In this document: positions 1 to 64,000 of the stretch, piece by piece
Layout: the number at the start of each line of letters is the position of its first letter
Position numbering within the stretch: the stretch's first letter is position 1
The notes under the pieces: generated by a model
Database searches by the model: none
What the model saw: the letters and a program-made list of their open reading frames with translations, nothing else
Told to the model about the DNA's origin: nothing
Made by a program: the position numbers and the translations under genes
Assembly: GCF_003003235.1 (NCBI RefSeq)
Contig: NZ_PVUE01000001.1
Location: forward strand, 186,001 to 250,000
Origin: Antricoccus suffuscus
GTDB taxonomy: Bacteria; Actinomycetota; Actinomycetes; Mycobacteriales; Antricoccaceae
Direction of reading: 5' to 3'
DNA length: 64,000 nt

Positions 1-16
1 CTCCGGAATCTGAGGA

Positions 17-2269
17 TTACGCGGTACGCCGCCGGCGCCCGAGGGCGACGAAGGCGATGCCACCCACGATCAGCCCAAGCGCGAGCAGCGACTGTTGCGG
101 CGCCGCTATTCCGGTTTGTGCCAGGGTATGCGCCGGAGGGGTACCTCCGGAAATCGGGAGCGGCGCGGCAGAGGTCGGGGGCGGTGCGGGACTCTCGCCT
201 CCGACAGGCGTCTTGGTCAGCTTGAAGTCGATTCCGCTCACGGATCCGTCGACCACGTTGAACGTGACCGTCGGCGGTCCGGCGACGGTATAACCATCTG
301 GGGCGGTAACGGTGGCGACGTAATCGTCCGCGACGGTAAGTCCGGGGACGGTGTAAGTGCCTTCTGGCGCGGATGTCGTCGTACCAACAACTGTCCCGGC
401 AGAATTAGTGATTGTGACGGTCACATTGCCCAGCGGTACGCCGTCCGCCGTGATCGTGCCCCCAGCGTCGAACGTCGCGAGCGGCTGCGGTGTTACGGCG
501 AAGTCTTGGCCGCCGCGGATCTCACCGAGTTCGGTGATCGCGACTGAGCGCTGCGTGACGCCGTCGGCGGTGTAGCCGTCGGGGACGGTGAACACGATGT
601 TGTATGTGCCAGGAGCGAGTCCGTCGAGGAAGTAGTTTCCGTCCGGGTCGGTGATGAGCGTCCGATTCCCGCCGGGTCCGGTCACCGTGACCGTTGCCCC
701 GCTCAGCGCGCTGCCGGAGGAGGCATCGGTGACCTGTCCGCCGAGCGCACCGGGTCGGGTGAGGGCGAAGTCTTGTCCTGTGACGTCGGCCGCCCCAACC
801 GCGACTCCTTGCAGCGGAGCGGCTGGATTGAAACCTTCTGGCGGCGATACGGCGATGTCGTAGTCGCCGGATGGCACATGCTCGAATACGTAGCTTCCAT
901 CTCCGCGCGTGACTGTCGTGACCGCCGTGCCGCCGCCGGCAGGGGTGAGTGTCACCGTCACTCCGCCGAGTGGATCCCCGCCGCCGATGACGGTCCCGCT
1001 CACCGCAGGTAGCTCGGCGAGGATGAAGTCCAGCCCGGTGACAGGCGATCCTGGCGAGATGTCGAACGCCAGCGAGGCGGGACCGGACGGAGCAAAACCG
1101 TCAGGTACGCCGGTGAGCGCCACGGTATAACCGGCGACCTCGGCGTTGTCGTCGAACAGGTAGTTGCCGGCCGGGTCGGTCGTCGTCACTTTCGCCGTGC
1201 CGCCGCCTGGCGGGGTAAGCGTCACCTCGACGCCGGCCACAGGATGACCGTCGGTCGTGGTGATGGTCCCGGATGCGGTCTGCGGAATTATCGCCCGCAG
1301 CGAGAAGTCGGCTGTCGCGTCGGCGCTCGCAGTGCTCACGGTCTGACTCTCAGGACCGCTCAAGGCGCAGCCGGGCGGAGCTTCGATGCGGACCGTGTAG
1401 CCGTCCTGTGTCGCGTATTGACCGAAGGAGTAGGCGCCGCCGACCGGGTTGGTCTGGGCCAGGTCCTCCCCGTTGGGCCCCTGCAAGAAGACCGTCGCTG
1501 CGTCAATGGAACAACTGCTGCCGGCCGGTGACGTATCGGTGACCGTGCCTGAGATCGTGCGCGCGAGGCTGGCGAACCAGGTCTGGTAGATAGGGAATCC
1601 GGCCCGGCGGGTGAAGGTGAAGGTGAGGCTCGAGATGGAGATGTTGGGTTCGAACCACGCGGACGCGCCGCTAGTGTCGGCGGCCGCGACGTTACCTGTC
1701 AGAGTCGATGTCGCCGGATCCCACGTGGGCAGATCGCTTTCGCCGGCGTAGTTGAAGGTGTCGTGTCCGGCCTTCCATTCATCGATCTGTGCTGCCGTCA
1801 GGTCGACGCCGTCGGCGCCGGTTGCGCTTATCTTGACCTGATCGCTATCGATGTCGCCCAGGACGAACGTCCAACCGGTATTGGGCGTCGGCGAGTCGAA
1901 GGTGTACGTCGTCGTCGACGGTGCGGTTGCCGTGTCGGCCTTCGGGCGGAGGTTGAGGTAGGGGTTGTTCCTGCTCGACCCATACTTCAGGCCGACCGGA
2001 GTCGGCACCGGACTCGACGCCCCGCCGAGGTACGTCGAGGCGCCACTCGGCAATTGGACATTTGCTCGTGAGTCGCTCGCGACCGTCGCCTTCGGGAATC
2101 CCTGAGCGGGCAGCTGCATAGTCGTCGCGTAGTTGTTCGAGGTGCCGGTGATCGGAGTCCACGTCGCCCATCCGCTGGTGACTTCGGCGTGAGCGGGTGC
2201 GATGCCGATCAGCAGCGCGCCGACACCAAGTAGTAGTGCCGAGAGAGTGCTGACTGTTCGCCGGATCAT
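17..2269 (-). CDS. Cell-wall-anchored multi-repeat surface protein (LAQTG)
   Basis: This is a 750-residue secreted protein with a signal peptide (1-28, ending APAHA). An unassigned region (about 30-235) is followed by five carboxypeptidase-regulatory/Cna-B-like beta-sandwich repeats, at roughly 238-325, 332-418, 423-503, 507-595 and 602-686. Each repeat opens with a phrase such as SGTVTD or SGTVIG and carries GVTVTLTP-like strands. A Pro-rich linker leads to LAQTG (716-720), a hydrophobic helix and RRRR. LAXTG signals of this kind are read by class E sortases in high-GC Gram-positives. No class E sortase is visible here; the sortase at 19.2 kb looks like class F. It probably acts as a stalk or adhesin-like wall protein; the ligand is unknown. 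ATG start. Confidence 0.85.
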   Translation of the reverse strand: MIRRTVSTLSALLLGVGALLIGIAPAHAEVTSGWATWTPITGTSNNYATTMQLPAQGFPKATVASDSRANVQLPSGASTYLGGASSPVPTPVGLKYGSSRNNPYLNLRPKADTATAPSTTTYTFDSPTPNTGWTFVLGDIDSDQVKISATGADGVDLTAAQIDEWKAGHDTFNYAGESDLPTWDPATSTLTGNVAAADTSGASAWFEPNISISSLTFTFTRRAGFPIYQTWFASLARTISGTVTDTSPAGSSCSIDAATVFLQGPNGEDLAQTNPVGGAYSFGQYATQDGYTVRIEAPPGCALSGPESQTVSTASADATADFSLRAIIPQTASGTITTTDGHPVAGVEVTLTPPGGGTAKVTTTDPAGNYLFDDNAEVAGYTVALTGVPDGFAPSGPASLAFDISPGSPVTGLDFILAELPAVSGTVIGGGDPLGGVTVTLTPAGGGTAVTTVTRGDGSYVFEHVPSGDYDIAVSPPEGFNPAAPLQGVAVGAADVTGQDFALTRPGALGGQVTDASSGSALSGATVTVTGPGGNRTLITDPDGNYFLDGLAPGTYNIVFTVPDGYTADGVTQRSVAITELGEIRGGQDFAVTPQPLATFDAGGTITADGVPLGNVTVTITNSAGTVVGTTTSAPEGTYTVPGLTVADDYVATVTAPDGYTVAGPPTVTFNVVDGSVSGIDFKLTKTPVGGESPAPPPTSAAPLPISGGTPPAHTLAQTGIAAPQQSLLALGLIVGGIAFVALGRRRRTA

Positions 2270-2488
2270 TGATCGCTCAATTCGTCAGGTGTTACGCGTA
2301 GGCGGAGTGAGCACCACATAGCAGTGCAGGCGATGCCTATTCGATATTTCTGTCGTTCGAATCAATTTGCAATAGTTGAGAGCGGCTGTCGTTGAGTGAT
2401 TCATGACACGAAACCGCAGGTGAGGACCCCGACCGGGGCGCTCGGTCGGCCCAGTATGAGAGTCCGTCGACCCTGTCCGTCGGGCGAC

Positions 2489-2504
2489 TTGGTCACATGA
2501 CCAA
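2489..2504. promoter_or_regulatory. Palindromic candidate operator
   Basis: TTGGTCACATGACCAA has perfect 7-base arms around CA. It sits in an unusually A/T-rich patch (about 2490-2555) between the surface-protein gene and the candidate RNA that follows. The form suggests a dimeric repressor site. The cognate regulator is unknown; the LuxR-type gene at 2729 is only a neighbour. Confidence 0.35.
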
Positions 2505-2559
2505 AAAGTTTTTTCGATTTACTACCTTTTTCAATAATTATGGGCTTAAATAGGGGCAG

Positions 2560-2693
2560 CACAACTCGACAATGACTCTGGGGGGAGCGGCGTCGGTCGT
2601 GTGACAGCACGAGAACCAGATGGGGGTCTGTTACTTATAGCTGTCAGGTTGTAGGGTCGGCCCTCGCCATCTCAATGAGAGGCGAGGGCCGAC
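2560..2693 (+). ncRNA. Candidate small RNA with G-rich loops, copy A
   Basis: This intergenic element resembles the one at 8708-8853. GACTCTGGGGGGAGCGGC (2574-2591) matches 16 of 18 bases of the second copy and can fold with a G-run in the loop. CAGATGGGGGTCTG (2617-2630) forms a second hairpin with a G-rich loop. A 13-bp perfect hairpin (2656-2693) would end the transcript, followed by TTGT. The A/T-rich patch upstream could hold the promoter, but I cannot fix the 5' end. No open reading frame explains the conservation. The orientation is chosen because the terminal hairpin lies to the right. Confidence 0.45.
2656..2693. terminator. Strong intergenic terminator hairpin
   Basis: GTCGGCCCTCGCC (2656-2668) pairs perfectly with GGCGAGGGCCGAC (2681-2693) around a 12-base loop. 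It lies 35 bases past the stop of the leftward LuxR-type gene and at the right end of the candidate RNA. It could therefore end transcripts from both sides. There is no long U-tract, which is common in high-GC actinobacteria. Confidence 0.7.
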
Positions 2694-2728
2694 TTGTGCC
2701 CAGGTGAGGGATCGACGGGCGATCGCGG

Positions 2729-3601
2729 TTAAAGCCAGCCGCGCTCGACCGCGCGAATTCCAGCCTGAAAGCGGCTCGACGCGCCCAGCCGCACCAGTAT
2801 CTGAGACACATGCCGGCGAAATGTCCGCTCACTCACCGCTAATCTCTTGGCGGCGGCCTCGTCTGTCAGGCCGAGGCTCATCGCCCGGATTACCGCGAGC
2901 TCGAGGTCGGACGGCCGTCCGCTGGGAGCGACCGGGTCGATCTCACTTAGGGCTCGACCGCTTCGGAAGATTCCGTTAGCCAGGTGCCGAAGCCCGTTTA
3001 CCAGCGCCGGTTCGCCGGTAATCAGGGCGCCTTCGCTTCGGGAGTCACGCACGATCGGCACCACTGCACGTACGCCGTCCGAGACGATGAGGCGATACGG
3101 GACGGCGTCCGCGAAATGGAATTGAGCGCCGTGGCCCTGCATGGTGTCGGTGTATTCGCGGACGCGTTGTATGTGCGAGAACTCGACCGGGTAGACGATC
3201 CGTAGCCGCACACCACGGTCGAGGAGCTCGCGATCGTTGCGCATCGCGGCGGTGAAGGCCTCCTCGGATGGGGCCTCGCCGGCGTGCAGGCTGAGTAGCT
3301 CGCGGCGGGTCCCGCGAGCGATCTCGACGAGCCGAGTTTGTAGGGTCGCGAGGTTGACGACCTTCTGAACCAGCAGTTTCCGATCGGGCTGGTCGTCGAC
3401 GAGCATTCGATCGAGCGCCACCCGACCGGCGAGGACCCGTTCCTCTTGCGGCGTGGCATCGGCGTGGTTACGACTGAGCTCGCGTACGGCGGCATGACCA
3501 TCAGAGTCTGCTGCACGGTATTGGGCACTCTCAAGTGCCCAGCGATGTAGGTCAGTGACCGGCTTTTTGCCCGCCGGACCGTCCGGTGGGTGAGCTGGCA
3601 T
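2729..3601 (-). CDS. LuxR-type HTH transcriptional regulator
   Basis: This is a predicted 290-residue DNA-binding regulator. The last 59 residues are a LuxR/GerE-type helix-turn-helix, including LGLTDEAAAKRLAVSERTF and RRHVSQILVRLG. The middle part (about 60-220) resembles the effector region of TrmB-like LuxR regulators, with a phrase such as RNDRELLDRGVRLRIVYP. No receiver domain or ATPase is present. The frame stays open to 4102, but that stretch overlaps the divergent FAD gene and looks non-coding, so I use the ATG at 3601. The terminator at 2656 follows it. Its target and ligand are unknown. It is transcribed divergently from the SigK-type lipid locus, which it could influence. Confidence 0.75.
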   Translation of the reverse strand: MPAHPPDGPAGKKPVTDLHRWALESAQYRAADSDGHAAVRELSRNHADATPQEERVLAGRVALDRMLVDDQPDRKLLVQKVVNLATLQTRLVEIARGTRRELLSLHAGEAPSEEAFTAAMRNDRELLDRGVRLRIVYPVEFSHIQRVREYTDTMQGHGAQFHFADAVPYRLIVSDGVRAVVPIVRDSRSEGALITGEPALVNGLRHLANGIFRSGRALSEIDPVAPSGRPSDLELAVIRAMSLGLTDEAAAKRLAVSERTFRRHVSQILVRLGASSRFQAGIRAVERGWL

Positions 3602-3808
3602 CGGACACCACCATTCGGCACTCGCGGAAATTGCCTCAGCCTTCCTCCACCATATCGTGGCATCGCGCAGGTTTGCGCGCCGCGCATTGTGTTTTTGGCC
3701 AGGTAGATCGCGGTGTGGGCCGCCGGCGCCTACTGGAAGCGTCGGCAGTCCCCGTTTTATTGTTCGGTGCCACTGTGCCGTGGCAATCGACAAGTCGTCG
3801 TGGTGTTC

Positions 3809-3835
3809 CAATCCGCACCGATGTTGGCTCCGAAC
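3809..3835 (+). promoter_or_regulatory. Possible SigK-type promoter of the FAD oxidoreductase operon
   Basis: The 3602-3913 gap has no convincing gene. It contains CAATCC (3809-3814) and, 15 bases on, CCGAAC (3830-3835), about 80 bases before the ATG at 3914. Mycobacterial SigK promoters carry CCATCC-like and CCGAAT-like boxes with slightly wider spacing, and this locus includes a sigK homologue. The match is suggestive only. Confidence 0.3.
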
Positions 3836-3913
3836 CTCCATTGAACGCGTGAGATCCAAACAAGTTGGGTCGCGTCGGCCCTTACACCGACGGACGCGAA
3901 GAGGAGGAATTCG

Positions 3914-5176
3914 ATGACTCGGCGGCGTATTGCGGTCATAGGTAGCGGTGTTGCGGGTCTGACCGCGGCGTACGTGCTGCAACGCGAGGCCGATGTCACG
4001 CTGTATGAGGCCGACTCTCGGCTTGGTGGACACGCGCATACCCACGAAGTGCTGGATGACTCCGGCACGTCGATCCGCGTCGATACCGGCTTTATCGTGC
4101 ACAACGAACGTACCTACCCGCAGTTGATCCGGCTATTCTCCGAGTTGGACATTGCCACCGCCGACTCGGACATGAGCATGTCCGTGCAGTGCGGCGGATG
4201 TGGATTGCAGTACGCCGGGGCGCGCGGTCTGTCGGGACTCTTCCCCTCCAGTAGAAACGTCGTAAACCCGCGTTACCTTTACCTACTCACCGAGGTCGTT
4301 CGTTTCCAGAGGGCGGCGCGTGCGTTGCTTGCAAGCGACGACGGCGCGAATCGGACGGTCGGTGAGTTCGTCCAGGCGGGCCACTTCACTGACTACTTCC
4401 GGTCGCATTTCCTCACTCCGCTGATCGCGGCGGTGTGGTCGACCCCGCCGCAGCTGACCGAGCTGTATCCGGTCCGCTACTTGTTTGAATTCCTGCAGAA
4501 CCACGGCATGTTGTCGATCAGCGGTTCGCCGCAATGGCGCACGGTCGTCGGTGGATCCGCACGGTACGTCGAAAAGGCCGTCAAATCGCTCAGCGCCGTA
4601 CTCACCTCGACCCCCGTGCGCAGCGTCGCGCGGGCGGGTGCGGGAGTGACCGTCCGTGACGACTCCGATCAGCTCGCTCAGTACGACGCGGCGGTAATTG
4701 CCAGCCACCCCGCACAAGCGTTGAGCATGCTGGCCGCGCCGACAGATGCGCAGTCGCACGCGCTCGGCGCAATCGGCTACTCGAAAAACCCGACGATCCT
4801 GCACACGGATACGGCGGTGCTACCGGCCGCGCGCAAGGCGCAGGCGTCCTGGAACTACTTCCTGCCCTCGTGTACCGCGACGGCCGATTCGGTGCACGTC
4901 AGCTATGACATGAACCGCCTTCAGAATCTGCCGACCGATACCCGTTACCTCGTCACCCTCAACGATGACGGTGCCGTACGCCCGGATGCGATTGTCGAGC
5001 GGATGCAGTACGAGCACCCGATCATCACGCCGGAGGCGGTCGCCGCGCAGGGCGAGCTCGCCGGCCTCAATGATGGGGTGCTCGCGTTCGCTGGCGCCTA
5101 TCACGGATGGGGTTTCCACGAAGACGGTTGCCGCTCAGGAGTGGATGCCGCCAGAAGTCTGGGGGTGCACTGGTGA
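3914..5176 (+). CDS. FAD-dependent amine-oxidase-type oxidoreductase (Rv0449c-like)
   Basis: This 420-residue flavoprotein has an N-terminal Rossmann FAD motif, IAVIGSGVAGLTAAY (residues 6-20). The EADSRLGGHAHT segment that follows is typical of NAD(P)-binding amine-oxidase-like proteins. A GAGGAGGAATT ribosome site precedes the ATG. The stop overlaps the GTG of the DUF1365 gene. In mycobacteria the homologue Rv0449c heads the same order of genes (FAD protein, DUF1365, UfaA1), and related trios modify membrane fatty acids after oxidative or light stress. A desaturase or oxidase step on an acyl chain is inferred; the substrate is not shown by sequence. Confidence 0.85.
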   Translation: MTRRRIAVIGSGVAGLTAAYVLQREADVTLYEADSRLGGHAHTHEVLDDSGTSIRVDTGFIVHNERTYPQLIRLFSELDIATADSDMSMSVQCGGCGLQYAGARGLSGLFPSSRNVVNPRYLYLLTEVVRFQRAARALLASDDGANRTVGEFVQAGHFTDYFRSHFLTPLIAAVWSTPPQLTELYPVRYLFEFLQNHGMLSISGSPQWRTVVGGSARYVEKAVKSLSAVLTSTPVRSVARAGAGVTVRDDSDQLAQYDAAVIASHPAQALSMLAAPTDAQSHALGAIGYSKNPTILHTDTAVLPAARKAQASWNYFLPSCTATADSVHVSYDMNRLQNLPTDTRYLVTLNDDGAVRPDAIVERMQYEHPIITPEAVAAQGELAGLNDGVLAFAGAYHGWGFHEDGCRSGVDAARSLGVHW

Positions 5177-5946
5177 GTATTGCCCCCGACGAGACTCGGA
5201 CCGAGCAGGCCATTAAGACGCCCGCTATCGCGACGCCGGCCCGCTACGACGTACAGATCACGCACCGACGCCGTGAACCGCTGGACTACCGGTTTACCAA
5301 TCGCTCGCAGACGTGGCTGGTCGATCTCGACGCGCTCCCGCAGCTTCCGCGGTTCGCGCGAGGACTGTGCCGGTTCGACGGCCGTGACCACCTCAGTGGC
5401 GCGCGCCGTACGATCCGCGCCAACCTCGACGACTGGCTCGCCGACGCCGGACAATTGCGGCCCGCTCGGGTTTTGATGCTCGCCCAGCCACGAGTGCTCG
5501 GCTACGTCTTTAACCCCTTGACGGTGTTCTACTGTTATGACCGTCAAGGGCGAGCGATGTACGTCGTCGCCGAGGTTGCCAACACGTACGGAGGGCGTCA
5601 GTGCTACCTCCTCCACCCCGACGAAGCCGGCCGCGCGCAGGTCGACAAGGACTTCTATGTCTCGCCGTTCAACCCGATCGACGGCGGTTACGAAATGCTG
5701 GTCCCGCAGCCGGGTCCACGGCTCACGGTGACGGTCACGCTGCGACGGCCAGGCGCTCTCCCTTTCACCGCGGCCATGACCGGCGCTCGTGCGCCATCGG
5801 CGCCCCTCTGGTCCGCGCTCACCAGACCGCTGCTATCCAGAGCGACGATGTTCCAAATCAAGCGCCACGGAATAACCCTCTATATACGTGGTTTGCGTCC
5901 TACAACACGCACGAAGGAGACAGGCAATGTCACTCACACTCGATAG
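5173..5946 (+). CDS. DUF1365 family protein (Rv0448c-like)
   Basis: This 257-residue member of DUF1365 has family signatures including ITHRRREPLDYRFTNRS near the start, RVLGYVFNPLTVFYCYD in the middle, and KDFYVSPFN. DUF1365 genes almost always stand between an FAD amine-oxidase-like gene and a cyclopropane-synthase-like methyltransferase, as here, and a role in acyl-chain modification is inferred. I chose the GTG at 5173, which overlaps the upstream TGA (GTGA) and implies translational coupling. An in-frame start at 5107 would lie inside the upstream gene. The 3' end overlaps the next gene by 20 bases. Confidence 0.88.
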   Translation: MSIAPDETRTEQAIKTPAIATPARYDVQITHRRREPLDYRFTNRSQTWLVDLDALPQLPRFARGLCRFDGRDHLSGARRTIRANLDDWLADAGQLRPARVLMLAQPRVLGYVFNPLTVFYCYDRQGRAMYVVAEVANTYGGRQCYLLHPDEAGRAQVDKDFYVSPFNPIDGGYEMLVPQPGPRLTVTVTLRRPGALPFTAAMTGARAPSAPLWSALTRPLLSRATMFQIKRHGITLYIRGLRPTTRTKETGNVTHTR

Positions 5947-7183
5947 TAAAGAGGTTATCGACCGTCGGCTGTGGCCAGATGTTGCGGTGACGCCTGATCG
6001 ACCGATCCGGGCGCTGGTAGCGCGCCGGCTGGTCCGCCGCGCACTTAAGACTCTGCCGCTGCGCGTGACGACCGCTGACGGCCGACAGTTCGGAGCCGGT
6101 GGGCCGAATGACCCTTCGCTGCACCTGGTGCGCCCCGACGCGTTCTACCAACGGCTTGGCGCTGGCGGGCTGATCGGCTTTGGCGAGTCATTCATGGCAG
6201 GTGACTGGGTCGCCGATGACGTGGTCGGCGTACTGACCGTCCTCGCTCGGCGATTGGAGAAGCTGGTGCCGCCTCTGCTGCAACGCTTCCGCGGTCTAGC
6301 CGTGCACGCGCGGCCAGGCGCTGATCGAAATACCGTCGACGGCGCGCGGGAGAATATTCATCGACACTATGACTTGTCCAATGAGTTGTTTTCGCTTTTC
6401 CTCGATCCCACGATGACGTACTCCTCGGCGCTCTTTGATGCCAATCGCCCGTACGACGAGCAGGACCTGGCCGAGGCGCAACAGCGCAAGGCCGATCGAC
6501 TCCTCGACATTGCCGGCGTGCGCGCGGGTAGCCGGGTGGTCGAGATCGGAACGGGCTGGGGCGAGCTCGCGATCCGGGCGGCGGCCCGTGGCGCCCAGGT
6601 AACGACGACGACGATCTCGCACGAGCAGGCACAGTTGGCTCGTCAGCGAATCGCCGATGCGGGGTATGCCGACCGCGTCGACGTACGCGAGCAGGACTAT
6701 CGCGACGTCACCGGCGAGTATGACGCGCTGATCAGCGTCGAGATGATCGAGGCGGTCGGTAGCGATTATTGGCCGGAGTACTTCCAGACCATCGAGCGGC
6801 TGTTGGCTCCGGGCGGCCGGGCGGCGCTGCAGGCGATCACGATGCCGCACGACCGGATGCTGGCCAGTGCCCACACCTATACCTGGATTCTGAAGTACAT
6901 CTTCCCGGGCGGCCAGATCCCGTCTGTGACGGCAGTGACCGAACACTCCCAGCGCGCGGGCTTGCGGGTCTCGACCCGATTCGCGTTCGGCGCCGACTAC
7001 GCCGAGACGCTGCGGCGGTGGCGCGCGCGGTTCGAGGAATGTGCCGACGAGGTCGATCGACTTGGGTTCGATTCGATATTTCGTAAAATGTGGTCGCTCT
7101 ACTTGGCGTACTCCGAGGCCGGGTTCCGGTCCGGTTATCTGGATGTGGTCGGGTTCGAGTTGACGAAACCAGGCTCGCGGTGA
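5927..7183 (+). CDS. ufaA1: SAM-dependent fatty-acid methyltransferase, UfaA1-like
   Basis: This 418-residue protein is of the cyclopropane-fatty-acid-synthase family, which adds a methylene or methyl group from S-adenosylmethionine across the double bond of a membrane acyl chain. The SAM site VVEIGTGWGELAIRAA, the ISVEMIEAVG loop and ENIHRHYDLSNELF closely resemble mycobacterial UfaA1 (Rv0447c), as does the C-terminal YLAYSEAGFRSGYLDV. ATG 5927 has GAAGGAGA upstream and lies 20 bases inside the DUF1365 gene. The gene sits just before sigK-rskA, as in mycobacteria. Assignment to UfaA1 rather than classical Cfa rests on sequence resemblance plus gene order. Confidence 0.88.
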   Translation: MSLTLDSKEVIDRRLWPDVAVTPDRPIRALVARRLVRRALKTLPLRVTTADGRQFGAGGPNDPSLHLVRPDAFYQRLGAGGLIGFGESFMAGDWVADDVVGVLTVLARRLEKLVPPLLQRFRGLAVHARPGADRNTVDGARENIHRHYDLSNELFSLFLDPTMTYSSALFDANRPYDEQDLAEAQQRKADRLLDIAGVRAGSRVVEIGTGWGELAIRAAARGAQVTTTTISHEQAQLARQRIADAGYADRVDVREQDYRDVTGEYDALISVEMIEAVGSDYWPEYFQTIERLLAPGGRAALQAITMPHDRMLASAHTYTWILKYIFPGGQIPSVTAVTEHSQRAGLRVSTRFAFGADYAETLRRWRARFEECADEVDRLGFDSIFRKMWSLYLAYSEAGFRSGYLDVVGFELTKPGSR

Positions 7184-7247
7184 GCGCTGATATCCAAAAT
7201 CGACCGTGCGTCCGCGACCGCCGCGCCGATCTGGCACAGTTAACGAG

Positions 7248-7835
7248 GTGCGATTCTTGCGATCGGTCCCTGCCGATGAGGCGCCCCTCGATGAGGAGAC
7301 TCTCGAGCGGTTGCTTGCCGCCTCGGCGACGGGGGACGAGCAGGCATTCGCGCGCCTTTACGATCGGACGTCCGCTCGGCTTTATGGGCTGGTGCTGCGC
7401 GTCATACGTGACAGCGCCCAAGCCGCTGAAGTTACCCAAGACATATATGTACAGGTCTGGCGTGACTCCGCACGATTCGATCCTGCCGCAGGCAACGCGA
7501 TGGCGTGGCTACTGATGATCGCGCACCGGCGGGCGGTCGATCGTGTGCGTGCCTCCGAAGCCTCGCGGCAGCGCGACGATCGGTACGCCACGCGACAGAC
7601 TGAACGGTCCTACGATCAGGTGAGTGAACAGGCGCATGCCAACATGGAGGCGCAGCATGTGCGCAAGGCGCTCGACGGCCTCACCGATAACCAGCGCGAC
7701 GCCTTGCAGTTGGCGTACTTCGACGGTTATACGCATCGCGAAGTAGCTGCGATGCTGGAAATACCGCTTGGTACGGCGAAGACCAGGATCCGCGACGGAC
7801 TCATTCGATTACGAGATGCGATGGGGGAGCGATGA
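7248..7835 (+). CDS. sigK: ECF RNA polymerase sigma factor, SigK-like
   Basis: This extracytoplasmic-function sigma factor has about 195 residues. Region 2 includes YDRTSARLYGLVLRVIRD and MAWLLMIAHRRAVDRVR. Region 4 includes LTDNQRDALQLAYFDGYT and the helix-turn-helix LGTAKTRIRDGLIRL. It strongly resembles mycobacterial SigK and is followed by its anti-sigma gene with an ATGA overlap. The start is uncertain: I use GTG 7248; GTG 7206 is also in frame, and neither has a clear ribosome site. It is expected to drive the upstream FAD-DUF1365-UfaA1 operon and itself, by analogy with the SigK regulon. Confidence 0.88.
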   Translation: MRFLRSVPADEAPLDEETLERLLAASATGDEQAFARLYDRTSARLYGLVLRVIRDSAQAAEVTQDIYVQVWRDSARFDPAAGNAMAWLLMIAHRRAVDRVRASEASRQRDDRYATRQTERSYDQVSEQAHANMEAQHVRKALDGLTDNQRDALQLAYFDGYTHREVAAMLEIPLGTAKTRIRDGLIRLRDAMGER

Positions 7836-8581
7836 CGATGCCTGATCTCCACGATTTCACCGGCGCGTACGTCGTCGATGCTCTCGACGAGGACGAGCGC
7901 GCCTCCTTCGAGGCGCACCTGGAGAACTGTCCAGACTGCGTAGCGGAAGTACGCAGCCTGCGCGACGCGCTTGGCGAGTTGAGCGACAGCACGGCCGTGG
8001 CGCCGCCGCCGGAGCTTCGCGCGAGCGTGTTGGGCGCGATTACTCACGAGGCACAACCGCAGAGCGTCACGCAAGAGCCGTCATTACCGGACAATGTCAC
8101 GCCCCTTCGCGCTCGCCCTTCGAGGCGCTGGCTGTGGCCGGCGACGGCCGCCGCGTGCGCGGTGATCGCGATCGGTGGGACCGGCTGGGGGTTCGCGCAG
8201 CATCGTGATGCGACCAAGAATGCCGACCGTATCTCGGCCATCACCACGGTTCTAGGAGGGTCCGACACCGTCACCGTGAGTGGCCCGATCGGTTCCAGCG
8301 GCAACGCCAGCATCGTCTACTCCAAGGCGGAGCAGAAACTGTTGCTAATCGGAAACGACATCCCGGCACCCCCGGACCACAAGACCTACCAACTCTGGAT
8401 GATCAGTCCTCAAGGAGCCGCTACCTCCGCGGGGACCTTTGCGCCCGACTCCGGCGGTCACGTGCTGCTCCAGGCTAGCGGCGACGTCGCGGGGACTGCG
8501 CAGATGGGCATTTCGGTTGAACCGGCCGGCGGTTCAGCACAGCCGACCAAGGGTGCGATCCTCGCTGTCATGCCTCTCTAG
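7832..8581 (+). CDS. rskA: Membrane anti-sigma-K factor, RskA-like
   Basis: This 249-residue single-pass membrane protein holds SigK inactive until a signal triggers its proteolysis. The N-terminal cytoplasmic anti-sigma domain carries the zinc-site pattern HLENCPDC (H-x3-C-x2-C). One transmembrane helix lies near residues 97-116 (WPATAAACAVIAIGGTGWGF). The outside part is an RskA/anti-sigma-K C-terminal domain with phrases such as HKTYQLWMIS and AQMGISVEPAGGS. Its ATG overlaps the sigK stop (ATGA), so the pair is translationally coupled. The intact HxxxCxxC suggests possible redox or zinc sensitivity, as reported for mycobacterial RskA homologues. Confidence 0.9.
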   Translation: MTMPDLHDFTGAYVVDALDEDERASFEAHLENCPDCVAEVRSLRDALGELSDSTAVAPPPELRASVLGAITHEAQPQSVTQEPSLPDNVTPLRARPSRRWLWPATAAACAVIAIGGTGWGFAQHRDATKNADRISAITTVLGGSDTVTVSGPIGSSGNASIVYSKAEQKLLLIGNDIPAPPDHKTYQLWMISPQGAATSAGTFAPDSGGHVLLQASGDVAGTAQMGISVEPAGGSAQPTKGAILAVMPL

Positions 8582-8707
8582 GCCTCACGAGCTGGACGGA
8601 TTATGTGTACCCGTGGTGAGGCTGGCGTGTGATCCGCGTGCAATTCTTCAAGCGGCCAAGGAAAGTTGCGTTTCTACTACCGCTGACCAGGAACTTAGTA
8701 TTAGATG

Positions 8708-8853
8708 AGCGAACACAGATCAATTGAGGACTCCGGGGGGAGCCGCATTGACGCCGTGCGAGGCTCGGTCAAAGGATAGATGGGGATCTACTCTTTCGAG
8801 CATCCGGTGGAGATGCCGCGGGGCCCCGCAACCGTTAGTGGTTGCGGGGCCCC
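8708..8853 (+). ncRNA. Candidate small RNA with G-rich loops, copy B
   Basis: This is the second copy of the element at 2560-2693, in a 377-base gene-free stretch. GACTCCGGGGGGAGCCGC (8729-8746) is followed by TAGATGGGGATCTA (8777-8790), a 5-bp hairpin with a GGGG loop. Next come a GCATC/GATGC hairpin and a perfect 14-bp terminal hairpin. TAGTAT (8696-8701) is a plausible -10 box; the -35 is weak. This gives a transcript of about 145 bases, close to the length inferred for the element at 38275. It is not a riboswitch that I recognise, and the next rightward gene is far away, so a free-standing RNA is likelier than a leader. Confidence 0.5.
8820..8853. terminator. Perfect 14-bp terminator hairpin
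   Basis: GGGGCCCCGCAACC (8820-8833), loop GTTAGT, GGTTGCGGGGCCCC (8840-8853). It lies between the rightward rskA/candidate RNA and the stop of the leftward SDR gene (8959), so it probably ends transcription from both sides. There is no U-tract after it. Confidence 0.75.
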
Positions 8854-8958
8854 AGTGCTTCTAGCGAGAGACGCCAACGGTCCATTGACGCGCGCCAATG
8901 CTGAGGCGTAGGCGTCGCGCGTGGTCTTTGAAGAGACGATGAGGTCGTCACCAGCGAG

Positions 8959-10479
8959 TTAGCTTGGCGGATTCGGACGTTGAGAGGTTGGGGGAGTCTG
9001 CGGCGATGCCGAACTCGCCTCGGCGGCGAGGGCGATGTTGCGCAGCATCGCGCCGAATACGATGCCGTGGAATGGGTATACCGACCACCAATACAGATGC
9101 CCAAGAAGTCCACGTGGATGGAATAGCGCACGCTGGCGCAGCGAAACCGGGCCGTTGCCGCTCTGCTCGATCACGAACTCGAGCCACGCAAGCCCCGGCA
9201 GACGCATCTCCGCGCGCAGCCGAAGGACCCGCTCATTATCGGCTTCCTCAACCCGCCAGAAATCCAGCGCGTCACCGATCACCAGCGTGCTCGCGTCCCG
9301 CCGACCCCGTCGCAGCCCCGGTCCGCCGATGACCCGGTCCGCGAATCCACGCAGACGCCAGGCCAGTGGCCAGGAGTACCAGCCGGTGTCGCCGCCGATC
9401 GCGTTGATCACTTGCCACAGTTTCGTCCGGTCCGCGTCGACCTCACGCGCCCGCTCATCGGCATACAGTGATCCGCCCGCCCAGTCGGGGTCGCTCGGTA
9501 ACGGGTCACTCGGGGCGCCGGCCGTCGATGCCGAGGACCACCTGCTCACCACGGCGCGGTCCTGAATCTTGGTCAGTGCCAGGCTGATCGCTCGGTCGAA
9601 CGGCGTCAATCCGGCGTCCGGATCCGGGACGTAGTCGGCGATGTCGTGTTCCTTGCACACGACCTCATTGATGAGACTCGCGACGAGCGGCCTCGCGATT
9701 GACTTCGGCACCGGTGTCACGAGCCCGACCCAGTGGCTCGAGAGCGCTGGGCTGAGCACGGGGACCTTGATCACCCGGCGTGGTGGGAGACCCGCCACGG
9801 ACGCGTACCTGGCCATCATCTGGCGGTAGGTCATCACGTCGGGGCCGCCGATGTCGAAACCACGACTGACGCCGGCTGGTATTTCGGCGGCGCCGACGAG
9901 ATAGTGCAGCACATCGCGAATGGCAATAGGCTGAATCCGGGTGTCCACCCACCGCGGGGTCACCATCACCGGCAGCCGCTCGGTCAGGTAGCGCAGCATC
10001 TCGAATGACGCCGACCCCGACCCGATGATCACCGCTGCGCGCAGGACGGTTGTCGGTACGCCGCACGTCAGAAAGATCTCCTCGACTTCCTGACGTGACT
10101 GAAGATGCATGCTCAGCTCTTGGTGCTCTGGGTACAGCCCGCTGAGATAAACCAGATGACCAACGCCGACGTCACGCGCGGCCGCAGCAAATGACCGTGC
10201 GGTCTGGCGGTCTTTCATCGCGAACTTCGTGCCCGTGCCGATCGAATGGATCAAGTAGTAGGCGACGTCTACGCCCGTGAGCGCTTCGGTGACCGCGGCC
10301 TGGTCGGTGGCATCGGCCTCGACGATCTCGACGAGGTCGATCCATGGGCGACTCTCCAGCCGCCGTATGTCGCGCGCGAGAATCCGGACCCGATAGCCAG
10401 CTTCGAGCAGTTCGGGCACTAGCCGTCCTCCGACGTACCCCGTCGCGCCCGTGACGACGACGAGCTTGCCGGCGCTCAC
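8959..10479 (-). CDS. SDR-type NAD(P)-binding protein with DUF2867 domain
   Basis: This is a 506-residue two-domain protein. The N-terminal extended/atypical short-chain-dehydrogenase domain has VVVTGATGYVGGRLVPELL (about residues 7-25) and HLVYLSGLYPE. The C-terminal DUF2867 domain (about 345-485) contains DTGWYSWPLAWRLRG and a conserved tail, LYWWSVYPFHGIVF. Proteins of this architecture often lie near photolyase and carotenoid or stress-lipid genes; here photolyase is divergent on the right and sigK-rskA lies on the left. The substrate is unknown; DUF2867 resembles a lipid-binding START-like fold, so a membrane-lipid or isoprenoid role is possible. GTG start, overlapping a short upstream frame. 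Confidence 0.82.
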   Translation of the reverse strand: MSAGKLVVVTGATGYVGGRLVPELLEAGYRVRILARDIRRLESRPWIDLVEIVEADATDQAAVTEALTGVDVAYYLIHSIGTGTKFAMKDRQTARSFAAAARDVGVGHLVYLSGLYPEHQELSMHLQSRQEVEEIFLTCGVPTTVLRAAVIIGSGSASFEMLRYLTERLPVMVTPRWVDTRIQPIAIRDVLHYLVGAAEIPAGVSRGFDIGGPDVMTYRQMMARYASVAGLPPRRVIKVPVLSPALSSHWVGLVTPVPKSIARPLVASLINEVVCKEHDIADYVPDPDAGLTPFDRAISLALTKIQDRAVVSRWSSASTAGAPSDPLPSDPDWAGGSLYADERAREVDADRTKLWQVINAIGGDTGWYSWPLAWRLRGFADRVIGGPGLRRGRRDASTLVIGDALDFWRVEEADNERVLRLRAEMRLPGLAWLEFVIEQSGNGPVSLRQRALFHPRGLLGHLYWWSVYPFHGIVFGAMLRNIALAAEASSASPQTPPTSQRPNPPS

Positions 10480-10547
10480 CGGCCGCCTTGATTCTTCTGG
10501 GTGACCGCGGCGAATGTGTTGATGAAACGGCGCGAGAACCAGCTCAT
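10476..10547 (-). CDS. Possible 23-residue leader peptide
   Basis: A short frame, MSWFSRRFINTFAAVTQKNQ followed by GGR, starts at ATG 10547. Its TGA overlaps the GTG of the SDR-DUF2867 gene (GTGA). AAAGAG lies about 8 bases upstream of the ATG. The coupling geometry is like other real overlaps in this window, but the length is close to chance. I have no homologue to support it. Confidence 0.22.
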   Translation of the reverse strand: MSWFSRRFINTFAAVTQKNQGGR

Positions 10548-10688
10548 GATGAAGCTCTTTTCGTTGGACGGCGCCGGTGACGTCGTCGCCGCAGACGGCT
10601 GGCAGGAACTCTATGCGTCAACCGCCGTGCGCGCAGCCCTCCTGCTCCCACGGACGCAGGTTTAGAGCACCTTTGGCAGACTGAATCC

Positions 10689-12041
10689 ATGAGTACCTCG
10701 GTGCTGTGGTTTCGGCGCGATCTCCGGCTGGGCGATCATCCGGCGCTGATGAGAGCTGCCAACGAGGGACCGGTCGTCGCCTTGTTCGTGCTCGACCCGG
10801 CACTGCGCGCTACATCGGGAAACGCGCGGCTCGCGTTCCTGCTCGCCTCTCTTCGATCGCTCGATGCGGACCTGCGCGCACACGGCGGGTCGCTGACCGT
10901 TCGTGTCGGCAAACCCGATTCCGTCGTACCGGAGATGGTCCGCGAGTCGGGCGCGCGCTCGGTGCACATCAGCGCTGATTTCGCGCCCTACGGCGCCGAG
11001 CGGGATGCGCGAGTAGCGGAAACCCTGGGCACTGTCCCGCTCGTGCGCACCGGTTCGCCGTACGCTGTCGCTCCCGGCAGGGTCACTAAGGAGGACGGGA
11101 ATCCATACAAGGTCTTCTCAGCGTTTTACCGGGCGTGGCGCGCGCACGGGTGGCGCGGCCCCGCCGCATCCGATCCCTCAGCCGTCGACTGGGTAGCCGC
11201 GGACGGGGACGGCGTACCCGAGACGCCGCTGGCGCAGATCCCACTTCCGGAGGCGGGTGAGCAGGCCGCTCACCGAGTTTGGCAGAAGTTCCTCGGAAGT
11301 CACCTGGCCCATTACCCCGACGTACGCGACCGCCCGGATCTCGACCACACCTCGAGGCTTTCGCCTTACCTGAAGTTCGGTGCGATTCATCCGCGGACGC
11401 TGCTCGCGGATCTCACGCCAGATGACGAGACGTTCGTCAAAGAGTTAGCGTGGCGTGAGTTCTACGCCGCCGTCCTGCATTTCTGGCCGTCCAGTGCCCA
11501 CGACTATTTCCAGCCACGGATGGCCACCATGGCCTACGAGACGGGCCCGGACGCCGATGAGATGTTCGAGGCATGGGCGAGCGGAAACACCGGCTACCCG
11601 ATCGTCGATGCCGGAATGCGCCAGCTGCTCGGGGAGGGCTGGATGCACAACCGAGTACGGATGATCACCGCGTCGTTTCTCGTGAAGGACTTGCACCTTG
11701 AATGGACACGCGGTGCCCGGCATTTCATGCACCAGCTCATCGATGGCGACCTCGCGAGCAACCAGCACGGTTGGCAATGGGTCGCCGGGACCGGCACCGA
11801 CGCCGCGCCGTACTTCCGCATCTTCAACCCCGTCACTCAAGGGAAGAAGTTCGATCCCGCGGGCGATTACATCCGTCGTTGGGTCCCGGAGCTGTCGGCG
11901 CTGGAGGGTCGCGATATCCACGAGCCGTGGCGCCGCGCGGCGGGTGCGCCGAGCGGTTACCCGCCGCCGATCGTCGAGCATGCGCATGAACGTCTCGAAG
12001 CCCTCGCCCGCTACAAATCGGTTACTTCCAGTCCGAGGTAG
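10689..12041 (+). CDS. phr: Deoxyribodipyrimidine photolyase (class I)
   Basis: This 450-residue flavoenzyme splits cyclobutane pyrimidine dimers in DNA using blue light. The N-terminal antenna-binding alpha/beta domain starts VLWFRRDLRLGDHPAL. The FAD-binding helical domain (about 200-450) carries family motifs including GYPIVDAGMRQL, WMHNRVRMITASFLVKDL, DLASNQHGWQWVAGTG and FNPVTQGKKFDP. These Trp-, Asn- and Asp-rich motifs are typical of CPD photolyases rather than animal-type cryptochromes. It is divergent from the SDR-DUF2867 gene. Photolyase near SigK/UfaA-type genes fits a light or oxidative stress neighbourhood. Confidence 0.93.
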   Translation: MSTSVLWFRRDLRLGDHPALMRAANEGPVVALFVLDPALRATSGNARLAFLLASLRSLDADLRAHGGSLTVRVGKPDSVVPEMVRESGARSVHISADFAPYGAERDARVAETLGTVPLVRTGSPYAVAPGRVTKEDGNPYKVFSAFYRAWRAHGWRGPAASDPSAVDWVAADGDGVPETPLAQIPLPEAGEQAAHRVWQKFLGSHLAHYPDVRDRPDLDHTSRLSPYLKFGAIHPRTLLADLTPDDETFVKELAWREFYAAVLHFWPSSAHDYFQPRMATMAYETGPDADEMFEAWASGNTGYPIVDAGMRQLLGEGWMHNRVRMITASFLVKDLHLEWTRGARHFMHQLIDGDLASNQHGWQWVAGTGTDAAPYFRIFNPVTQGKKFDPAGDYIRRWVPELSALEGRDIHEPWRRAAGAPSGYPPPIVEHAHERLEALARYKSVTSSPR

Positions 12042-12126
12042 AAGCGCATCTACGTGCGTGAGCCGCGCATCCTGAAGTGACGCGAGCTCGTGACGGCCAG
12101 TGCGTCTAGCTGTATTCGAGTGGTTT

Positions 12127-12522
12127 CTAGGTGCTGCGCGGCGCGAAGAACTCGATCACAATTCCGTCGGGATCCTTACAGGTGGCAACGTTCGCCGGCT
12201 CAGGACTGACCGAGCTGTGCGGTACGCCCTTACCGTCGAGGTCGGCCAGCCAGGCTTCGATCTCCGCACGGTCTTTGCAGGCGATCGAGATGTGATCGAG
12301 GCCAACTCTGGTCTCATCGAATCGATCGTTGTCCGGCGTGCGATCATGCGCCTGCAAGCCGATGACTACCCCAGACTCGGCGAGCATCAGGGTGCGCCGC
12401 CAGCCGGTCCCGCTCATGTCCGGGCCGCGCCTCATGCCCAGTGCCTGCACGTACCAGGCGATGCTGGCTTCCAGGTCGGTCACGGTCAGGGTCACGTGGC
12501 TGAAGGCTCTCATCGTCGGCAT
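12127..12522 (-). CDS. VOC/glyoxalase-fold protein
   Basis: This 131-residue protein has a single vicinal-oxygen-chelate fold. HVTLTVTDLEASIAWYVQAL begins the first module, GLDHISIACKDRAEIEAW the second, and CKDPDGIVIEFF is the usual metal-ligand end (DPDGxxxEF). The His and Glu ligand positions look present. Substrates of this family range from methylglyoxal adducts to antibiotics, so no specific role is given. The frame is open to 12660, but similarity begins only at MPTMRAFSHV, so ATG 12522 is used; ATG 12513 is an alternative. It is convergent with the photolyase gene. Confidence 0.8.
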   Translation of the reverse strand: MPTMRAFSHVTLTVTDLEASIAWYVQALGMRRGPDMSGTGWRRTLMLAESGVVIGLQAHDRTPDNDRFDETRVGLDHISIACKDRAEIEAWLADLDGKGVPHSSVSPEPANVATCKDPDGIVIEFFAPRST

Positions 12523-12746
12523 ACCGTGATTCTGACACCTACTCGATTCATGCACCACCACGCCAGGTGAGCGGGGCACGTTAGGGCCTGCCGCTCCCGC
12601 TCGAGCTTGCCCGTACGTGGCTGCGGGGCTCGTTCGCGTCGGGCGCAACAGGCCGATCATCAGCCAGCGGTAGGTGATGCGGATTCGATCCGTAACTGCT
12701 CACAGCGGATATCGGGTCCCACAAACCGGCCCTGGCGAATCTGAGG

Positions 12747-13590
12747 CTATGGCGTGGCCTTCGGATGTAGCGCGCTGAGAGCAGCTTGCGCAGTAAACCA
12801 ACCCACCAGTTGGTGGTCCTCATCCAGGACAGGCACGGCGGCGGCTTCGTTGAGGTCTATGGCGTTGAGCGCGTCGGAGAGTAGGTCCGTGCTCCGGACG
12901 GTGTCGGGTAGTTCGGTGATGCTAGCGACAGTGGCCTGATCGTGCTCGCCGTCGGCGAGCGCCTCAGCTAGGGCGGCGACAGTCAAAACGCCGCAGTAAT
13001 CACCTGCGCTGTCGGTGACCGGCACGATCAGGTGTCGCGAAGGCGCGAGGGCGGTCGCGGCGTCCCGCAGCGAACTCCCGTCAGGTAGCGGGGTCGGGAC
13101 GGCGACCATTACGGTGCTGACCGTGACGGCAGCCGCTCGCGCTGGCCGTGACCGATGAGAGCACCACCATCCCGAATGACTTCGCCGCAAAGTCGCGCAG
13201 GATCAGTTCCATCGCGAAGAACACGTCGGCAAGTGGCGCGTTAAAGGTGGCGGCGACACCGCCGGCCGCCCCGCAGGCGACAAGCACTCGAGTGCTGGGC
13301 ATGGGTGCTCGCACTATGCGCGCGAGCGTGGAACCTAGGGCAGAGCCGATTTGTACGATCGGCCCTTCCCGACCGACCGAGCCGCCGCCGCCGATGCACA
13401 ACGCGGACGCAAGAGCCTTGACGGCGGCGACCTGCGGTTTGATCCGACCCCCTTGTCGCGCGACGGCGTACATCACTTCGGGCACGCCGTGCCCGCGGGC
13501 TTCGCGAGCGAAGAAATGAACCAGAGGTCCGTATATAAGGCCCGCGACAACGGGCGCGCCGAGGACGAACCGGCGTCCGAGACCAGGCAC
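12747..13590 (-). pseudogene. Broken CLC-type chloride channel with CBS domains
   Basis: Two pieces of one gene lie in different frames. The right piece (13590 to about 13130) encodes the core of a CLC channel: ARGHGVPEVMYAVARQGG, the signature GREGPIVQIGSALGS, and VAATFNAPLADVFFAMEL. The left piece (about 13130 to 12747) encodes a CBS pair starting VSTVMVAVPTPLPDGSS and ending in a second CBS motif. Roughly 200 residues of the second transmembrane half are gone between LSSVTAS and the CBS start, and the join is out of frame. The first N-terminal helix is also missing. A functional channel cannot be made. Confidence 0.85.
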
Positions 13591-13732
13591 ATGCGGTTAG
13601 AAGCGGGGCCCACTGCGGAATAGTCAGACTGGAGTCGGCGCAACGTCATGTATGCAGTATGCAACTATTGCTATCTGCAGTTAGTGGTGGGTGCGCGTAA
13701 GATCGCCCTCTCCCGATTAGCTCGACCACTGA

Positions 13733-14488
13733 TCAGGGCGTGAACGCCGACAGGTCGGCGATCCCGAGCTGTTCCTCGATTCCACTGACGCGGTCGATCA
13801 TCTGTGCAAGCGCGTGGTCGCCGTACTGCTTGTTCTCAAGTTCGGCGAATCGCTCGGCCAGTTGATCTAACGTGCGTTGCGTGGTGAGTGTGCGCAAAGC
13901 GGGGTAGATGACAGTGTCTTCCCATGCTTCGTGCGGCTCATACATCCGCACAAACTTCGCCATGTCGGCCCGTAGTGAGTCGCGGATCGGCGCGGAGCTG
14001 AGGTCGTCCCCGGCCGCCAGCAGGATCGAGGCTGTGAGGTGGCGGCCGCGATCATGCTGCGCGAGCAAGGTTTTCACCAGGTCGTTGTGGTGCTGACGCA
14101 CGCGCGGGAATACGTACGCCTCCTCGAGTCCTTCGTGGAAGCTCTCGACATACGTCGAGATCAGTTGGGCGGCCTCAATGATCGCCTTCGCCGGCGGGGT
14201 CTGACCCGCCGCAAGCTGGTCGCCGGCCGCGCGGTAGGCCAGCAGCACGCGCTTGAGCAGGCCGTGCTCCACCATCAGTTCCTCGCCCGGTGACGGAATG
14301 TTCGGTTCGGTCGGCGGCGGCGTACGTGCAACCGCGTTGGTCTCTTCAGCGACGCCGGCCCCGATGACGAGTCCCGCACCGCCGAGGATCAGACTGCGTC
14401 GGTCGACGTGCCGCGGACGGGTTGGGACGTCCGATTTCCGGTTGGCAGGCGGCTGCGTGGCGTCAGCGCCGTGTTGGCTTTCGCTCAT
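13733..14488 (-). CDS. Hemerythrin HHE-domain protein with Tat-like signal
   Basis: This is a 251-residue protein. After a polar N-terminus comes a twin-arginine-like export signal, RRSLILGGAGLVIGAGVA (about residues 30-47). The rest is a four-helix hemerythrin-like bundle with the expected iron ligands in order: EHGLLKR, SFHEGLEEAYVFP (HxxxE), AQHDRGRH and YEPHEAWEDTVIYP (HxxxD/E). Such proteins bind a di-iron centre and handle oxygen, nitric oxide or iron. ATG 14488 overlaps the stop of the COG4315 gene (ATGA), making a SCO1-COG4315-hemerythrin operon. Export by Tat would place the di-iron protein outside the membrane. Confidence 0.82.
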   Translation of the reverse strand: MSESQHGADATQPPANRKSDVPTRPRHVDRRSLILGGAGLVIGAGVAEETNAVARTPPPTEPNIPSPGEELMVEHGLLKRVLLAYRAAGDQLAAGQTPPAKAIIEAAQLISTYVESFHEGLEEAYVFPRVRQHHNDLVKTLLAQHDRGRHLTASILLAAGDDLSSAPIRDSLRADMAKFVRMYEPHEAWEDTVIYPALRTLTTQRTLDQLAERFAELENKQYGDHALAQMIDRVSGIEEQLGIADLSAFTP

Positions 14489-15003
14489 TTGCCCGGTGGC
14501 GTCGTGACCGGCTGCATGTCGGGGTTGAGTGCGTACCACGGCCCGCCGTTCAGATAGAGACCTTGACCGTTGGCGGTGCCAGCGGCCAAATCGCCTGCAT
14601 AACGGTAAAGCGGATACCCGCCGTAGGTGACGACACTGGCACCTGTGTTCGGGTCGGCGAGTGTGCCGAGATCTAGTGGATTGACGCCCGCAGCGGAGGT
14701 CGGCTTGTTACCGCTGGCAATGACCAACGGCGGCCAGGTGCCAGCGCATGGACCCGTGCATGTGACGCGCCCGCCAGCGTCAGGCGGAAACATGTAGAGC
14801 GTCCTACCGTGCGAGTCGGCGAGTATCTTTCCGAGCCCCGCCACCTTGCTCGTCGTGACCGTCACGGTCTTTGGCACCGGAATTTCCAAGAGGGCATCGT
14901 GCGTGCGGGAGTCGCTGGAGTGTGCGCACGCGCACAGCATCAGCGCCGCAAGTACGACGACACCTGCAAGTTTTAGTGCTCGGCCAGCCGCCGATGGCGT
15001 CAT
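14485..15003 (-). CDS. COG4315-type secreted repeat lipoprotein
   Basis: This 172-residue predicted lipoprotein has an N-terminal signal VVVLAALMLCAC. It carries two copies of the secreted repeat of unknown function found in COG4315: GRTLYMFPPDAGG with TCTGPCAGTWPPL, and GYPLYRYAGDLAAG. The TCTGxCAxxWPP motif has paired cysteines near a Trp-Pro pair. Family members sit beside cytochrome, SCO1 and copper genes. ATG 15003 overlaps the SCO1 stop, and the stop overlaps the hemerythrin start. The role is unknown; electron transfer or copper/heme handling on the cell surface is an inference from neighbours. Confidence 0.8.
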   Translation of the reverse strand: MTPSAAGRALKLAGVVVLAALMLCACAHSSDSRTHDALLEIPVPKTVTVTTSKVAGLGKILADSHGRTLYMFPPDAGGRVTCTGPCAGTWPPLVIASGNKPTSAAGVNPLDLGTLADPNTGASVVTYGGYPLYRYAGDLAAGTANGQGLYLNGGPWYALNPDMQPVTTPPGK

Positions 15004-15692
15004 TTGGTGAGCTTCGTCGACAGCTTGGTGATGTCGTGGGCGTAGTCGGACACGCTCGTGTCGGCCAGCCACATGAGATCTGCCTTGTCATTGACGAATG
15101 CGAGTGTCTGCGCGCCGTGTTCCACGCTGATGCTGCCGTCTGGTTCGGTGACCGGTGGCTGCAGAGGTATGCCGAGTGAGCTCGCGACCGTATCGATTTG
15201 GGTCAGAGTTGCGGTCAGCCCGACAAATGGCCGGGCCACACCGTCATCGAAATGTTCCAGCCACGCCTGCATGACCGGTGCGGTGTCGCGGGCCGGGTCG
15301 GAGGTCACGAAGACGACCTGAGTCTCGTGTTGGATCTTGGCGGGGAGTTTGCGCAGTGCTTGACCGAGGTCGGCCATCGTCGTCGGACAAATGTCGGGAC
15401 AACTGGTGTAGCCGAAGTAAACAAGCATAAGTCCGGCACTTTGCAACTGACTGAGACTCGTGGTGCCGCCCGAGCTTTCCTGGAACACGGCCGACTGGGT
15501 GGCGGCGTTGATCGTCACGGGAGTGCTCAACTGTTCGCCTCGGAAGGCTCCGGATTGGCGCGGACTGACGGCCGTGACGCTGGATGGCGGGCCGGACGTC
15601 TTGGCCGCGCATGCGGTGGCCGCGAACGCGAGTGCAGCGATGACGATCACTGTTAGCGGAAGCCGTCGAAATCGTGACTGCGTGGTGAACAT
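15000..15692 (-). CDS. SCO1/SenC-family copper chaperone lipoprotein
   Basis: This 230-residue thioredoxin-fold protein is anchored as a lipoprotein (signal plus LAFAATACA). It has the copper-binding motif FGYTSCPDICPTTMADL (CxxxC) and the distal His in SISVEHGAQTLAF. SCO proteins deliver copper to the CuA centre of cytochrome c oxidase or act as thiol reductants outside the membrane. It is the first gene of a coupled three-gene set with the COG4315 lipoprotein and hemerythrin. Length and motif spacing are normal. Copper loading of oxidase is the family role; the substrate here is not shown. Confidence 0.9.
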   Translation of the reverse strand: MFTTQSRFRRLPLTVIVIAALAFAATACAAKTSGPPSSVTAVSPRQSGAFRGEQLSTPVTINAATQSAVFQESSGGTTSLSQLQSAGLMLVYFGYTSCPDICPTTMADLGQALRKLPAKIQHETQVVFVTSDPARDTAPVMQAWLEHFDDGVARPFVGLTATLTQIDTVASSLGIPLQPPVTEPDGSISVEHGAQTLAFVNDKADLMWLADTSVSDYAHDITKLSTKLTK

Positions 15693-15801
15693 TTAACTCT
15701 TTCCAATATGTGCGGGCCGGTAGCCGTTCAGGGCCGGCTAGGAACGCTTTTCCGCGGAGCGAATCGACTCGCGAGATCGCGGCCAGCCGTTCGTTGTAAC
15801 G

Positions 15802-16008
15802 CTAGAGTTCGGCATCACCGTCGCGGTCGGCCTGGCCGTCGCGCCGTCTGGCATCGCGTTGGTCCGAACGTATCCATTGCACGGCCGTCGTGCCCGGCAC
15901 GTCCAGCGTTGGTATCTCGCCACCGGCGTACTGGTAGTCAAGTGGATCTATCGACCATCCTGCTGGCTCATGCGTGAAGTAACTGTTGAGCATCTGGTCG
16001 CTCGTCAT
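15802..16008 (-). CDS. Small hypothetical ORF between marR and sco1
   Basis: The 15693-16023 gap holds one same-strand frame of 68 residues, beginning MTSDQMLNSYFTHEPAGWSI. Its first 50 residues have protein-like composition, but the end turns into an Arg/Asp-rich run typical of a wrong frame. It may be a frameshifted remnant or no gene. I see no ribosome site and recognise no family. It starts 15 bases after the MarR stop. Confidence 0.25.
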   Translation of the reverse strand: MTSDQMLNSYFTHEPAGWSIDPLDYQYAGGEIPTLDVPGTTAVQWIRSDQRDARRRDGQADRDGDAEL

Positions 16009-16023
16009 GATGGAGATGGCATG

Positions 16024-16533
16024 TCACCACCCCATGGTCTCGGCTACCTCGTGACGGGGGTCAGGTTCGCCGGCTGCCTCGGTAAATGCCCGCAGCGCGG
16101 CAATGAGCTCAGTCCGGCGGGCCGTAGGCATCGCCGCAACGATCTTTGCGATCTCCGTTCTTCGACGGCTGGTGACGCGGCGTACGACGCGCGCGCCCGT
16201 CGGCGTAAGGCGCACGAGTACCTCACGGCGATTGTGAGGGCTATCGCGGCGATCGACTAATCCGGTAGTGATCAGCCGGTCGACCATTCGCATGGCTGTC
16301 GAGGAGTTGACTGCGAGGGCGTCGGCGAGGGTGCTCATGTTGATCTCGCCGTTGTTGCTGAGTACGACGAGTGTGCGGAACTGCGTGGGCGTGATCGTGC
16401 CGTCAATCTCGGCCAATGAGCGGCCAGATACACCGACCAGGACACGTGAGGCGGTCAGCACCGCGGTCGTGAATTCCTCAACGCTGACCTGCATGCGTTG
16501 ATTAGATCGCGTCGGATTCGGTGGGTTCGTCAA
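16024..16533 (-). CDS. MarR-family transcriptional regulator
   Basis: This 169-residue winged-helix regulator has a MarR core of ITPTQFRTLVVLSNNGEINM, STLADALAVNSSTAMRMVDR (recognition helix) and the wing with SPHNRREVLVRLTPTG, the typical DxRxxxVxLT-type signature. Members are dimeric repressors released by phenolic or oxidant ligands. It follows nhaA on the same strand with a 137-base gap. An inverted repeat TGCAT/ATGCA about 55-70 bases upstream of its start may be its own operator. An internal ATG 13 codons in is an alternative start. The target is unknown. Confidence 0.88.
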   Translation of the reverse strand: MTNPPNPTRSNQRMQVSVEEFTTAVLTASRVLVGVSGRSLAEIDGTITPTQFRTLVVLSNNGEINMSTLADALAVNSSTAMRMVDRLITTGLVDRRDSPHNRREVLVRLTPTGARVVRRVTSRRRTEIAKIVAAMPTARRTELIAALRAFTEAAGEPDPRHEVAETMGW

Positions 16534-16587
16534 CTTTAATCTCCATGCTCGACGACGCGATGCCTTATGTATGCGCGAGGCAAAGTT

Positions 16588-16606
16588 TGCATAGTGCCAT
16601 AATGCA
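16588..16606. promoter_or_regulatory. Possible MarR operator
   Basis: TGCAT (16588-16592) and ATGCA (16602-16606) form an inverted repeat with AT-rich flanks in the 137-base gap between nhaA and marR, upstream of the marR start. MarR dimers bind palindromes of about this size near their own promoters. It is supported only by position and symmetry. Confidence 0.3.
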
Positions 16607-16670
16607 CCCGCCGCGATGCGCTGCTAGGTCTGCCCCATCCGGGCTGCGATTCTCACAGCGCCGTCCGGTG

Positions 16671-17969
16671 TTACTGGTACATGTACGGTATGCCGTCGGC
16701 GTTGTCATCGACGCGCTCGGTCTCGTGGATTCGGCGATACGCCCGGTTGCGGGTTCGCAGGATCATGGCGGCGAGCAGCGCGGCCAGTATCGTACCGATG
16801 AGGACACCGATTTTGACGTGGGCATCATGGATTGTGCCGGCGCCGAAAGCGAGGTCGCCAATCAACAGCGAGACGGTAAACCCGATCCCTGCCAGCACGC
16901 TGACACCGAACACGTCGAGCCATCTCAGGTTCGTGTCGAGGGTGGCGCCGGTGAATCGGGACAGCAGATACGTGGTGCCGGAAATGCCGACCGCTTTTCC
17001 TACTATGAGCCCGGCGATGATCCCGAGCGTGACGGTGTCGGTCAGCGCGTCGGCCAGGCCACTAAATCCGCCGATCGTGACGCCAGCGGCGAAAAACGCG
17101 AAGACCGGCACCGCGATGCCGGCGGACAGCGGGCGGAAGCGGTGTTCGAAGTGCTCGGCCAGGCCGGGGCCGGCCTCGGGACCGCCGTGGCTGCGACTGC
17201 GGATCACTGGGACGACGAATCCGAGCAGTACGCCGGCGACGGTAGCGTGCACGCCGGAGGCGTGCACCAGGCCCCAAGTGATCAGGGCCAAGGGGAGTAG
17301 CAGCCACCAGGAGCGGATCCGGCGTTGTACAGCGAAGGCAAATAGTGCCAGCGGGACGATTGCCAACAGCAGCGGGATAAATTGAACATTCTTCGTGTAG
17401 AAGATGGCGATGATGGTGACGGCAAGTAGATCGTCCACGACGGCCAGGGTGAGCAAAAACGTTCGCAGGGCGGTCGGGAGATGCGTGTTGATTACTGCGA
17501 GGACGGCCAGCGCGAACGCGATGTCTGTTGCCGTAGGAATGGCCCAACCCGCAAGCGTGCCGGAGGTGCCCGTGAGATTGATGGCCACGTATACCACCGC
17601 GGGCACGGCCATCCCGCCGACCGCGGCGAGGATGGGTAACGCCGCGCGGCGTGGGTCTCGCAGGTCGCCGGCAACAAACTTGCGCTTGAGCTCGAGGCCG
17701 ACCACGAAGAAGAAGACTGCGAGCAGACCGTCAGCCGCCCACGTGCCGAGCGACAGGTCGAGGTGCAGGGCAGCCGGGCCGATCTCGTAGTTGCGCAGGG
17801 CGTGATAGGAATCCGCTAGCGGGGAGTTGGCCCAGACCAGCGCGATCACCGTGGCGGCAAGCAGCAGGGCCCCGCCAACCGTCTCCTTGCGCAGTACGGC
17901 GGCGATACGGGCAGTTTCTGGCCATGACCCGCGCTGAAGCAGCGCCGGCACGGAAGGCTTATGCGTCAC
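16671..17969 (-). CDS. nhaA: Na+/H+ antiporter NhaA
   Basis: This 432-residue polytopic inner-membrane protein exchanges protons for sodium. Family landmarks are present: [21 protein letters not shown] near the start, [38 protein letters not shown] (TDIAFA is conserved) and [17 protein letters not shown] with the paired aspartates that bind sodium. About 11-12 helices are visible. I use GTG 17969, which has GGAG upstream; an in-frame start at 18026 would add 19 polar residues not typical of NhaA. It is followed by the MarR gene. Confidence 0.92.
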
Positions 17970-18128
17970 GGAAATGGTTCTCCAGGGTTCGGCAAATCTG
18001 ACTGCCGACCAGGCTTCCCGGCGCACCGCTCACCATTCTACTGAAGTCGGGACTCAGCGGGAGTGATGGTGATTAGTGACGGGAACCGCGAAGTGATAGG
18101 GGCGTCTGCCGTCGGCGCACGCAGACGG

Positions 18129-18587
18129 CTACGCCACGGATTCGACCTTAGCTTTAATGCGCTCAAGCGTTGTTCTCATGCCATTTCGGTTGGTGCGGCC
18201 CCGTGCCCAGCCAAGCAGAGCCCAATAGATGCGTAGTGGCAACGTCTTGGACAGTTCGAACGACTCAGTGACGTTGGTGCCGGCGTCGGTCGACTCGAGG
18301 CTGTAGCGCCATGTGTTGATCGGCTTACCGCTCGGCCCGACTCCGAAAGCAAAATCCTTTCCAGGTTCGCACATTGTCACGGTGCAGGTGGTCCAGTAGG
18401 TCGGTCCTCTGCCATTACGCCGCACGTGCCCGCGGAACCGGGCGCCGATAGCCGGTCCGGTTGCTCCATCGAGCCATTCGGCCTCGAACGTCTCCGGGCT
18501 GTACTCACCGATCCGGGTCACATCGCTGACAAGATCCCAGATCTTGTCAGCGGGCGCTGCCATGTGGACAGTGACTGAGTCATGCAC
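18129..18587 (-). CDS. SRPBCC (START-like) family protein
   Basis: This 152-residue polyketide-cyclase/dehydrase-type protein has a helix-grip fold with a hydrophobic cavity. It starts VTVHMAAPADKIWDLVSDVT, a standard SRPBCC opening, and ends with a long C-terminal helix. WLDGATGPAIGARFRGH and TWRYSLESTDAGTNV fit the family. Its ATG lies 8 bases inside the end of the SigC-like sigma gene, so it is the last gene of the CHRD protein - sortase - sigma operon. The ligand is unknown; small lipophilic molecules are typical. Confidence 0.82.
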   Translation of the reverse strand: MHDSVTVHMAAPADKIWDLVSDVTRIGEYSPETFEAEWLDGATGPAIGARFRGHVRRNGRGPTYWTTCTVTMCEPGKDFAFGVGPSGKPINTWRYSLESTDAGTNVTESFELSKTLPLRIYWALLGWARGRTNRNGMRTTLERIKAKVESVA

Positions 18588-19218
18588 TATTACTGCTCCT
18601 TATTCGTCGACGTGTGGGGATATCGAGTCGCGTATCGACATCGACTGCGGCCACGAGATCCTCGCGCGCCCGTGCAATCCTTGAGCGGATCGTGCCTACG
18701 GGGCAGCGACACACCTCGGCAGCCTCGGCGTACGACGCTCCGAGCATTTGCGTGAGGACGAACGCGGCTTTGCGATCTGGTTCGAGGTGGTCGACGAGGT
18801 CGCGTAACGCGGCGTACGTCGTGAAGTCGCCCGACAGAGTGTCGGCGCGGTCGAGCCCGTTAGCGCTGTCGTGATGGTTCAGCCTCCATGTACGTCGTCG
18901 CGAGCGCACATGATCTGCGCACACGCGACGCGCGATGGACAGCAGCCACGTCGTGGCCGACGAGCGCGCCGCGAACGACGACAGGCTGCGGAACGCGCGC
19001 AAGTAGGTCTCCTGCGTGAGATCATCGGCTGCCCCGTGACTACCGAGGTAGGAGCATAACCTCCACACGTCGGTCTGGGTAGCGCGGACAAACAGGGCCA
19101 TCGCGTGGTCGTCGCCGTTGCCTGCCGCGATTGCCCAAGCGGTCACATCTTCGGCAGTTGGCTGGTTATCAAGGGCAGTGACCCTGGGCCTACCGGAAGG
19201 CGCCGACGTAGATGACAT
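18580..19218 (-). CDS. ECF RNA polymerase sigma factor, SigC-like
   Basis: This 212-residue ECF sigma factor has region 2 with ATQTDVWRLCSYLGSHGAAD, LTQETYLRAFRS and ATTWLLSIARRVCADHVR. Region 4 is DRKAAFVLTQMLGASYAEAA followed by VCRCPVGTIRSRIARAREDL. The wording closely recalls mycobacterial SigC, a factor with no known anti-sigma protein; none is encoded here either. The frame is open further upstream (to 19560) but that part is antisense-like, so ATG 19218 is used; it overlaps the sortase stop by one base (TGATG). Being in the same operon as a sortase and its likely substrate, it may control cell-surface genes. Confidence 0.87.
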   Translation of the reverse strand: MSSTSAPSGRPRVTALDNQPTAEDVTAWAIAAGNGDDHAMALFVRATQTDVWRLCSYLGSHGAADDLTQETYLRAFRSLSSFAARSSATTWLLSIARRVCADHVRSRRRTWRLNHHDSANGLDRADTLSGDFTTYAALRDLVDHLEPDRKAAFVLTQMLGASYAEAAEVCRCPVGTIRSRIARAREDLVAAVDVDTRLDIPTRRRIRSSNSA

Positions 19219-19952
19219 CAGGCGGGGTGGGTGGAGGCGAGGCTGGCGAAGACGACGATGTTGTCCTCGTAGCTGTGCGCGGTGAAGTCGAATTTGCCGC
19301 CGCAGGTGATCAGTCGGAGCGCGGCGTGATCGGTGTTGCCGTAGACCTCGATGGTGGGGAACTGGTTTTTCGGGTATTGGGCGACTTTGTCGATGTTGAA
19401 TACGGCCACGGTGGCGTCGGTGCGGGTGATCGATACTTGATCGCCCGGCTTGAGCGCGCCGAGCTTGAAGAACACGCCGGGACCGTATTCCTTGGAGTCG
19501 ATGTGGCCCAGGACGATGGAGGGCCCAAGTTGGCCGGGGGTCGGGGAGCCGGTAAACCACCCGGCTCGGGAGTCTTTTTCCAGTGGAGGTACCTGCACGG
19601 TGCCGTCCGGGTTCGTACCTAATTGCAGTAGGTCTGAACTGACGCCGATCGCCGGTACGTCGATGTGGGTCGGCGGCGAGGCGGGCAGCGTTAGTGGTGC
19701 CGGGGCTGGGGCGGACGCGGATGGCGTGGTTGAGGTCTGCGGATCGGGTGTTTTCGGAGTACTGCTGGCGGTCGAACTCGTACTGCCAGCAGCAGCCGCC
19801 GATGGCATCGGCGCCTGCTGCTGAGAGTTCACGCCGACCACTATGACGATGATGCCGGCGATCAGCAGGACAATGGCCGTCGCGGCGACGATCAGTCGGC
19901 CGCGACGGCCGCGCAGCCTGCGCATCGCCCCCTGATCGCGGTGCGTAGGCAT
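19218..19952 (-). CDS. Class F-type sortase with no arginine after the catalytic cysteine
   Basis: This 244-residue membrane-anchored transpeptidase-like protein has a TM helix (about 20-42), a Ser/Thr/Pro linker (50-95) and a sortase barrel. Visible catalytic residues are His in SIVLGHIDSKEYG and Cys in LRLITCGGKFDF. Sortases normally also use an Arg a short distance after the Cys; here the rest of the protein (FTAHSYEDNIVVFASLAST to the end) contains no Arg, and Glu occupies the SYEDN position. Either another residue substitutes or activity is altered. It lies 9 bases after the CHRD-like surface protein, its likely client. Confidence 0.85.
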   Translation of the reverse strand: MPTHRDQGAMRRLRGRRGRLIVAATAIVLLIAGIIVIVVGVNSQQQAPMPSAAAAGSTSSTASSTPKTPDPQTSTTPSASAPAPAPLTLPASPPTHIDVPAIGVSSDLLQLGTNPDGTVQVPPLEKDSRAGWFTGSPTPGQLGPSIVLGHIDSKEYGPGVFFKLGALKPGDQVSITRTDATVAVFNIDKVAQYPKNQFPTIEVYGNTDHAALRLITCGGKFDFTAHSYEDNIVVFASLASTHPA

Positions 19953-19961
19953 GTCGTTACC

Positions 19962-20756
19962 TCAGTTCTGTGAGAAGCGGCGACGTCCGGCGAACGCGAC
20001 ACCGCCGGCTGCGGCGAGTAGCCCACCGCCGAGGCCGAACAGGGCCTCGTTTTCGATACCTGCGGTGCTGCCGCCGCCCGTGTCTGCGGCCCCACTGGGT
20101 GTGGTGCCCATCTGGCTGCTAGCCAACGAGCCGCACAGTGCCGGTGAGGTTGCTGCCAACGGCAACGACGGCACCAGGTCGCTTGGCGCGTCTTGGGCGG
20201 CCTTGCTCAGTTTCGTCGGGTCGAGGCCGTGTACGACGATGACGGCGGTACCGGCTTTGATCGATGCGACGCTTTTCGCGTCGAGAGTGATGGTGCGTGA
20301 GTATTTGTATCCCGAGCCACTGGGCGCGATTGTCACGTCGGTTCCGGCAGCTGGGCTGGTGTCACCAGAGACGGACAGGGTCGTACCGATGCCACCGTAT
20401 GCTGGTCCGCCTTCGGTGGTGCTGATGACCCCGTCGCCGTTGGTGTCGGCGGCGGCGGTGGGGCATTGGCCTTTGCCGCCGATGTGGATGTGCTGTACGT
20501 GTGGGTATGGCTTGCCCATGAATGTTTCGGCTAGGCCGCTGACGTTCTCAGTGATGGTGGCTTGGTCGCCGTTGAGCTGCAGCATTAGGGTGCCGGAGGC
20601 GCCGGAGTTGTTGACCTGCTGCAGGTCGGCTTGGTAGGACGCGCCTGCGTCTGCAGAGGCGACACCACTCATGGACAGGCTCATTGCGCCGATCGCGACC
20701 GCGCCTAGTGCGGCCGCCGATCCTCGCACGAATTTACTCTTCGTCTTCTTCTTCAT
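19962..20756 (-). CDS. CHRD-like secreted protein with C-terminal membrane anchor
   Basis: This 264-residue exported protein has a signal peptide of about 36 residues (ends SGVASADA). A CHRD-like beta domain contains PHVQHIHIGGKGQCP. DTNGDGVISTTE matches an EF-hand-type calcium loop (D-x-N-x-D-G-x-I-S-x2-E). The C-terminus has SGAADTGGGSTAG, a hydrophobic helix and RRRF, so it looks sortase-sorted although no LPXTG is present. The sortase gene starts 9 bases downstream. A decayed partial copy of this gene's end and upstream region lies at 23.56-23.82 kb. Function unknown; surface display is inferred. Confidence 0.8.
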   Translation of the reverse strand: MKKKTKSKFVRGSAAALGAVAIGAMSLSMSGVASADAGASYQADLQQVNNSGASGTLMLQLNGDQATITENVSGLAETFMGKPYPHVQHIHIGGKGQCPTAAADTNGDGVISTTEGGPAYGGIGTTLSVSGDTSPAAGTDVTIAPSGSGYKYSRTITLDAKSVASIKAGTAVIVVHGLDPTKLSKAAQDAPSDLVPSLPLAATSPALCGSLASSQMGTTPSGAADTGGGSTAGIENEALFGLGGGLLAAAGGVAFAGRRRFSQN

Positions 20757-21086
20757 CGCGGTTCCTCCGGTTCAGCCGATCTAGTCGGCGCGTGGATTGT
20801 TCGTATGCCGGCTATTCGGAGCTACCCTGCCCATCGGATTGGCCGCGCATCGAAAAACTTCGTGCCCGCGACAGTTCGCGCCGGATGCGGCGTTCATGAT
20901 GACTCGTCCCGTCGGTCACGGTTCTTGAACACGGGCGATCTTTAATCCGTCGCGGCGCCGAGGTGACTCGACCGGGGACTTCTTCTTGCCGTCGTGAATC
21001 CGCGGGCTCGTAGGGCAAGCCGTTGTGCCAGCGGTGTCGAACCACGACTAAGACGCTCATCGTGGGCGACGACAGGAGGAACAGAC
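20757..21086. promoter_or_regulatory. Divergent promoter region of CHRD-sortase operon and cupredoxin gene
   Basis: This 330-base gap has no gene. On the leftward side GGAGGAACC precedes the CHRD ATG; on the rightward side AGGAGG precedes the cupredoxin ATG. The stretch 20771-20880 recurs in diverged form at 23701-23820, including GGCGCGTGGATTGTT and CGTATGCCG. The parts kept in both copies may mark promoter or operator sequence. I cannot assign -35/-10 boxes with confidence. Confidence 0.4.
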
Positions 21087-21488
21087 ATGACGACAAGGAA
21101 GCCTATGGCGGCTGCGGCCTTGGTGGCCGCGATCATCGGGTTAGCTGGATGCGGGTCCGCAAGCCAGGACACCGGAAGCTCTGTCGCGCCCGCACCAAGT
21201 ACAAGCTCCGCGACCGCGCCGTCTGCGAAGAGTTCAAACGCAACCGTGATGCTCATGATCAAGAACTACAAGTACAGCGGTGCGGAGTCAGTGAGCCCAG
21301 GAGCGAAGATCATGGTGATGAACGAGGACTCGGTCAATCACACCGTGACTGCTGAGAACAAGAGTGATTTCGATGTGACGGTGAAGGCCGGTGAGTCCGT
21401 CACATTCACCGCACCGACGAAGCCCGGGACGTATAAATACACCTGCACGTTTCATCCGAACATGATGGGCACGCTGGTGGTGAAATGA
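21087..21488 (+). CDS. Cupredoxin-domain lipoprotein
   Basis: This 133-residue lipoprotein (AAIIGLAGCGS lipobox) has a Ser/Thr-rich linker and a plastocyanin-type copper domain. The type 1 copper ligands are visible in the right order: His in SVNHTVTA, then Cys, His and Met in KYTCTFHPNMMG. It should carry electrons or bind copper outside the membrane. ATG 21087 has a perfect AGGAGG six bases away, so earlier in-frame starts are unlikely. The stop overlaps the ATG of the following membrane protein (ATGA). It is divergent from the CHRD-sortase operon. Confidence 0.9.
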   Translation: MTTRKPMAAAALVAAIIGLAGCGSASQDTGSSVAPAPSTSSATAPSAKSSNATVMLMIKNYKYSGAESVSPGAKIMVMNEDSVNHTVTAENKSDFDVTVKAGESVTFTAPTKPGTYKYTCTFHPNMMGTLVVK

Positions 21489-21904
21489 GTCGGCACGCAG
21501 GCGCGCGCACGTCGCCGGTGGAGTTGGTGCTGCGGGTGCTGGTCGTCGCGACGCTGACAGTCGATGCGGTGGTGCATCTGCGCCTGGCCGGGATGTATCA
21601 AGCGGCCGCATCCGGCGGAGTCGGTGAGGGCACGTTGTTCCGGGTCGAAGCCGTCCTCGCCATCCTGTCGGCATTGTTTGTAGCGGCTCGCGGTAGTAAG
21701 GCCGCGTATGCGGCGGCTTTCGTAGTCACGCTCGGCGGCCTTGTGGTTGTGCTCCTGTACCGATACGTGAACGTTCCCGCTTTCGGTCCGATTCCGGCGA
21801 TGTATGAACCCGTCTGGTTCTTCCAGAAATCACTGAGCGCCGTCGCCCAAGGTGTAGGCGCGGTCGCCGCCGCCGCCGGATTTGTGCACACCCGGCGCAG
21901 GTGA
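21485..21904 (+). CDS. Four-helix membrane protein coupled to the cupredoxin
   Basis: This 139-residue membrane protein has four predicted helices: about 12-34 (VLRVLVVATLTVDAVVHL), 50-67, 72-92 and 113-134. A charged pair follows VDAVVHLRLAG, and a conserved-looking loop YVNVPAFGPIPAMYEP faces outside. It overlaps the cupredoxin stop by ATGA. No family name is certain. Translation coupling suggests it anchors or serves the copper protein, which is an inference. Confidence 0.7.
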   Translation: MSRHAGARTSPVELVLRVLVVATLTVDAVVHLRLAGMYQAAASGGVGEGTLFRVEAVLAILSALFVAARGSKAAYAAAFVVTLGGLVVVLLYRYVNVPAFGPIPAMYEPVWFFQKSLSAVAQGVGAVAAAAGFVHTRRR

Positions 21905-22152
21905 CACGCCGTTGCGACCTCGACGCGCGGTTGACTCTCACGTGCATGCCGTACGAGATTCGATGTGGTGAATCATTGGCGCGTCTGCAGTTTTCACTTC
22001 ACTTCCGCCGCTCTTGTAGCCATCTCGTGACCTCCGAGAGTGTCACGATCGGCTCTGGGGAAGTACCTTGATGAAGGTTGAGCAGACAGCCGTGACTCTT
22101 GGTCGACGATGCGCCCTCGGCGTACCGACCCGGCACAGGTAGGGACTGTCAC

Positions 22153-22521
22153 GTGCCAACGCCAACACTTGCGAACCACTCATCGAACGATGACGCCCAA
22201 TTCCACGTGCAGCGCGCGGGTACCACCGCGACCCTGACCATCACGGGCCTGCTCACCGGCCCTCATGTTCAATCGCTACGGGAAATGCTCGAGTGGCTGA
22301 GCACGCAGGGCCTGAGCGCAGTGACGATCAACCTTGACGTTTCTGCTGGTGTCGGAGCCGCCGTCTTGCGCCTGCTCCGGTTATCGCGCAGCAAACTACG
22401 CGGCCAGGGTGGAGACCTCGTTGCCCGCTCGGCCGATCCCAACATCATGGAGATGCTCGCGTTGATCGGGCTCGGCGAGCACAACGCTGCAAACGCGGCC
22501 GAAGGGCACCGGACCCGGTGA
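22153..22521 (+). CDS. STAS-domain protein (anti-anti-sigma-like)
   Basis: This 122-residue single STAS fold includes GTTATLTITGLLTGPHVQS, the strand-helix SAVTINLDVSAGVGAAVLRL and GGDLVARSADPNIMEMLALIG. STAS proteins of this size usually bind anti-sigma or kinase partners and switch by phosphorylation of a Ser/Thr before the second helix; here the segment is DVSAGVGAAV, so the Ser may be the site. GTG 22153 with AGGGA upstream is chosen over an upstream TTG (22099). No partner kinase or phosphatase gene is adjacent. Confidence 0.7.
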   Translation: MPTPTLANHSSNDDAQFHVQRAGTTATLTITGLLTGPHVQSLREMLEWLSTQGLSAVTINLDVSAGVGAAVLRLLRLSRSKLRGQGGDLVARSADPNIMEMLALIGLGEHNAANAAEGHRTR

Positions 22522-22671
22522 CTAGCTGCCGCGAAGCGCAGCAGGGCGCGAACTCCCCCCATTCATGCCGATTCCGGTCCAGCGTCGCGGCTTACTGGTC
22601 GTCGTTCCATCATCCACGCTCAGCGCCGTCATCTTGTTTCGCGACCAGGGCCCGGCTGTCTGTGAATTCTG

Positions 22672-23505
22672 TCAGCCGCCGACGTTAGGTGCGACCATCT
22701 TCGCGCTGAGTTCCCACAACTGCCGGGCTAGCTTGTCGTCATAGGCCTGCGTGTTAGCTCTGGACACCTTGCGCTTGTAGTAATACTCCCCTGGGGTCCA
22801 GTCGACTCCCGGGGACGCGGTAGCAAGCCACTCAAGCGTGTCCGCGCCCTTCTCGGGCGAGGTGAGACTTCTCTTCAGCATCGTCCGGTAGATGAATCGT
22901 AGATAACTTGAGGAGCCGGCCGAGAAGTTCGTGGCGACGTACCCAGGATGGAACGCCGCGCTAGCAATGCCAGCTCGCCGATACCGGCGATCGAGCTCTT
23001 TCGTGAACAGAATATTCGCCAGTTTGGCGTCGCCGTAGGCCTTATTGGCTGAATACTTAGAGCGCGCATCCAAGTCGTTGATATCGAGGTTGCCGAAAAA
23101 CCTGTTGGCGACACTGGATGTGTTGATAATGCGGGCCTTGGAATCAATAAGCCGATCGACGAGCAAGGTGGTCAGAAGGAACGGGGCGAGGTGATTAACC
23201 TGAAACGTCCTTTCGTGCCCGTCGTCCGTTTCCTCCCGTTTGCCCATGATTCCGCCGGCGTTATTGGCGAGCACGTCGATTCGGGGATACCGCTCGCGCA
23301 ATTGGGCTGCGAGCACGCGCACCTGGTCGAGGTGCGCAAAGTCAGCAATGAAGTGGTCCGCGCCGAGCGCCGTCGCAATCGCGGTCGTCTTCTGTTCTGA
23401 CCGACCTACGAGCACAACCCTTTCACCGACGGCGCTGAAATGACGAGCGGCGGCCGCTCCGATTCCGTCGCTCGCGCCGGTGATAACTATCGTCCGTGCA
23501 GGCAT
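22672..23505 (-). CDS. Short-chain dehydrogenase/reductase (retinol-dehydrogenase-like)
   Basis: This 277-residue classical-type SDR uses NAD(P). The cofactor motif TIVITGASDGIGAAAARHF is at the N-terminus, NNAG appears in DVLANNAGGIMGKREE, the catalytic Ser in INTSSVANRFFG, and the YxxxK pair in KAYGDAKLANILF. The C-terminal part FHPGYVATNFSAGSS is typical of retinol-dehydrogenase/WWOX-like SDRs. ATG 23505 has AGAGGAAAC upstream; the frame is open to 23538. The substrate is unknown. The stretch upstream of it (to 23.9 kb) is the decayed duplicate described below. Confidence 0.87.
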   Translation of the reverse strand: MPARTIVITGASDGIGAAAARHFSAVGERVVLVGRSEQKTTAIATALGADHFIADFAHLDQVRVLAAQLRERYPRIDVLANNAGGIMGKREETDDGHERTFQVNHLAPFLLTTLLVDRLIDSKARIINTSSVANRFFGNLDINDLDARSKYSANKAYGDAKLANILFTKELDRRYRRAGIASAAFHPGYVATNFSAGSSSYLRFIYRTMLKRSLTSPEKGADTLEWLATASPGVDWTPGEYYYKRKVSRANTQAYDDKLARQLWELSAKMVAPNVGG

Positions 23506-23564
23506 GTTTCCTCTTTCGTCGGAGAGTGCGCCTTTCACCTCGGCTACAGGCAGGGATCGCTACC

Positions 23565-23820
23565 TCAACTCTCTTTGGCTATCCGCCTCCCGCCGGCGGA
23601 GGCCAGGCTGGCGAACGCTACACCGTCGGTTGCGATGAGCGGTCCACCGCGGTCGCCGAACAGGGCCTCGTTTCCGATGCCTCCGTAGGGGGGTCCACTG
23701 TCAGCCGGCCTAGCCGGCGCGTGGATTGTTTCGTATGCCGACTATTCGAAGTCGCGACCGCTAACGGATTGGCGCCGATCGAAACGGGCGTTGATCGTGA
23801 CAATTTTGCGTCCAGCCGCG
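23565..23820 (-). pseudogene. Decayed partial duplicate of the CHRD-like gene end and its upstream region
   Basis: The 420-base gap 23506-23925 contains sequence related to 19962-20880. On the minus strand 23690-23565 reads GIGNEALFGDRGGPLIATDG, then GVAFASLASAGGRR and a stop; the live gene at the same place reads GIENEALFGLGGGLLAAAGG, then VAFAGRRR. Directly next to it, 23701-23820 matches the live gene's upstream region (shared GGCGCGTGGATTGTT and CGTATGCCG). The whole middle of the gene is absent, so this is an internally deleted, non-coding copy. Confidence 0.75.
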
Positions 23821-23925
23821 CTCACAGACACGCATACGGATCCAGGCAGAGCAATCCGGATGGGCCGCGACTTCGAACCATGAACTACACAACCGGATCA
23901 TGTGGATCGCTAATGGGAGCTTGAT

Positions 23926-24489
23926 ATGAAACGACTGAAGTTGCTTGTTGCCCTCATGGCAGCGGCCGGTATTTTGCTCGGCGGTTGCGCTACCTCCGGT
24001 GCCGCTACCACAGGCGCCGGATCGACAGCGTCATCCGTCACCGCGGGTAAAGGCGGTCCGACGGACTCTGCGCTGATGGTCTGTGGGGAGGAGCCGGCTA
24101 GCAGTATCACCCAAATTCTTGGCCTCGATAAGTCGCCACACAAAGTGCATACCTGGGCCAACAAGCTTTATACCTGCACCTATCATCTGCCGATGGGCGA
24201 GTTCGTGCTCTCGGTCAAAGAATCCGCAGACGACGCGGCCGCGATTGCCTATTTCAACGACCTGCAGACCAAACTTGCGCCGACGACACCGATTGAAGGA
24301 CTGGCGAATCTAGGATTCCCGGCCTATAACACGACCGCCGGCGCGACAGTATTTGTCAAGGACAATATGACGTTGCAGGTGGATGCGAGCAAACTACCAG
24401 CGACGCTAGGCCCGCACAACATATCGCGCAATGACCTCTCCTATCAGGTCGCGACCGTCATACTGGCATGCTGGAAAGAGCATCAGTGA
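23926..24489 (+). CDS. Hypothetical lipoprotein
   Basis: This 187-residue predicted lipoprotein has signal MKRLKLLVALMAAAGILLGG and a lipid-modified Cys. A low-complexity Thr/Ser/Gly linker follows, then a compact domain with three more cysteines: LMVCGEEPASSITQILGL, KLYTCTYHLPMGEF and ILACWKEHQ at the end. The pattern suggests disulfide-stabilised secreted folds seen in several actinobacterial lipoproteins of unknown function. A GGGAGC ribosome site precedes the ATG. No family is recognised. Confidence 0.72.
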   Translation: MKRLKLLVALMAAAGILLGGCATSGAATTGAGSTASSVTAGKGGPTDSALMVCGEEPASSITQILGLDKSPHKVHTWANKLYTCTYHLPMGEFVLSVKESADDAAAIAYFNDLQTKLAPTTPIEGLANLGFPAYNTTAGATVFVKDNMTLQVDASKLPATLGPHNISRNDLSYQVATVILACWKEHQ

Positions 24490-24641
24490 GGGTCTAGTCA
24501 TCGCAATATGCCACGCGGATTCTACGCATCGAGGTCGGCGACTAGCTGGACCACCAGCATCCGACCGCCTAGGTGATAAATCGCTTCACAATGGGTACTA
24601 GGAACTCGGTGAGAGTCTCTGCGTCGAAGGAGTCGATTGAT

Positions 24642-25043
24642 ATGTCCGATCCGCTTCCCCCGGACGAGTCGCCCCGCGCCGCGGCGCTTCCTGGAGACCT
24701 GGGCCAGAGCCCCCCGGGCCCGGATCCGGAAACAGAGTTGGCACGAGGCAATGCGCCTGGGTTGGACCGTCACGGACGGGTACGACGTACTCGGACGAGC
24801 GGCATTTGGGTTGGCCTGATCCTGTCGGCGATCTTCCTCATTTTGCTGATCGTGTTCATCGCCCAAAATTCACATCAAGCCTCAGTGCACTTCTTCGGCT
24901 GGGATGGGAATTTTCCGCTTGGTCTGACCATCCTCTTCGCCGCCATCGCGGGCATGCTCCTGGTCGCTATCCCTGGCACGGTGCGGATTCTTCAGTTACG
25001 CCGAAACCTGCGCAAGAACGCGCCACATCCGACAATTCAGTAG
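24642..25043 (+). CDS. LapA-domain (DUF1049) membrane protein
   Basis: This 133-residue protein has an acidic, Pro-rich N-terminal tail (about 1-55) followed by a LapA/DUF1049 unit with two helices (about 58-78 and 93-115) separated by NSHQASVHFFGWDGNFPLGL. The motif of a short beta hairpin between the helices is characteristic. ATG 24642 has GAAGGAG upstream; an earlier in-frame start at 24573 lacks one. LapA proteins take part in envelope or lipopolysaccharide assembly in proteobacteria; in actinobacteria the role is unknown. Confidence 0.8.
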   Translation: MSDPLPPDESPRAAALPGDLGQSPPGPDPETELARGNAPGLDRHGRVRRTRTSGIWVGLILSAIFLILLIVFIAQNSHQASVHFFGWDGNFPLGLTILFAAIAGMLLVAIPGTVRILQLRRNLRKNAPHPTIQ

Positions 25044-25159
25044 ACCTACCGTTACGGAGCTACTCTCTCTTCTCACCACCAATCCGTGCCCGCCGCGACT
25101 TCGAACTTCTGATGGGATAGCGCGCCGATGTGGCGCGACTTGCGAGAGACGGAGCAACG

Positions 25160-26428
25160 ATGACCAGTACCGCCGAACGTGTGGTCGCCTTGGTGCGACC
25201 GGTAATTGGCAGCGACCTTCCGGTCCGCATCCGCGCCTGGGACGGCAGTGAGGCGGGGCCACTGAACGCTCCCGTCGTTCATTTGACGTCCCGGCGCGCG
25301 CTCCGGCGGATCCTGTGGCACCCTGACGAGCTCGGTCTGGCGCAGGCCTATGTCACCGGGGAGCTTGACGCGCCAGGCGGGGCGGACGACGTCGTTGATG
25401 CGTTACGCCGAGCGTGGCAGACCACGCCTACCAGAGCGCATCGACCGGACGCCCGTCACCTGCTCACCGCGGTGGCGACCGGTGCGCGGTTGGGCGCACT
25501 GGGCCTTCGGCCCAAACCTCCTGTGTCGCAAGCTCGCCTCGACGGTGACGTGCACACCACGACGCGCGACAAGGCGGCGATCTCGCACCACTACGACCTG
25601 TCCAACGATTTTTACGCGCTTCTCCTGGACGAGTCGATGGCGTACTCCTGTGCTTACTACTCGCGCCCCGATATGAGCCTGGCGGAAGCTCAACGCGCGA
25701 AGCTCGACCTGATCTGCCGCAAACTTGATCTTCGCCCAGGGATGCGATTACTCGATGTCGGTTGTGGCTGGGGTTCGCTGAGCCTGCACGCGGCCGAACA
25801 TTACGGCGCGGTCGTGCTCGGTGTGACGATATCGCGGCAACAGCAGGAGTTCGTCGCCAAACGGATCGCCGATCGAGGGCTTGACGGCCAAGTCGAGGTG
25901 CGCTTGCAGGATTACCGTGAGGTACGAGAGGCGCCGTTCGATGCGGTGAGCTCGATTGAGATGGGCGAGCATGTCGGAGAGGATAACTACGGCACGTACG
26001 CCGGGGTGCTGTTCGAGCAACTCAAGCCGTCCGGTCGTATGCTCCTGCAGCAGATGTCGCGGCACCGCGACGCCGCGCCTGGCGGCGGCGCCTTCATCGA
26101 GAATTTCATCGCACCGGACATGCACATGCGGCCACTGCCGGACACGTTGCGGTTCTTACAAGACGCTGGTTTCGAGATCCGCGAGGTCCAGGCGATGCGC
26201 GAACACTACGCGCGCACGGTCGCTGACTGGCACGACACCTTTGAGAAGCACTACCGCGAGGCCGTGTCCATGGTGGGAGAGGAAATCGCTCGGGTGTGGC
26301 GGCTCTATCTGATCGGTGGTGGGCTCACATTCGAGCAAGGGAGGATGGGCGTCGATCAGATACTCGCCGTGCGTCCGGCGTACGGCGCCGCTTCGGTCTG
26401 CCAGGTACCCGATTGGAATCAGACGTAA
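25160..26428 (+). CDS. Second cyclopropane-fatty-acid-synthase-family methyltransferase
   Basis: This 422-residue SAM-dependent lipid methyltransferase has AISHHYDLSNDFYALLLDES, the SAM motif LLDVGCGWGSLSLHAA, the SIEMGEHVGED loop and FIENFIAPDMHMRPLPDT, all typical of Cfa/MmaA-like enzymes. It is clearly different from the UfaA1-like protein at 5.9 kb (GCGWG instead of GTGWG; EMGEHVG instead of EMIEAVG). It ends immediately before the DUF1295 gene (TAA then ATG, no gap), so the pair is an operon. A step in cyclopropanation or mid-chain methylation of membrane acyl groups is the family role. ATG 25160 with GGAG is used. Confidence 0.87.
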   Translation: MTSTAERVVALVRPVIGSDLPVRIRAWDGSEAGPLNAPVVHLTSRRALRRILWHPDELGLAQAYVTGELDAPGGADDVVDALRRAWQTTPTRAHRPDARHLLTAVATGARLGALGLRPKPPVSQARLDGDVHTTTRDKAAISHHYDLSNDFYALLLDESMAYSCAYYSRPDMSLAEAQRAKLDLICRKLDLRPGMRLLDVGCGWGSLSLHAAEHYGAVVLGVTISRQQQEFVAKRIADRGLDGQVEVRLQDYREVREAPFDAVSSIEMGEHVGEDNYGTYAGVLFEQLKPSGRMLLQQMSRHRDAAPGGGAFIENFIAPDMHMRPLPDTLRFLQDAGFEIREVQAMREHYARTVADWHDTFEKHYREAVSMVGEEIARVWRLYLIGGGLTFEQGRMGVDQILAVRPAYGAASVCQVPDWNQT

Positions 26429-27214
26429 ATGAGCGACTTCCCGACAGACGCCTTCCTTCGTGCCGTTCCATGGGCGATAGGAGCCGTGCTCGTCGTACTG
26501 CTCGGCACTTATGTGGCGTCCCGGTGGCTTGGCAAGCACTCCGTGGTCGACACCGCGTGGGGTCTGCTGTTCTGTGCGGTCGCGATCGTGTCGTTCATAA
26601 GTTCGCAGGGCACGGGCGATGACGGACGTCGGTGGCTGCTGTTCGTCATGACAATGGTCTGGGGGTTAAGGCTCGCGTGGCACATCGGATCACGGAGTCG
26701 AGGCAAGGGCGAGGACCCACGCTATAAGGCGATGCTGGAGGGGCATGGCACGGCGTACGTCGTCGTTGTTGTCTACCTACTGCAGGGATTCCTGGCATTG
26801 TTGGTGTCCATGCCCGTGCTGGTGGGAAGTTTCGTGCCGGTCCCACTATCGCCGATCGTTATCGTCGGTGTCGCGTTCTGGATTGTCGGCCTTATCTTTG
26901 AGGCGGTCGGCGACTGGCAGCTTGAGTGCTATAAGTCCGACCCCGATCGCGATCAGGTCCTCGACACGGGCTTGTGGCGCTATACCCGTCATCCCAACTA
27001 TTTCGGCGACGCATGTGTCTGGCTCGGGATCTTCCTCGTCGTCGCACCGAGTTGGCCGGGCGCGTTGACTGTGCTCTCGCCCGCGGTCATGATCTACCTG
27101 CTCGCCTTCGGTTCGGGAAAGCGTGTCCTGGAAAGATCGATGGCGCGCCGCCCCGGATACGTCGACTACATGCGACGCACCTCTGGTTTCGTGCCGCTTC
27201 CACCTCGCCGTTAG
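26429..27214 (+). CDS. DUF1295 membrane protein (steroid-5-alpha-reductase fold, Rv0446c-like)
   Basis: This 261-residue membrane protein has about six helices and the DUF1295/isoprenylcysteine-methyltransferase-like C-terminal signature: YKSDPDRDQVLDTGLWRYTR, HPNYFGDACVWLG and RPGYVDYMRRTSGFVP. It begins right after the stop of the second methyltransferase gene. In mycobacteria the homologue Rv0446c sits between UfaA1 and SigK; here it has been separated from that locus by about 19 kb. A reductase role on an unsaturated acyl intermediate is inferred from the fold. The stop overlaps the convergent acyltransferase stop. Confidence 0.85.
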   Translation: MSDFPTDAFLRAVPWAIGAVLVVLLGTYVASRWLGKHSVVDTAWGLLFCAVAIVSFISSQGTGDDGRRWLLFVMTMVWGLRLAWHIGSRSRGKGEDPRYKAMLEGHGTAYVVVVVYLLQGFLALLVSMPVLVGSFVPVPLSPIVIVGVAFWIVGLIFEAVGDWQLECYKSDPDRDQVLDTGLWRYTRHPNYFGDACVWLGIFLVVAPSWPGALTVLSPAVMIYLLAFGSGKRVLERSMARRPGYVDYMRRTSGFVPLPPRR

Positions 27215-28233
27215 GCGCTGTTCGCCTCCACCCACCGGTCGATATCCGACCAATGGGTGTTGAGCCAGTTCACGCGTTGATCGCGGTCGGTCGGCACGTC
27301 GGCGGCGGGCACAAAAGTCCACCGCATGTGCAGTCTCTTGTGCACGGGGATTTCGCGCCATATGTCCCGGGCGGTGAGCATATGGTCCAGTCCGGTGTGC
27401 GCGACGAAGACGACGTCAGCCGAAGGCGCGGCATCAAGAGCGGCAAGCACGCCCGCGGGCCGAGGCGGGAGCAGGTGCTTGAGCGACTGCGCACTGGTCG
27501 CGGCCTCCGTGTGACCGGCGTCGGTGAGTCGCTGGATCGCCCTGGTGCGGCGCTTAGGGGTGAAGTTGCCGCCCTCCGGGAAGATCAGCAGTGCGTCCTT
27601 GTCGCTCATGCCGTCGGCGAGGGCCGCGATGCCGCTCGGCATGTCCTCGCCCGGGCCCGGGTTGGGATTGACAAACTTCGCCGGAAGCCGGTTGAGGTAG
27701 AGATCGCAGACCGGGTCGAACTGCATGGCATCTTTGAGCACCACGCGGGTTCGGCGCAGATGGTCGCTGTTCATGAGGGTGTTCATCAGGAGCAGGCTGT
27801 CGCCGGGCCCGGCGTGCCTGCTGAGCACGAGCATCGCGTTGGTTGATCCGGGTACGCCGTCGTCAAGCGGGCTCCAGGAGCGCACGTCTGTCGTCAGATC
27901 CAGTTGGAACAACCGACGAGCCGAACCGACCAGTACCGCGAGAACCCAACGCAGTGCGGCGTAGTGCGCGTCCTGGAAGCGGCGTGAGCGAATAGCCGCA
28001 CCGAAACCACTGGCGATCCACAGCGCGCCGGCAGTGATGACGGCCGCGGATTCCGCGAGCAGGCCGACGATGGCAAAACCAAGTAGCCGCAACGCGCGCC
28101 ATTTACCTGGCAGCCAGTGCGAGAGGACCAACGCAACGATCACCAGCAGTGGCGAGGCGGCGACGGTAAACAAGAGCAGCACGTAGAGCGCGACATAGGT
28201 GAGAATGCGGCGTACCCATCTCGGCAGTCTCAT
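27211..28233 (-). CDS. Membrane acyltransferase-like protein (PlsC/LPLAT type)
   Basis: This 340-residue protein has two or three N-terminal helices (about 8-60) and a glycerophosphate-acyltransferase-like domain. Catalytic-type motif 1 is seen as LVLSRHAGPGDSLLLMNTLM, where RHAGPGD stands for the usual NHxxxxD. A later LLIFPEGGNFTPKRRTRAI fits the FPEGTR motif. The variant HAGPGD spacing is shared by an actinobacterial subgroup. It should acylate a lipid precursor at the membrane. It overlaps the patatin gene stop (ATGA) as third gene of a DUF4203 - patatin - acyltransferase operon. In-frame extension to 28461 is rejected. Confidence 0.8.
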   Translation of the reverse strand: MRLPRWVRRILTYVALYVLLLFTVAASPLLVIVALVLSHWLPGKWRALRLLGFAIVGLLAESAAVITAGALWIASGFGAAIRSRRFQDAHYAALRWVLAVLVGSARRLFQLDLTTDVRSWSPLDDGVPGSTNAMLVLSRHAGPGDSLLLMNTLMNSDHLRRTRVVLKDAMQFDPVCDLYLNRLPAKFVNPNPGPGEDMPSGIAALADGMSDKDALLIFPEGGNFTPKRRTRAIQRLTDAGHTEAATSAQSLKHLLPPRPAGVLAALDAAPSADVVFVAHTGLDHMLTARDIWREIPVHKRLHMRWTFVPAADVPTDRDQRVNWLNTHWSDIDRWVEANSA

Positions 28234-29093
28234 GGTTTCGTCGACTCCGCGTCCAGATACGCCCGGGTCGCCTCGTAAGCGGATCGGATGCGGTCGGGTA
28301 CCGCAGAGAAGTCGCGGTAGCGGAGCTGCTGACGACCGCCTACTTTGACAGGGTTGCCTGTGGGGAGAACGTGAACCTTCACGTGGGTCGGCAGGTTCGC
28401 CATAGTGGTAGCGAAGCGGTGCCGTCGGGCGATTTCGAACGCTACGGTACCTACCTCCCACGGCCGAGTGGGAGCTTTGAGCGGAGTCTCGATGCGACCG
28501 ACCTGGAGCACGTAAATAGTGTGCATGCCCATCTCGATGGCGCGTCCGACGGGGATGCTGTCGACCAGGCCGCCGTCCATGAAGTGCTCACCGTCGATCT
28601 CGACCGGCGCGAGAAGCCCGGGTACGGCGCTGCTGGCAAGCACCGCGTCCACCACTGGTCCATTGGTGAACCAGTGCTCCGACGCGGTCTCGATGCTCGC
28701 CGCTACGCAGCCGAACGGAACCGTGAGGTCATCGATTGATTGGTCGCCGAACTCCGACTGGAGCAGCTCGCGCAACGGATCGGCCTGATGCAAATGGGTT
28801 TTCGTCCGGATCAGCGTCTTCGTTTGCGACAGCAGCGAACCGCCGAGGACGTTGCCGCCGATGAGCTCATGCCAGAGTGACGTCAGCCGCTCGATTGCGC
28901 CGATGCTCGGATCTGCGGAGATCATCGCGCCATTGATCGCACCGATCGACGTACCGAGCACCAAGTCGGGTCGCGCATCAGCCTCAATCAACGCGCGCAG
29001 CATGCCAACCTCGCTGGCGCCGAGCACGCCGCCACCGCCGAGTACAAATGCCACGCGGGCGTCGCCCTTCGTGACGCGCTCGTCGTAGGTCAT
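28230..29093 (-). CDS. Patatin-like phospholipase
   Basis: This 287-residue lipid acyl hydrolase has the patatin oxyanion motif VAFVLGGGGVLGASEVGML, the nucleophile LVLGTSIGAINGAM (GxSxG) and the catalytic Asp in FMDGGLVDSIPVGRA (DGG variant of DGA). All active-site parts are present. Its ATG 29093 overlaps the stop of the DUF4203 gene and its stop overlaps the acyltransferase ATG. Pairing a lipase with an acyltransferase suggests lipid remodelling. Upstream in-frame residues (to 29216) are Arg-rich shadow sequence. Confidence 0.88.
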   Translation of the reverse strand: MTYDERVTKGDARVAFVLGGGGVLGASEVGMLRALIEADARPDLVLGTSIGAINGAMISADPSIGAIERLTSLWHELIGGNVLGGSLLSQTKTLIRTKTHLHQADPLRELLQSEFGDQSIDDLTVPFGCVAASIETASEHWFTNGPVVDAVLASSAVPGLLAPVEIDGEHFMDGGLVDSIPVGRAIEMGMHTIYVLQVGRIETPLKAPTRPWEVGTVAFEIARRHRFATTMANLPTHVKVHVLPTGNPVKVGGRQQLRYRDFSAVPDRIRSAYEATRAYLDAESTKP

Positions 29094-29749
29094 CCCTGAC
29101 GGGCCCGACCTTGAGCGTCCCAGCCGTCTCGCACGTTGCCATGGGCGTGCGCCGCACGCAGCTGCGACGCGATACCGACCGCGGCAAGCACGACATACGC
29201 GACGTATAGCCACCATCGATCACTCAGCTGGGCGTTTACGTCCGCGCTGTTGATCGGGCCGGTACCAATAGCCCCGGAGACGACGAGTACACCGAAGATG
29301 ATGGCGCTGGCGCCCGCGACGGCGCTGACGACGACGAGCAGGACCATAGGCAGGTTCGCGATGATGGCGAGCGCTGCAAGCGCGACCCCGACCGCGACGC
29401 CTGCGAGGACGATCACCCAGTTCCACGACACGCCGACAGCGGCCACCACACTCGAGCCGACCGCGAACCCTGCCGCCGCCATCGAAATGATCACCGCGAC
29501 CGCGTAGTACGCGTAGGCGAGCGCGCCGAACAGTAGGCCGATCACTATGCCAACAATCCAACCGGTCGTCGAGGTCAGATAGCGGCCGTCATCGTTGCTC
29601 GCAACGAGTCCCGCACCAAGATAGAAGCCTGCGATGGCCGCCCAGACCGGGATGACAACGCGCAACGCGCCGTAGCCGCGGAAGCAGAACACCAGGCCGG
29701 CGATGATCGCCAGGATGCCCATCGTCACGCTTTGGGTGGAGCCGGTCAT
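29090..29749 (-). CDS. DUF4203/TMEM198-like membrane protein
   Basis: This 219-residue protein has seven closely spaced helices, including VTMGILAIIAGLVFCFRGYG at the start. Glycine-rich turns such as VWAAIAGFYLGAGLVAS and GIVIGLLFGALAYAYYAVA are characteristic of DUF4203/TMEM198 proteins. The C-terminal tail is polar and basic. It heads the patatin-acyltransferase operon. No enzymatic residues are recognised; a channel-like or scaffold role is only a guess. Confidence 0.75.
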   Translation of the reverse strand: MTGSTQSVTMGILAIIAGLVFCFRGYGALRVVIPVWAAIAGFYLGAGLVASNDDGRYLTSTTGWIVGIVIGLLFGALAYAYYAVAVIISMAAAGFAVGSSVVAAVGVSWNWVIVLAGVAVGVALAALAIIANLPMVLLVVVSAVAGASAIIFGVLVVSGAIGTGPINSADVNAQLSDRWWLYVAYVVLAAVGIASQLRAAHAHGNVRDGWDAQGRARQG

Positions 29750-29750
29750 C

Positions 29751-30143
29751 TCAGCGTTCCGCAGTACGTTGGCGAAGATGCTTCTTCACCACGAGGAGCG
29801 GAAGAAACATAGTGGCGATCATCGTGACAAGCCAGACGATGACACACGCGAGCACCCAGGTAGTGACTCCACGGATCGTCAGACCCGAACTCAACAGCGA
29901 CGTAATTAGTAGAGCGATGAATGTGGAGAGTAAGCCAACTCCGCCCAGCAGCGCGGTCGCATTGCGATGAACCATCTTCGCAACAAAAGGGGAGAGGATC
30001 GCCTGCAGGACTCCGAAAATCACCACCACTATTAAGAACGACCCCCACTGGATCGTCATCTCGTCGAGCGTGAACTTTGCTGCGAGCAGACCGATCGCAC
30101 AAGACGCGAGGAACACAGCGGCGCTGATCGTCATTCTTAGCAC
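29751..30143 (-). CDS. Phage-holin-family IV-like membrane protein
   Basis: This protein of about 130 residues has four helices (ISAAVFLASCAIGLLAAKF; GSFLIVVVIFGVLQAILSPF; LLGGVGLLSTFIALLITSLL; WVLACVIVWLVTMIATMFLP), typical of mycobacterial/actinobacterial superfamily IV phage-holin-like proteins, which are usually chromosomal. I use GTG 30143 with AGG upstream; ATG 30134 or a longer start at 30317 are alternatives, the latter adding a polar basic stretch. It lies one base after the DUF4203 gene start on the same strand and could be co-transcribed with it. Confidence 0.68.
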   Translation of the reverse strand: MLRMTISAAVFLASCAIGLLAAKFTLDEMTIQWGSFLIVVVIFGVLQAILSPFVAKMVHRNATALLGGVGLLSTFIALLITSLLSSGLTIRGVTTWVLACVIVWLVTMIATMFLPLLVVKKHLRQRTAER

Positions 30144-30211
30144 GGTGCGCCTATCCGTCGTCTGATGGTAGCCAATGGTTTCTCCCGGCGTGGTTCCGAA
30201 TTCGGACTCTT

Positions 30212-30283
30212 CTATCGCGCGCCGAATAGGCGATCGTAACGATGAGCGTAGTCCGCTGACAAGGCTTGCGGGAAGCGAGCCAT
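30212..30283 (-). CDS. Possible 23-residue ORF with strong ribosome site
   Basis: AAGGAGGAG stands 11 bases before ATG 30283. The frame reads MARFPQALSADYAHRYDRLF plus GAR, then TAG at 30212. A near-perfect Shine-Dalgarno of this kind is rare in the window outside real genes. The peptide could be a leader for the membrane gene that starts about 70 bases downstream. An overlapping longer frame of that membrane gene (to 30317) reads through the same DNA in another phase, so only one can be right. Confidence 0.3.
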   Translation of the reverse strand: MARFPQALSADYAHRYDRLFGAR

Positions 30284-30382
30284 GCCGATTAACACTCCTC
30301 CTTAGAAGGTCGTCCATCGGCTAGGATTTATCCAACTACTCGGCCGTTGGATAGGCGGTCACTAAGAGGGTGGGCATACAGA

Positions 30383-30871
30383 ATGCGAATCAACGTCCTG
30401 CGGCACCGATTCCGGCGTACATCATTGACGGCGCTGATCGTCGCGCTACCCATAGTGTTGAGTGCCTGCGCAGCAGGCAGTACGCCGCAATCCTCCTCCT
30501 CGGAGTCGAGTCAGCCGGCGGCGAGCGGGAATTCCGCCGCGAAATCCGAGCTTGATTCCCAATCCTTCGCGGCAACAGCCATCGAGAAAGGCCCGGCAAT
30601 CGTCACTGGCTCAAAGATTGAGATATCCTTCGTAGAAGGAAGAATCGTGGTTAACGCCGGATGCAACACCATGACCGGCGGGGTCTCGCTCGAGGCCGGC
30701 ACTGTCGTCGTCAAGCACTTAGCTTCGACAATGATGGCGTGCGAACCTGGACTGACGGCTCAGGACGCGTGGCTCAATGAGTTCCTCGAGTCAGGCCCGA
30801 AGTGGTCCCTCGTGGGAGAGGCACTCACACTCGATAACGGCACAACGTCGATCATCCTTGAGAGGGGCTGA
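30383..30871 (+). CDS. META-domain lipoprotein (HslJ-like)
   Basis: This 162-residue lipoprotein (LTALIVALPIVLSACAAG) has a Ser-rich linker and a META domain. VNAGCNTMTGGVSLEAGTV, TMMACEPGLTAQDAWLNEFL and SWSLxGE-like KWSLVGEALTLDNGTTSI are the usual HslJ/META landmarks, including the GCN and MACE motifs. META proteins are heat-shock or adhesion-associated; their function is not settled. ATG 30383 has AAGAGGG upstream. Confidence 0.85.
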   Translation: MRINVLRHRFRRTSLTALIVALPIVLSACAAGSTPQSSSSESSQPAASGNSAAKSELDSQSFAATAIEKGPAIVTGSKIEISFVEGRIVVNAGCNTMTGGVSLEAGTVVVKHLASTMMACEPGLTAQDAWLNEFLESGPKWSLVGEALTLDNGTTSIILERG

Positions 30872-31020
30872 TCGACGCGGTGGCCGCTATTTGATCGGTC
30901 ATGCGTTTTGACAGAGGGGCTGGTGGCGTCCGGTCGCTACCCACGGCGCAATAGTATCGCGGCGTGACGAGCGACCGAACGACGACGACGGATGTTGTGT
31001 GTCGAGTTGAGAGGCCGGAT

Positions 31021-31422
31021 TTAGAACTTCACGGGCTCGAAGGTGGCCAACGCCCAGATCACGAGTGCGTCGATCACCATTATTTTGATCGCCCACACGG
31101 AAAGTGCGGAAGCCATAGGAAGTTGGTGATCATGGAAGCGAGGCGAAAACGAGCCCAGTGACACGCGCCCAGGACGCGCCGCGAAGCAAGAAGATGCCCA
31201 CTACGAAAAGCGCGATCCCAAAAATGAATGTATCCAGCCCGAAGCTGTAGTAGTGAAGTCAAATGTGTAGTCAGGTGGAGCGACAAAGATCTTGTCGCCA
31301 CCGATTCCGACGAAGCCCTAGATCGCCTGAAGTATGCCGGCGATGAGCGCGAAGCATGCCGCGAATACGGCGATACCCTGGGCCCAGATAGTCGGATTGC
31401 GCTGAGCCGACCCGTTAGCCAT
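31021..31422 (-). pseudogene. DUF7144-type membrane protein, inactivated
   Basis: Reading leftward from ATG 31422 gives MANGSAQRNPTIWAQGIAVF then AACFALIAGILQAI, then an in-frame TAG where CAG is expected, then GFVGIGGDKIFVAPPDYTFD. After that the phase changes: FGIALFVVGIFLLRGASWAR continues in a second frame, MITNFLWLPHFP in another, and MVIDALVIWALATFEPVKF closes in a third, ending at TAA 31021. The pieces together make one four-helix protein of about 133 residues of the DUF7144 type. One nonsense and at least three frameshifts mean it is dead. It sits just downstream of the SHOCT gene. Confidence 0.85.
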
Positions 31423-31488
31423 GGGGGAGTTCTTTCGCCAGTGAGCGTGCTCTGTGGATTGCATTGTCGGGTAGCCGACCGCACGCGA

Positions 31489-31782
31489 CTAGTTCAGCAG
31501 TCGTGTCTTCTGCGTGTTGAATTCCTGTTCGGTGAGTACACCGGAATCACGGAGTTCCCCGAGTTGTCTCAACTGCGCAATCAAATGATCGGTGTCGATC
31601 TCCGGCGCTGGCGCGGGGCCGTCAGGTTGGACGACCACGTCTTGGCCTTGGCCCTCGCGGGCGGCTCTGCGTTGAGCGACGCTGCCCGCCACTGTCGCCG
31701 CCGTGCCGGCAACGACGGCTCCGCGCGCCGCCGACCTTAATAGACTCGGTCGCGCCGATCCGGCTCCTCTTCGTCGAAACAT
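31489..31782 (-). CDS. Small SHOCT-domain protein
   Basis: This 97-residue protein has a basic N-terminus, an Ala/Val-rich stretch that may touch the membrane (ARGAVVAGTAATVAGSVA), and a C-terminal SHOCT motif (IDTDHLIAQLRQLGELRDSG, VLTEQEFNTQKTRLL). SHOCT modules are short oligomerisation helices found at protein ends. It lies between the HtrA-like protease and the broken DUF7144 gene on the same strand; a similar SHOCT end occurs in the gene at 32915. The function is unknown. Confidence 0.78.
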   Translation of the reverse strand: MFRRRGAGSARPSLLRSAARGAVVAGTAATVAGSVAQRRAAREGQGQDVVVQPDGPAPAPEIDTDHLIAQLRQLGELRDSGVLTEQEFNTQKTRLLN

Positions 31783-31829
31783 TTGCCTTCTCCTTTGCTA
31801 GTTCCTCACATGGTTAATTGTTTGTTGCT

Positions 31830-32897
31830 CTATCCCGTAGCTGGCTGTTCTGCCAGCGTCACGGTGGTGGTCCGTTTGGTACCGGACCGAACGTAGGTCA
31901 CCTCGACGGTGTCGCCGGGTTTCTTTGACAGCGTGATCGCCTGTATTCGGTCTGCATCGCGGGCGTTGGTGCCGTCGAGGCGTGTGATGACGTCGCCTTG
32001 ACGGAGCTGGGCCTGAGCGGCCGGACCGCCTGGTGCGACGGAAACGAGATAGAGCCCGGTCGTCGAGGAGTTCACTTGGATCGGTGCGACGGCGATCCCG
32101 AAGTAACTGTGCACAACTGTGCCGTTCTTGATCAGCTCGTCTGCGACGGTTCGGGCAGCGTCGGAGGGGATGGCGAATCCCAGACCGATGCTGCCGGCGA
32201 CCGGCTCACCCCGCGAGTCGGGCGCGGTAGCTCCAGCGGTGGGCACCCCGACAAGTTGGCCGTCGCAGTTCGCTAAGGTCCCACCACTGTTGCCGGGATT
32301 AATAGCCGCGTCCGTCTGGATCGCTGCGACCAACAAAGCGGTGCCGCCATTGTCGGATGGGACCCGGATTGTACGGTTTAGTCCGCTTACGATCCCCGCT
32401 GTGACGGTGTTTGATAGGCCCAGTGGCGCGCCGACCGCGAACACTGGTGCGCCGACTTTCACGCGTGGATTAGCCGCGAACGTGACCGGTTTGAACTTCG
32501 AGCCCTTCGCCTTCAGTACCGCGATGTCGGTCTGCGGATCGCGGCCGACGATCTGCGACTGGTACTCAGCGCCGCTCTCCAGCTGAATGGATACAGACCC
32601 TCCGGCCGCCCCCGGTGACACCACGTGGTTGTTGGTCAACACGTACCCGTCCTTGCTGAGGAACTCTCCAGATCCGGTGCCTGCGGGTGATCCGCTCGAG
32701 TCCTGGACATGGATCGTGACCACCGACGGCATGACCTTGTTCGCGACATATACTGCGGCGCACTGCTGCCCTCTTTCGCCGGTGCTGCCGCCTGACCGAC
32801 TGATGGTGATCGAAGTGATCAATGCGGCTATCGCAACCAGTGCCGCCACGGTCGCGACGATAATCGCGATCCGTGACGGCCTGACGTCCGTAGTCAT
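31830..32897 (-). CDS. HtrA/DegP-like S1C serine protease with PDZ domain
   Basis: This 355-residue membrane-anchored protease has one N-terminal helix (about 10-32) and a trypsin-like domain with the triad His in VLTNNHVVSPG, Asp in PQTDIAVLKAKG and Ser in INPGNSGGTL. A PDZ domain (about 260-350) ends it, with VAPGGPAAQAQLRQGDVITR. It should degrade or refold damaged exported proteins. The gene is flanked by two SHOCT-domain genes on the same strand. It belongs to the PepD/HtrA type; the exact paralogue cannot be fixed. Confidence 0.9.
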   Translation of the reverse strand: MTTDVRPSRIAIIVATVAALVAIAALITSITISRSGGSTGERGQQCAAVYVANKVMPSVVTIHVQDSSGSPAGTGSGEFLSKDGYVLTNNHVVSPGAAGGSVSIQLESGAEYQSQIVGRDPQTDIAVLKAKGSKFKPVTFAANPRVKVGAPVFAVGAPLGLSNTVTAGIVSGLNRTIRVPSDNGGTALLVAAIQTDAAINPGNSGGTLANCDGQLVGVPTAGATAPDSRGEPVAGSIGLGFAIPSDAARTVADELIKNGTVVHSYFGIAVAPIQVNSSTTGLYLVSVAPGGPAAQAQLRQGDVITRLDGTNARDADRIQAITLSKKPGDTVEVTYVRSGTKRTTTVTLAEQPATG

Positions 32898-32914
32898 CGG
32901 GGACTCGGCTTGAC

Positions 32915-33316
32915 CTAGGCGACTGGTTGGCCGGACGGTGCGCCAAGAGCCTGGCGCTTGAGTTGCTCAAACTCTTCCTGCGTAATGGTTCCAGACTCAA
33001 GCAGTGCCTTAGCGTCCGCGATCTCGGTTGCCGCTGACCGCCCAACCACGTCGCGCAAGTAGCCCTCTGTCCGCTGCTGAGCACTCGCGGCGCGGGCGTG
33101 TTCGCGTTCGGCCATGCCACGACCCCGGGCGATGAGGTAAATCAGCGCGGTGATGACTGGAATGAAGACGAGTCCGATGATCCACAGCGCCTTGAATCCG
33201 CCCGACAAGGTCCGGTCACGAAAGATGTCGACCAGAACGTGAAAGAGGACCATCAGATAGGCAAAGAATACGAAGATTTCAATGACAAGCCAGAAGAAGT
33301 TCCAAAACGAGTTCAT
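32915..33316 (-). CDS. PLDc_N and SHOCT domain membrane protein
   Basis: This 133-residue protein has two N-terminal helices (NFFWLVIEIFVFFAYLMVLF; LWIIGLVFIPVITALIYLIA) with the PLDc_N-type middle DIFRDRTLSGGFKALW. A coiled segment and a C-terminal SHOCT motif follow (AKALLESGTITQEEFEQLKR). ATG 33316 has AAGGAGC. It lies 17 bases ahead of the protease gene. Upstream is the C-terminal scrap of an arginine deiminase gene, suggesting a larger gene set has been trimmed here. Confidence 0.8.
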   Translation of the reverse strand: MNSFWNFFWLVIEIFVFFAYLMVLFHVLVDIFRDRTLSGGFKALWIIGLVFIPVITALIYLIARGRGMAEREHARAASAQQRTEGYLRDVVGRSAATEIADAKALLESGTITQEEFEQLKRQALGAPSGQPVA

Positions 33317-33410
33317 CGTGCTCCTTGTGTGTAGGCAGTCCGAGTCCCTCGGACAGCTGACTGGGTGTGTTGGGTAGCTGGGCGATTGCCACAACGGTGG
33401 CGGGATTAGG

Positions 33411-33508
33411 TCAGAAGCTCACCGGCTCGCGGATGATCGGACAAGTCATGCAGTGGCCGCCGCCGCGCACTCCTCTGAGCCCTGCGCGATGGGCTGCCGA
33501 TCGAGTCT
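33411..33508 (-). pseudogene. arcA: C-terminal remnant of arginine deiminase
   Basis: In the 375-base gap 33317-33691 the minus strand reads RAGLRGVRGGGHCMTCPIIR then EPVSF and TGA (stop at 33411). This matches the closing motif of bacterial arginine deiminase, GRGRGGGHCMTCPIVRDP, which carries the catalytic Cys. Only about 30 residues remain; nothing upstream in any frame continues the enzyme. It is therefore the tail of a deleted arcA gene. The rest of the gap holds nothing I can name. Confidence 0.75.
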
Positions 33509-33691
33509 GCGAATGCAACTAGTGGTCTAACTGCGTCGAACGACGACGGGTCCCGCAGAACCTCCGCTGTCCCCCGTTTGGCCACAACGCCACTCTCGTA
33601 TCCCGGCCAACAGAAACTCCGCTGGCATCAACTGCAGATTAGCGTGTGGCCTGGCTTAAAGCCATACCTACTTGTAGAACCAAATTCTAGA

Positions 33692-34774
33692 TCACAATCG
33701 CTCGGGCTTCGTTCCCTTTCTATCGCGACCCATTGCCCGAACCCTAATGACAAGTAGAAGAATGCCGCCGAGGAATACCGGCATCACATACGTCAGCGCG
33801 CGAAACAACAACACGCCGCCGACGACGCTGTCGTCGAACTGCTCGGCGACCATTGCCCCGAAGATCGCCGAGTAGCCGAGTTCGAGCACGCCGACACCGC
33901 CGGGTGTGAGCGGTACTGACAGCAAGAGTCGAGCGATCGTGAATGTTCCAAGTCCGGTCAAGATCCCCAGTGCGCTCGTGGGCAGGCCGCATGCGTACAT
34001 GCAGCCGATCATGAGTGCGGCCTGTAGCCAGAAGACCGCCAGTACGACGCCGACGAGGCGCGCCTTGCGCTCGCGGACTATCTGCACGGTGTCGCTGCGC
34101 CACGTGGTGATGGCGCTTTCCCAGGTGTCCGCCGCGACTTTGCGACTTAGCCAGGCTGACCGGCCAATCAGCCAAATCGCCGCACGCGCGCACCAGCGGC
34201 AAGCCGCCGGGCTGGTAATCAGCGCGATCACCACACCGGCGATCGCGACCGCAACGATACATACGATCACCGCGGTGGTGCGCATTCCCGATGTGTCTTC
34301 GGATGATTGCGGCACGGACAACATGATGACGAGACCGACCACGGTCATCAGGAGCACGCACAGGGTCGTGCCCAGTCCGGCGGCGGCGTACGAGCGCGTG
34401 TAGTTCGCAGTGGTGATGCCGAACGGGCGCAGGAACAGCGCGCGCGCAGGCACTGTCGCGCCGGGCACGACTGCGCCAACGGCCATCGAGGCGGGCTGGG
34501 TCGAGATTGCCGCCCACGGCCTGAGCCCCGGAAGCGCGGCGGACAAGACCAACGACATCAGCACGAGAAGTGCCAGACCTGCGACGATGAGCGCGATGGC
34601 TGCCGAGGCGTGCATCGACGTGATTGAGTCCCAGATTTCCGCGTAGTTGGCGATGCGGGGAATGATGACACCGAAGACCAGCCAGAGCACGACGACCGTC
34701 AGAGCCACAGACAGGACCTGCACAAGCGGATGTTTCTTTTTCGGTATCTGTGTGGACTCGCCTGCGGATGTCAC
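33692..34774 (-). CDS. YbhN/UPF0104-type integral membrane protein
   Basis: This 360-residue protein has about eight helices and the lysylphosphatidylglycerol-synthetase-like membrane-domain signature LLLSVPLTPGGVGVLELGYS (PGGxGxxE) near residue 290. The first helices, VLSVALTVVVLWLVFGVIIP and others, and a Thr-Pro-Gly-Gly loop mark the UPF0104/YbhN family of candidate lipid flippases. It has no soluble aminoacyl-transferase domain. It probably moves or senses a lipid in the cell membrane. Confidence 0.83.
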   Translation of the reverse strand: MTSAGESTQIPKKKHPLVQVLSVALTVVVLWLVFGVIIPRIANYAEIWDSITSMHASAAIALIVAGLALLVLMSLVLSAALPGLRPWAAISTQPASMAVGAVVPGATVPARALFLRPFGITTANYTRSYAAAGLGTTLCVLLMTVVGLVIMLSVPQSSEDTSGMRTTAVIVCIVAVAIAGVVIALITSPAACRWCARAAIWLIGRSAWLSRKVAADTWESAITTWRSDTVQIVRERKARLVGVVLAVFWLQAALMIGCMYACGLPTSALGILTGLGTFTIARLLLSVPLTPGGVGVLELGYSAIFGAMVAEQFDDSVVGGVLLFRALTYVMPVFLGGILLLVIRVRAMGRDRKGTKPERL

Positions 34775-34951
34775 GATTCTGTAATCCCCTCCGATGGCAG
34801 ATCGGTCCCGCAGAACTGTGCCTTCAGATAATCGGCGGTGGGCAGATCCACCGCGCCACTCAGGTTATGTTGGCCCGGTCAGTAGGGCAACGCTACGTTT
34901 CCCGTGCACGAGTCGGTGTTAAGAGGCAGGTAACGGACTCGCGCTCTAAGC

Positions 34952-35221
34952 GTGCGGGTATTGCATGTGTGCGGAGAGCGTCCCGAGACACTGTCGATGT
35001 CTCTCGGTACGACGCCGGGATCGGATCAGGTCCAGGCGATGATCGACCGGGCGCAGAAGGCAGCGCACGATGCGGGAAAGATCTTCGGGCTTGCCTACGG
35101 CGCCGCGCCGGATGCTGTGCGTGCCGGTTTCGAGCGCGGCATCGATTTCGCAGTCAGCGGAAATGACAGCGGGCTGCTCGCCGCCGCCGCCGTAAACCTG
35201 GTCACCGAGGTGCGCGGCTAG
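34952..35221 (+). pseudogene. C-terminal fragment of an HpcH/HpaI-type aldolase
   Basis: This frame of at most 89 residues (best from ATG 34997, 74 residues) reads TTPGSDQVQAMIDRAQKAAH, then GKIFGLAYGAAPDAVRAGFE and FAVSGNDSGLLAAAA. This lines up with the last quarter of HpcH/HpaI aldolases (…HPEVQ…, AAGKAPGIL…, …VGxDxGLLA). The metal-binding and catalytic parts of the barrel are absent and I find no continuation upstream (34775-34951). It is most likely a residual 3' end rather than a real small gene. Confidence 0.6.
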
Positions 35222-35257
35222 CCTACGCCCGGTATCGCCGCAGAATTGTTGCGTTGC

Positions 35258-35297
35258 GTCCGGCAGAGTGGTTGCAATAGCGACCACCTTGCCGGAC
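35258..35297. terminator. Long imperfect hairpin before the proline dehydrogenase gene
   Basis: GTCCGGCA (35258-35265) pairs with TGCCGGAC (35290-35297). Inside, GTGGT pairs with ACCAC after one wobble and one mismatch, leaving a 10-base loop. It lies 65 bases before the proline dehydrogenase ATG. It may end transcription from the aldolase remnant or act as an attenuator or operator for putA/prodh. There is no U-tract. Confidence 0.45.
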
Positions 35298-35362
35298 GTA
35301 AACGTCTGGTGACCAGCGTGCCGGGCCTACGCTGGGATGAGAACTCTCGGTGAGGTGGTCTC

Positions 35363-36289
35363 ATGTTTCGTGCCCCGCTGCTCATGGCCGCTCGTTCGAC
35401 AAGGCTGCGCGAGCTCGTCGAACGGTCGAGGCTGTCGCGCCCGGTGGTCGCACGATTCATTGCCGGCCGTAATCGAGACGAGGTTCTGCGGTCGACCGAA
35501 CTGATGCTTAAGGGCGGACTGCTGGTCTCGCTCGATCATCTCGGGGAGGACACGACCAACGCGGCACAAGCCGGTCAACTGACCGCGTCGTACGTCGACA
35601 TCCTGGACGCAATTAGCGAGTGCGGCTTCGGAGCGCAGGCCGAAGTGTCGATCAAGCTGTCCGCGATCGGCCTGGCACTGCCGCACGGTGCGACCATCGC
35701 GATGCGCAACACCGGGATCGTATGTGCAGCAGCGCAACGCGCAGGTACGACGGTGACCATCGACGCCGAGGACCATGCGACGACCGATGCTGGGCTCGAA
35801 CTCGTACGCGAGCTGCGCGTCGAGTTTCCGTGGGTGGGCACGGTGTTGCAGGCGTACTTGCGGCGAACCGAGGAGGACTGCCGCGCACTTGCGGACGCTG
35901 GATCCAGGGTGCGGCTGTGCAAAGGTGCGTACCGTGAGCCCGCGTCCGTGGCATTCCAGGACAAGGGCGAGGTGTCTGCGTCGTACCGCCGGTGTCTTGA
36001 TGTGCTGATGGGCGGCGCGGGCTATCCGATGGTCGCGACCCACGACCCGGCGATGATCACGCACGCGCTCCTGGCGGCGACCCGCAATGGGCGCGGCGTC
36101 GATGACTACGAACTGCAAATGCTCTACGGAATCCGCGTCGACGAACAACGGCGGCTGGCCGACGCCGGTCAGCACGTGCGCGTATATCTCGCGTACGGCG
36201 ATGAGTGGTACGGCTACTTCATGCGCCGGCTTGCCGAGCGTCCTGCCAACCTTCGCTTCTTTCTGCGGGCTCTCGTCACGCCTGGTTAG
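35363..36289 (+). CDS. Proline dehydrogenase (monofunctional)
   Basis: This 308-residue FAD enzyme oxidises L-proline to pyrroline-5-carboxylate. The barrel motifs are present: GGLLVSLDHLGEDT at the first strands, AEVSIKLSAIGLAL, VTIDAEDHATTDAGL, RVRLCKGAYREP (the conserved Lys/Arg pair) and the substrate-binding end YGDEWYGYFMRRLAERP with its double-Arg helix. Length fits the short PRODH of actinobacteria. The second enzyme, P5C dehydrogenase, is not next door. A GGTGAGGTGGT region precedes ATG 35363. Confidence 0.92.
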   Translation: MFRAPLLMAARSTRLRELVERSRLSRPVVARFIAGRNRDEVLRSTELMLKGGLLVSLDHLGEDTTNAAQAGQLTASYVDILDAISECGFGAQAEVSIKLSAIGLALPHGATIAMRNTGIVCAAAQRAGTTVTIDAEDHATTDAGLELVRELRVEFPWVGTVLQAYLRRTEEDCRALADAGSRVRLCKGAYREPASVAFQDKGEVSASYRRCLDVLMGGAGYPMVATHDPAMITHALLAATRNGRGVDDYELQMLYGIRVDEQRRLADAGQHVRVYLAYGDEWYGYFMRRLAERPANLRFFLRALVTPG

Positions 36290-36357
36290 AAACTTGCACG
36301 CATGCAATGATGCAATAGCGCGGTGGGACGGGCCCGCAGCGAAGCTGGGACGATCAC

Positions 36358-37986
36358 ATGAGCGCAGACACCGAACGGGCCATCGACCGCCGCCTAGGCA
36401 CTCGCGACGCAGGCAGCCGTGATCGGGAAATTCGCGCCCCAGAAACCAACACCCTGGTTCCTTTGTTCATCGGCCTGATGCTTGCGATGCTCTTGGCCGC
36501 GCTTAATCAAACCGTGCTGAGTACGGCGCTGCCCACGATCGTCGGCGAGCTCAATGGCGTCCACCAGATGACCTGGGTGATCACGGCCTACATCCTCGCC
36601 TCGACCATAGTGATGCCGATCTACGGCAAGGTCGGCGATCAGATCGGTCGGCGCGGGTTGATGTTCACCGCGATCCTGTTGTTCGTCAGCGGCTCGATCA
36701 TCGGTGGCCTCGCGCAGGACATGACATGGCTGATCATCGCGCGCACGGTTCAGGGTCTCGGCGGTGGCGGGTTGATCCTGCTGTCGCAGGCCATCATCGC
36801 CGACGTCGTACCGGCGCGCGAGCGCGGCAAGTATATGGGCATCATGGGCAGCGTTTTTGCCGTCTCGTCCGTTGCCGGGCCACTGCTCGGCGGCTGGTTC
36901 ACCGAAGTTATCGGCTGGCGATGGGCGTTTTGGATTAACCTGCCCCTCGGTGCGCTCGCCTTGGGTGCCGCCCTTATCTTCCTGAAACTGCCTCGGCAGG
37001 CCCGCGGCGCGGGACGATTTGATGTCGTCGGTATGGCGCTGATGATGGTCTCGTCCAGCTGTTTGATACTGGTGGCGACCTGGGGAGGTAACGAATACGC
37101 GTGGAGCTCTGGAGTAATCCTCGGTCTGATCGGCGCCACCGTCGCGACGGCGTACCTGTTTGTCATGGTCGAGCGGCGCGCCTCGAACCCGATCATTCCC
37201 TTGCATCTTTTTAAAGAGCGCAACTTCAATCTCACTACGACCGCCGGTCTTTTTACCGGGATAGCGATGTTCGGCGTCCTGGGCTATATGCCGACATATT
37301 TACAGATGGCGACCGGCGCCAACGCCACCAAAGCGGGTCTACTGATGGTCCCGATGATGGCCGGGTTTCTCGTCACCTCGATCGTGACGGGACAGATGGT
37401 CAGCAGGAGCGGCCGCTACCGGATGCTGCCCATCGTCGGCTCCTTCGTCTGGTCCCTTGCGCTGTGGCTGTTGTCGATAATGACCGTCCAGACGCCCGTC
37501 TGGCTGATCTGCGCATACCTGTCCTTGCTGGGTATCGGCATCGGCATGGGTATGCAGATCCTGGTCCTCATCGTCCAGAACTCCTTCCCCAACAGGGAGG
37601 TGGGCACCGCTACGGCGTCCAACAACTTCTTCCGGCAGATCGGCGCTTCACTCGGCTCTGCGGTTGTCGGCAGCCTTTTCGCTACCCGGCTGGTCGACCT
37701 TCTCGCGCAGCGCATGCCCGCGGATGCGCTCAGTGCCGGCGGGGGCAGCAACCGGCTGACCCCCGAGCTAGTCTCGAAGCTTCCCCCGGAGTTGCACGAG
37801 CCTGTCGTCTCGTCGTACAACGATGCGCTGGCGCCGATCTTCATGTACATGGTGCCGCTCGGTATCGCCGCGGCACTGCTGCTGTGGTTTGTGCACGAGA
37901 AGCCGCTCGCCACGACCATCGACCGGGAGGTCGCGATCGAACCGGCAACTGAAGGATTTGTCAGCCTACGAAACCGCGCCCGCTGA
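36358..37986 (+). CDS. DHA2-family MFS multidrug exporter (14 helices)
   Basis: This 542-residue drug:H+ antiporter of the EmrB/QacA group has a polar N-terminal tail (1-30) and fourteen helices. LAALNQTVLSTALPTIVGEL is the family opening, GKVGDQIGRRGLM is motif A, and VSSVAGPLLGGWFTEVIGWR is motif C (GP-xx-GG). WAFWINLPLGA follows as usual. Substrates are amphipathic or cationic drugs and dyes in relatives. No TetR regulator is adjacent. ATG 36358 has no strong ribosome site. The downstream spacer carries two candidate RNAs. Confidence 0.9.
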   Translation: MSADTERAIDRRLGTRDAGSRDREIRAPETNTLVPLFIGLMLAMLLAALNQTVLSTALPTIVGELNGVHQMTWVITAYILASTIVMPIYGKVGDQIGRRGLMFTAILLFVSGSIIGGLAQDMTWLIIARTVQGLGGGGLILLSQAIIADVVPARERGKYMGIMGSVFAVSSVAGPLLGGWFTEVIGWRWAFWINLPLGALALGAALIFLKLPRQARGAGRFDVVGMALMMVSSSCLILVATWGGNEYAWSSGVILGLIGATVATAYLFVMVERRASNPIIPLHLFKERNFNLTTTAGLFTGIAMFGVLGYMPTYLQMATGANATKAGLLMVPMMAGFLVTSIVTGQMVSRSGRYRMLPIVGSFVWSLALWLLSIMTVQTPVWLICAYLSLLGIGIGMGMQILVLIVQNSFPNREVGTATASNNFFRQIGASLGSAVVGSLFATRLVDLLAQRMPADALSAGGGSNRLTPELVSKLPPELHEPVVSSYNDALAPIFMYMVPLGIAAALLLWFVHEKPLATTIDREVAIEPATEGFVSLRNRAR

Positions 37987-38072
37987 CCGGCCGGATTCAT
38001 CAAGCACGGCCGTCGTTCACGAAGGCAAACGTGTGAGGCCAGGTCGCGCCCGGGTGCCCTGCGTGAGATATA

Positions 38073-38169
38073 GGAAGCCCCCGCGGTTAAACGGGGGGAT
38101 TGCGGGGGCTTCTACGACGAGCTCCCGGGGGGAGGGCGTCGCATCATCTCGGGAGCGACCCGAGATGCC
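38073..38169 (-). ncRNA. Candidate 6C RNA
   Basis: On the minus strand TATAGT (38179-38174) is a good -10 box. The RNA would begin near 38169 with the hairpin CATCTCGGG/CCCGAGATG (38167-38145). Next is a hairpin closed by CGACG/CGTCG with CTCCCCCCGGGAG inside (38141-38115). Last is an 11-bp terminator, GAAGCCCCCGC/GCGGGGGCTTC, whose loop contains AATCCCCCC. Two hairpins each showing six C in a row, and a length near 95 bases, are the defining points of the actinobacterial 6C RNA (B11 in M. tuberculosis), which pairs with G-rich ribosome sites. A covariance-model match has not been run. Confidence 0.6.
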
Positions 38170-38239
38170 GCCGACTATAACCTGTAATTGGGGTCGGCCG
38201 GTGCACCGGCGTCGTGACACGCGTGGCGTGGGCGGGCTG

Positions 38240-38268
38240 TTGGCGCTGGGGGTTTGGTGGGTTACACT
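38240..38268 (+). promoter_or_regulatory. Housekeeping-type promoter of the rightward candidate RNA
   Basis: TTGGCG (38240-38245) and TACACT (38263-38268) are separated by exactly 17 bases, a good sigma-70-type pair. It would start a transcript near 38275 that ends at the terminator 38376-38423. No coding frame begins in that stretch. Confidence 0.6.
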
Positions 38269-38274
38269 TTGCGT

Positions 38275-38423
38275 GCATATTTCTCGGGGGAGGAAGCGCG
38301 CACCGGTTTCGCCTAGCGAGCGAACGCCTCGGAGCGGTACTAGTCTTTGGGGGACACCTAACCGGCAGACGCGCGAAGCCCCGCCACCGACAAGGTGATC
38401 TTGTCGTCGCTGGCGGGGCTTTT
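38275..38423 (+). ncRNA. Candidate small RNA with G-rich loops, copy C (divergent)
   Basis: The predicted RNA of about 149 bases lies between a clean promoter and a U-tailed terminator (38376-38423). It holds CTCGGGGGAGG (38283-38293) and, later, CTTTGGGGGACA (38345-38356), two G5 runs in the same order and rough spacing as in the elements at 2560 and 8708. Primary sequence outside the G-runs is less alike. It is divergent from the 6C-type RNA 100 bases away, whose loops are C-runs. No protein frame is apparent. Confidence 0.5.
38376..38423 (+). terminator. Rho-independent terminator
   Basis: AAGCCCCGCCA (38376-38386) pairs with TGGCGGGGCTT (38411-38421). Inside, CGACAAG (38388-38394) pairs with CTTGTCG (38400-38406). 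TTTT follows on the plus strand. It ends the rightward candidate RNA and, from the other side, could stop the leftward GDT1 gene. Confidence 0.8.
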
Positions 38424-38488
38424 CCGATTTCTAGGACAGCGTGAATGCTCGAGTTGCGGCGGACATCCGTCCGAAGTGTCAGTGGCAG

Positions 38489-39079
38489 TTACGCACTGAG
38501 CGTGCGAATCGCTTCGACGAGCAGCCAGACGCCGAAGATGAAAAAGAGTGCCGCGGCGCCGTACCGAATGGCCTTCTCCGGAAGCGCCTTGCCGAGGGCC
38601 ATGCCGATGCCGATGGCCAGTACGTCGGCCGCGACCATGCCGAGCGTGGACCCGATCCAGACGCCGAGCCAGCCGTGGTCGGTCGCGAGAGTGATGGTGG
38701 CGAGCATGGTCTTGTCGCCGAGCTCGGCGAGGAAGAACGCCGTACCCACGGCAATAATCGCGGACTTCTTGGTCCGATTGACCTTGTCTTTCTCCTCATC
38801 GGTGAGATGGTCGCCGTGCAGCGTCCAGAAACCGAAGGCGATAAACGCCACCGCGGCGGCGAGGCTGATCCAGCCGGTCGGCAGGGAGGCACCGAGGCCG
38901 TAGCCGATCCCGACGGACACAAGGTGCACGAGGGCGGTCGCCGCCGTGATGCCGATGATGACCGGCCAGATCTTGAAGCGGGTAGCGAAGGTTAGCGCCA
39001 TCAATTGTGATTTGTCGCCGAGTTCGGCGACGAAGATGACCCCGAAGGAGAGAAGTGTGCTGGCGAGGATCGCGTCCAC
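38489..39079 (-). CDS. GDT1/TMEM165-family manganese exporter (UPF0016)
   Basis: This 196-residue membrane protein has six helices in two repeats, each with the family ExGDK(S/T) motif: FVAELGDKSQLMALTFATRF and FFLAELGDKTMLATITLATD. These acidic motifs bind the transported cation. Bacterial members (MntX-type) export Mn2+. I use GTG 39079 with GAAAGG upstream; the in-frame stretch back to 39265 is the RNA leader, not protein. A yybP-ykoY-type Mn2+ riboswitch fills that leader, which fits induction by manganese. Confidence 0.9.
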   Translation of the reverse strand: MDAILASTLLSFGVIFVAELGDKSQLMALTFATRFKIWPVIIGITAATALVHLVSVGIGYGLGASLPTGWISLAAAVAFIAFGFWTLHGDHLTDEEKDKVNRTKKSAIIAVGTAFFLAELGDKTMLATITLATDHGWLGVWIGSTLGMVAADVLAIGIGMALGKALPEKAIRYGAAALFFIFGVWLLVEAIRTLSA

Positions 39080-39142
39080 GTCGGCCTTTCGTTCGGGCCG
39101 GGTGAGGTCGGGGGCGACTTCGACCCGGCAGATAGACGTCTG

Positions 39143-39258
39143 CATAGGTCGAAGGTCTCGCCCGCCCCACCTAAGTGAGGCCGCCCGGCCGGACACAACG
39201 GAATCCCGAAGCGTCAGTATGTCGACCAAGACGTTGGGGGCTACTCCCCTTCGCGTAC
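39143..39258 (-). promoter_or_regulatory. yybP-ykoY manganese riboswitch
   Basis: The leader of the GDT1 gene on the minus strand begins AAGGGGAGTAGC (39251-39240) and ends GGGCGAGACCTTCGACCTAT (39163-39144). These are the conserved 5' and 3' blocks that make the Mn2+ site of yybP-ykoY riboswitches, with a variable arm between. TATGCT (39270-39265) is a plausible -10, placing the start near 39258. The class senses Mn2+ and turns on exporters such as this UPF0016 gene. Confidence 0.8.
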
Positions 39259-39262
39259 TGGG

Positions 39263-39415
39263 CAAGCATACCGACCGGTGTGCCGCGCCGCCTGCCGCGG
39301 GGTCGGTCTCGGGTCCGCCCCGGTCGGCCAGCCCCGCGCGTCCGGACGCGGACTCCCGCGTGACTGTGCGAGGCCGGATGCGATGGGGACCAGGCCAGAC
39401 GGATGGCCAATCCGG
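39263..39415. other. Spacer between GDT1 leader and copper ATPase
   Basis: No gene is visible. It holds the -10-like TATGCT of the riboswitch transcript, several G/C-rich inverted repeats and a perfect 14-base palindrome CGCGTCCGGACGCG (39337-39350). The repeats may end the leftward copper ATPase transcript, whose stop codon lies at 39416. I cannot assign a regulator. Confidence 0.4.
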
Positions 39416-41578
39416 TTAAAGGCGCTGGTTGCGCAGGCGGAGCGCGTTGCCGATCACGCTGACCGACGACAGGGCCATCGCCGCCGCCGAGATCATGGGA
39501 GACAGCAGGAGCCCGAACGCCGGATACAGCACGCCGGCGGCAAGCGGAATCCCGAGCACGTTGTAGACGAAAGCGAAGACGAGATTCTGTCTGATGTTGG
39601 ACATCGTCGCCTCGGACAACTTGCGGGCGCGCACGATACCGGTCAGATCGCCCTTGAGCAGGGTGATCCCGGCGCTCTCGATCGCGACATCGGTGCCGGT
39701 ACCCATTGCGATTCCGACGTCCGCCGAGGCCAGCGCGGGAGCGTCGTTGACGCCGTCGCCGGCCATTGCGACGACCCGACCCTCGGCCTGCATCCGCTCG
39801 ACGACAGCACTCTTGCGATCTGGCAACACTTCGGCTTCAACATCATCGATCCCGAGCCGGCGAGCGACAGCTTCGGCGGTGGTCCGGTTGTCGCCGGTGA
39901 GCATGATGACCCGGATGCCCTCCTCGTGCAGCGCGCTCAGCGCTTCCGCGGTGCTGGTTTTGACCGGGTCTGCGATCGCGAACACGGCGACCGCCTTTCC
40001 TGCTGCACCGGCGAAGATGACGGTAGCGCCGTCCCGGCGCAACTCGTCGGCCCGCGCGTCCAGCGCGGACGTGTCGATGCCTTCGTCGGCGAGGTACGCC
40101 GCATTGCCCAGGATGACGACCGTGCCGTCGACCGATCCTCGGGCGCCTTTGCCGGTTGGTGAGTCGAAGTCGCTCGCCTCCGGGATCTCCACTCCGTCGT
40201 CGTTCGCCCGGTTCACGATCGCCGACGCGAGCGGATGCTCGGAATGACGTTCGACCGCGGCGGCGAGCTTCAGCGCCTCGGACTCGTCGTACCCGTCGAC
40301 GGTGACGATCTGGGTGACGGACGGTTGCCCCTCGGTGAGGGTGCCAGTCTTGTCGACGACGATCGTGTCGACCTTTTCCATACGCTCCAGGGCCTCGGCG
40401 TTTTTGATGAGTACGCCGAGGGATGCGCCACGTCCCACCCCGACCATGATCGACATCGGCGTCGCCAGGCCGAGCGCACACGGGCAAGCGATGATTAGCA
40501 CGGATACCGCGACAACAAGCGCATATGTAAAGGCCGGAGACGGGCCGAAGATCGACCAGACGATAAACGCGACTATGGCGATCCCAATGACGGTCGGCAC
40601 AAACCAGCTGGCTACCTTGTCGGCCAGGCCCTGAATTGGTGCCCGCGAACGTTGTGCCTCGGCGACCATCGCGACGATCCGCGCGAGCATGGTGTCGTGA
40701 CCGACGTTCTCGGCCCGGATGATAAGAGCACCCGTCTGGTTGACTGTTCCACCGATGACCGTGTCCCCGGTCGACTTGGTGACGGGCATCGACTCTCCGG
40801 TGACGAGGGATTCGTCGAGGGACGAGCGGCCACTTTCGACTGACCCATCCACCGGCACCTTCTCGCCGGGGCGGACACGGAGGCGGTCGCCGGTTTGTAC
40901 GTCGTCGAGCGGGATTTCGTGATCGCCGTCGTCGTCGATGCGCAGAGCGGTTTTCGGCGCGAGGTCGAGCAGTGCCTTGATCGCGCCGGAAGTCTGGTCG
41001 CGGGCGCGCAACTCGAGCACCTGGCCGAGCGAGACAAGCACCGTGATCACGGCGGCTGCCTCGAAGTAGACCGCGACGGTGCCTTCCCTCGATCGGAACG
41101 AGTCGGGGAAACCCCCAGGCGCGACCGTAGCGACGATGCTGTAAAGCCACGCAACCCCTGTGCCGAGCGCGATCAGCGTGAACATGTTGAGTTTGAGGGT
41201 TCGTAGTGAGATCCAGCCGCGCACGAAGAATGGCCAGCCTGCCCACAGCACGACCGGCGTCGCGAGCACGAGCTGAATCCAGCTGGACACGGTCGGCGAG
41301 ATGAGCCCGGCGAAGAGGTGTTCTCCCATCGCCAGCACAAACACCGGGACAGTGAGCGCCAGGCCGATCCAGAACCGCCGCGTCATGTCTGCCAGCTCCG
41401 GGTTGGGGCCGCTGTCAGCGGTGACAACGACCGGCTCTAGCGCCATTCCGCAAATGGGGCAGGCGCCTGGCCCGGAACGGCGTACCTCGGGGTGCATGGG
41501 GCAGGTGTATTCGCCGGCAACGCCTTCCGCCGACAAAGTGACTGTCGTTGTATGGCTGCCGTGCTGGTGCTCAGTCAT
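39416..41578 (-). CDS. Copper-exporting P1B-type ATPase
   Basis: This 720-residue heavy-metal ATPase has an N-terminal His-rich start and a metal-binding module [20 protein letters not shown] instead of a CxxC ferredoxin-like domain. The transport site CPC appears in [15 protein letters not shown], the phosphorylated Asp in [11 protein letters not shown], the SEHPLASAI nucleotide motif and [11 protein letters not shown]. Eight helices are expected. CPC and the HMBD module point to Cu+/Ag+ export (CopA/CopB type). A CsoR-type operator stands 45 bases upstream of the ATG. No csoR or copZ gene lies nearby. Confidence 0.93.
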
Positions 41579-41622
41579 GTCGCTCCTCGATCGATTCGGC
41601 GGGTCGCCGTCCCGATCGAGAC

Positions 41623-41641
41623 TATACCCCCTAGGGGTATA
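41623..41641. promoter_or_regulatory. CsoR-type copper operator
   Basis: TATACCCC (41623-41630), CTA, GGGGTATA (41634-41641): a palindrome with 8-base arms, upstream of the copper ATPase (start 41578, minus strand). TACCCC...GGGGTA is the known operator form of CsoR/RicR-type copper-sensing repressors in actinobacteria. Copper should relieve repression of the ATPase. The regulator gene itself is not in the window. Confidence 0.8.
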
Positions 41642-41704
41642 TTCGGCTACCGGCTGACTGTGACGAGTCGTGTCAACGGATGGCGGGTTGGGCGGGGCCG
41701 GAGC

Positions 41705-43276
41705 TTAAAGCGGCAGACGCACAAGCAATCCGCCGCCGAGCTGCTGAGTGGGAAGTTGCTCGATCGTGGCGCGTTCGCCGCGGAACGGGTCGTCGACGAC
41801 GGTCAGCGGCGCGTCGAAGAGCATCTCTGTACGTCGATCAAGCGAGTACGGCGCCCACGCCGGCACGTGCTGGTTGTTGGGATCTCCGGTCCGCGCGAAG
41901 GCCAGCCAACTCTCGCTCATGGCTTCAGCCAGTGCGGCGGTATCGGCCGACGGTCGGCCCGCGACATGATCAGGCTTGTCGACATTGTCGAACATGAAGG
42001 GGAGGTCGAGCGTGTGTGGCGAGAAAAGTGCACCGCCGCGGAACGGAGTACGCCACATCAGGCGGTAGGCGAATACCGGTGCGCCGCCGAGCTGCGCCTT
42101 GCGCTCGGCCTGTAGGAGCGAGTCAAGCCAGTAGGTGCGCGCCGTGCTTATCAACGCGTACAGTTCCGGCGGCGATGCGTGCGAGTTGGATGCACGGAAG
42201 ACCTCGATGACCTCTGTGGCCACAGCCGCCGGCAGATAGCGCGCCAGGCGGGTCGGTAGGTCCTCATCAGTGATCGACTTGGTGTCTTCGCCTGCCACGA
42301 AAGAGAAGTAGGACAACTCCGTGCGGCAGGTGCCGACAAGGAGCGGGATGTTAGCGGAAGTCGCCGGTGCGACCGGATCCCACGGATGAGCGTCAAAGAC
42401 CGCATCGTCGAGCACGGGTGTGAACCGTTGGCCGGTTTCCCGCTGTACGGCGATATTGGCGTCGATCAGGTCCTGTATCGGTAGAGCCTGGAGGGCGGCG
42501 ACGTCGCCCACCGGCAGCCCGACTTTCTCGAAGAGGATCGTCGCTAACCGCGTGGCATCATCGCGTGCGGTCAGTCGAAGATGCGATCCGCTCTGGACGA
42601 TTCCCCGGTGAAAGAGCCCTTGCGCGGCAGGCGATGCCATCGCCAGGCTGACCTTGCGTCCGCCGCCGGACTCCCCAAAGATGGTCACGCAATCCGGGTC
42701 CCCACCGAACTGCGCGATGCTGTCGCGGACCCATTCCAAAGCGGCGACGATGTCGAGGAAGCCGACGTTGCCCGACTCGGAAAATTCCTCGCCCGCGAGA
42801 TCGCCAAGGAAGCAGTGGCCAAAGAGCCCGAGCCGGTGGTTGATGGTGACAACGACGACGTCTCCGCGCCGGCATAGGTTGGCCCCGTCGTACAACTGTC
42901 GTGAACCGCTACCAGCCTCGAACCCGCCGCCGTGCAGCCACACCATAACCGGCCGGGTGCCTGGGCCGACGGCAGGTGTCCACACGTTGAGTTGCAGGCA
43001 GTCTTCCCCGACGACCGGTCGGTCTTGCGCGGACGTGCCGCCTTCGGCCAGTCGGCCGGGCGACTGAGGCGCGGTCTCGCCGTACCGCAGACATTCGCGC
43101 ACCCCCGTCCAGGCGGCGGCCGGCTGTGGCGGGCGGAAACGGTTGGCACCGGATGTGGGTGCGCCGTACGGGATCCCTTTGAAGACGCGGATCTCCCCGT
43201 CGCGTGCGCCGCGGACGCGGCCGTACGGCGTATCGACCATCTCGGTCGGGCTATGTGTGGCGTGTGACTCAGGCAT
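41705..43276 (-). CDS. Type B carboxylesterase (PnbA-like)
   Basis: This 523-residue alpha/beta-hydrolase of the carboxylesterase-B family has the oxyanion segment VMVWLHGGGFEAGSGS, EDCLQLNVWTP near the start, and the nucleophile Ser in TIFGESGGGRKVSLAMAS (GxSxG). The acidic and His residues should lie in YLDSLLQAERK-like and PHTLDLPFMFDN regions; LPFMF is a typical landmark before the His. It should hydrolyse esters of unknown nature in the cytoplasm, as no signal peptide is seen. The gene stands alone. Confidence 0.9.
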   Translation of the reverse strand: MPESHATHSPTEMVDTPYGRVRGARDGEIRVFKGIPYGAPTSGANRFRPPQPAAAWTGVRECLRYGETAPQSPGRLAEGGTSAQDRPVVGEDCLQLNVWTPAVGPGTRPVMVWLHGGGFEAGSGSRQLYDGANLCRRGDVVVVTINHRLGLFGHCFLGDLAGEEFSESGNVGFLDIVAALEWVRDSIAQFGGDPDCVTIFGESGGGRKVSLAMASPAAQGLFHRGIVQSGSHLRLTARDDATRLATILFEKVGLPVGDVAALQALPIQDLIDANIAVQRETGQRFTPVLDDAVFDAHPWDPVAPATSANIPLLVGTCRTELSYFSFVAGEDTKSITDEDLPTRLARYLPAAVATEVIEVFRASNSHASPPELYALISTARTYWLDSLLQAERKAQLGGAPVFAYRLMWRTPFRGGALFSPHTLDLPFMFDNVDKPDHVAGRPSADTAALAEAMSESWLAFARTGDPNNQHVPAWAPYSLDRRTEMLFDAPLTVVDDPFRGERATIEQLPTQQLGGGLLVRLPL

Positions 43277-43315
43277 CTTCGAACGTTATCAGCACCGGCG
43301 CCGCCGGCCCGGGGC

Positions 43316-43819
43316 TCAAGTAGCGCTGACGGTGAGGATCGGCTTCTGGTTGAGCGTCTGGAAAACGACGCAGTAACGCTCGGTCAGTTTCAGCAACGTT
43401 TCGAGACGCTCCTTCGGCTCTGTGGTGTCGATGTCGAAGCTGAGCCGGATCTCGCTGAATCCGACGGGAGCATCCTTCGCGACACCTAGGGTGCCGCGGA
43501 AATCGAGGTCGCCCTCGGCCTTCACCCGAGCATCTTTGAGGTCGAACTCGAGAGAGGTGGCGACGGCCTTGAGAGTGACTCCCGCGCAGGCGACGAGCGC
43601 CTCGAGCAACATGTCACCCGAGCAGAGTTCGCGTCCCGAGCCACCGCTGGCGGGGTGTAGCCCGGCCACCGCCAGCGCACGTCCGGTGTCGACCTTGCAC
43701 GCGATCGCCTGGTCGTCGACGCTGCCTTCGGCATGCAGCGTGACCACCGCGCTACCAGGCGCCTGGCGATATTGCTCCTTCAGTGGGCCTTGTGTATTTT
43801 TCAGCGTGGTCGCGTCCAT
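43316..43819 (-). CDS. OsmC-family peroxidase-like protein
   Basis: This 167-residue OsmC/Ohr-fold protein has the two redox cysteines in expected places: GRELCSGDMLLEALVACAG and TERYCVVFQTLNQKP. OsmC proteins reduce organic hydroperoxides through a Cys pair. The C-terminal TERYCVVxQTL is close to a YhfA-like OsmC subgroup. ATG 43819 has GAGGAG upstream; the in-frame upstream residues to 43855 are rejected. It is divergent from the AraC regulator, which could control it. Confidence 0.88.
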   Translation of the reverse strand: MDATTLKNTQGPLKEQYRQAPGSAVVTLHAEGSVDDQAIACKVDTGRALAVAGLHPASGGSGRELCSGDMLLEALVACAGVTLKAVATSLEFDLKDARVKAEGDLDFRGTLGVAKDAPVGFSEIRLSFDIDTTEPKERLETLLKLTERYCVVFQTLNQKPILTVSAT

Positions 43820-43924
43820 CGGGATCTCCTCGTGATGTGGCAGTTCTGTGATCATCTTCCGCCCCGGTGCCGCGCCGCGAGATAGAGCCCACCCAAAGTG
43901 TCCATTTCATGGTGGGATGGTCAC

Positions 43925-44347
43925 GTGAGCCGCGAAGTCGAACAGACCAACCGTCGCCTCCTCAGGGCGCGCGATGCCATGGATCGCGCGTACGCCGAAC
44001 CGCTCGATATCCGCAGCCTCGCCAGCATCGCGCACGTATCCGAGGCTCATTTCATCCGTACGTTCAGTGCGACTTTTGGCGAGACCCCACACCGTTATCT
44101 GCAACGACGTCGCGTCGAGCGTGCGATGTTTCTACTGCGGCGTACCGAAAAGAGCGTCACCGACGTTTGCATGGAGGTCGGGTTCTCGAGTCTCGGCACG
44201 TTTAGCCGCACCTTCAGCGACATCGTCGGGGTATCGCCTACGACCTACCGGCAACGCGGCGAAGTGATTCCCTATGTGCCGAGTTGCTTCGTCATGGCGT
44301 GGACGAGACCGAGCAGTTTTGGAGAAGCCCGCGACAAGACTCGCTAA
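43925..44347 (+). CDS. AraC-family transcriptional regulator (short)
   Basis: This 140-residue protein consists mostly of the two-helix-turn-helix AraC DNA-binding domain: LDIRSLASIAHVSEAHFIRT, FSATFGETPHRYLQRRRVER and TDVCMEVGFSSLGTFSRTFS ending VGVSPTTYRQRG. No sensor domain precedes it, as in the small AraC regulators that accompany glyoxalase-fold proteins. A VOC protein follows 56 bases downstream; OsmC is divergent. I use GTG 43925; GTG 43898 is an alternative. Confidence 0.85.
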   Translation: MSREVEQTNRRLLRARDAMDRAYAEPLDIRSLASIAHVSEAHFIRTFSATFGETPHRYLQRRRVERAMFLLRRTEKSVTDVCMEVGFSSLGTFSRTFSDIVGVSPTTYRQRGEVIPYVPSCFVMAWTRPSSFGEARDKTR

Positions 44348-44403
44348 CTAACGTCGTACCCATCAACTAGTTGTCGCATCGCGACAGAGACAGGGAGACC
44401 ACC

Positions 44404-44820
44404 ATGCTCAATTCCATCACGCAGTCCCAGATCTACGTACTCGACCAGGACGAGGCGCTCGACTTCTACGTCGGCAAGCTCGGGCTGGAGATCGGCAATG
44501 ACGTCGATCTTGGGTTTATGCGCTGGCTGACGGTGCACGTCCCGGGTGAACCGGACCACCAGATCCTGCTCGAGGTGCCGGGCCCGCCGTCGATGGACGC
44601 GACGACCGCGGAGCAGGTCCGGGAGCTTGTCACCAAGGGTGCGATGGGTGGTTGGCTCTGCCTGAGCACTGACGATGCGAAGAAGACCTACGACACTTTG
44701 AAAGAACGCGGCGTCGAACTTACCGACGGGCCGACGCAGCAGGCGTATGGCACCGACTTCGGCCTGCGTGACCCATTCGGCAACCGGATCCGAATCGCGC
44801 AGCTTGCGAAGGACGCCTAG
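44404..44820 (+). CDS. VOC-family protein partnered with AraC regulator
   Basis: This 138-residue glyoxalase/bleomycin-resistance-fold protein has ITQSQIYVLDQDEALDFYVG at the start and the C-terminal metal-ligand motif GLRDPFGNRIRIAQ (DPxGNxxx). MRWLTVHVPGEPDHQILLEV matches the PhnB/glyoxalase-like group regularly found with a short AraC gene. ATG 44404 has AGGGAG. The substrate is unknown; detoxification of an electrophile is plausible. Confidence 0.88.
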   Translation: MLNSITQSQIYVLDQDEALDFYVGKLGLEIGNDVDLGFMRWLTVHVPGEPDHQILLEVPGPPSMDATTAEQVRELVTKGAMGGWLCLSTDDAKKTYDTLKERGVELTDGPTQQAYGTDFGLRDPFGNRIRIAQLAKDA

Positions 44821-44835
44821 TTCACGTCAAGCACG

Positions 44836-44881
44836 AAACCGACGCCTCGGGTAGGTATTTGCCTGCCCGAAACGTCGGTTT
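44836..44881. terminator. Bidirectional terminator between convergent genes
   Basis: AAACCGACG (44836-44844) pairs with CGTCGGTTT (44873-44881). Inside, CGGGTAGG pairs with CCTGCCCG around ATTT-containing loop bases. The stem starts with A and ends with T on both strands, so it serves the VOC gene to the left and the stress-protein gene to the right. Confidence 0.75.
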
Positions 44882-44898
44882 GATCGCCGAAACTCGAA

Positions 44899-45375
44899 TT
44901 AGATCGGGCCAAGCACGCGTGACGCTTCCTCGAAGTGGGGCGCACTGACGTGGACCTCGTAGTTGGCGGCCTCAAACGTCTTGACGCTCGCGAAGTCGCG
45001 CTTGCCGCGAGTCGACCAATGCGCCATGTAGCCGAAGACCGCACCCCAAACCGCGCCGAAGATCAGGCCGCCCAGGATGAGCCCCCACCAGTTGACGCCA
45101 CTCGCGAACAGTCCGAACAGCAAACCGATAAACAGGCCAAACCACGCACCGCTCGCGGCGCCGGCGGCCGCCGCCTTGCCCTTGGTCATGCGGCCCATGA
45201 CCTGCTCGACTGACCGCAGTCCGGTGCCGACAATACGCACGTTTTCGACCGGGAAACCCTTATCCGACAGCTTATCTACGATGGCCTGGGCCTCGGCGTA
45301 CGAGGTCGTCTCGCGCAGAATGTGCGTAGCCACCGGTGCCGAGGGTTGCGGGTTATTCATCGACTGGTTAAACAT
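44899..45375 (-). CDS. General-stress-protein 17M-like membrane protein
   Basis: This 158-residue protein has an N-terminal alpha/beta GSP-17M-type domain (ETTSYAEAQAIVDKLSDKGF; VENVRIVGTGLRSVEQVMGR) and a Gly-rich pair of helices (GAWFGLFIGLLFGLFASGVN; GLILGGLIFGAVWGAVFGYM). It ends with a short soluble tail (NYEVHVSAPHFEEASRVLG). This domain order is common in actinobacterial stress proteins of unknown function. ATG 45375 has GAGGAG upstream. A tandem repeat lies 45-75 bases upstream. Confidence 0.8.
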   Translation of the reverse strand: MFNQSMNNPQPSAPVATHILRETTSYAEAQAIVDKLSDKGFPVENVRIVGTGLRSVEQVMGRMTKGKAAAAGAASGAWFGLFIGLLFGLFASGVNWWGLILGGLIFGAVWGAVFGYMAHWSTRGKRDFASVKTFEAANYEVHVSAPHFEEASRVLGPI

Positions 45376-45418
45376 CGGGACTCCTCGTTGGCGTTTGTCT
45401 GCAAGCGACACCATGTGG

Positions 45419-45452
45419 TGCTTGCGTTAAAACGTGATGCTTGCGTTAAAAC
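45419..45452. repeat. Two-unit tandem repeat in a promoter
   Basis: TGCTTGCGTTAAAAC occurs at 45419-45433 and again at 45438-45452, a 19-base period, upstream of the general-stress-like gene (start 45375, minus strand). On that strand the units read GTTTTAACGCAAGCA. Two equally spaced identical sites suggest an activator or a duplicated promoter element. Confidence 0.6.
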
Positions 45453-45482
45453 ATACAACGCGTAACCGCCCGAGATCGTTCG

Positions 45483-45998
45483 CTATTCCCGCACTGCCCG
45501 GATGAGTTGGTCAATCAGAGCGGCAGCTCCGGTCTGGAACGCGGGATTGTCGACAAGTCCGTCCGGACCGACATCGTCACGGCCGACCGGGGAGTCGACT
45601 CCCTCAAGAATCTGCGCGTCGACGTACCGCAGCACCATGCGTAAATGTTCGGCGGCGCCTGCGCCGCGCCCAGTTGCGGCGACATTGAGTACGCCGCAAG
45701 GCTTCTCGTTGAGCTCGCCGCCGCCCACTGTCCAGTCGAGAAGGTTCTTGAGACTGCCCGGCAGGGTCCCGGCGTATTCAGGAGTGCTGAATACGACCGC
45801 ATCCGCCCAGTCGATTTGCTCTCGCAGACGCTGGACGGCCACGTCGCCGTCGCCGTCCGGGTTGAACGCCGGAAGGTCCGACAGCCCCGCGTAGATGGCG
45901 GTTTCCCAACCGTCGGGTACGGCGGTCCGCACGCTGCGTAGAGCGGCCGCATTTGTCGAAGCGGTCCGAGTGCTGCCCGAGATGAGCAGAAGCTTCAC
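45483..45998 (-). CDS. NADPH-dependent FMN reductase
   Basis: This 171-residue flavodoxin-like reductase has the FMN phosphate loop LLLISGSTRTASTNAAALRS at the start, STPEYAGTLPGSLKNLLDW (the typical PEYNGSxPGxLKNxxDW motif, Asn replaced by Ala) and KPCGVLNVAATGRGAGAAEH. It transfers electrons from NADPH to flavin. GTG 45998 overlaps the stop of the molybdoenzyme gene (GTGA), so the two are coupled and the reductase may feed electrons to that enzyme. Confidence 0.88.
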   Translation of the reverse strand: MKLLLISGSTRTASTNAAALRSVRTAVPDGWETAIYAGLSDLPAFNPDGDGDVAVQRLREQIDWADAVVFSTPEYAGTLPGSLKNLLDWTVGGGELNEKPCGVLNVAATGRGAGAAEHLRMVLRYVDAQILEGVDSPVGRDDVGPDGLVDNPAFQTGAAALIDQLIRAVRE

Positions 45999-48268
45999 GA
46001 GCGAATGGCGATCTTCGGCGGTCCCCAAACGGTGATGGGTGGCAGTTCGCCGTCGAACTTCTCGACCTCCACCTGGACGTGCTGCCCGACGTTGCTGCGC
46101 GAGAACTTCGACACGGGGATGTCGGTGGCCAGCACGTTGGGGTTGCCGTGGATGCAGTTGCCGTCCTCGTCCGGGTCGTACCACGCGCCGGTCGACAGCT
46201 GTACGACGCCGCGCATCAGGTCATCGGAGAAGGCGACCCCGGCTAGCAGGGAGCCTCGTACGCTGCGGACCTTGACGACGTCGCCGTCCGCGATGCCGCG
46301 CTCGGCCGCGTCGGCAGGGTGCATCCGCATCGGTTCGCGGCCCTTGATCTTCGACTCAGCCGAGTAGCCGCCGACGTCGAGCTGACTATGCAGCCGGGTC
46401 TTCGGCTGATTGGCGATCATCGTCAGCGGGAAGTCATCGCGCACCGCCCACTCGGTCGGGGCGAACCAGGTCGGCGTACCGGGGCAGTCGTCGTACCCGA
46501 ACGACTCGATCTCGTCGGACTGCAGATGGATTTTGCTGCTCGGCGTACGCAGCGGGTGGGCCTGCGGGTCTGCGCGGAACTCTGTATGCATGATCCGGTC
46601 TTTGTCCCGTTTGGGTACGTCGAGCGGTTCGTTCTTATCCCAGAACTCCTGCCAGGAAGGCAATTGATGCCCGCGGGCGGCGTACTTACCCTCCCATTTG
46701 GTGTACATCTCCTCGAGCCACTCGATCGACGTGCGACCAGACGAGAACTCGTCATCGCAGCCGAGCCGAGAGGCTAGCCCGCGCAGGATGTCGTAGTCGT
46801 CGTGCGCCTGCGCGAACGGCTCGACGATTTTGTGCATCGGGATGAGGGCGTCTTCGGTGATCGCGGCACCGAGGTCGTCGCGTTCGACCGACAGCGTTGC
46901 GGGCATGACGAAATCGGCGTGCCGCGCGGTCGAGGTCCACATCGAGTCGTGTACGACGACCGTGTCCGGCCGGCCGAAGGCCTCGCGTAGCTTCTTTAGA
47001 TCCGGGCTGTGATGGAACGGGTTGCCGCCGGCCCAGTAGACGACCTTGATGTCGGGGTAGGTGAGTGTCTTGCCGTCGTACGTGTAGGTCTCACCCGGCT
47101 GCAGCAGCATGTCGGCGATGCGCGAAACCGGTATATAGGTGCGAACGGGATTGTGCCCCTTGGAGAACGTCGGAAGCCCGAAGAGCATCTCGGAGTGCCC
47201 GACCCGGTTGGTCGAAGCGTAGCCGTGGCCGAATCCGCCGCCGGGCAGGCCGATATCCCCGATAAGGGCGGCCACACACACCCCGAGCCACATTGTCTGT
47301 TCGCCGTACTGCTGGCGTTGCATGGACCAGCTCATGGTCAGAAAGGTGCGCTTCTCCGCCATCAGGCGGGCGAGGTCGCGGATGGCGCCGGCTTCGATGC
47401 CACAGATCTCGGCGGCCCATTCCGGCGTCTTGTCATGCACCGATTCCGCGAAAAGGTCATAGCCGACGCAGTAGTTGGCGACAAACTCCTTGTTGTATAA
47501 GCCTTCTTCGATCAGGGTGTGCGCGATCGCCTGCAGCAAGGCTCCGTCGGTCGCGGGCCGGATCGACATCCAGGTGGCTCCGAGCTCAGCGGAGACGTCA
47601 TCACGCAGCGGGGAGACGTTGACCAACTCGATGCCGTTGTCACGGCAGGCATGGAGCCACGGCAGTAGATCGTGGCTGATCGCGCCGCCGTTGGCGATCG
47701 CGGAGTTCTTGCGGGGAAGCCCGCCGATGGCGATGACGAGCTCGGCGTTTTCGGAGATCGACTTCCAGGTCGTCGCCTCGGTCTCCCACTGTGACTCGGT
47801 CGCGATCACATGCGGCAAGAACGGGCCCGACGCGCCGAACGAGTAGTTGTTGACTGACTGGGTGTAGCCGCCGGCCGCCGCGAGGAACCGTTTGAGCTGC
47901 GACTGTGCATGGTGGAACCGACCGGCGCTGGACCATCCGTAGGAACCGCCGTAGACCGCCTCGGCGCCGAAGTTGCGGTAGACGCGGCTCAGCTCGCCGG
48001 CGAGGAGGTCCAACGCCTCATTCCACTCCAGGGGGACGAACTCGTCGCGCCCGCGTTTATCGGTGCGCCCGGGACCGTCCTCAAGCCAGCCGCGTCGCAC
48101 GTATGGTCGGTCGATGCGGGCCGGATGCTGCTGCGCGTCGACCACGTTTTCGATGATCCGGTGCGGATCTGGGTCGCCGGCGTACGGCGTAACCGATGTG
48201 ATGCGGCCACCCTCGGTGTTGGCCGCGAACGTGCCCCAGTGCGAAATGTGCAGACCACTCTTACCCAT
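45995..48268 (-). CDS. Molybdopterin oxidoreductase, BisC/TorA-like
   Basis: This 757-residue DMSO-reductase-family enzyme shows typical segments: VYGGSYGWSSAGRFHHAQSQ (the Ser that ligates Mo in BisC/TorA/DorA), SFGASGPFLPHVI, TVVHDSMWTSTARHADFVMP and the C-terminal dinucleotide-binding domain TRLHSQLDVGGYSAESKIKG. There is no iron-sulfur CxxC motif and no Tat signal, as in cytoplasmic biotin- or methionine-sulfoxide reductase BisC. It should reduce S- or N-oxides. The coupled FMN reductase downstream is a likely electron donor. Confidence 0.9.
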   Translation of the reverse strand: MGKSGLHISHWGTFAANTEGGRITSVTPYAGDPDPHRIIENVVDAQQHPARIDRPYVRRGWLEDGPGRTDKRGRDEFVPLEWNEALDLLAGELSRVYRNFGAEAVYGGSYGWSSAGRFHHAQSQLKRFLAAAGGYTQSVNNYSFGASGPFLPHVIATESQWETEATTWKSISENAELVIAIGGLPRKNSAIANGGAISHDLLPWLHACRDNGIELVNVSPLRDDVSAELGATWMSIRPATDGALLQAIAHTLIEEGLYNKEFVANYCVGYDLFAESVHDKTPEWAAEICGIEAGAIRDLARLMAEKRTFLTMSWSMQRQQYGEQTMWLGVCVAALIGDIGLPGGGFGHGYASTNRVGHSEMLFGLPTFSKGHNPVRTYIPVSRIADMLLQPGETYTYDGKTLTYPDIKVVYWAGGNPFHHSPDLKKLREAFGRPDTVVVHDSMWTSTARHADFVMPATLSVERDDLGAAITEDALIPMHKIVEPFAQAHDDYDILRGLASRLGCDDEFSSGRTSIEWLEEMYTKWEGKYAARGHQLPSWQEFWDKNEPLDVPKRDKDRIMHTEFRADPQAHPLRTPSSKIHLQSDEIESFGYDDCPGTPTWFAPTEWAVRDDFPLTMIANQPKTRLHSQLDVGGYSAESKIKGREPMRMHPADAAERGIADGDVVKVRSVRGSLLAGVAFSDDLMRGVVQLSTGAWYDPDEDGNCIHGNPNVLATDIPVSKFSRSNVGQHVQVEVEKFDGELPPITVWGPPKIAIRS

Positions 48269-48321
48269 TCGCCCAGTTTACGCCGGGGGTCGTGCCCAAC
48301 CGAGTGAGAATGCTCGCGGAA

Positions 48322-48699
48322 TTAGGACTGGGGGTCGGGGGTGCTGACCGCGGGCGGCTCGGCGTCGTCATTTTCGTTGGTGACCGTTGCGCCGAGGTCG
48401 GAGGTCGAGCGCAGATCCTGCTTGAGCTGATCGATGTCGGCGAGGTCGTTGTCGAAGTAGCCCTCGAAGTCCGACCCCTCGTCGCGAATGTTGCAAACGT
48501 TATGCACACAGGCCGCGATTCGTTGATGCTGCTCATCGGAGTACGCCGCCCAGTTGTCGAGGAACACGCGCAGATCGGAGTGCATCCCGAGCACGGTGTA
48601 CTGGTCGAAGCTCGTGTTGCGCTTGGCGAGTTCTTCGACTCGCTCGGCATGATTGGTGAGTTCGGTCAAAAGCGCGTCGGGGGATTCGGCGGAAGTCAT
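48322..48699 (-). CDS. Hypothetical acidic soluble protein
   Basis: This 125-residue protein is mostly helical and acidic. It reads LLTELTNHAERVEELAKRNT, YTVLGMHSDLRVFLDNWAAY, then IAACVHNVCNIRDEGSDFEG and ends in a Glu/Asp/Pro-rich tail. The frame extends upstream to 48759 but ATG 48699 is preferred to avoid the divergent dehydratase gene region. No family is recognised. It sits between bisC and the dehydratase gene on the minus strand. Confidence 0.6.
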   Translation of the reverse strand: MTSAESPDALLTELTNHAERVEELAKRNTSFDQYTVLGMHSDLRVFLDNWAAYSDEQHQRIAACVHNVCNIRDEGSDFEGYFDNDLADIDQLKQDLRSTSDLGATVTNENDDAEPPAVSTPDPQS

Positions 48700-48780
48700 A
48701 GGCTCAGCATATGGGGACCCGGCCTTGAATCTCGCCCGGTTTAGGTCCCTGAAGTGCAAGTTGACGCGAAATGGAGTCCG

Positions 48781-49725
48781 ATGGACCTGCCCGAACTGAG
48801 TGCGGCGGTGGCCGAGGCGCGGCGACGGATCGGCGGTCGGGTGCGTCGTACCCCGGTCGTGGACGCCGTCGTACCCACGCCTGCGGGCCCGCGTGAGGTC
48901 ACCTTCAAGCTGGAATACCTACAGCACTCGGGTTCGTTCAAGGCGCGCGGCTCGATCAATGCGGTGCTGGCCGCGTCGGAGCAGGGGCTTATCGGCGAGT
49001 CGGGCATCGCGATCGCGTCCGGCGGAAATGCCGGGATCGCGGCGGCATGGTCGGCCGCCCAGGTCGGCTGCCCCGCCTCGGTGTTCGTGCCCGAAAACGC
49101 GCCGGCCGCCAAGATCGCACGGTTGCGCTCGCTCGGGGCCGACGTCGTACTCAAGGGCAAGGAGTACGCCGAGGCGCTGCACGCGGCGGAGGAGTTCGTA
49201 CGCCGCAGTGGCGCCCTGCAGCTGCACGCCTACGACCTGCCGGACGTCGTCGCAGGCGCCGGTGTGGTCGGACTCGAACTGCTGGAACAGCGGCCGGATA
49301 TCGACACGGTGCTGGTTGCGGTCGGCGGCGGCGGTCTGGTGGCTGGAATCGCGTCCGCGGTTACGCCGCGGCACGTCGTCGGCGTGGAGCCGTCGGGGAT
49401 TCCCACCCTCGCCGACGCGCTCGCTGCCGGGGCGCCGGTCGACGTCCCGGTGGACAGCATCGCCGCCGACGCACTCGGCGCGCGCCGGCTCGGCGAGATC
49501 GCGTACGCCGTGACCACTCAGGCCAAGGTGCAATCCGTGCTGATACCCGATGCCGAGATCGTGCGTGCTCGCGCGTGGCTGTGGGGCGAACTGCGGGTCG
49601 CGGTCGAGTACGCCGCTGCGACTGCGCTCGCGCCGCTACTGTCCGGGGCTTTCGTGCCGGCCGAGGGTGCTCGCGTCGCGGTCATCCTGTGTGGCGCGAA
49701 TACCGATCCGTCCGACTTGTCATGA
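48781..49725 (+). CDS. Threonine/serine dehydratase-like PLP enzyme
   Basis: This 314-residue fold-type II pyridoxal-phosphate enzyme has the Schiff-base Lys in LQHSGSFKARGSINAVLAAS and the PLP-phosphate Gly loop AVGGGGLVAGIASAV (GGGGL). IASGGNAGIAAAWSAAQVG is the usual substrate loop (S-G-N). It should eliminate water from Thr/Ser or a hydroxyamino acid; no ACT regulatory domain follows, so it is the catabolic/racemase-like short form. ATG 48781 has ATGGAG upstream; GTG 48754 is an alternative. Confidence 0.87.
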   Translation: MDLPELSAAVAEARRRIGGRVRRTPVVDAVVPTPAGPREVTFKLEYLQHSGSFKARGSINAVLAASEQGLIGESGIAIASGGNAGIAAAWSAAQVGCPASVFVPENAPAAKIARLRSLGADVVLKGKEYAEALHAAEEFVRRSGALQLHAYDLPDVVAGAGVVGLELLEQRPDIDTVLVAVGGGGLVAGIASAVTPRHVVGVEPSGIPTLADALAAGAPVDVPVDSIAADALGARRLGEIAYAVTTQAKVQSVLIPDAEIVRARAWLWGELRVAVEYAAATALAPLLSGAFVPAEGARVAVILCGANTDPSDLS

Positions 49726-49861
49726 GCATGGAGGTGTCGCGTGGATGGATCGGCTCGCCGCACCGCCGGATCTGCCAGGCGCCGCAATGGCATCGTAAGT
49801 ACGCCACCTCGCCATCACTGGTGCGGTGCCTCGACTGCTCTCGCCATTGGTGATCAATCAT
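49682..49861 (-). CDS. Small Cys/His protein
   Basis: This short protein of 59 residues starts MIDHQWREQSRHRTSDGEVA and continues YLRCHCGAWQIRRCG. The C-x-C...C and His content suggest a small zinc site, and the HxWRxxSRHxTSEGxVxYxRCxCG-like pattern recalls short actinobacterial proteins of unknown function. It overlaps the 3' end of the dehydratase gene by 44 bases on the opposite strand. GATGAG lies upstream of the ATG. Confidence 0.45.
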   Translation of the reverse strand: MIDHQWREQSRHRTSDGEVAYLRCHCGAWQIRRCGEPIHPRDTSMLMTSRTDRYSRHTG

Positions 49862-49923
49862 GATCTCATCATTCAGTAAGGTCATTATGTAGTTCAACCA
49901 TTACAAGTTCGCTAGGAGACTCC

Positions 49924-50598
49924 ATGAGTGTGCTGATTACGGTGCGCGGCTCGTTCAGTGCCTTCCGCCCACCAGAACGGGCGACCGCGCACGTGTCACT
50001 CGTGTTGGAGGCGTCGAGTTCGAAGGTGGCGTATGCCGGTGCGACTAAATCCGCGGCCGTTGTTACCGAAAGCCTGACCGAGCTGCATAACCCGGACGGC
50101 GGACCGGTGACCTGGTGGTCCAGCGACCAGGTCCGCACGTTTGCGCATCGTCCATGGAACAACCAGGGCAAGCAACTTCCGCTTGTGCATCGCGCAAGCG
50201 TCACCTTCGCCGCCAAGTTCAGTGATTTCGACCGCCTCGGCACCTGGATTGCGCGCACCACCGCGGTCGAGGGCGCGACCGTCAAGAGCATCGAGTGGGC
50301 GTTGACCGCCGCTCACCGTGAGCAACTCACTCGGGAGGTCCGGGCCGGGGCCGTACGGGACGCCCGCGACAAGGCGCAGCAGTACGCCGACGCGCTCTCC
50401 CTCGGGCCAGCGCGTGTGGTTGCGATTGCCGATGCCGGGATGCTTGAACAGGGGCTCAACCCGACTGGAAACGTTGCGCCGCAGCAGTTTTCGCGGATGG
50501 CTGCCGCCCAGGAGGATTCTCTGGTCGGGTTTGCGCCGGAAGACGTCGAGATTTCGTCGATCATCGACGCGAAGTTCGACGTTGACGCCCCGCAGTGA
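49924..50598 (+). CDS. SIMPL-domain (DUF541) protein
   Basis: This 224-residue protein carries a SIMPL domain: VRGSFSAFRPPERATAHVSL at the start (normally G-x-x-x-x-x-P-D-x-A), KSIEWALTAAHREQLTREVR, DARDKAQQYADALSLGPARV and VEISSIIDAKFDV at the end. There is no signal peptide, unlike most members, so a cytoplasmic location is likely. Relatives bind kinase IRAK-type partners or form ring assemblies; the bacterial role is unclear. AGGAGA precedes the ATG. Confidence 0.85.
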   Translation: MSVLITVRGSFSAFRPPERATAHVSLVLEASSSKVAYAGATKSAAVVTESLTELHNPDGGPVTWWSSDQVRTFAHRPWNNQGKQLPLVHRASVTFAAKFSDFDRLGTWIARTTAVEGATVKSIEWALTAAHREQLTREVRAGAVRDARDKAQQYADALSLGPARVVAIADAGMLEQGLNPTGNVAPQQFSRMAAAQEDSLVGFAPEDVEISSIIDAKFDVDAPQ

Positions 50599-50610
50599 TG
50601 TAATAAGTTA

Positions 50611-51123
50611 ATGCATCTGAACCCTTACGGTGAGTACGCCGTACAACTCGCAGTGGAACTGGCTAACCGTCCGCCGGAGACGACACTCGAGTTGGTTGAG
50701 AGGTGCAAGGCGGCCAGTATCGTCATCGACTTCGAGGTGACCGACGACGACCTCGCCCAGACACTGGAGATGCTCAGCGAGTGGAGGCTCATCGCAGACA
50801 ACACCGACCCTGAGACACGCGCCAAGCATGTGAACGCGATGCTCGAGGAGGCCTCGGCGTACCCGCGGATGACCAACCACGTCGGCTATGGTTGGCACCT
50901 GCACTACCGCGACGACCAGCAGTCTCTGGCCGGCGTACTCAAGGCCCTGGTGTCGGTGGGTACGGCGCTGCACCTGGTTGGCCGCGGCATGCACCGACTT
51001 GGGCGGTGCGCGTTGGAAGAGTGCGACAACCTGTACGCCGATATCTCGCGCAATGGCCGGCAGCGATACTGCTCCCCGCGGTGCGCCAACCGGGACGCCG
51101 TACGCCGGCATCGCGCCCGCTAG
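50611..51123 (+). CDS. ABATE/CGNR zinc-finger protein
   Basis: This 170-residue putative stress-related regulator has an N-terminal ABATE domain (about 1-120; VQLAVELANRPPET opens it) and a C-terminal CGNR-type zinc finger. The finger's four cysteines are visible: GRCALEECDNLYADISRNGR and YCSPRCANRDAVRRHR (CxxxxC...CxxxC; here CANR stands for CGNR). Such proteins are thought to bind DNA. It lies 12 bases after the SIMPL gene and 37 before GPP34 on the same strand. Confidence 0.87.
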   Translation: MHLNPYGEYAVQLAVELANRPPETTLELVERCKAASIVIDFEVTDDDLAQTLEMLSEWRLIADNTDPETRAKHVNAMLEEASAYPRMTNHVGYGWHLHYRDDQQSLAGVLKALVSVGTALHLVGRGMHRLGRCALEECDNLYADISRNGRQRYCSPRCANRDAVRRHRAR

Positions 51124-51160
51124 CAGGCGCAAATCCGCCGATTGCGCGGTACCGTTAATC

Positions 51161-51847
51161 ATGTTGATCGTTGAGGATTTGTTCCTGCTACTGACCGACG
51201 ACGAGTCCGGCAAGACCTACGCCGCCGGGGGCACCACCGACTACGCGCTGGCCGGTTCACTACTGCTGGAGTTGCTGCTCGAACGCCGAGTACGCGCGAC
51301 GATCGAGCCCAAACACCAGGGCGGGTTGCTTGAGGTCGTGGACACGACCCCGACTGGGGATGCGATCTTCGACCACGGACTTAGCATTGTCGCCAAACAC
51401 GACGGCGAACGACTGCCCAACGTGATCCCGCCGCTGCACATCGGGCTGCGTGACCATCTGCGTGAGTCCCTAGTCGCCAAGGGGATCTTGTGCGTCAAGG
51501 AGTCGAAGATCCTCGGCATCATTCCGCATCATGCTTGGCCCGCTCAGGACACCGTGCACGAGCACGACATCGTCGAGAAGGTCACCAACGCGCTCCTGAG
51601 CGTGACCGAGCCGACCGAGCGTATCGGCGCCCTGATCGCCGCGCTGTCGGCACTCGGCGCCGAAACGATGGTGCTCGAGCCGGAGGCGCACGGCGTACCG
51701 CGCAAAGACGTACGCCGCCGGGCATCGGCGATCGCCGATAACGCGGACTGGGCGCCGGCGGACCTGCGTGAGGGTGTGCAGCTGGTCATCGGCGCGATCA
51801 ATACGACGATCATGTCCTACACGACCGTGCCCGTCGTGCCGTTCTAG
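51161..51847 (+). CDS. GPP34/VPS74-like phosphoprotein
   Basis: This 228-residue homologue of the Golgi phosphoprotein 3 (GPP34) family is widespread in actinobacteria. LIVEDLFLLLTDDESGKTYA at the start and SLLLELLLERRVRATI are the classic opening. IRDHLRE-like LRDHLRESLVAKGILCVKES and a C-terminal VQLVIGAINTTIMSY fit. Eukaryotic relatives bind phosphatidylinositol-4-phosphate; the bacterial ligand is unknown. ATG 51161 is used because the family begins there; an earlier frame overlaps the CGNR gene. Confidence 0.9.
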   Translation: MLIVEDLFLLLTDDESGKTYAAGGTTDYALAGSLLLELLLERRVRATIEPKHQGGLLEVVDTTPTGDAIFDHGLSIVAKHDGERLPNVIPPLHIGLRDHLRESLVAKGILCVKESKILGIIPHHAWPAQDTVHEHDIVEKVTNALLSVTEPTERIGALIAALSALGAETMVLEPEAHGVPRKDVRRRASAIADNADWAPADLREGVQLVIGAINTTIMSYTTVPVVPF

Positions 51848-51941
51848 TCTCTTGCCGGGCCTCGCCTCTTCTCCCGGGAGCGAGTGGATCCCAACGGGGC
51901 ATCCACGCGGACGATCCCGCCGCTCATCCGGCAGGTATCCG

Positions 51942-52625
51942 CTAGCGGAAGTCGACCGCTTCGTCAACCGAGGCGCGGTCAGTGCGGAACGAGTTGACCG
52001 GATGCTCGTGGTCGGCGTACCCGAACGACACCGCGCAGACGACGAGCCGGTCATCGCCGATGTCGAAGAACTCACGCACGAACTTGGACTGGCGCGCGAC
52101 TGCGGCTTGCGGAATCGCCGCTATGCCAAGGCTTTCGGCCGCGAGCAGGAGGGTCGAAACGTAGGCGCCGCAGTCGACCGCGCCGTACGTGCCGAGCAAC
52201 TTGTCACTGGTGATGATCGCGGTGTGCGGGGCGCCGAACAGATCAAAGTTGAGCGCCATCTGTGCGTTGCGCGCGTCGTAATCATCGCGGGCGATGCCGA
52301 GTGCGCCATAGAGACCAAATCCGGCTCCGCGGCGGCGTTCTTGGTAGACGCCTGTGTATTTCTCCGGTCCGGGGATGTCGTAGGTGTCCGATGGCGTATT
52401 CGCGGCGTCCTGGCGAAGACCAGCGCGGAATTTGTCCGTCGTCTCGCCACTGGTCACGACGACCTGCCATGCCTGCGAATTGCACCACGAAGGCGTTCGC
52501 TGCGCGACCGCGAACATCTCGCGCATATCTGCCTCAGGCACCGGCTGGTCGGTGAACGCGCGGCAGGAGTAGCGATCGTTGAGGAGTTCGGCGAGTGCCT
52601 GAAGCTTGATGGCAGTGTTGGTCAT
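51942..52625 (-). CDS. Nitroreductase-family FMN oxidoreductase
   Basis: This 227-residue dimeric flavoenzyme has the FMN-binding RYSCRAFTDQPVPEADM near the start, PSWCNSQAWQVVVTSG (the S/T-x-x-N-x-Q-x-W pattern), and GAVDCGAYVSTLLLAAESLG plus IPQAAVARQSKFVREFF. It reduces nitro-aromatics, quinones or flavins with NAD(P)H. Length and motif order are normal. ATG 52625 has GAGGAG 12 bases upstream. The neighbouring UspA gene is divergent. Confidence 0.9.
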   Translation of the reverse strand: MTNTAIKLQALAELLNDRYSCRAFTDQPVPEADMREMFAVAQRTPSWCNSQAWQVVVTSGETTDKFRAGLRQDAANTPSDTYDIPGPEKYTGVYQERRRGAGFGLYGALGIARDDYDARNAQMALNFDLFGAPHTAIITSDKLLGTYGAVDCGAYVSTLLLAAESLGIAAIPQAAVARQSKFVREFFDIGDDRLVVCAVSFGYADHEHPVNSFRTDRASVDEAVDFR

Positions 52626-52778
52626 GCGGGGGAATTCTCCTCGCTCGGCGGGATTCGGCAACTGTTACTTAGCGTACGACGACCCGGTCTGCGCTTGCCT
52701 AGGGATGCCGCCGCGATGGATGATAAACGGACGTGATCGCGTATGCCGTCCGGCGTACGCCCGAGAAGGAGTCTGCTG

Positions 52779-53180
52779 ATGCCCGTTGTCGTCGGTTTTG
52801 TTCCCACCAATGAAGGTCGCACCGCGTTGCGGCGGGCGGTAGAGGAAGCATCGTTGCGAAACGAGAAACTCGTGGTCATCAGCTCCAACCGCGGCGGTGA
52901 ACGCTTTACCGATGCGCAGGCTAAGGGATTCGACGAGGAACTCGAGAAGATCAAGGCCGAGCTGTCGGCGAAAAGCGTCGATCACGAGGTGCGCGGGCTG
53001 GTGCGCGGCAATGACCCGTCCGAGGATCTGGTCGAGGTCGCCGAAGAGATCGGCGCGAAGCTGATCGTGATCGGACTGCGGCGCCGCTCGCCGGTCGGCA
53101 AGTTGCTGCTCGGCTCCAACGCACAGCGCATCCTGCTCGACGCCAAGTGCGACGTACTCGCGGTCAAAGCCGACGCCTAA
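52779..53180 (+). CDS. Universal stress protein UspA family
   Basis: This 133-residue single USP domain starts MPVVVGFVPTNEGRTALRRA and ends with the ATP-binding motif GLRRRSPVGKLLLGSNAQRI (G-2x-G-9x-G-S). ATP-binding USPs accumulate in stress and stationary phase. ATG 52779 is used because the beta strand begins there; 12 in-frame codons upstream are rejected. It is divergent from the nitroreductase and convergent with the quinone oxidoreductase gene. Confidence 0.92.
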   Translation: MPVVVGFVPTNEGRTALRRAVEEASLRNEKLVVISSNRGGERFTDAQAKGFDEELEKIKAELSAKSVDHEVRGLVRGNDPSEDLVEVAEEIGAKLIVIGLRRRSPVGKLLLGSNAQRILLDAKCDVLAVKADA

Positions 53181-53207
53181 TACCCCTTCGCTCAACGACC
53201 GAACTTC

Positions 53208-54161
53208 TTAGGGGACGAGCACCGTGCGGACCAGTCCGCTTGCCGGTGGCGGCTTCTGCAGGGCGTCTTTCAGCTGCTCGAAGTTCAACTCGTTCGCGGA
53301 CGGCACCGACACGCTGCGTTGCCCGAGCCGGGCGACCACCCCGCTGAGAGACTCCTCGGCGGCGCCGGGTCGCTCGCGCACGTAGTCGCCCCAGTCGACG
53401 CCGACGATCTCGCGTTCCTTCAGGAGCGTGTGGTTGGCCGGCAACTGTGGGATCATGCCGCTGGCGAACCCGACGACCAGGTACTTACCGCGGAAACCCA
53501 ATGACCGCAGGGCAAGTGGCGCCAGGTCGCCGCCGACGGGATCGATGACGTAGTCGACGCCATCCGGGTACGTCGCCTTCATGACGGCGCGCATGTCATC
53601 GGTACGCCGATCGATGACGAGCTCGGCGCCCGTGATGGCCTCGGGTTGAGAGGTGACGGCGACGACGTGCAGTCCGAGGTCGGCCGCGATCTCGACACAG
53701 GCCGCGCCTACTGCACCGCCCGCGCCGAGCACGAGCATCCGTTTGCCCGCCTCGGCAGTGATCCGGTTCTCCAGTGCATAGATCGCCGTACCGTACGCCT
53801 CCAGGCCGGCCGCGGCGCCCACGTCACTGAGTCGGTCGGGAATCGGCACGGTGCTGGCCGCTGCCACAGTGACCTTGGTGGCCCAGGCTCCGGCGCAGCG
53901 AGTCACGACCCGGTCGCCGACGGCGCGGTCTCGTACGTCGACGCCGACGGCAGTGATATCGCCGGCGCACATTCCGCCTGGCGTGTAAGGAAGCTTGGGC
54001 ACGACTTGGTACTTGCCGGTGACGATCAGCCGGTCGACATACGCGACATTGACCGCGCGTACGTTGATGATGACCTCGTTGGGGCCGGGTTCGGGATCTG
54101 CGGACTCGACGATCTGCAGCCCGTTCACGAGATCAAAGGAGTGGCATTGTAGAGACTTCAT
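53208..54161 (-). CDS. Zinc-free quinone-oxidoreductase-like MDR protein
   Basis: This 317-residue medium-chain dehydrogenase/reductase has a GroES-like N-terminal domain with VRAVNVAYVDRLIVTGKYQV and LPYTPGGMCAGDITAVG (G-x-E replaced by MCAGD). The NADPH motif is MLVLGAGGAVGAACVEIAAD, followed by VDYVIDPVGGDLAPLALRSL. The zinc-binding cysteines of alcohol dehydrogenases are missing, as in NADPH:quinone oxidoreductases and enoyl reductases. It is divergent from a small SCP2-like gene. Confidence 0.88.
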   Translation of the reverse strand: MKSLQCHSFDLVNGLQIVESADPEPGPNEVIINVRAVNVAYVDRLIVTGKYQVVPKLPYTPGGMCAGDITAVGVDVRDRAVGDRVVTRCAGAWATKVTVAAASTVPIPDRLSDVGAAAGLEAYGTAIYALENRITAEAGKRMLVLGAGGAVGAACVEIAADLGLHVVAVTSQPEAITGAELVIDRRTDDMRAVMKATYPDGVDYVIDPVGGDLAPLALRSLGFRGKYLVVGFASGMIPQLPANHTLLKEREIVGVDWGDYVRERPGAAEESLSGVVARLGQRSVSVPSANELNFEQLKDALQKPPPASGLVRTVLVP

Positions 54162-54235
54162 CGATCAGTTCTATACGAGCGGTCAGAGCGGCGTACCGGC
54201 TGGGTCGTCGGTCAGCGACCGGCAAAGGGGAGATC

Positions 54236-54595
54236 ATGCTCGAATCTCTAGCGGACACGATTAACGCCGACGCGGCGCTGGTACGCCGAGGCCGATACGT
54301 GAATGCGACGATGTTGTGGGACCTCGGCGACGAGAGGTACGCCGTCGCGATAGAGCACGGACGAGTCGTGTCGGTGCAGAAACCACATGTGATGGCGACG
54401 TGGACGTTCGCCGTACGCGCTCCTTTGTCCGAGTGGCAGGAGTTCTGGCACGCAGACCCGAAGCCTGGCTCGCATGACATCCTCGCGCTGCTGCGCAGGC
54501 AGGTCGCGGTCGTCGAGGGTGACCTGCACCCGTTCATGGCAAACCTCATGTACTTCAAGGGCGTGCTCGCCGCGCCGCGTCAGGGGGCGAAATGA
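54236..54595 (+). CDS. Small SCP2-like protein
   Basis: This 119-residue protein resembles a sterol-carrier-protein-2 fold: FTVTF-like VSVQKPHVMATWTFAVRAPL, SEWQEFWHADPKPGSHDILA and the end HPFMANLMYFKGVLAAPRQG. Proteins of this kind bind fatty acyl or sterol ligands and often accompany hydrolases in side-chain catabolism. The stop overlaps the ATG of the alpha/beta-hydrolase (ATGA), so they work together. The assignment is moderate, because SCP2 similarity is weak by eye. Confidence 0.6.
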   Translation: MLESLADTINADAALVRRGRYVNATMLWDLGDERYAVAIEHGRVVSVQKPHVMATWTFAVRAPLSEWQEFWHADPKPGSHDILALLRRQVAVVEGDLHPFMANLMYFKGVLAAPRQGAK

Positions 54596-55455
54596 ATCCG
54601 CGGATCGAGCCGATCAAGGGCTACTACCTACGAACGACCATCGCCGGCGTCGACCAGCGGGTGTACGTCGAAGAGGCAGGAGAGGGGATTCCGCTGCTGT
54701 GCCTGCACACAGCGGGATCGGACGGCCGGCAGTTCCGGCACATGATGAACGATCCACGGATCACCGACCATTTTCGGGTAGTCGTGTTCGATCTGCCGTG
54801 GCACGGCAAGTCCTCGCCGCCCGCCGGTTGGGAAGGTACGACGTACCAGCTCGATGCCGATACGTATGCCGAGACCATCCTGACCGTGAAGCGCGACCTT
54901 GAGCTGGATCGGCCGGTATTGCTGGGATGTTCGATTGGCGGCCGCATCGTGTTGCAGCTCGCACGCACACATCCAGAGGAGTTCGCCGCGGTCATCGGGC
55001 TGCAGTCCGGCGTCGCCGTACCGCCGTACTACGACCGGAGTTACCTTGGTCGGCCCGATGTCAACGAGAGTGAACTGTGCGTGGCGTTGATGTCCGGTTT
55101 GATCGGTCCGGCGGCGCCATCGGCCGATCGATGGGAGACGCTCTGGCATTACGCCCAAGGCGGGCCCGGGGTGTTCAACGGCGACCTGCACTTCTACTCC
55201 GACCAGCGGGACCTTCTAGAGGACGTCGCGAAGATCGACACCAGTCTGTGCCCGCTCTACTTGCTCTCGGGTGAGTACGACTACTCGTGCCTGCCGTCGG
55301 ACAGCGCCGCCGTTGCAGAACATGTCGACGGCGCCGAATTCGCCGTCATGAAGGGAATCGGCCACTTTCCGATGAGCGAAGACCACGACATGTTCTACTC
55401 ATACCTCGGCCCCGTCCTCAACTCCGCCAGATCTCGCCGCGGTAAAGGCTGCTAA
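54592..55455 (+). CDS. Alpha/beta-hydrolase
   Basis: This 287-residue cytoplasmic hydrolase has the oxyanion strand LLCLHTAGSDGRQFRHMMND, the nucleophile VLLGCSIGGRIVLQLART (GxSxG), an acidic residue in LLSGEYDYSCLPSDSAA and the His in MKGIGHFPMSEDHDMFY. That is a complete Ser-Asp-His set. It resembles C-C bond hydrolases and esterases; the substrate is not known. Translation is coupled with the upstream SCP2-like gene, pointing to a lipophilic or sterol-like substrate. Confidence 0.88.
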   Translation: MNPRIEPIKGYYLRTTIAGVDQRVYVEEAGEGIPLLCLHTAGSDGRQFRHMMNDPRITDHFRVVVFDLPWHGKSSPPAGWEGTTYQLDADTYAETILTVKRDLELDRPVLLGCSIGGRIVLQLARTHPEEFAAVIGLQSGVAVPPYYDRSYLGRPDVNESELCVALMSGLIGPAAPSADRWETLWHYAQGGPGVFNGDLHFYSDQRDLLEDVAKIDTSLCPLYLLSGEYDYSCLPSDSAAVAEHVDGAEFAVMKGIGHFPMSEDHDMFYSYLGPVLNSARSRRGKGC

Positions 55456-55617
55456 TCCTCGCCGAGATGCAGCAAGATGAGCCAAGCTCGTCGCGGCCCA
55501 CGACTTCGAATATTGCGGGCTTATGGCCTTCTTTGCCGTTGTGCTACGTAACAATCCAACTATTGCTGAATTATGCCCACTGTTGTATCGATCGCGTTCC
55601 GCATGGTCTGGCGTCGC

Positions 55618-56937
55618 TCATTCGTGTCTGTTGTTGAGTGTGATGCGGTGATGCAGGATCGGGGTACGAGTCGCGTCAATCCAGACCGGCGGGCGCCAGT
55701 GTGGAAGCCCGTTGATCATGAGTGACTTCCAACCGCGGTTCTCGAATTCGCGGTGGTGGTATCCGCACGCGAGGGTAAGACCGTCGATGTCGGTTGCTCC
55801 GCCGTCCCGCCAGGCGATCACGTGATGTACCTGGCACCATTCGGGTGGTACGTCGCAGCCAGGGAAGGAGCATCCACCGTCGCGCGCGACCAGCGCCGCG
55901 AACTGCCGGTCCGATGCCAGCCGTGCCGCGTGGCCCAGATGTAGCACGACACCGTTGCTGTCCAGCACAGCGGGCAGGAACTTCAGGTGCGCCGCTTCGG
56001 CGAGCAGATCTCGCACCGGGACCCGGACACCATGCGTGCTGGTGGCGTACCCACAGCCGGCCATCAGGTCCTCGAGGCGGATGGTGGTGATGACGGTGCC
56101 ACGGATCCCGCCGCGACCGGTCGCCGGGTTGGTGTCCAGCAGCCGGTTGCAGGCATCCAATAACGCGTCGTGCATCCGTTGGCCGCCGGTACGCTTATCG
56201 CGCCCATCAACGTCGGCCGCGCGGGGCGCGGCGAGTGGGTCGAGGACGGCGCGTAGTTTCGCGAGAAGTTCGGCCGTCGCGTGGCCGGTGATCGTCCCAT
56301 TGTCGTGCAGGTGCACGGCGCGTTGCCGGCGACGTTCGGCGTCGCGGGGCTCGTCACCGTCAGGGTCGAGTCGGTCGGAGATCTCCGAGGCGAGGCCGTC
56401 GAGGTCCTTCGGCCCAAGCGTGTCGGTGTGACTAGCGAGGATGGTCTCCGCCTCCTCGAGGTCGGCGGGCCTGATCCCGGGCCGCCCATCGAGGCGGTGC
56501 AGTGCCTTATAGATGATCCGGGCCTGCGCTGCAGTGACCCGGCCCGCGCGTTGTCGTTCGGCGAGATAGGGCCTTACCGGCGCTAATGGTTGCCCGCCCA
56601 GCGTGACCCGCTGACCGAGTGCCGCGGCGGCCTCGACCCGGTGCCGCGCGTCGGTGTGGGTGAGGTGCAGGGTGTCCGCGAGCAGGTTAGTCACATTCCG
56701 GGCGGTGAGTACGTCCGCGGCGCGGGTGTCTTCCAGGGCCCCGATGATCGCGTGGTCAAGGACGGCCAGACTGTTGCGGGCCTGTTCTACCTCACGCGCG
56801 AACTGGATGAGCGCGACCGGCCCGAGTCCCGATAACGCGCCGCGGGTGGAGGTAGCAACCAGCTCGCGCGAGGCATCGGTAAAGGCGTGCTGGCAACCGG
56901 TGAGGGCGTCTAGTCCGGACAGATATGCGACGCTCAC
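55618..56937 (-). CDS. DUF222 (13E12) HNH endonuclease-domain protein
   Basis: This 439-residue member of the large actinobacterial 13E12 repeat family has an N-terminal DUF222 domain (about 20-330) and a C-terminal HNH nuclease module with CSFPGCDVPPEWCQVHHVIA, WRDGGATDIDGLTLACGYHH, and Cys pairs around HH. It is probably a DNA-binding nuclease; its biological role is unknown. The clean LexA box 78 bases upstream suggests DNA-damage induction, as reported for several mycobacterial 13E12 genes. The start at 56937 is the first in frame. Confidence 0.88.
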   Translation of the reverse strand: MSVAYLSGLDALTGCQHAFTDASRELVATSTRGALSGLGPVALIQFAREVEQARNSLAVLDHAIIGALEDTRAADVLTARNVTNLLADTLHLTHTDARHRVEAAAALGQRVTLGGQPLAPVRPYLAERQRAGRVTAAQARIIYKALHRLDGRPGIRPADLEEAETILASHTDTLGPKDLDGLASEISDRLDPDGDEPRDAERRRQRAVHLHDNGTITGHATAELLAKLRAVLDPLAAPRAADVDGRDKRTGGQRMHDALLDACNRLLDTNPATGRGGIRGTVITTIRLEDLMAGCGYATSTHGVRVPVRDLLAEAAHLKFLPAVLDSNGVVLHLGHAARLASDRQFAALVARDGGCSFPGCDVPPEWCQVHHVIAWRDGGATDIDGLTLACGYHHREFENRGWKSLMINGLPHWRPPVWIDATRTPILHHRITLNNRHE

Positions 56938-57014
56938 GACCGATCACCCACTCAAACTTGCTGATACGTATGTTCGAATTCTATCAAGCGGCGTATCGAT
57001 TTTCAATAGGGCTG

Positions 57015-57028
57015 CGAACAGTTGTTCG
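57015..57028. promoter_or_regulatory. LexA (SOS) box
   Basis: CGAACAGTTGTTCG is a perfect match to the actinobacterial SOS box CGAAC-N4-GTTCG. It lies about 78 bases upstream of the DUF222-HNH gene (minus strand). An imperfect second site, ACGTATGTTCGAA, lies at about 56965-56977. LexA cleavage after DNA damage should induce the gene. Confidence 0.8.
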
Positions 57029-57092
57029 AATCGTTTGAGTAAGCCTGCTAAAGCGCCTATGCTAACGAACTCCTGCGTTCGACGACCGAGAT

Positions 57093-58265
57093 CTAACGGC
57101 CGAGGATCGAGTCCGAGATGACGCGCATCTGGATCTCGCTGGTGCCTTCGAAGATCTTCGTGAGGCGGGCATCGCGCCAGTAGCGCTCGGCCGCGAAGTC
57201 CGTGGTGTAGCCGGCGCCGCCGTGGATCTGCAGCCCCTCGCTGGTGACTCGCTCGGCCATCTCGCTGGCGAGGTACTTGACCATCGAGGCCTGTGTGCTG
57301 GCGCGTTCGCCGGCGTCGATCTGACGAGTGACGGCGTACATCAGTTGGCGCACCGATTCGACCTGTGCGGCCATATCGGCGATCTTGAAGCGAATCGCCT
57401 GGAACTTCGCGATCGGCTGGTCGAACTGGATGCGGGTGTTGGCGTACTCGACGGCATCTTCCAAAGCGCCGCGGGCCAGCCCGATCGACCGGGCAGCGGT
57501 GTGTGCGCGCGCCGTGTCGAGGAACTCCATGATGGTGTAGAAACCCTTGCCCTCAACCCCAAGTAGCGCCTCGTCGCCGACCTTGAAGTTGTCGAATGAG
57601 AGCTCCCAGGTGCTCCATCCGTGGTATCCGATCTTGCGGACCTTGGTGCCCTTGAGGCCGTCCGGCAATGTGCCGCGTTCTTTGGGGATGAAGAACGTCG
57701 AGACGCCTTCGTGGCGACGCTTCGGGTCGGACGGCGGCGAGGTACGCGCGAAGACGATCAGGTAGTCCGAGCCGTCAGCGAAAGTGCACCACATCTTGGT
57801 GCCGTTGATGACCCAGCCGTCATCGGTCTTGGTGGCGCGGCAGGACATGTTGGCGACATCCGAACCCGCCTCGGGCTCGGAGATCGCGATCGCGCCGAGG
57901 AACTCGCCGCTGGCGACCTTCGGCATGTACTCCTTGCGCTGTTCCTCGGTGAAGCCGGAGTTGAGCGAGTTGCCGCGCGCGATGAGGCTGCCGACGCTCA
58001 TCCATGCGCGGGAGAGCTCTTCGGCGATGATGCAGTATTCGGTGGCGCCGAGTCCGAGGCCGCCGTACTCCTCGGAGATGGTGATGCCGAAGAAGCCCAT
58101 CTCGCCCATCTTGTTGCGCAGTGAGTCGGGAATGTCGCCGTGGATAGGGTCGAGCTCGTTGGCGACGGGCAGGACTTCCTTCATGGCGAAGTCGCGGGCG
58201 AGCGCCTGCAGCTCACGCTGGTCGGGCGTCAGGCCGGCGGCGGAGAACTTGCTGTCTAAAGGCAT
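57093..58265 (-). CDS. Acyl-CoA dehydrogenase
   Basis: This 390-residue FAD enzyme catalyses alpha,beta-dehydrogenation of acyl-CoA. The signatures are GAIAISEPEAGSDVANMSCR (ACAD signature 1), GTKMWCTFADGSDYLIVFA, QIHGGAGYTTDFAAERYWRD (signature 2) and the C-terminal catalytic Glu in TKIFEGTSEIQMRV. Length is standard. ATG 58265 has GAGGTCCTCC upstream. Its acyl-chain preference cannot be read from sequence. Neighbouring PHA and solute-binding genes suggest carbon-storage or fatty-acid metabolism. Confidence 0.92.
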   Translation of the reverse strand: MPLDSKFSAAGLTPDQRELQALARDFAMKEVLPVANELDPIHGDIPDSLRNKMGEMGFFGITISEEYGGLGLGATEYCIIAEELSRAWMSVGSLIARGNSLNSGFTEEQRKEYMPKVASGEFLGAIAISEPEAGSDVANMSCRATKTDDGWVINGTKMWCTFADGSDYLIVFARTSPPSDPKRRHEGVSTFFIPKERGTLPDGLKGTKVRKIGYHGWSTWELSFDNFKVGDEALLGVEGKGFYTIMEFLDTARAHTAARSIGLARGALEDAVEYANTRIQFDQPIAKFQAIRFKIADMAAQVESVRQLMYAVTRQIDAGERASTQASMVKYLASEMAERVTSEGLQIHGGAGYTTDFAAERYWRDARLTKIFEGTSEIQMRVISDSILGR

Positions 58266-58457
58266 TGGAGGACCTCTTCGGTTTTCGGGCAACTCGGGCA
58301 GTACTGGTGTCGGTCAGTGGTTCGACGTGGGCATCCCACATCGTCGATCCGGGACGTTATCGACCTTAATGATCATGCGGGAGGCCAATGTCGGCAGGTG
58401 CACGGGGTCCCGCCAGCGCGGGATCCGTGTGGTGCGACGTAGCCAATCCAGCTCACG

Positions 58458-59306
58458 TCAGGCGTTCTTGGCCTTCCGTTTGGTCTGGCTGACGGCCGGC
58501 GACTCCAATAGGAAATCTCCAATGATCGGCGCGTAGGTCTCGGCGTTGACGATGACATCGACGTGCCCGCCGGGATACATGACCAGCTTGCTGTGCGGCA
58601 TCCGCCAGTGGATCATCCGGCCGTTGATCGGCCGGATGATCGGGTCGTCGTCCCCGAAGAGCAACAACGTCTGCTGTTTGACTTGGGAAAGCCACCGAAG
58701 GCTCGTCCACCCGACCATCGCCAAAAGCTGGTTGGCGTACCCCACCTTGGACACTCCATGCGCGATGTCCCCGAAGATATCGCGTGCCTCTTCGGGACGC
58801 TCACGCATCGAGCCGCCGTACAGCATGGGTGCCACGGCCGCAGCCTTAGCGGCGTCCCGATGCCGACTTCCGGATAGCAGCTGGGCCAGCACTCGTGGTT
58901 GGCCAGGGACCATAGTCATCCCGGTTCCGGTGCAGGCCAGCACCAGCCGCCGGCAGAACCGCGGGTACTGGTGCGCAAACTGTTGTGCCAGGCCGCCGCC
59001 CCAGGAGATCCCAAAGACGTCCACCTGTTTGTAGTCGAGTTGGATGCACAGCTGGTGAATCGTCTGTGCCAGACCGGACATCCGGTATGGCCGAGCGGGC
59101 GTAGCCGAGCCGCCAACACCCGGTACGTCGAATCGTACGACCCCAATACGGTCGTCCAACGCGTCGACGAGCGGTTGCAGTGCTTCCAAGCTCGTGCCGA
59201 TCCCGTTGCACATCAGCAGCGGCGGTACGGCGGGGTCGCCCGGCCGCACCTGCACGCGGATCTCCTGGCCGTGAATGTTTTCAATCTGAGTCTGAGTGTT
59301 GCCCAT
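58458..59306 (-). CDS. phaZ: Poly(3-hydroxyalkanoate) depolymerase-like hydrolase
   Basis: This 282-residue intracellular alpha/beta-hydrolase shows LLMCNGIGTSLEALQPLVDA at the start, VRFDVPGVGGSATPARPYRM, the nucleophile VDVFGISWGGGLAQQFAHQY (GISWG), the acidic LLLFGDDDPIIRPINGRMIH and the His in YPGGHVDVIVN. These phrases match medium-chain PHA depolymerase PhaZ and related hydrolases. It mobilises stored polymer. Its ATG overlaps the phaC stop by one base (TAATG), so it is coupled to the synthase. Confidence 0.88.
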   Translation of the reverse strand: MGNTQTQIENIHGQEIRVQVRPGDPAVPPLLMCNGIGTSLEALQPLVDALDDRIGVVRFDVPGVGGSATPARPYRMSGLAQTIHQLCIQLDYKQVDVFGISWGGGLAQQFAHQYPRFCRRLVLACTGTGMTMVPGQPRVLAQLLSGSRHRDAAKAAAVAPMLYGGSMRERPEEARDIFGDIAHGVSKVGYANQLLAMVGWTSLRWLSQVKQQTLLLFGDDDPIIRPINGRMIHWRMPHSKLVMYPGGHVDVIVNAETYAPIIGDFLLESPAVSQTKRKAKNA

Positions 59307-61018
59307 TAGTCCTCAAAGACGTAGTTGCCGGGGGCCGCGTAAAGCGGCGGGAATGCCTTGGCACCAAGCGATTTCGGCGCGGCCTTCTCGGTGGTGTCGC
59401 GTTCGCGCAACCATGCGACGTAGTCCGGCCACCAGGATCCTTGCTCGGTCGTGGCGCCGGCGAGCCAGTCCGCAGCGTCGGGCGGGTTGTCATCGTTGAT
59501 GCGGAAGCGCGCCTTCTGGTTCGTGGGCGGATTGACCAGTGAGGCGATGTGCCCGGACGTCGACAGGACGAACCTGTTCGATCCGCCTAGCAGTTGGGTC
59601 GAGCGATAGCAGGACTGCCACGGGCTGATGTGGTCGGCGATGCCAGCGACGATATAGGAGTCCACATCGAGTGCCGATAGGTCCACCGGCTCACCGAACA
59701 GCTTCCCCATGCCGGGCGTGGCGAGGGAGCCGGCGATAGCGGCGTCAAGGAAGTCGGCGTGCAGACCGGCCGACATGCGCGTGGTGTCGGCATTCCAATA
59801 AAGGATGTCGAACGCGGGCGGGGTCTTGCCCTGTAGATAGTTGCTGACCCAGTAGTTCCAGATCAGATCGCTCGGCCGCAGCCAGGCGAAGATCTCGGCC
59901 AGGGCCTTGCCGTCGAGGTAGCCCTTGCTCCTCGACGTGGCTTTCGCTGTCTTCGCTAATCGATCGTCGATCGCTGCCTCCATCAGCCCAACGCCGGCCG
60001 GTGCGAGCACGGTTACCCCGAGACTGAGACTGGCGAGTTGATCGGTCTTCCCGGCGGCGGCAAGCTGACCGCCGAGCGTCGAGGTGAGGATTCCGCCGGA
60101 ACAGAATGCAATGACGTGGGTCGTCTTCGACCGCGCGATTCGAGTCGCGGCATCCATCGCGTCCAGGATCGCCTGACCGTAGGTGTCGAAGCCCCAGTCG
60201 GCGTGCTCGGCACTCGGGTTGCGCCAGGACATCGCGAATACTTGCTGGCCGGACGCGACGAGGTATTCGACGAGGCTTCGGCCCGGCGCGAGGTCCAGGA
60301 TGTAGTACTTGTTGATCGTCGGCGGTACCACCAACAGCGGCGTACTGCGTACTTTCGCCGTGGTGGGCTTGTATTGAATCAGCTCGAAGACATCCGTCCG
60401 CAGCACGATGACACCCGGCGTGATGGCGAGATTCTTCCCTACGTCGAATGCGTCCGGGTCGACCATCGTTGGCACGCGGGGCTTGCTCTTCATGTCGGAC
60501 ACGAGGTTCTTCGTGCCGGTCACAATGCTCGCACCGCGCGTCTCGCGCACCGTTTTCAAGACCGACGGGTTGATCAGCGGATTGTTGCTCGGCGAGGTCG
60601 CCTCGATCACATTGTCGAGGATGAACCGCAGCTTCTCGGAGTCCTTCCAGCTCAGGTCAAGTTCGTCGAAGGTCTCGCGCGCAGCAGCCGACAGCGCGAG
60701 ATATGACTGCAGGAAGCGCTTACGCGCGCGGCTGTCGGTCCAGCCAGGATCGGTGAATCGCTTGTCGCGTCCAGCCTCGAGCGTGGAGCTCCCCAGCATG
60801 ATCTTTGTGAACTCGCCAGCCAACGACAGCCCGCGCGGCGCCAGTCGGACTGACTGGCTAAGTAGCCGCCCGGTGGCGCGGACGCCCGCCATTCCCGGAA
60901 TCCAGCGTCGCCACATGCCGAGCGCCGCATCCGAGAGCAGCATGTCCAGGGCCGCGGCATTGTTGGCCGCGGCCTCGGCCGGGTCGTCGTTTGGCGCGTC
61001 GTCGGCGGCGGTACTCAT
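59306..61018 (-). CDS. phaC: Polyhydroxyalkanoate synthase
   Basis: This 570-residue polymerase of hydroxyacyl-CoA has the PhaC N-terminal region (about 90-260) followed by an alpha/beta-hydrolase core. The catalytic Cys is in THVIAFCSGGILTSTLG, where the usual lipase-like box G-x-C-x-G-G has Ala instead of the first Gly. Asp is in VAGIADHISPWQSCYRST and His in STSGHIASLVNPPTN. Length fits class I/II enzymes. No phaA, phaB or phasin gene is adjacent; only phaZ is coupled. ATG 61018. Confidence 0.92.
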   Translation of the reverse strand: MSTAADDAPNDDPAEAAANNAAALDMLLSDAALGMWRRWIPGMAGVRATGRLLSQSVRLAPRGLSLAGEFTKIMLGSSTLEAGRDKRFTDPGWTDSRARKRFLQSYLALSAAARETFDELDLSWKDSEKLRFILDNVIEATSPSNNPLINPSVLKTVRETRGASIVTGTKNLVSDMKSKPRVPTMVDPDAFDVGKNLAITPGVIVLRTDVFELIQYKPTTAKVRSTPLLVVPPTINKYYILDLAPGRSLVEYLVASGQQVFAMSWRNPSAEHADWGFDTYGQAILDAMDAATRIARSKTTHVIAFCSGGILTSTLGGQLAAAGKTDQLASLSLGVTVLAPAGVGLMEAAIDDRLAKTAKATSRSKGYLDGKALAEIFAWLRPSDLIWNYWVSNYLQGKTPPAFDILYWNADTTRMSAGLHADFLDAAIAGSLATPGMGKLFGEPVDLSALDVDSYIVAGIADHISPWQSCYRSTQLLGGSNRFVLSTSGHIASLVNPPTNQKARFRINDDNPPDAADWLAGATTEQGSWWPDYVAWLRERDTTEKAAPKSLGAKAFPPLYAAPGNYVFED

Positions 61019-61305
61019 GGGCTGTCCCCCTAAGCGGTCGGAGTGCGCGTGACTCCTGAAGATCGCATCAATGTGATCGAGACCACGTTACAGAGCGTCG
61101 CGCGATACCTCCCTATCGGGCTGCAGTTCAGCGGTCGCCGGCGCATTGCCTTCGCCTAGAAGCGCGATCAGTCGGCCAAGCGGGCGGCGTTGTGCCCTTT
61201 TGGGATTTGTTCGGCGTGAGGTATTGACCGATCACCACAACATTGTCTACCTTGCGTACGTAACCACGCTATATCCACCGTATATACGTACAGATGGGAA
61301 TCGCC

Positions 61306-62889
61306 ATGCGCGTGAAGTTCCGGGGAGCAGCAATTGCAGTTGCGCTCGCAGTTGTTCTGGCCGGCTGCGGCGGGGTCGCAGACAACAAGACCAAACCCGG
61401 CGACAAGTCGGTCTCGGACAGCGCTCCGGTGGTCAAGGACTACGACCCCGATGGCGTGTTCTCGTGGGGCTACACGATCATGGCGACCAGTCTGGATCCC
61501 CATCGCGGTACGTCTGGGTTCGACCAGAACTGGCTCTTCCCGGTGTACGACCGCCTTGTCTACTCCACGCCTGATGGCTCGCTTGAGCCGATGCTCGCGA
61601 CTTCCTGGAAGGTCGGCAAGGACGGCAAGAGCCTTGCATTCGAGCTGCGCACCGGAGTGACCTTCTCCGATGGCACGCCGTTCAACGCCGCGGCGGTGAA
61701 GTTCAGTCTGGACCGAGCGAAGGGACCCGACAGCACAATCAAGAACGAGCTCCACAACGTGACCGATGTCGTGGTGGACGGCCCATCGACCGTGACTCTC
61801 AAGCTGGACGGCGGCGCCGGTGCGCTGTTGGGCTCGCTTGCCGACCGAGCGGGGATGATTGTCTCGCCGACCGCGGCCCAGGCCGGTACCCTTGCCTCGA
61901 ATCCGGTCGGCGTCGGCGCCTACAAAGTAGCCGAGTACAAGCCGGGCGACCGGGTCGTCTACGAGCGCACCGACGGATACTGGGACCCGGATGCGCAGAA
62001 GGTCAAGAAGATGGTCTTCCGCGTCATGGTCGACGACCAGACTCGACTTAATGCACTCAAAACCGATGAGTTGACGATGGCGTTGCTCCGGCAGAACCAA
62101 GTCGATCCCGCGTTGGATGCCGGCCTTAAAGTGCTATCAGGGCAGAGCCCCACCTTCTATTATTTCGGTCTCAATACGAGCAAAGCCCCGTTCGATAACC
62201 CCAAGGTTCGGTTGGCGTTGAACCTGGCGATTGATCGCGAGGGGATCGGTGACGGGCTCTTGGAAGGATTCTGCACACCACAGCTGCAGCCTTGGCCGAC
62301 CACGAGCTTTGCCTACAGCGAAGATATTGGCAGTGGTCTCAAGAAAGTGCCGCACGATCCGAAGAAGGCGAAGGAACTCCTCAAAGAAGCCGGAGTCGGC
62401 GAAGGCTTGGAGTTCGATGCATCCGTCACCAACATCACCGGCTATACCGCCGTAGCCGAGGCAGTACAGGCACAGTTGAAGGACGTCGGGGTGACGATGA
62501 ACCTCAAAGTCGTCCCGTCGGTGCAGGCGGCGGAAGAGTTCAACCTCGACAAGACCGTCGCCGCCACGATCTCCGGCTACTCTCCATCGCCGGATCCGCA
62601 GGGCGTCATGGATCGCCTCCTGCTGCCGACCGCCGTGGCGAACCCAGGCGGTTACAGCGATCCGAAGGTTGTTGAGCTCAGCGAGAAGGCGGCATCGTCT
62701 ATCGACACAAAGGAACGCGCCGGCTATTACGCCGACATCATGGCGGAGCTCATGGACACCATGCCGTCCGCGACCCCGATATGTATGCAGCAACGCACCG
62801 AGGCGTATACCTCGAACGTGTCAGGTCTGAGCATCTTCGCCAGCGGTGGTCGCGACTATCGCGGGGTGGCGGTCTCCAAGACCAAGTAG
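61306..62889 (+). CDS. ABC transporter substrate-binding lipoprotein (SBP family 5)
   Basis: This 527-residue solute-binding lipoprotein (AVALAVVLAGCGG) is of the peptide/nickel/opine type. FDQNWLFPVYDRLVYSTPDG, LEPMLATSWKVGKDGKSLAF, RTGVTFSDGTPFNAAAVKFS and SLDRAKGP-like segments are the family signature. It captures oligopeptides, nickel or sugars outside the membrane for an ABC importer. Permease and ATPase genes are not next to it; a CoA-transferase gene follows. I use ATG 61306 with GGGA upstream; ATG 61294 is an alternative. Confidence 0.88.
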   Translation: MRVKFRGAAIAVALAVVLAGCGGVADNKTKPGDKSVSDSAPVVKDYDPDGVFSWGYTIMATSLDPHRGTSGFDQNWLFPVYDRLVYSTPDGSLEPMLATSWKVGKDGKSLAFELRTGVTFSDGTPFNAAAVKFSLDRAKGPDSTIKNELHNVTDVVVDGPSTVTLKLDGGAGALLGSLADRAGMIVSPTAAQAGTLASNPVGVGAYKVAEYKPGDRVVYERTDGYWDPDAQKVKKMVFRVMVDDQTRLNALKTDELTMALLRQNQVDPALDAGLKVLSGQSPTFYYFGLNTSKAPFDNPKVRLALNLAIDREGIGDGLLEGFCTPQLQPWPTTSFAYSEDIGSGLKKVPHDPKKAKELLKEAGVGEGLEFDASVTNITGYTAVAEAVQAQLKDVGVTMNLKVVPSVQAAEEFNLDKTVAATISGYSPSPDPQGVMDRLLLPTAVANPGGYSDPKVVELSEKAASSIDTKERAGYYADIMAELMDTMPSATPICMQQRTEAYTSNVSGLSIFASGGRDYRGVAVSKTK

Positions 62890-62934
62890 CCATGAATGCG
62901 CTCCTAACCCGACTATCGACACGAACGGAACTCC

Positions 62935-64000
62935 ATGACGCTGGCTCTTGAAGGGATCCGGGTCCTTGAACTCGGACAGATATATAACGGTCCCTACTGC
63001 GGACTGCTGCTAGCGCAGCTCGGCGCGGACGTGATCAAGGTGGAGCCACGCGATGGTGAGCGTCTCAGATTCCGGTCGACGGAGGCCGCGGAGACGCACG
63101 AGTTCCTGATGCTCAACTCCAACAAGCGGAGTGTCGCGGTCAACCTGAAGTCGGCCGGGGGAAAGGCGGCTATCCGGAAGCTGGCCGCAAATGTCGATGT
63201 CATTATCGAGAATTTCGGGCCTGGAACGATGGATCGGCTGGACCTTGCTCCGCAAGACCTACTCGAGCTAAATCCGAGACTCGTCTACGCGTCGGGCAAG
63301 GGTTACGGATCGACGGGTCCCTACGCGCACATGATGGCGATGGACATCACGGTCCAGGCAATGTCCGGCGCGATCTCGAGCACCGGGATGCCCGATGGGC
63401 CGCCGATGAAGGCCGGTCCCGCGTTCATCGACTTCTCCGGAGGGATCCATTTGTATGCCGCGATCATGACGGCGCTCTACCAACGCGAGCGGACGGGGCG
63501 CGGGCAGCTGGTGGAGGTGTCGATGCACGACACCGTCTACCCCATGCTCGCGTCCTCGCTCGGTGCGATCCACAACGACCCGGAGCGGGTACTGCCGGAG
63601 CGCACCGGCAATCGGCACTCGGGCCTGGCCGTGTCGCCGTACAATGTCTATCCCACTCAAGACGGTTGGCTGGCGATCATCTCTATCTCGGACCGGCATT
63701 TCAAAGGTGTGCTTGAGTGCGCCAGTCGTGCCGACTTGCATGACGATCCACGGTTTGCTAACCAGAAGTCGCGGGCCCGCAACATGGATGCCCTGGACGC
63801 CGAGCTCGAAAAGTGGACTCGTCTGCGCACTCGAGATGAGCTCGCGGCGCAGCTCCAAGCGCACGGCGTCCCCTGTGCGCCGGTGCGCACCGTGCGGGAG
63901 GTTGACCAAGATCCGCACCTCATCGAGCGCGGGATGATCCGGTACGTCGAACACCCGGACAAGGGCCGAGTTCCAGTGCCGGGTTCCCCATTGCATCTGG
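62935..64000 (+). CDS. Class III CoA-transferase (CaiB/BaiF), cut by window end
   Basis: The frame from ATG 62935 stays open to the window end, giving at least 355 residues. It opens LALEGIRVLELGQIYNGPYC, then LLAQLGADVIKVEPRDGERL and MLNSNKRSVAVNLKS, all hallmarks of family III CoA-transferases. A probable catalytic Asp is in MMAMDITVQAMSGAI, and VDVIIENFGPGTMDRLDL, RLVYASGKGYGSTGPYA and TGRGQLVEVSMHDTVYPML follow in order. It moves CoA between carboxylic acids. The 3' end and the stop are outside the window. Confidence 0.9.
   Translation, partial: MTLALEGIRVLELGQIYNGPYCGLLLAQLGADVIKVEPRDGERLRFRSTEAAETHEFLMLNSNKRSVAVNLKSAGGKAAIRKLAANVDVIIENFGPGTMDRLDLAPQDLLELNPRLVYASGKGYGSTGPYAHMMAMDITVQAMSGAISSTGMPDGPPMKAGPAFIDFSGGIHLYAAIMTALYQRERTGRGQLVEVSMHDTVYPMLASSLGAIHNDPERVLPERTGNRHSGLAVSPYNVYPTQDGWLAIISISDRHFKGVLECASRADLHDDPRFANQKSRARNMDALDAELEKWTRLRTRDELAAQLQAHGVPCAPVRTVREVDQDPHLIERGMIRYVEHPDKGRVPVPGSPLHL

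Follow-up and report, generated by a model that had tools for sequence, protein, structure and literature searches.

The window analyzed here, a stretch of 64,000 nucleotides of Antricoccus suffuscus DNA, carries five genes on the plus strand that encode, in this order, an FAD oxidase, a DUF1365 protein, a methyltransferase (CFA1), the sigma factor SigK, and the anti-sigma factor RskA (Table 1). This arrangement, proposed before from the sequence alone, was borne out by gene calls and by matches to Pfam and NCBIfam. The best start of ufaO is the GTG at its first position, with a 4-bp overlap with the ufaD stop; rskA overlaps sigK, also by 4 bp. No DUF1295 gene lies between cfa1 and sigK in the window; it is found behind a second methyltransferase gene (cfa2), as the same reading had noted, and is the only copy in the 4.68-Mb genome.

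Table 1. Genes and putative SigK-type promoters in the window.
Feature	Position	Strand	Evidence and remarks
SigK-type promoter CCAATCC-N16-CGAA of the ufa-sigK-rskA operon	3808..3834	+	22.1 bits, best in window; 80 bp before UfaD start codon
UfaD-like FAD oxidoreductase (Amino_oxidase/NAD_binding_8, amine-oxidase type)	3914..5176	+	Pfam
UfaO-like DUF1365 protein	5173..5946	+	Pfam DUF1365, 191.8 bits; conserved residues
CFA1, UfaM/UfaA1-type SAM-dependent fatty acyl methyltransferase	5927..7183	+	CMAS, 282 bits
ECF sigma factor SigK	7206..7835	+	NCBIfam PRK09646, 261 bits (cut-off 226); PDB 4NQW match
Anti-sigma factor RskA	7832..8581	+	RskA_C, 87.4 bits; RskA_N; zf-HC2
NmrA/SDR-DUF2867 protein	8959..10479	−	Pfam; recurrent ufa neighbor, near 8/96 ufa loci
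DNA photolyase	10689..12041	+	Pfam; recurrent ufa neighbor, near 11/96 ufa loci
Predicted secreted protein, candidate SigK target	19962..20756	−	58 bp downstream of site; no Pfam match
SigK-type promoter (N17) of secreted protein	20815..20842	−	20.2 bits, exact match
Short-chain dehydrogenase (SDR), candidate SigK target	22672..23538	−	Pfam; site ~206 bp upstream
SigK-type promoter (N17) of SDR	23745..23772	−	18.5 bits, exact match
SigK-type promoter of lipoprotein	23851..23877	+	18.0 bits, 1 mismatch
Putative lipoprotein, candidate SigK target	23926..24489	+	ORF; 48 bp downstream of site; no Pfam match
SigK-type promoter of CFA2-DUF1295	25079..25105	+	20.1 bits, perfect consensus
CFA2, second CMAS methyltransferase	25130..26428	+	CMAS, 289 bits; separate clade
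DUF1295 membrane protein	26429..27214	+	Pfam, 215.5 bits; directly behind CFA2

The pair belongs to the SigK-RskA group (ECF18/19): SigK scores above the family cut-off, the gene for RskA overlaps its own, and a SigK-type site precedes both the operon and an MPT83-like gene. The window SigK contains no cysteine residues, so the redox pair (positions 133 and 183) is absent; this pair is common among SigKs but does not strictly define them, and SigKs that lack cysteine occur in nature (PMC7509140). The order is UfaD-UfaO-CFA-DUF1295-SigK-RskA in three mycobacterium-like genomes (L136, L144, and L146), in agreement with the claim that mycobacteria carry DUF1295 between the methyltransferase and SigK, and the SigK of L146 is ∼80% identical, almost end to end, to that of Mycobacterium tuberculosis (PDB 4NQW). 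Of the two methyltransferases, which were to group with the mycobacterial set, only CFA1 did so, sharing a clade with the enzymes of L136, L139, L144, and L146; judged by sequence, it is the orthologue of the mycobacterial enzyme at the UfaA1 position. CFA2 (32% identical to CFA1) is not UfaA1-like and falls into a separate, deeply diverged clade. The placement of an Ensifer/Rhizobium DUF1295-linked CFA with CFA1 in the same tree was not trusted (branch length 5.4).

Upstream of ufaD (99 loci), a motif, CCAATCC-N16/17-CGAA, was found de novo in 35 loci, whereas no shuffled pair exceeded 17. A matrix built only from other species, with the window left out, was used to scan the window. The best five sites scored between 18 and 22 bits (the next one 11.8), where none above 18 was expected, and all five precede genes. 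The sequence-only reading had pointed to 25.1 kb as a place to look for a SigK promoter, and the search there was strongly positive. Genome-wide, the CAATCC form occurred 25 times (3 in reversed controls) and the CCAATCC form 12 times (0 in reversed controls); the window holds five of the 25 (binomial p 2e-5). Among the remaining matches in the genome, many are not evidently promoters. Two further sites precede the genes of a molybdopterin oxidoreductase and, on contig C19, of an MPT83-like fasciclin lipoprotein; MPT83 is a known SigK target (PMC7509140). No site above 9 bits was found before the photolyase and NmrA genes (10480–10689), which are, therefore, not claimed as SigK targets. A SigK regulon, with SigK predicted to bind these sites, is well supported, and the site at 3808 suggests that the sigK operon is autoregulated. 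The promoter sites also lend support to the proposal that SigK controls an acyl-chain modification cluster and that DUF1295 is transcribed in a unit of its own.

In the characterized alphaproteobacterial pathway, UfaM, UfaD, and UfaO alone make furan fatty acid (PMC7380195). The UfaD of the window is 37–42% identical, over its full length, to the enzymes that occupy the UfaD position in proteobacteria, in loci that mostly lie beside sigE-chrR; UfaO is 32–34% identical to the proteins at the UfaO position, and CFA1 41% to the Azospirillum enzyme at the UfaM position. These comparison proteins are proxies from the same type of locus, standing in for the Ufa proteins of R. sphaeroides and R. palustris. 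Homologues of UfaM, UfaD, and UfaO occur together in the A. suffuscus genome, and the chemistry is most plausibly that of furan fatty acid synthesis, the product probably being a membrane fatty acid of an unusual kind, oxygen-containing and antioxidant. The predicted fold of UfaO, a β-barrel like those of fatty-acid-binding and nitrobindin-type calycins, is only a hint at an acyl-binding barrel, because its best Z score (7.7) is within the range expected without kinship. That DUF1295 performs the final step, as had been predicted, found no support and is unproven, because the three Ufa enzymes need no DUF1295, a protein that resembles membrane sterol reductases. As an obligatory step it was ruled out: in 24 of 96 ufa loci, both CFA2 and DUF1295 are absent from the vicinity. 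Absence of DUF1295 at such a site is, hence, common.

Closest to the notion of DUF1295 as the final step is an alternative that we consider unlikely, namely, that the product of the set is a saturated fatty acid with a mid-chain methyl branch, similar to tuberculostearate, with the CFA enzyme yielding a methylene or methyl-olefin chain to be reduced by the membrane reductase DUF1295. The AlphaFold model of DUF1295 (pLDDT 93.3) indeed matches 4quv (δ-14 sterol reductase) best in the PDB and also has an ICMT-like fold; a weak Steroid_dh match was found in Pfam, and DUF1295 nearly always accompanies CFA2 (54 of 56 CFA2-bearing loci). According to a passage in PMC5660069, M. tuberculosis UfaA1 has been reported to make 10-methyl stearate, a result described there as obtained in vitro with crude extract, and disputed. 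However, such a product leaves UfaD and DUF1365/UfaO unexplained, does not fit the 24 loci with neither CFA2 nor DUF1295, and already has a bfaA-bfaB-like gene pair (FAD_binding_4 plus CMAS; PMC5660069) on contig C8; an FAD_binding_4 reductase beside the methyltransferase is absent at the ufa-sigK locus.

DUF1295 has not moved alone, as the sequence-only reading had it, but is accompanied by CFA2, as it is in the majority of actinobacterial forms of this operon, the common order of which is oxidase-DUF1365-CFA1-CFA2-DUF1295. The “missing” DUF1295 is, thus, a rearrangement, and CFA2-DUF1295 is probably the latter half of this five-gene operon, now detached from the rest. The deep divergence of the CFA1 and CFA2 clades, and the fact that a DUF1295-CFA pair is also found at rhizobial loci, would be compatible with an incidental separation, that is, with cfa2-DUF1295 being an independently acquired paralogous unit. 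This is rather improbable, as the nearest relatives of both window CFAs are from one genome (G020), where they belong to one contiguous operon, as cfa2-DUF1295 keeps the same promoter, and as a sister genome (G001) shows similar dispersal: there, ufaDO, cfa2-DUF1295, and cfa1 are far apart, with a SigK-type motif at all three units. Amycolatopsis has two divergent units, with the motif on both. Because SigK-RskA is located elsewhere in the sister genomes, the position of the genes is fluid in this family. An orthologue of CFA1 (46–67%) was present in 13 of 13 genomes checked, often elsewhere and even where unlinked to ufaD-ufaO, which ruled out that CFA2 substitutes for a missing CFA1. Gene orders were cross-checked by single-sequence searches, the profile HMMs being partly built on shadow reading frames.

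It is highly improbable that the CCAATCC sites are read by another ECF sigma factor to which SigK-RskA is merely a neighbor: despite ∼34 ECF-like first-look candidates in the genome, 8 of 31 motif-bearing ufa loci without SigK within the fetched stretch, and two genomes (G006 and G021) with SigK yet few exact sites, SigK-RskA lies alongside at the other 23 loci, the motif agrees with CCCATCC-N16-CGAAT, the mycobacterial-type variant that stands before UfaD or UfaO in SigK-containing operons, and precedes, in relatives, MPT83-like genes, the molybdopterin oxidoreductase gene, and sigK itself, and genomes without a full-scoring SigK (G005, G031, G077, and G201) have 0–2 exact sites as opposed to 12 in G000 and 11 in G001.

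We therefore favor, with moderate confidence, a SigK-RskA regulon that contains a probable furan fatty acid pathway and in which the detached cfa2-DUF1295 unit is still under SigK control. Envelope stress, probably photo-oxidative or from lipid oxidation, would free SigK from membrane-bound RskA. SigK would then transcribe the units with the CCAATCC-N16/17-CGAA motif (ufaD-ufaO-cfa1-sigK-rskA, cfa2-DUF1295, and those of the SDR, the lipoprotein, and the secreted protein) and, elsewhere, the molybdopterin oxidoreductase and MPT83-like genes. The UfaM-like CFA1 would methylate mono-unsaturated phospholipid acyl chains, UfaD may desaturate the branched chain, and UfaO would insert O2, leading to closure of a furan ring that could scavenge oxidants. 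CFA2 and DUF1295 may form a later tailoring pair, perhaps for methylating the ring a second time, as FufM does, or for methylation plus reduction; the FufM-like role proposed for CFA2 fits only in pattern, that of a second methyltransferase.

The stimuli of SigK-RskA have been called obscure (PMC9861118). All core target types of sigma-E/ChrR, which include the SDR (PMC5507510), lie inside the window, and the units of every type except the photolyase are preceded by SigK sites; this suggests a photo-oxidative signal. In Mycobacterium kansasii, mpk83 and mpk70 are induced by light (PMC9861118), and RskA was lost under UV-B in Nesterenkonia (PMC8965627). As no SigK site was detected before the genes for the photolyase and the NmrA protein, the case for light is drawn from gene position and from other species. 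Tentatively, SigK-RskA might, across actinobacteria including the tubercle bacillus, be a photo-oxidative or lipid-oxidation stress system with furan fatty acids as its ancestral job, a convergent counterpart of sigma-E/ChrR, with MPT83/MPT70 as companions of the lipid response. No open-access paper was found that connects furan fatty acids with SigK or with mycobacteria, subscription literature being outside the search. SigK-RskA controls the antigens MPT70 and MPT83; furan fatty acid genes under its control would, if true, make its signal and purpose testable by GC-MS and tie SigK, through known chemistry, to the two scattered light/UV hints. The genes of the regulon have scattered, yet a common promoter sequence still unites them, and the dispersed ufa genes with their shared SigK on-switch suggest what the little-understood mycobacterial SigK system may do.

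The mycobacterial sigK locus and the SigK-RskA regulon were reportedly described by Said-Salim in 2006 and Veyrier in 2008. With that locus (Rv0449c-Rv0444c type; PMC7509140), the window shares gene order, a promoter before the first gene, and an MPT83-like target; it differs in the position of DUF1295 and in its cysteine-less SigK, and, whereas mycobacterial-type loci lack CFA2, keeps CFA2 with DUF1295 18 kb away behind its own SigK site. The BfaA-BfaB/TmsA-TmsB pathway to 10-methyl stearate (PMC5660069) likewise combines a CMAS-type methyltransferase with an FAD enzyme, but this enzyme is of the FAD_binding_4 instead of the amine-oxidase type, DUF1365 is not involved, and the corresponding pair is separate, on contig C8. 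The UfaM-UfaD-UfaO(-FufM) pathway of Rhodobacter and Rhodopseudomonas (PMC7380195) is represented here by homologues of its three ring-forming enzymes and by a second methyltransferase; the present set, however, is actinobacterial, only 32–42% identical to the corresponding proteins of proteobacteria, has DUF1295 added, and SigK in place of sigma-E. The proteobacterial sigma-E/ChrR singlet-oxygen regulon (PMC5507510 and PMC5241685) is matched in the FAD oxidase, DUF1365, CFA, SDR, a nearby photolyase, and a lipoprotein/lipocalin. Its promoter, however, is TGATCC...CGTA as opposed to CCAATCC...CGAA here, and the window anti-sigma factor RskA is unrelated to ChrR, with no BLAST match to that of Phyllobacterium.

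The sequence-only reading had the genes for an FAD oxidoreductase (UfaD), a DUF1365 protein (UfaO), a CMAS-type methyltransferase (CFA1), SigK and RskA follow one another as in mycobacteria, and all five were found in that order where it had located them. The set is tightly coupled: 4-bp overlaps join the starts of ufaO (GTG, 5173) and rskA (ATG, 7832) to the stops of ufaD and sigK, respectively, and the cfa1 start (ATG, 5927) lies within ufaO. SigK scores above the curated SigK cut-off, as the sole gene of the genome to do so. Divergent from the ufa promoter is a LuxR-type (GerE) regulator (2732-3700, minus strand), a homologue of which adjoins UfaD in locus L083; a large secreted protein with repeated carboxypeptidase-regulatory-like domains and a C-terminal sortase-like tail is encoded at 17-2269 (minus strand).

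DUF1295 had been described as displaced from this operon. It is indeed separate, but not alone: the whole half consisting of the second CMAS-type methyltransferase (CFA2) and DUF1295 is detached. For comparison, 80 named actinobacterial loci around DUF1365, plasmid loci and stretches from genomes of the same order were used; as loci were picked by DUF1365 similarity, counts hold for this sample, not for actinobacteria at large. The most frequent order was UfaD-UfaO-CFA1-CFA2-DUF1295, often with SigK-RskA beside it. Among the 96 loci with UfaD, UfaO and sufficient flank, CFA1 was present in 76, CFA2 in 56, DUF1295 in 70 and SigK-RskA in 43. The mycobacterial-type order (methyltransferase, DUF1295, SigK-RskA) is the version without CFA2 (L136, L144, L146 and relatives; SigK of L146 is ∼80% identical to that of M. 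tuberculosis, PDB 4NQW). Given these usual orders, DUF1295 of the window did not leave by itself. Many mycobacterium-like genomes (L135, L137, L138, L140-L143, L145) have only UfaO-SigK-RskA, with no UfaD or CFA1 in the locus.

In the methyltransferase tree, CFA1 (37 rows) and CFA2 (26 rows) fall on opposite sides of a branch (SH-aLRT 98), the first methyltransferase of the window together with the mycobacterial-type enzymes in CFA1, the second in CFA2. The window and mycobacterial-type DUF1295 proteins occupy different parts of one actinobacterial family. Thus, CFA1 and DUF1295 belong with the Rv0446c-Rv0447c-type set, and CFA2 does not. The closest relatives of both window methyltransferases are from genome G020, where the operon is contiguous.

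A blind paired-word search upstream of UfaD (n = 99) returned ATCC-N16-CGAA in 35 sequences. A matrix built from 29 sites of other species, the window left out, gave five sites in the window (18.0-22.1 bits), all before genes; everything else scored ≤11.8 bits, and a 2-Mb Markov control contained no site above 18 bits.

Predicted SigK-type sites and the DUF1295 gene in the window
Feature	Position	Strand	Context
SigK-type site	3808		precedes UfaD
SigK-type site	20842	minus	precedes secreted-protein gene
SigK-type site	23772	minus	precedes SDR gene (22672-23538)
SigK-type site	23851	+	precedes lipoprotein gene
SigK-type site	25079	+	precedes CFA2
DUF1295	26429-27214		single copy in genome; downstream of CFA2 (start 25130)

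The search for a SigK motif at 25.1 kb, suggested as a check in the sequence-only reading, is positive: the site there is among the window's five best. Genome-wide, a shorter form of the motif matched 25 times (reversed pattern, 3), five of these inside the 64-kb window. On contig C19, two further sites separated by 1.7 kb lie before the genes for a molybdopterin oxidoreductase (MoOx) and an MPT83-like fasciclin lipoprotein (FAS1); MPT83 being the classic SigK target (PMC7509140), they link the motif with SigK. The variant CCCATCC-N16-CGAAT occurs in Corynebacteriales-type loci, and most of the loci reduced to UfaO-SigK-RskA carry the CCCATCC promoter. The sites at 23772, 23851 and 25079 share a longer string, CGCGACTTCGAA, as if locally copied from one another. 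In 25 ufa loci among L013-L084 (mostly Pseudonocardiaceae), another ECF-like promoter, GAACC-N16/18-CGAA, precedes UfaD; nearly all lack SigK-RskA nearby, and it was never found together with CCAATCC, which suggests that control of these loci has passed to another sigma factor.

In the sister genus (G001), ufaD-ufaO (1.06 Mb), cfa2-DUF1295 (1.79 Mb) and cfa1 (2.07 Mb) each have a strong site, and SigK-RskA follows MoOx and FAS1, each again with its own site. UfaD-UfaO-MoOx-FAS1-SigK-RskA form one group in G003, as do MoOx-FAS1-SigK-RskA in G004; in the window genome, MoOx-FAS1 stand by themselves on C19, and SigK-RskA lies within the ufa operon. The predicted regulon is retained while gene order is shuffled.

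A furan fatty acid bearing a methyl group is made from vaccenate chains by UfaM (CFA-like), UfaD and UfaO in R. sphaeroides; a further methyl group is introduced by FufM in R. palustris (PMC7380195). UfaD, UfaO and CFA1 of the window are 32-42% identical to their counterparts in proteobacterial loci over nearly the full length, and most of these loci include sigma-E-ChrR; two rhizobial ones (L174, L175; Ensifer and Rhizobium plasmids) contain a DUF1295-CFA pair in addition to DUF1365 and the FAD oxidase. A CFA1 orthologue was present in 13/13 genomes checked, irrespective of linkage to ufaD-ufaO. Away from the window, a bfaAB-like pair for 10-methyl stearate (FAD_binding_4 and CMAS; contig C8, L179 3621-6349) is the likely maker of 10-methyl fatty acids. 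DUF1295 is predicted with high confidence to be a membrane protein resembling sterol reductase. In the 96 loci, CFA2 occurred without DUF1295 twice, DUF1295 without CFA2 16 times, and neither 24 times; as CFA2 is almost always accompanied by DUF1295, which does not depend on CFA2, our guess is that DUF1295 may act before, or together with, CFA2.

A photo-oxidative signal is a plausible candidate for SigK-RskA, because the proteobacterial singlet-oxygen regulon comprises the same gene types (PMC5507510), a photolyase lies within ∼10 kb of 11 of the 96 ufa loci, light induces MPT83/MPT70 homologues in M. kansasii (PMC9861118), and RskA drops under UV-B in Nesterenkonia (PMC8965627). The photolyase of the window, 2.1 kb downstream of rskA, has no SigK site. 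In contrast to the redox-sensitive SigK of M. tuberculosis, those of the window, G001 and G020 contain no cysteine, so any oxidant sensing must be located elsewhere.

Of the original interpretation, SigK control of the detached CFA2-DUF1295 unit is now much better supported, whereas assignment of the final step to DUF1295 is unsupported. This kind of locus is already known from mycobacteria; interpreting it as part of a putative SigK regulon, dispersed and including a probable pathway to furan fatty acids, is new to our knowledge.

Follow-up and report, generated by a model that had tools for sequence, protein, structure and literature searches.

A duplicated pair of C-loop and G-loop RNAs in Antricoccus suffuscus, possibly a 6C-like regulator and its divergent antagonist

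Can a small RNA with C-rich loops of the 6C type be encoded back to back with an RNA whose G-rich loops could neutralize it? This question is raised by a spacer in a 64,000-nucleotide stretch of the genome of Antricoccus suffuscus (the whole stretch is called the window here). The spacer lies between two stop codons, that of a gene for an MFS transporter (36358-37986, + strand) and that of a gene for a GDT1-family cation exporter (ending at 38489, - strand), and was flagged in a first-pass annotation. The density of C6 and G5 runs in the flagged spacer is uncommon by chance in the window: only 0.04% of the 97-nt window segments contain two C6 runs and 0.7% of the 149-nt window segments contain two G5 runs. 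A DNA search of 40 relatives identified no homologue of the spacer outside its own genome, and no match above gathering score came from Rfam scans of the whole window, of the spacer, of positions 39000-39420 upstream of the GDT1 gene, of a locus on contig 18 and of a G-loop RNA at position 8714. As described below, the flagged spacer appears to be the most diverged copy of a C-loop/G-loop module.

The leftward RNA with two CCCCCC hairpins that had been proposed for this spacer was recovered by direct reading of the sequence and by folding. This C-loop RNA (38062-38172, - strand) is expected to be transcribed from about 38168 to 38070, behind a TANNNT-type -10 element (TATAGT, 38174-38179, - strand); at the equivalent place three C-loop paralogues have TAGNCT. 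Its 5' hairpin, CAUCUCGGG-UCGCU-CCCGAGAUG (38145-38167, - strand), contains a GUCGCU core that is common to the paralogues, which have two such hairpins. It is followed by a first C hairpin (38113-38143, - strand; CCCCCC at 38132-38127) and by a terminal C hairpin (38074-38112, - strand; C6 at 38098-38093) with the loop AAUCCCCCCG, which is invariant in alignment of all four C-loop copies of the genome. A 116-nt stretch containing the RNA folds with -60.5 kcal/mol (z -6.2), and none of 200 shuffled sequences folded equally well. In the predicted fold all six Cs of the terminal hairpin are unpaired and three of six in the first, so that the proposed display of C6 in both hairpins holds in full for the second hairpin and in part for the first.

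Further copies of the C-loop RNA were found in the same genome using a model (R1) made from 16 canonical 6C RNAs together with the flagged and contig-18 copies. The four copies are located in the window (54.5 bits), on contig 18 (50.5 bits), on contig 30 (35.9 bits) and on contig 1 at 153.6 kb (30.0 bits); the scores of the window and contig-18 copies are flattered because these were used in training, and the contig-30 and contig-1 copies were outside it. Copy numbers given here derive from model searches with a filtered first pass on an incomplete assembly of 43 contigs. The four copies have in common one or two 5' hairpins with the GUCGCU core, a GCGRC..GUCG stem and the AAUCCCCCCG terminal loop. 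Weaker model matches on contigs 9 and 2 of this genome were rejected, as both characteristic loops are missing. By sequence, the flagged C-loop RNA clearly belongs to this family: it scores 84.7 bits with a model of the family itself (R2, with the window sequence included in training), and a model-independent blastn comparison with the contig-30 copy gave an E-value of 4.7e-8 in the four-sequence set.

The relation of this family to 6C was analyzed with the Rfam 6C model (RF01066), which aligns to the flagged C-loop RNA end to end. The Rfam scan that had been suggested as a check returned 28.9 bits, below the gathering score of 47, and the contig-18 copy (24.7 bits) is also below 47. The first-pass annotation had named such a sub-threshold result as one that would count against its proposal. 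Two adjacent hairpins with C-rich loops, as used to define 6C, are present in the flagged copy. Since its C loops are laid out like those of 6C and its score lies below the Rfam cut-off, we refer to the C-loop RNA as a diverged 6C-like RNA which, on its sequence, is outside RF01066 by the Rfam criterion; the 6C-type design that had been assigned to the leftward RNA is thus retained and the formal membership is not. A 6C above cut-off was present in 152 of 250 sampled genomes of the order, and at most of the order's 6C loci examined it adjoins two genes, one ssd-like and one for a HAD hydrolase. The genome of A. suffuscus has no Rfam 6C match above cut-off and no 6C was found at its ssd/HAD locus (contig 3). 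Canonical 6C, though common in the order, is seemingly absent or unrecognisable in several of its families (the own family, G001-G004, as well as f2 and f16). Matches to the 6C model in genomes G002, G004 and G005, on contig 28 of A. suffuscus and in family f2 were discarded as terminator-like hairpins or weak chance matches. A loose pattern scan of named genomes returned mostly unrelated sequence; five of its matches (L147, L148, L158, L170 and L173) are 6C-like by R1, with 53-69 bits. Four of them come from Actinomycetes MAGs and L173 from Streptomonospora alba, and a UAUCCCCCC loop is present in all three of these RNAs that were aligned (L173, L170 and L147).

The three C-loop loci outside the window (contig 18, contig 30 and contig 1 at 153.6 kb) have 400-560 bp of non-coding similarity in common, and at each of them a divergent G-loop RNA lies 125-136 bp from the C-loop RNA. 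Identity among these paired loci is 86% in the C RNA, 79% in the G RNA and 70% in the promoter block adjoining the G RNA, whereas it is 44% in the C-proximal spacer and 35-42% in the flanks. As both RNAs are conserved and the spacer and flanks are not, selection appears to have kept the RNAs and to have let the remainder drift. A divergent G-loop RNA next to a C-loop RNA, the layout first noted at the flagged site, thus recurs at three other loci of this genome and is conserved there, so the pairing is no accident of a single spacer. No such G-loop partner accompanies any of the 16 canonical 6C loci that were examined (a single G4-loop hairpin was seen at one of the 16), so the layout is not a general feature of 6C. 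Two C-loop copies also have in common, on their downstream side, another hairpin with the end GGCGCGGGGCC and a stretch of GACTACGTCAC (L087, about 714-750, and the corresponding part of L257), which suggests that the conserved unit may extend beyond the two RNAs. About 50 bp past the G-loop terminator of the contig-30 copy (L256) is a sequence that resembles a tRNA, by eye tRNA-Leu.

The G RNAs of the paired loci consist of CUYC-GGGG-GGAG, followed by UAGAU-GGGG-RUCUA and a long terminator-like hairpin, and in the predicted folds each of the three has its two G runs in apical GGGG loops. A model of these three RNAs (R3; contig 18, contig 30 and contig 1 at 153.6 kb), from which window sequence was excluded, added three copies and brought the G-loop copies in the genome to six. 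The additional copies are located on contig 18 at 7.1 kb (170 bits) and, within the window and outside the training set, at 8714-8861 (+ strand, 152.8 bits) and, more diverged, at 2560-2699 (+ strand, 42.7 bits). All three are solo copies, beside which no C-loop RNA was found. In the six-copy alignment, which was fitted to R3 and therefore leans towards its structure, 10 pairs are changed on both sides compared to a shuffled mean of 3.4 (reached in none of 500 shuffles) and 96.5% of the cells are paired compared to 34-49% for slid structures. The compensations can be read in the sequences themselves; in the second G hairpin, for example, UAGAU/RUCUA has become CAGAU/GUCUG in the window copy at 2560-2699. 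The G RNA was also considered as a small open reading frame, which was rejected: indels of 1-2 nt between copies break the frames and the contig-1 copy contains a stop, making it unlikely that the RNA is coding. Terminator tails are T-poor in module copies other than the flagged locus.

No Rfam 15 family matched the G-loop RNA at gathering score, the best weak match reaching 17.8 of 80 bits. Searches of 39 relatives and of 399 sampled genomes of the order gave only partial, mostly terminator-like matches to the G-loop family, and viral contigs, plasmids and phages gave none. A search of related genomes for the paired arrangement, another suggested check, yielded no copy of the module in the 399 order genomes or in the sister genera; as the module was found in no second genome, its conservation is seen only between paralogues. 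A screen by geometry for two GGGG-loop hairpins followed by a terminator gave 84 matches in 3.1 Mb and, not being discriminating, was not used as evidence.

Several observations concern the surroundings of the G-loop copies. The palindrome GGTCANNTGACC is present upstream of three of them (window, about 2490-2510; L087, about 430; L257, about 2190), and an AAAGTT..TACTACC block precedes most copies; palindrome and block are likely to be a regulator or sigma-factor site. Related genes encoding LuxR/GerE-type regulators adjoin two G-loop loci (window 2729-4102, - strand, by the 2560 copy; L087:980-1846, + strand, on contig 18), suggesting that a regulator of this type may be linked to G-loop loci. 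One solo G-loop copy has a gene for a Mutator-family (IS256-type) transposase at a distance of about 0.7 kb (contig 18, about 8-9.3 kb; L320:2967-4325).

At the flagged site, the elements of the proposed rightward RNA are present in the sequence: a candidate divergent promoter (38240-38268, + strand) with TTGGCG at 38240-38245 and TACACT at 38263-38268 separated by 17 nt, G5 runs at 38286-38290 and 38349-38353, and a U-tailed terminator-like hairpin with a long GC stem (38375-38422, + strand) followed by TTTTCC. The promoter matches at four of six positions in each element and is of the actinobacterial TANNNT kind; it differs from the promoter block of the G-loop family, and a plain sigma-70/terminator scan reported neither promoter nor terminator. 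We place the candidate G-loop RNA at 38271-38423 (+ strand); it either has diverged from the family or is independent of it. Its first hairpin, A (38271-38301, + strand), is predicted to have an open GGGG tetraloop at 38286-38289 (UUUCUC-GGGG-GAGGAA). The start originally assigned to this RNA, 38275 in an interval ending at 38423, cuts the outer stem of hairpin A, so the true start may be a few bases upstream. The second hairpin, B (GUC-UUUGGGG-GAC, 38343-38355, + strand), is weak with 3 bp and absent from the minimum-energy fold, in which the second G run is mostly paired. The fold of a 155-nt stretch has a z-score of -2.2. R3 scores the RNA at 16 bits (E 0.013 in 88 kb) without superposing the G loops in the alignment. 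Plain alignment to the six family members gave a mean of 39, compared to 24.7 ± 3.9 for control segments. As high a score was seen in 7 out of 4000 foreign segments, in 1 out of 1486 from the window and in none of 500 dinucleotide shuffles; with the terminator part left out, still none of 500 shuffles reached it. These alignments weakly link the flagged RNA to the conserved G-loop family, and it is probably a diverged partner of the flagged C-loop RNA.

Whether both RNAs of the flagged pair are what they resemble was considered against two alternatives. The flagged locus could contain a real C-loop RNA only, the G-run stretch being spacer and terminator with G runs that arose by chance. We rate this somewhat below an even chance. 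The 16 bits with unplaced G loops, a hairpin B of just 3 bp, a fold z-score no better than -2.2 and a promoter unlike that of the family would all fit chance runs, but in co-linear similarity to the family the stretch outscores 3993 of 4000 control segments and all of 500 shuffles, the divergent layout is the same as in the paralogues (gap of 103 bp, compared to 125-136 bp), the GGGG tetraloop is predicted to be open and the hairpins come in a comparable order. That the G-run RNA is a true diverged partner of the C-loop RNA has, in our estimate, slightly more than an even chance. For the C-loop RNA, the C6 loops could have arisen by convergence in an RNA unrelated to 6C, as its score under the Rfam cut-off, its location away from the canonical ssd/HAD locus and its extra GUCGCU 5' hairpins, which none of the canonical 6C copies examined has, might suggest. 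We consider such convergence unlikely, since a 5' hairpin precedes two C hairpins as it does in 6C, a CCCCCCGGG/GGAG core is common to both, the canonical 6C member L085 has an identical AAUCCCCCC loop, and no other 6C was found in the genome.

A predicted loop-loop energy of -5.7 to -9.2 kcal/mol was obtained for the C RNAs with the family G RNAs, and of -5.8 kcal/mol for the flagged pair, which 1.5% of random segments reach. The GGGG loops, as accessible G-rich segments complementary to a C-rich sRNA, are predicted to be open in all seven candidate G RNAs. The loop match alone is unspecific because GGGG and CCCCCC pair with nearly any complement, and the fit of two loops to two loops is not conserved, as the C6 of the first C hairpin is lost (CUCUCCC) in the contig-30 and contig-1 (153.6 kb) copies. 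The reading that we prefer, with an even chance of being correct, is a duplicated module, present in several copies, of a 6C-like C-loop RNA regulator and a divergent G-loop antagonist. The C-loop RNA would present C6 in the loops of its hairpins and, as 6C/B11 does, bind to G-rich sites, for example the ribosome-binding sites of mRNAs; the G-loop RNA, ending in a terminator-like hairpin, would expose two GGGG loops, pair with the C loops in loop-loop contacts and thereby titrate the C-loop RNA. The presence of six G-loop copies, three of them solo, compared to four C-loop copies suggests action in trans with dose control. We infer transcription, physical pairing, sponging and mRNA targets of the module from sequence and predicted structure.

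Alternatively, both RNAs may be real and have separate jobs, the C-loop RNA acting on G-rich mRNA sites and the G-loop RNA on C-rich mRNA sites or a protein, with divergence reflecting a common promoter region and regulator. Three G-loop copies without a C-loop neighbour, and the GGTCANNTGACC and AAAGTT..TACTACC sequences that point to a common regulator upstream of several G-loop copies, are in line with this, but the complementarity of C6 and G4 loops and the pairing at every C-loop locus outside the window would then be coincidence, and we regard it as quite unlikely. Still less probable is a small non-coding, MITE-like mobile or selfish repeat with hairpins kept by mobility. It would account for several copies in one genome and none in sister genera, for the copy near the transposase gene and for the one beside a tRNA-like sequence. 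However, the copies are old (C-proximal spacer about 44%) and their RNAs nevertheless 79-86% identical with compensatory changes, the ends of similarity vary between copies, and no common terminal inverted repeats are seen in the alignments. Extending the preferred reading of regulator and antagonist, a single-copy 6C regulator may have become a multi-copy circuit of C-loop RNAs, the majority of which would each be neutralised, through loop-loop pairing, by a divergent G-loop RNA of their own, with solo G-loop RNAs as an extra sponge dose and possibly LuxR-type control from beside two loci; we put this forward tentatively, with less confidence than the module itself.

6C/B11 occurs widely among Actinobacteria and acts through its C loops on numerous mRNAs; a conserved and recurrent G-loop partner would, if true, let an actinobacterium switch off a 6C-type regulator. 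The G-loop RNAs themselves are a new RNA family, absent from Rfam and defined by covariation within one genome. A search of open-access literature returned neither a G-loop RNA in back-to-back arrangement with a 6C-type RNA nor an RNA that controls 6C/B11. The first-pass annotation regarded a G-loop partner as undescribed, which agrees with the literature searched on 6C but not with that on other small RNAs, as G-rich sponges are known from Firmicutes and a cis antagonist from Campylobacter. The C loops of B11 repress via a six-G tract in the 5' UTR of eccB4 (PMC10470900). The C-loop RNA described here is likewise a small intergenic RNA with C6-loop hairpins, but differs from 6C/B11 (RF01066) in its sub-threshold score, its locus, its GUCGCU 5' hairpins, its multiple copies, two of which lack the first C6, and its divergent G-loop neighbour. 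Some mycobacteria have extra 6C copies away from the regular locus (PMC9569102), and thus also more than one 6C-type gene off that locus; those copies are added to a regular 6C, which is absent here, and we found no mention of a G-loop neighbour for them. In Bacillus subtilis, G-rich regions of RosA sponge the C-rich RoxS and FsrA, and in Staphylococcus aureus the G-rich RsaI binds RsaE, RsaD and RsaG, for which a sponge role has been suggested (PMC8216469). RosA and RsaI resemble the G-loop RNA in having G-rich regions complementary to a C-rich sRNA and are set apart, by description, as stand-alone RNAs, whereas the G-loop RNA here is back to back with its C-rich RNA; moreover, GRR1 and GRR2 of RosA are predicted to be single-stranded, whereas the G runs here are predicted to lie in GGGG tetraloops. 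In Campylobacter jejuni, CJnc180 is a cis antagonist of CJnc190, an sRNA targeting a G-rich site (PMC8687705). That antagonist is a cis-encoded antisense RNA, whereas the two RNAs described here are divergent and non-overlapping, with hairpin starts 103-136 bp apart.
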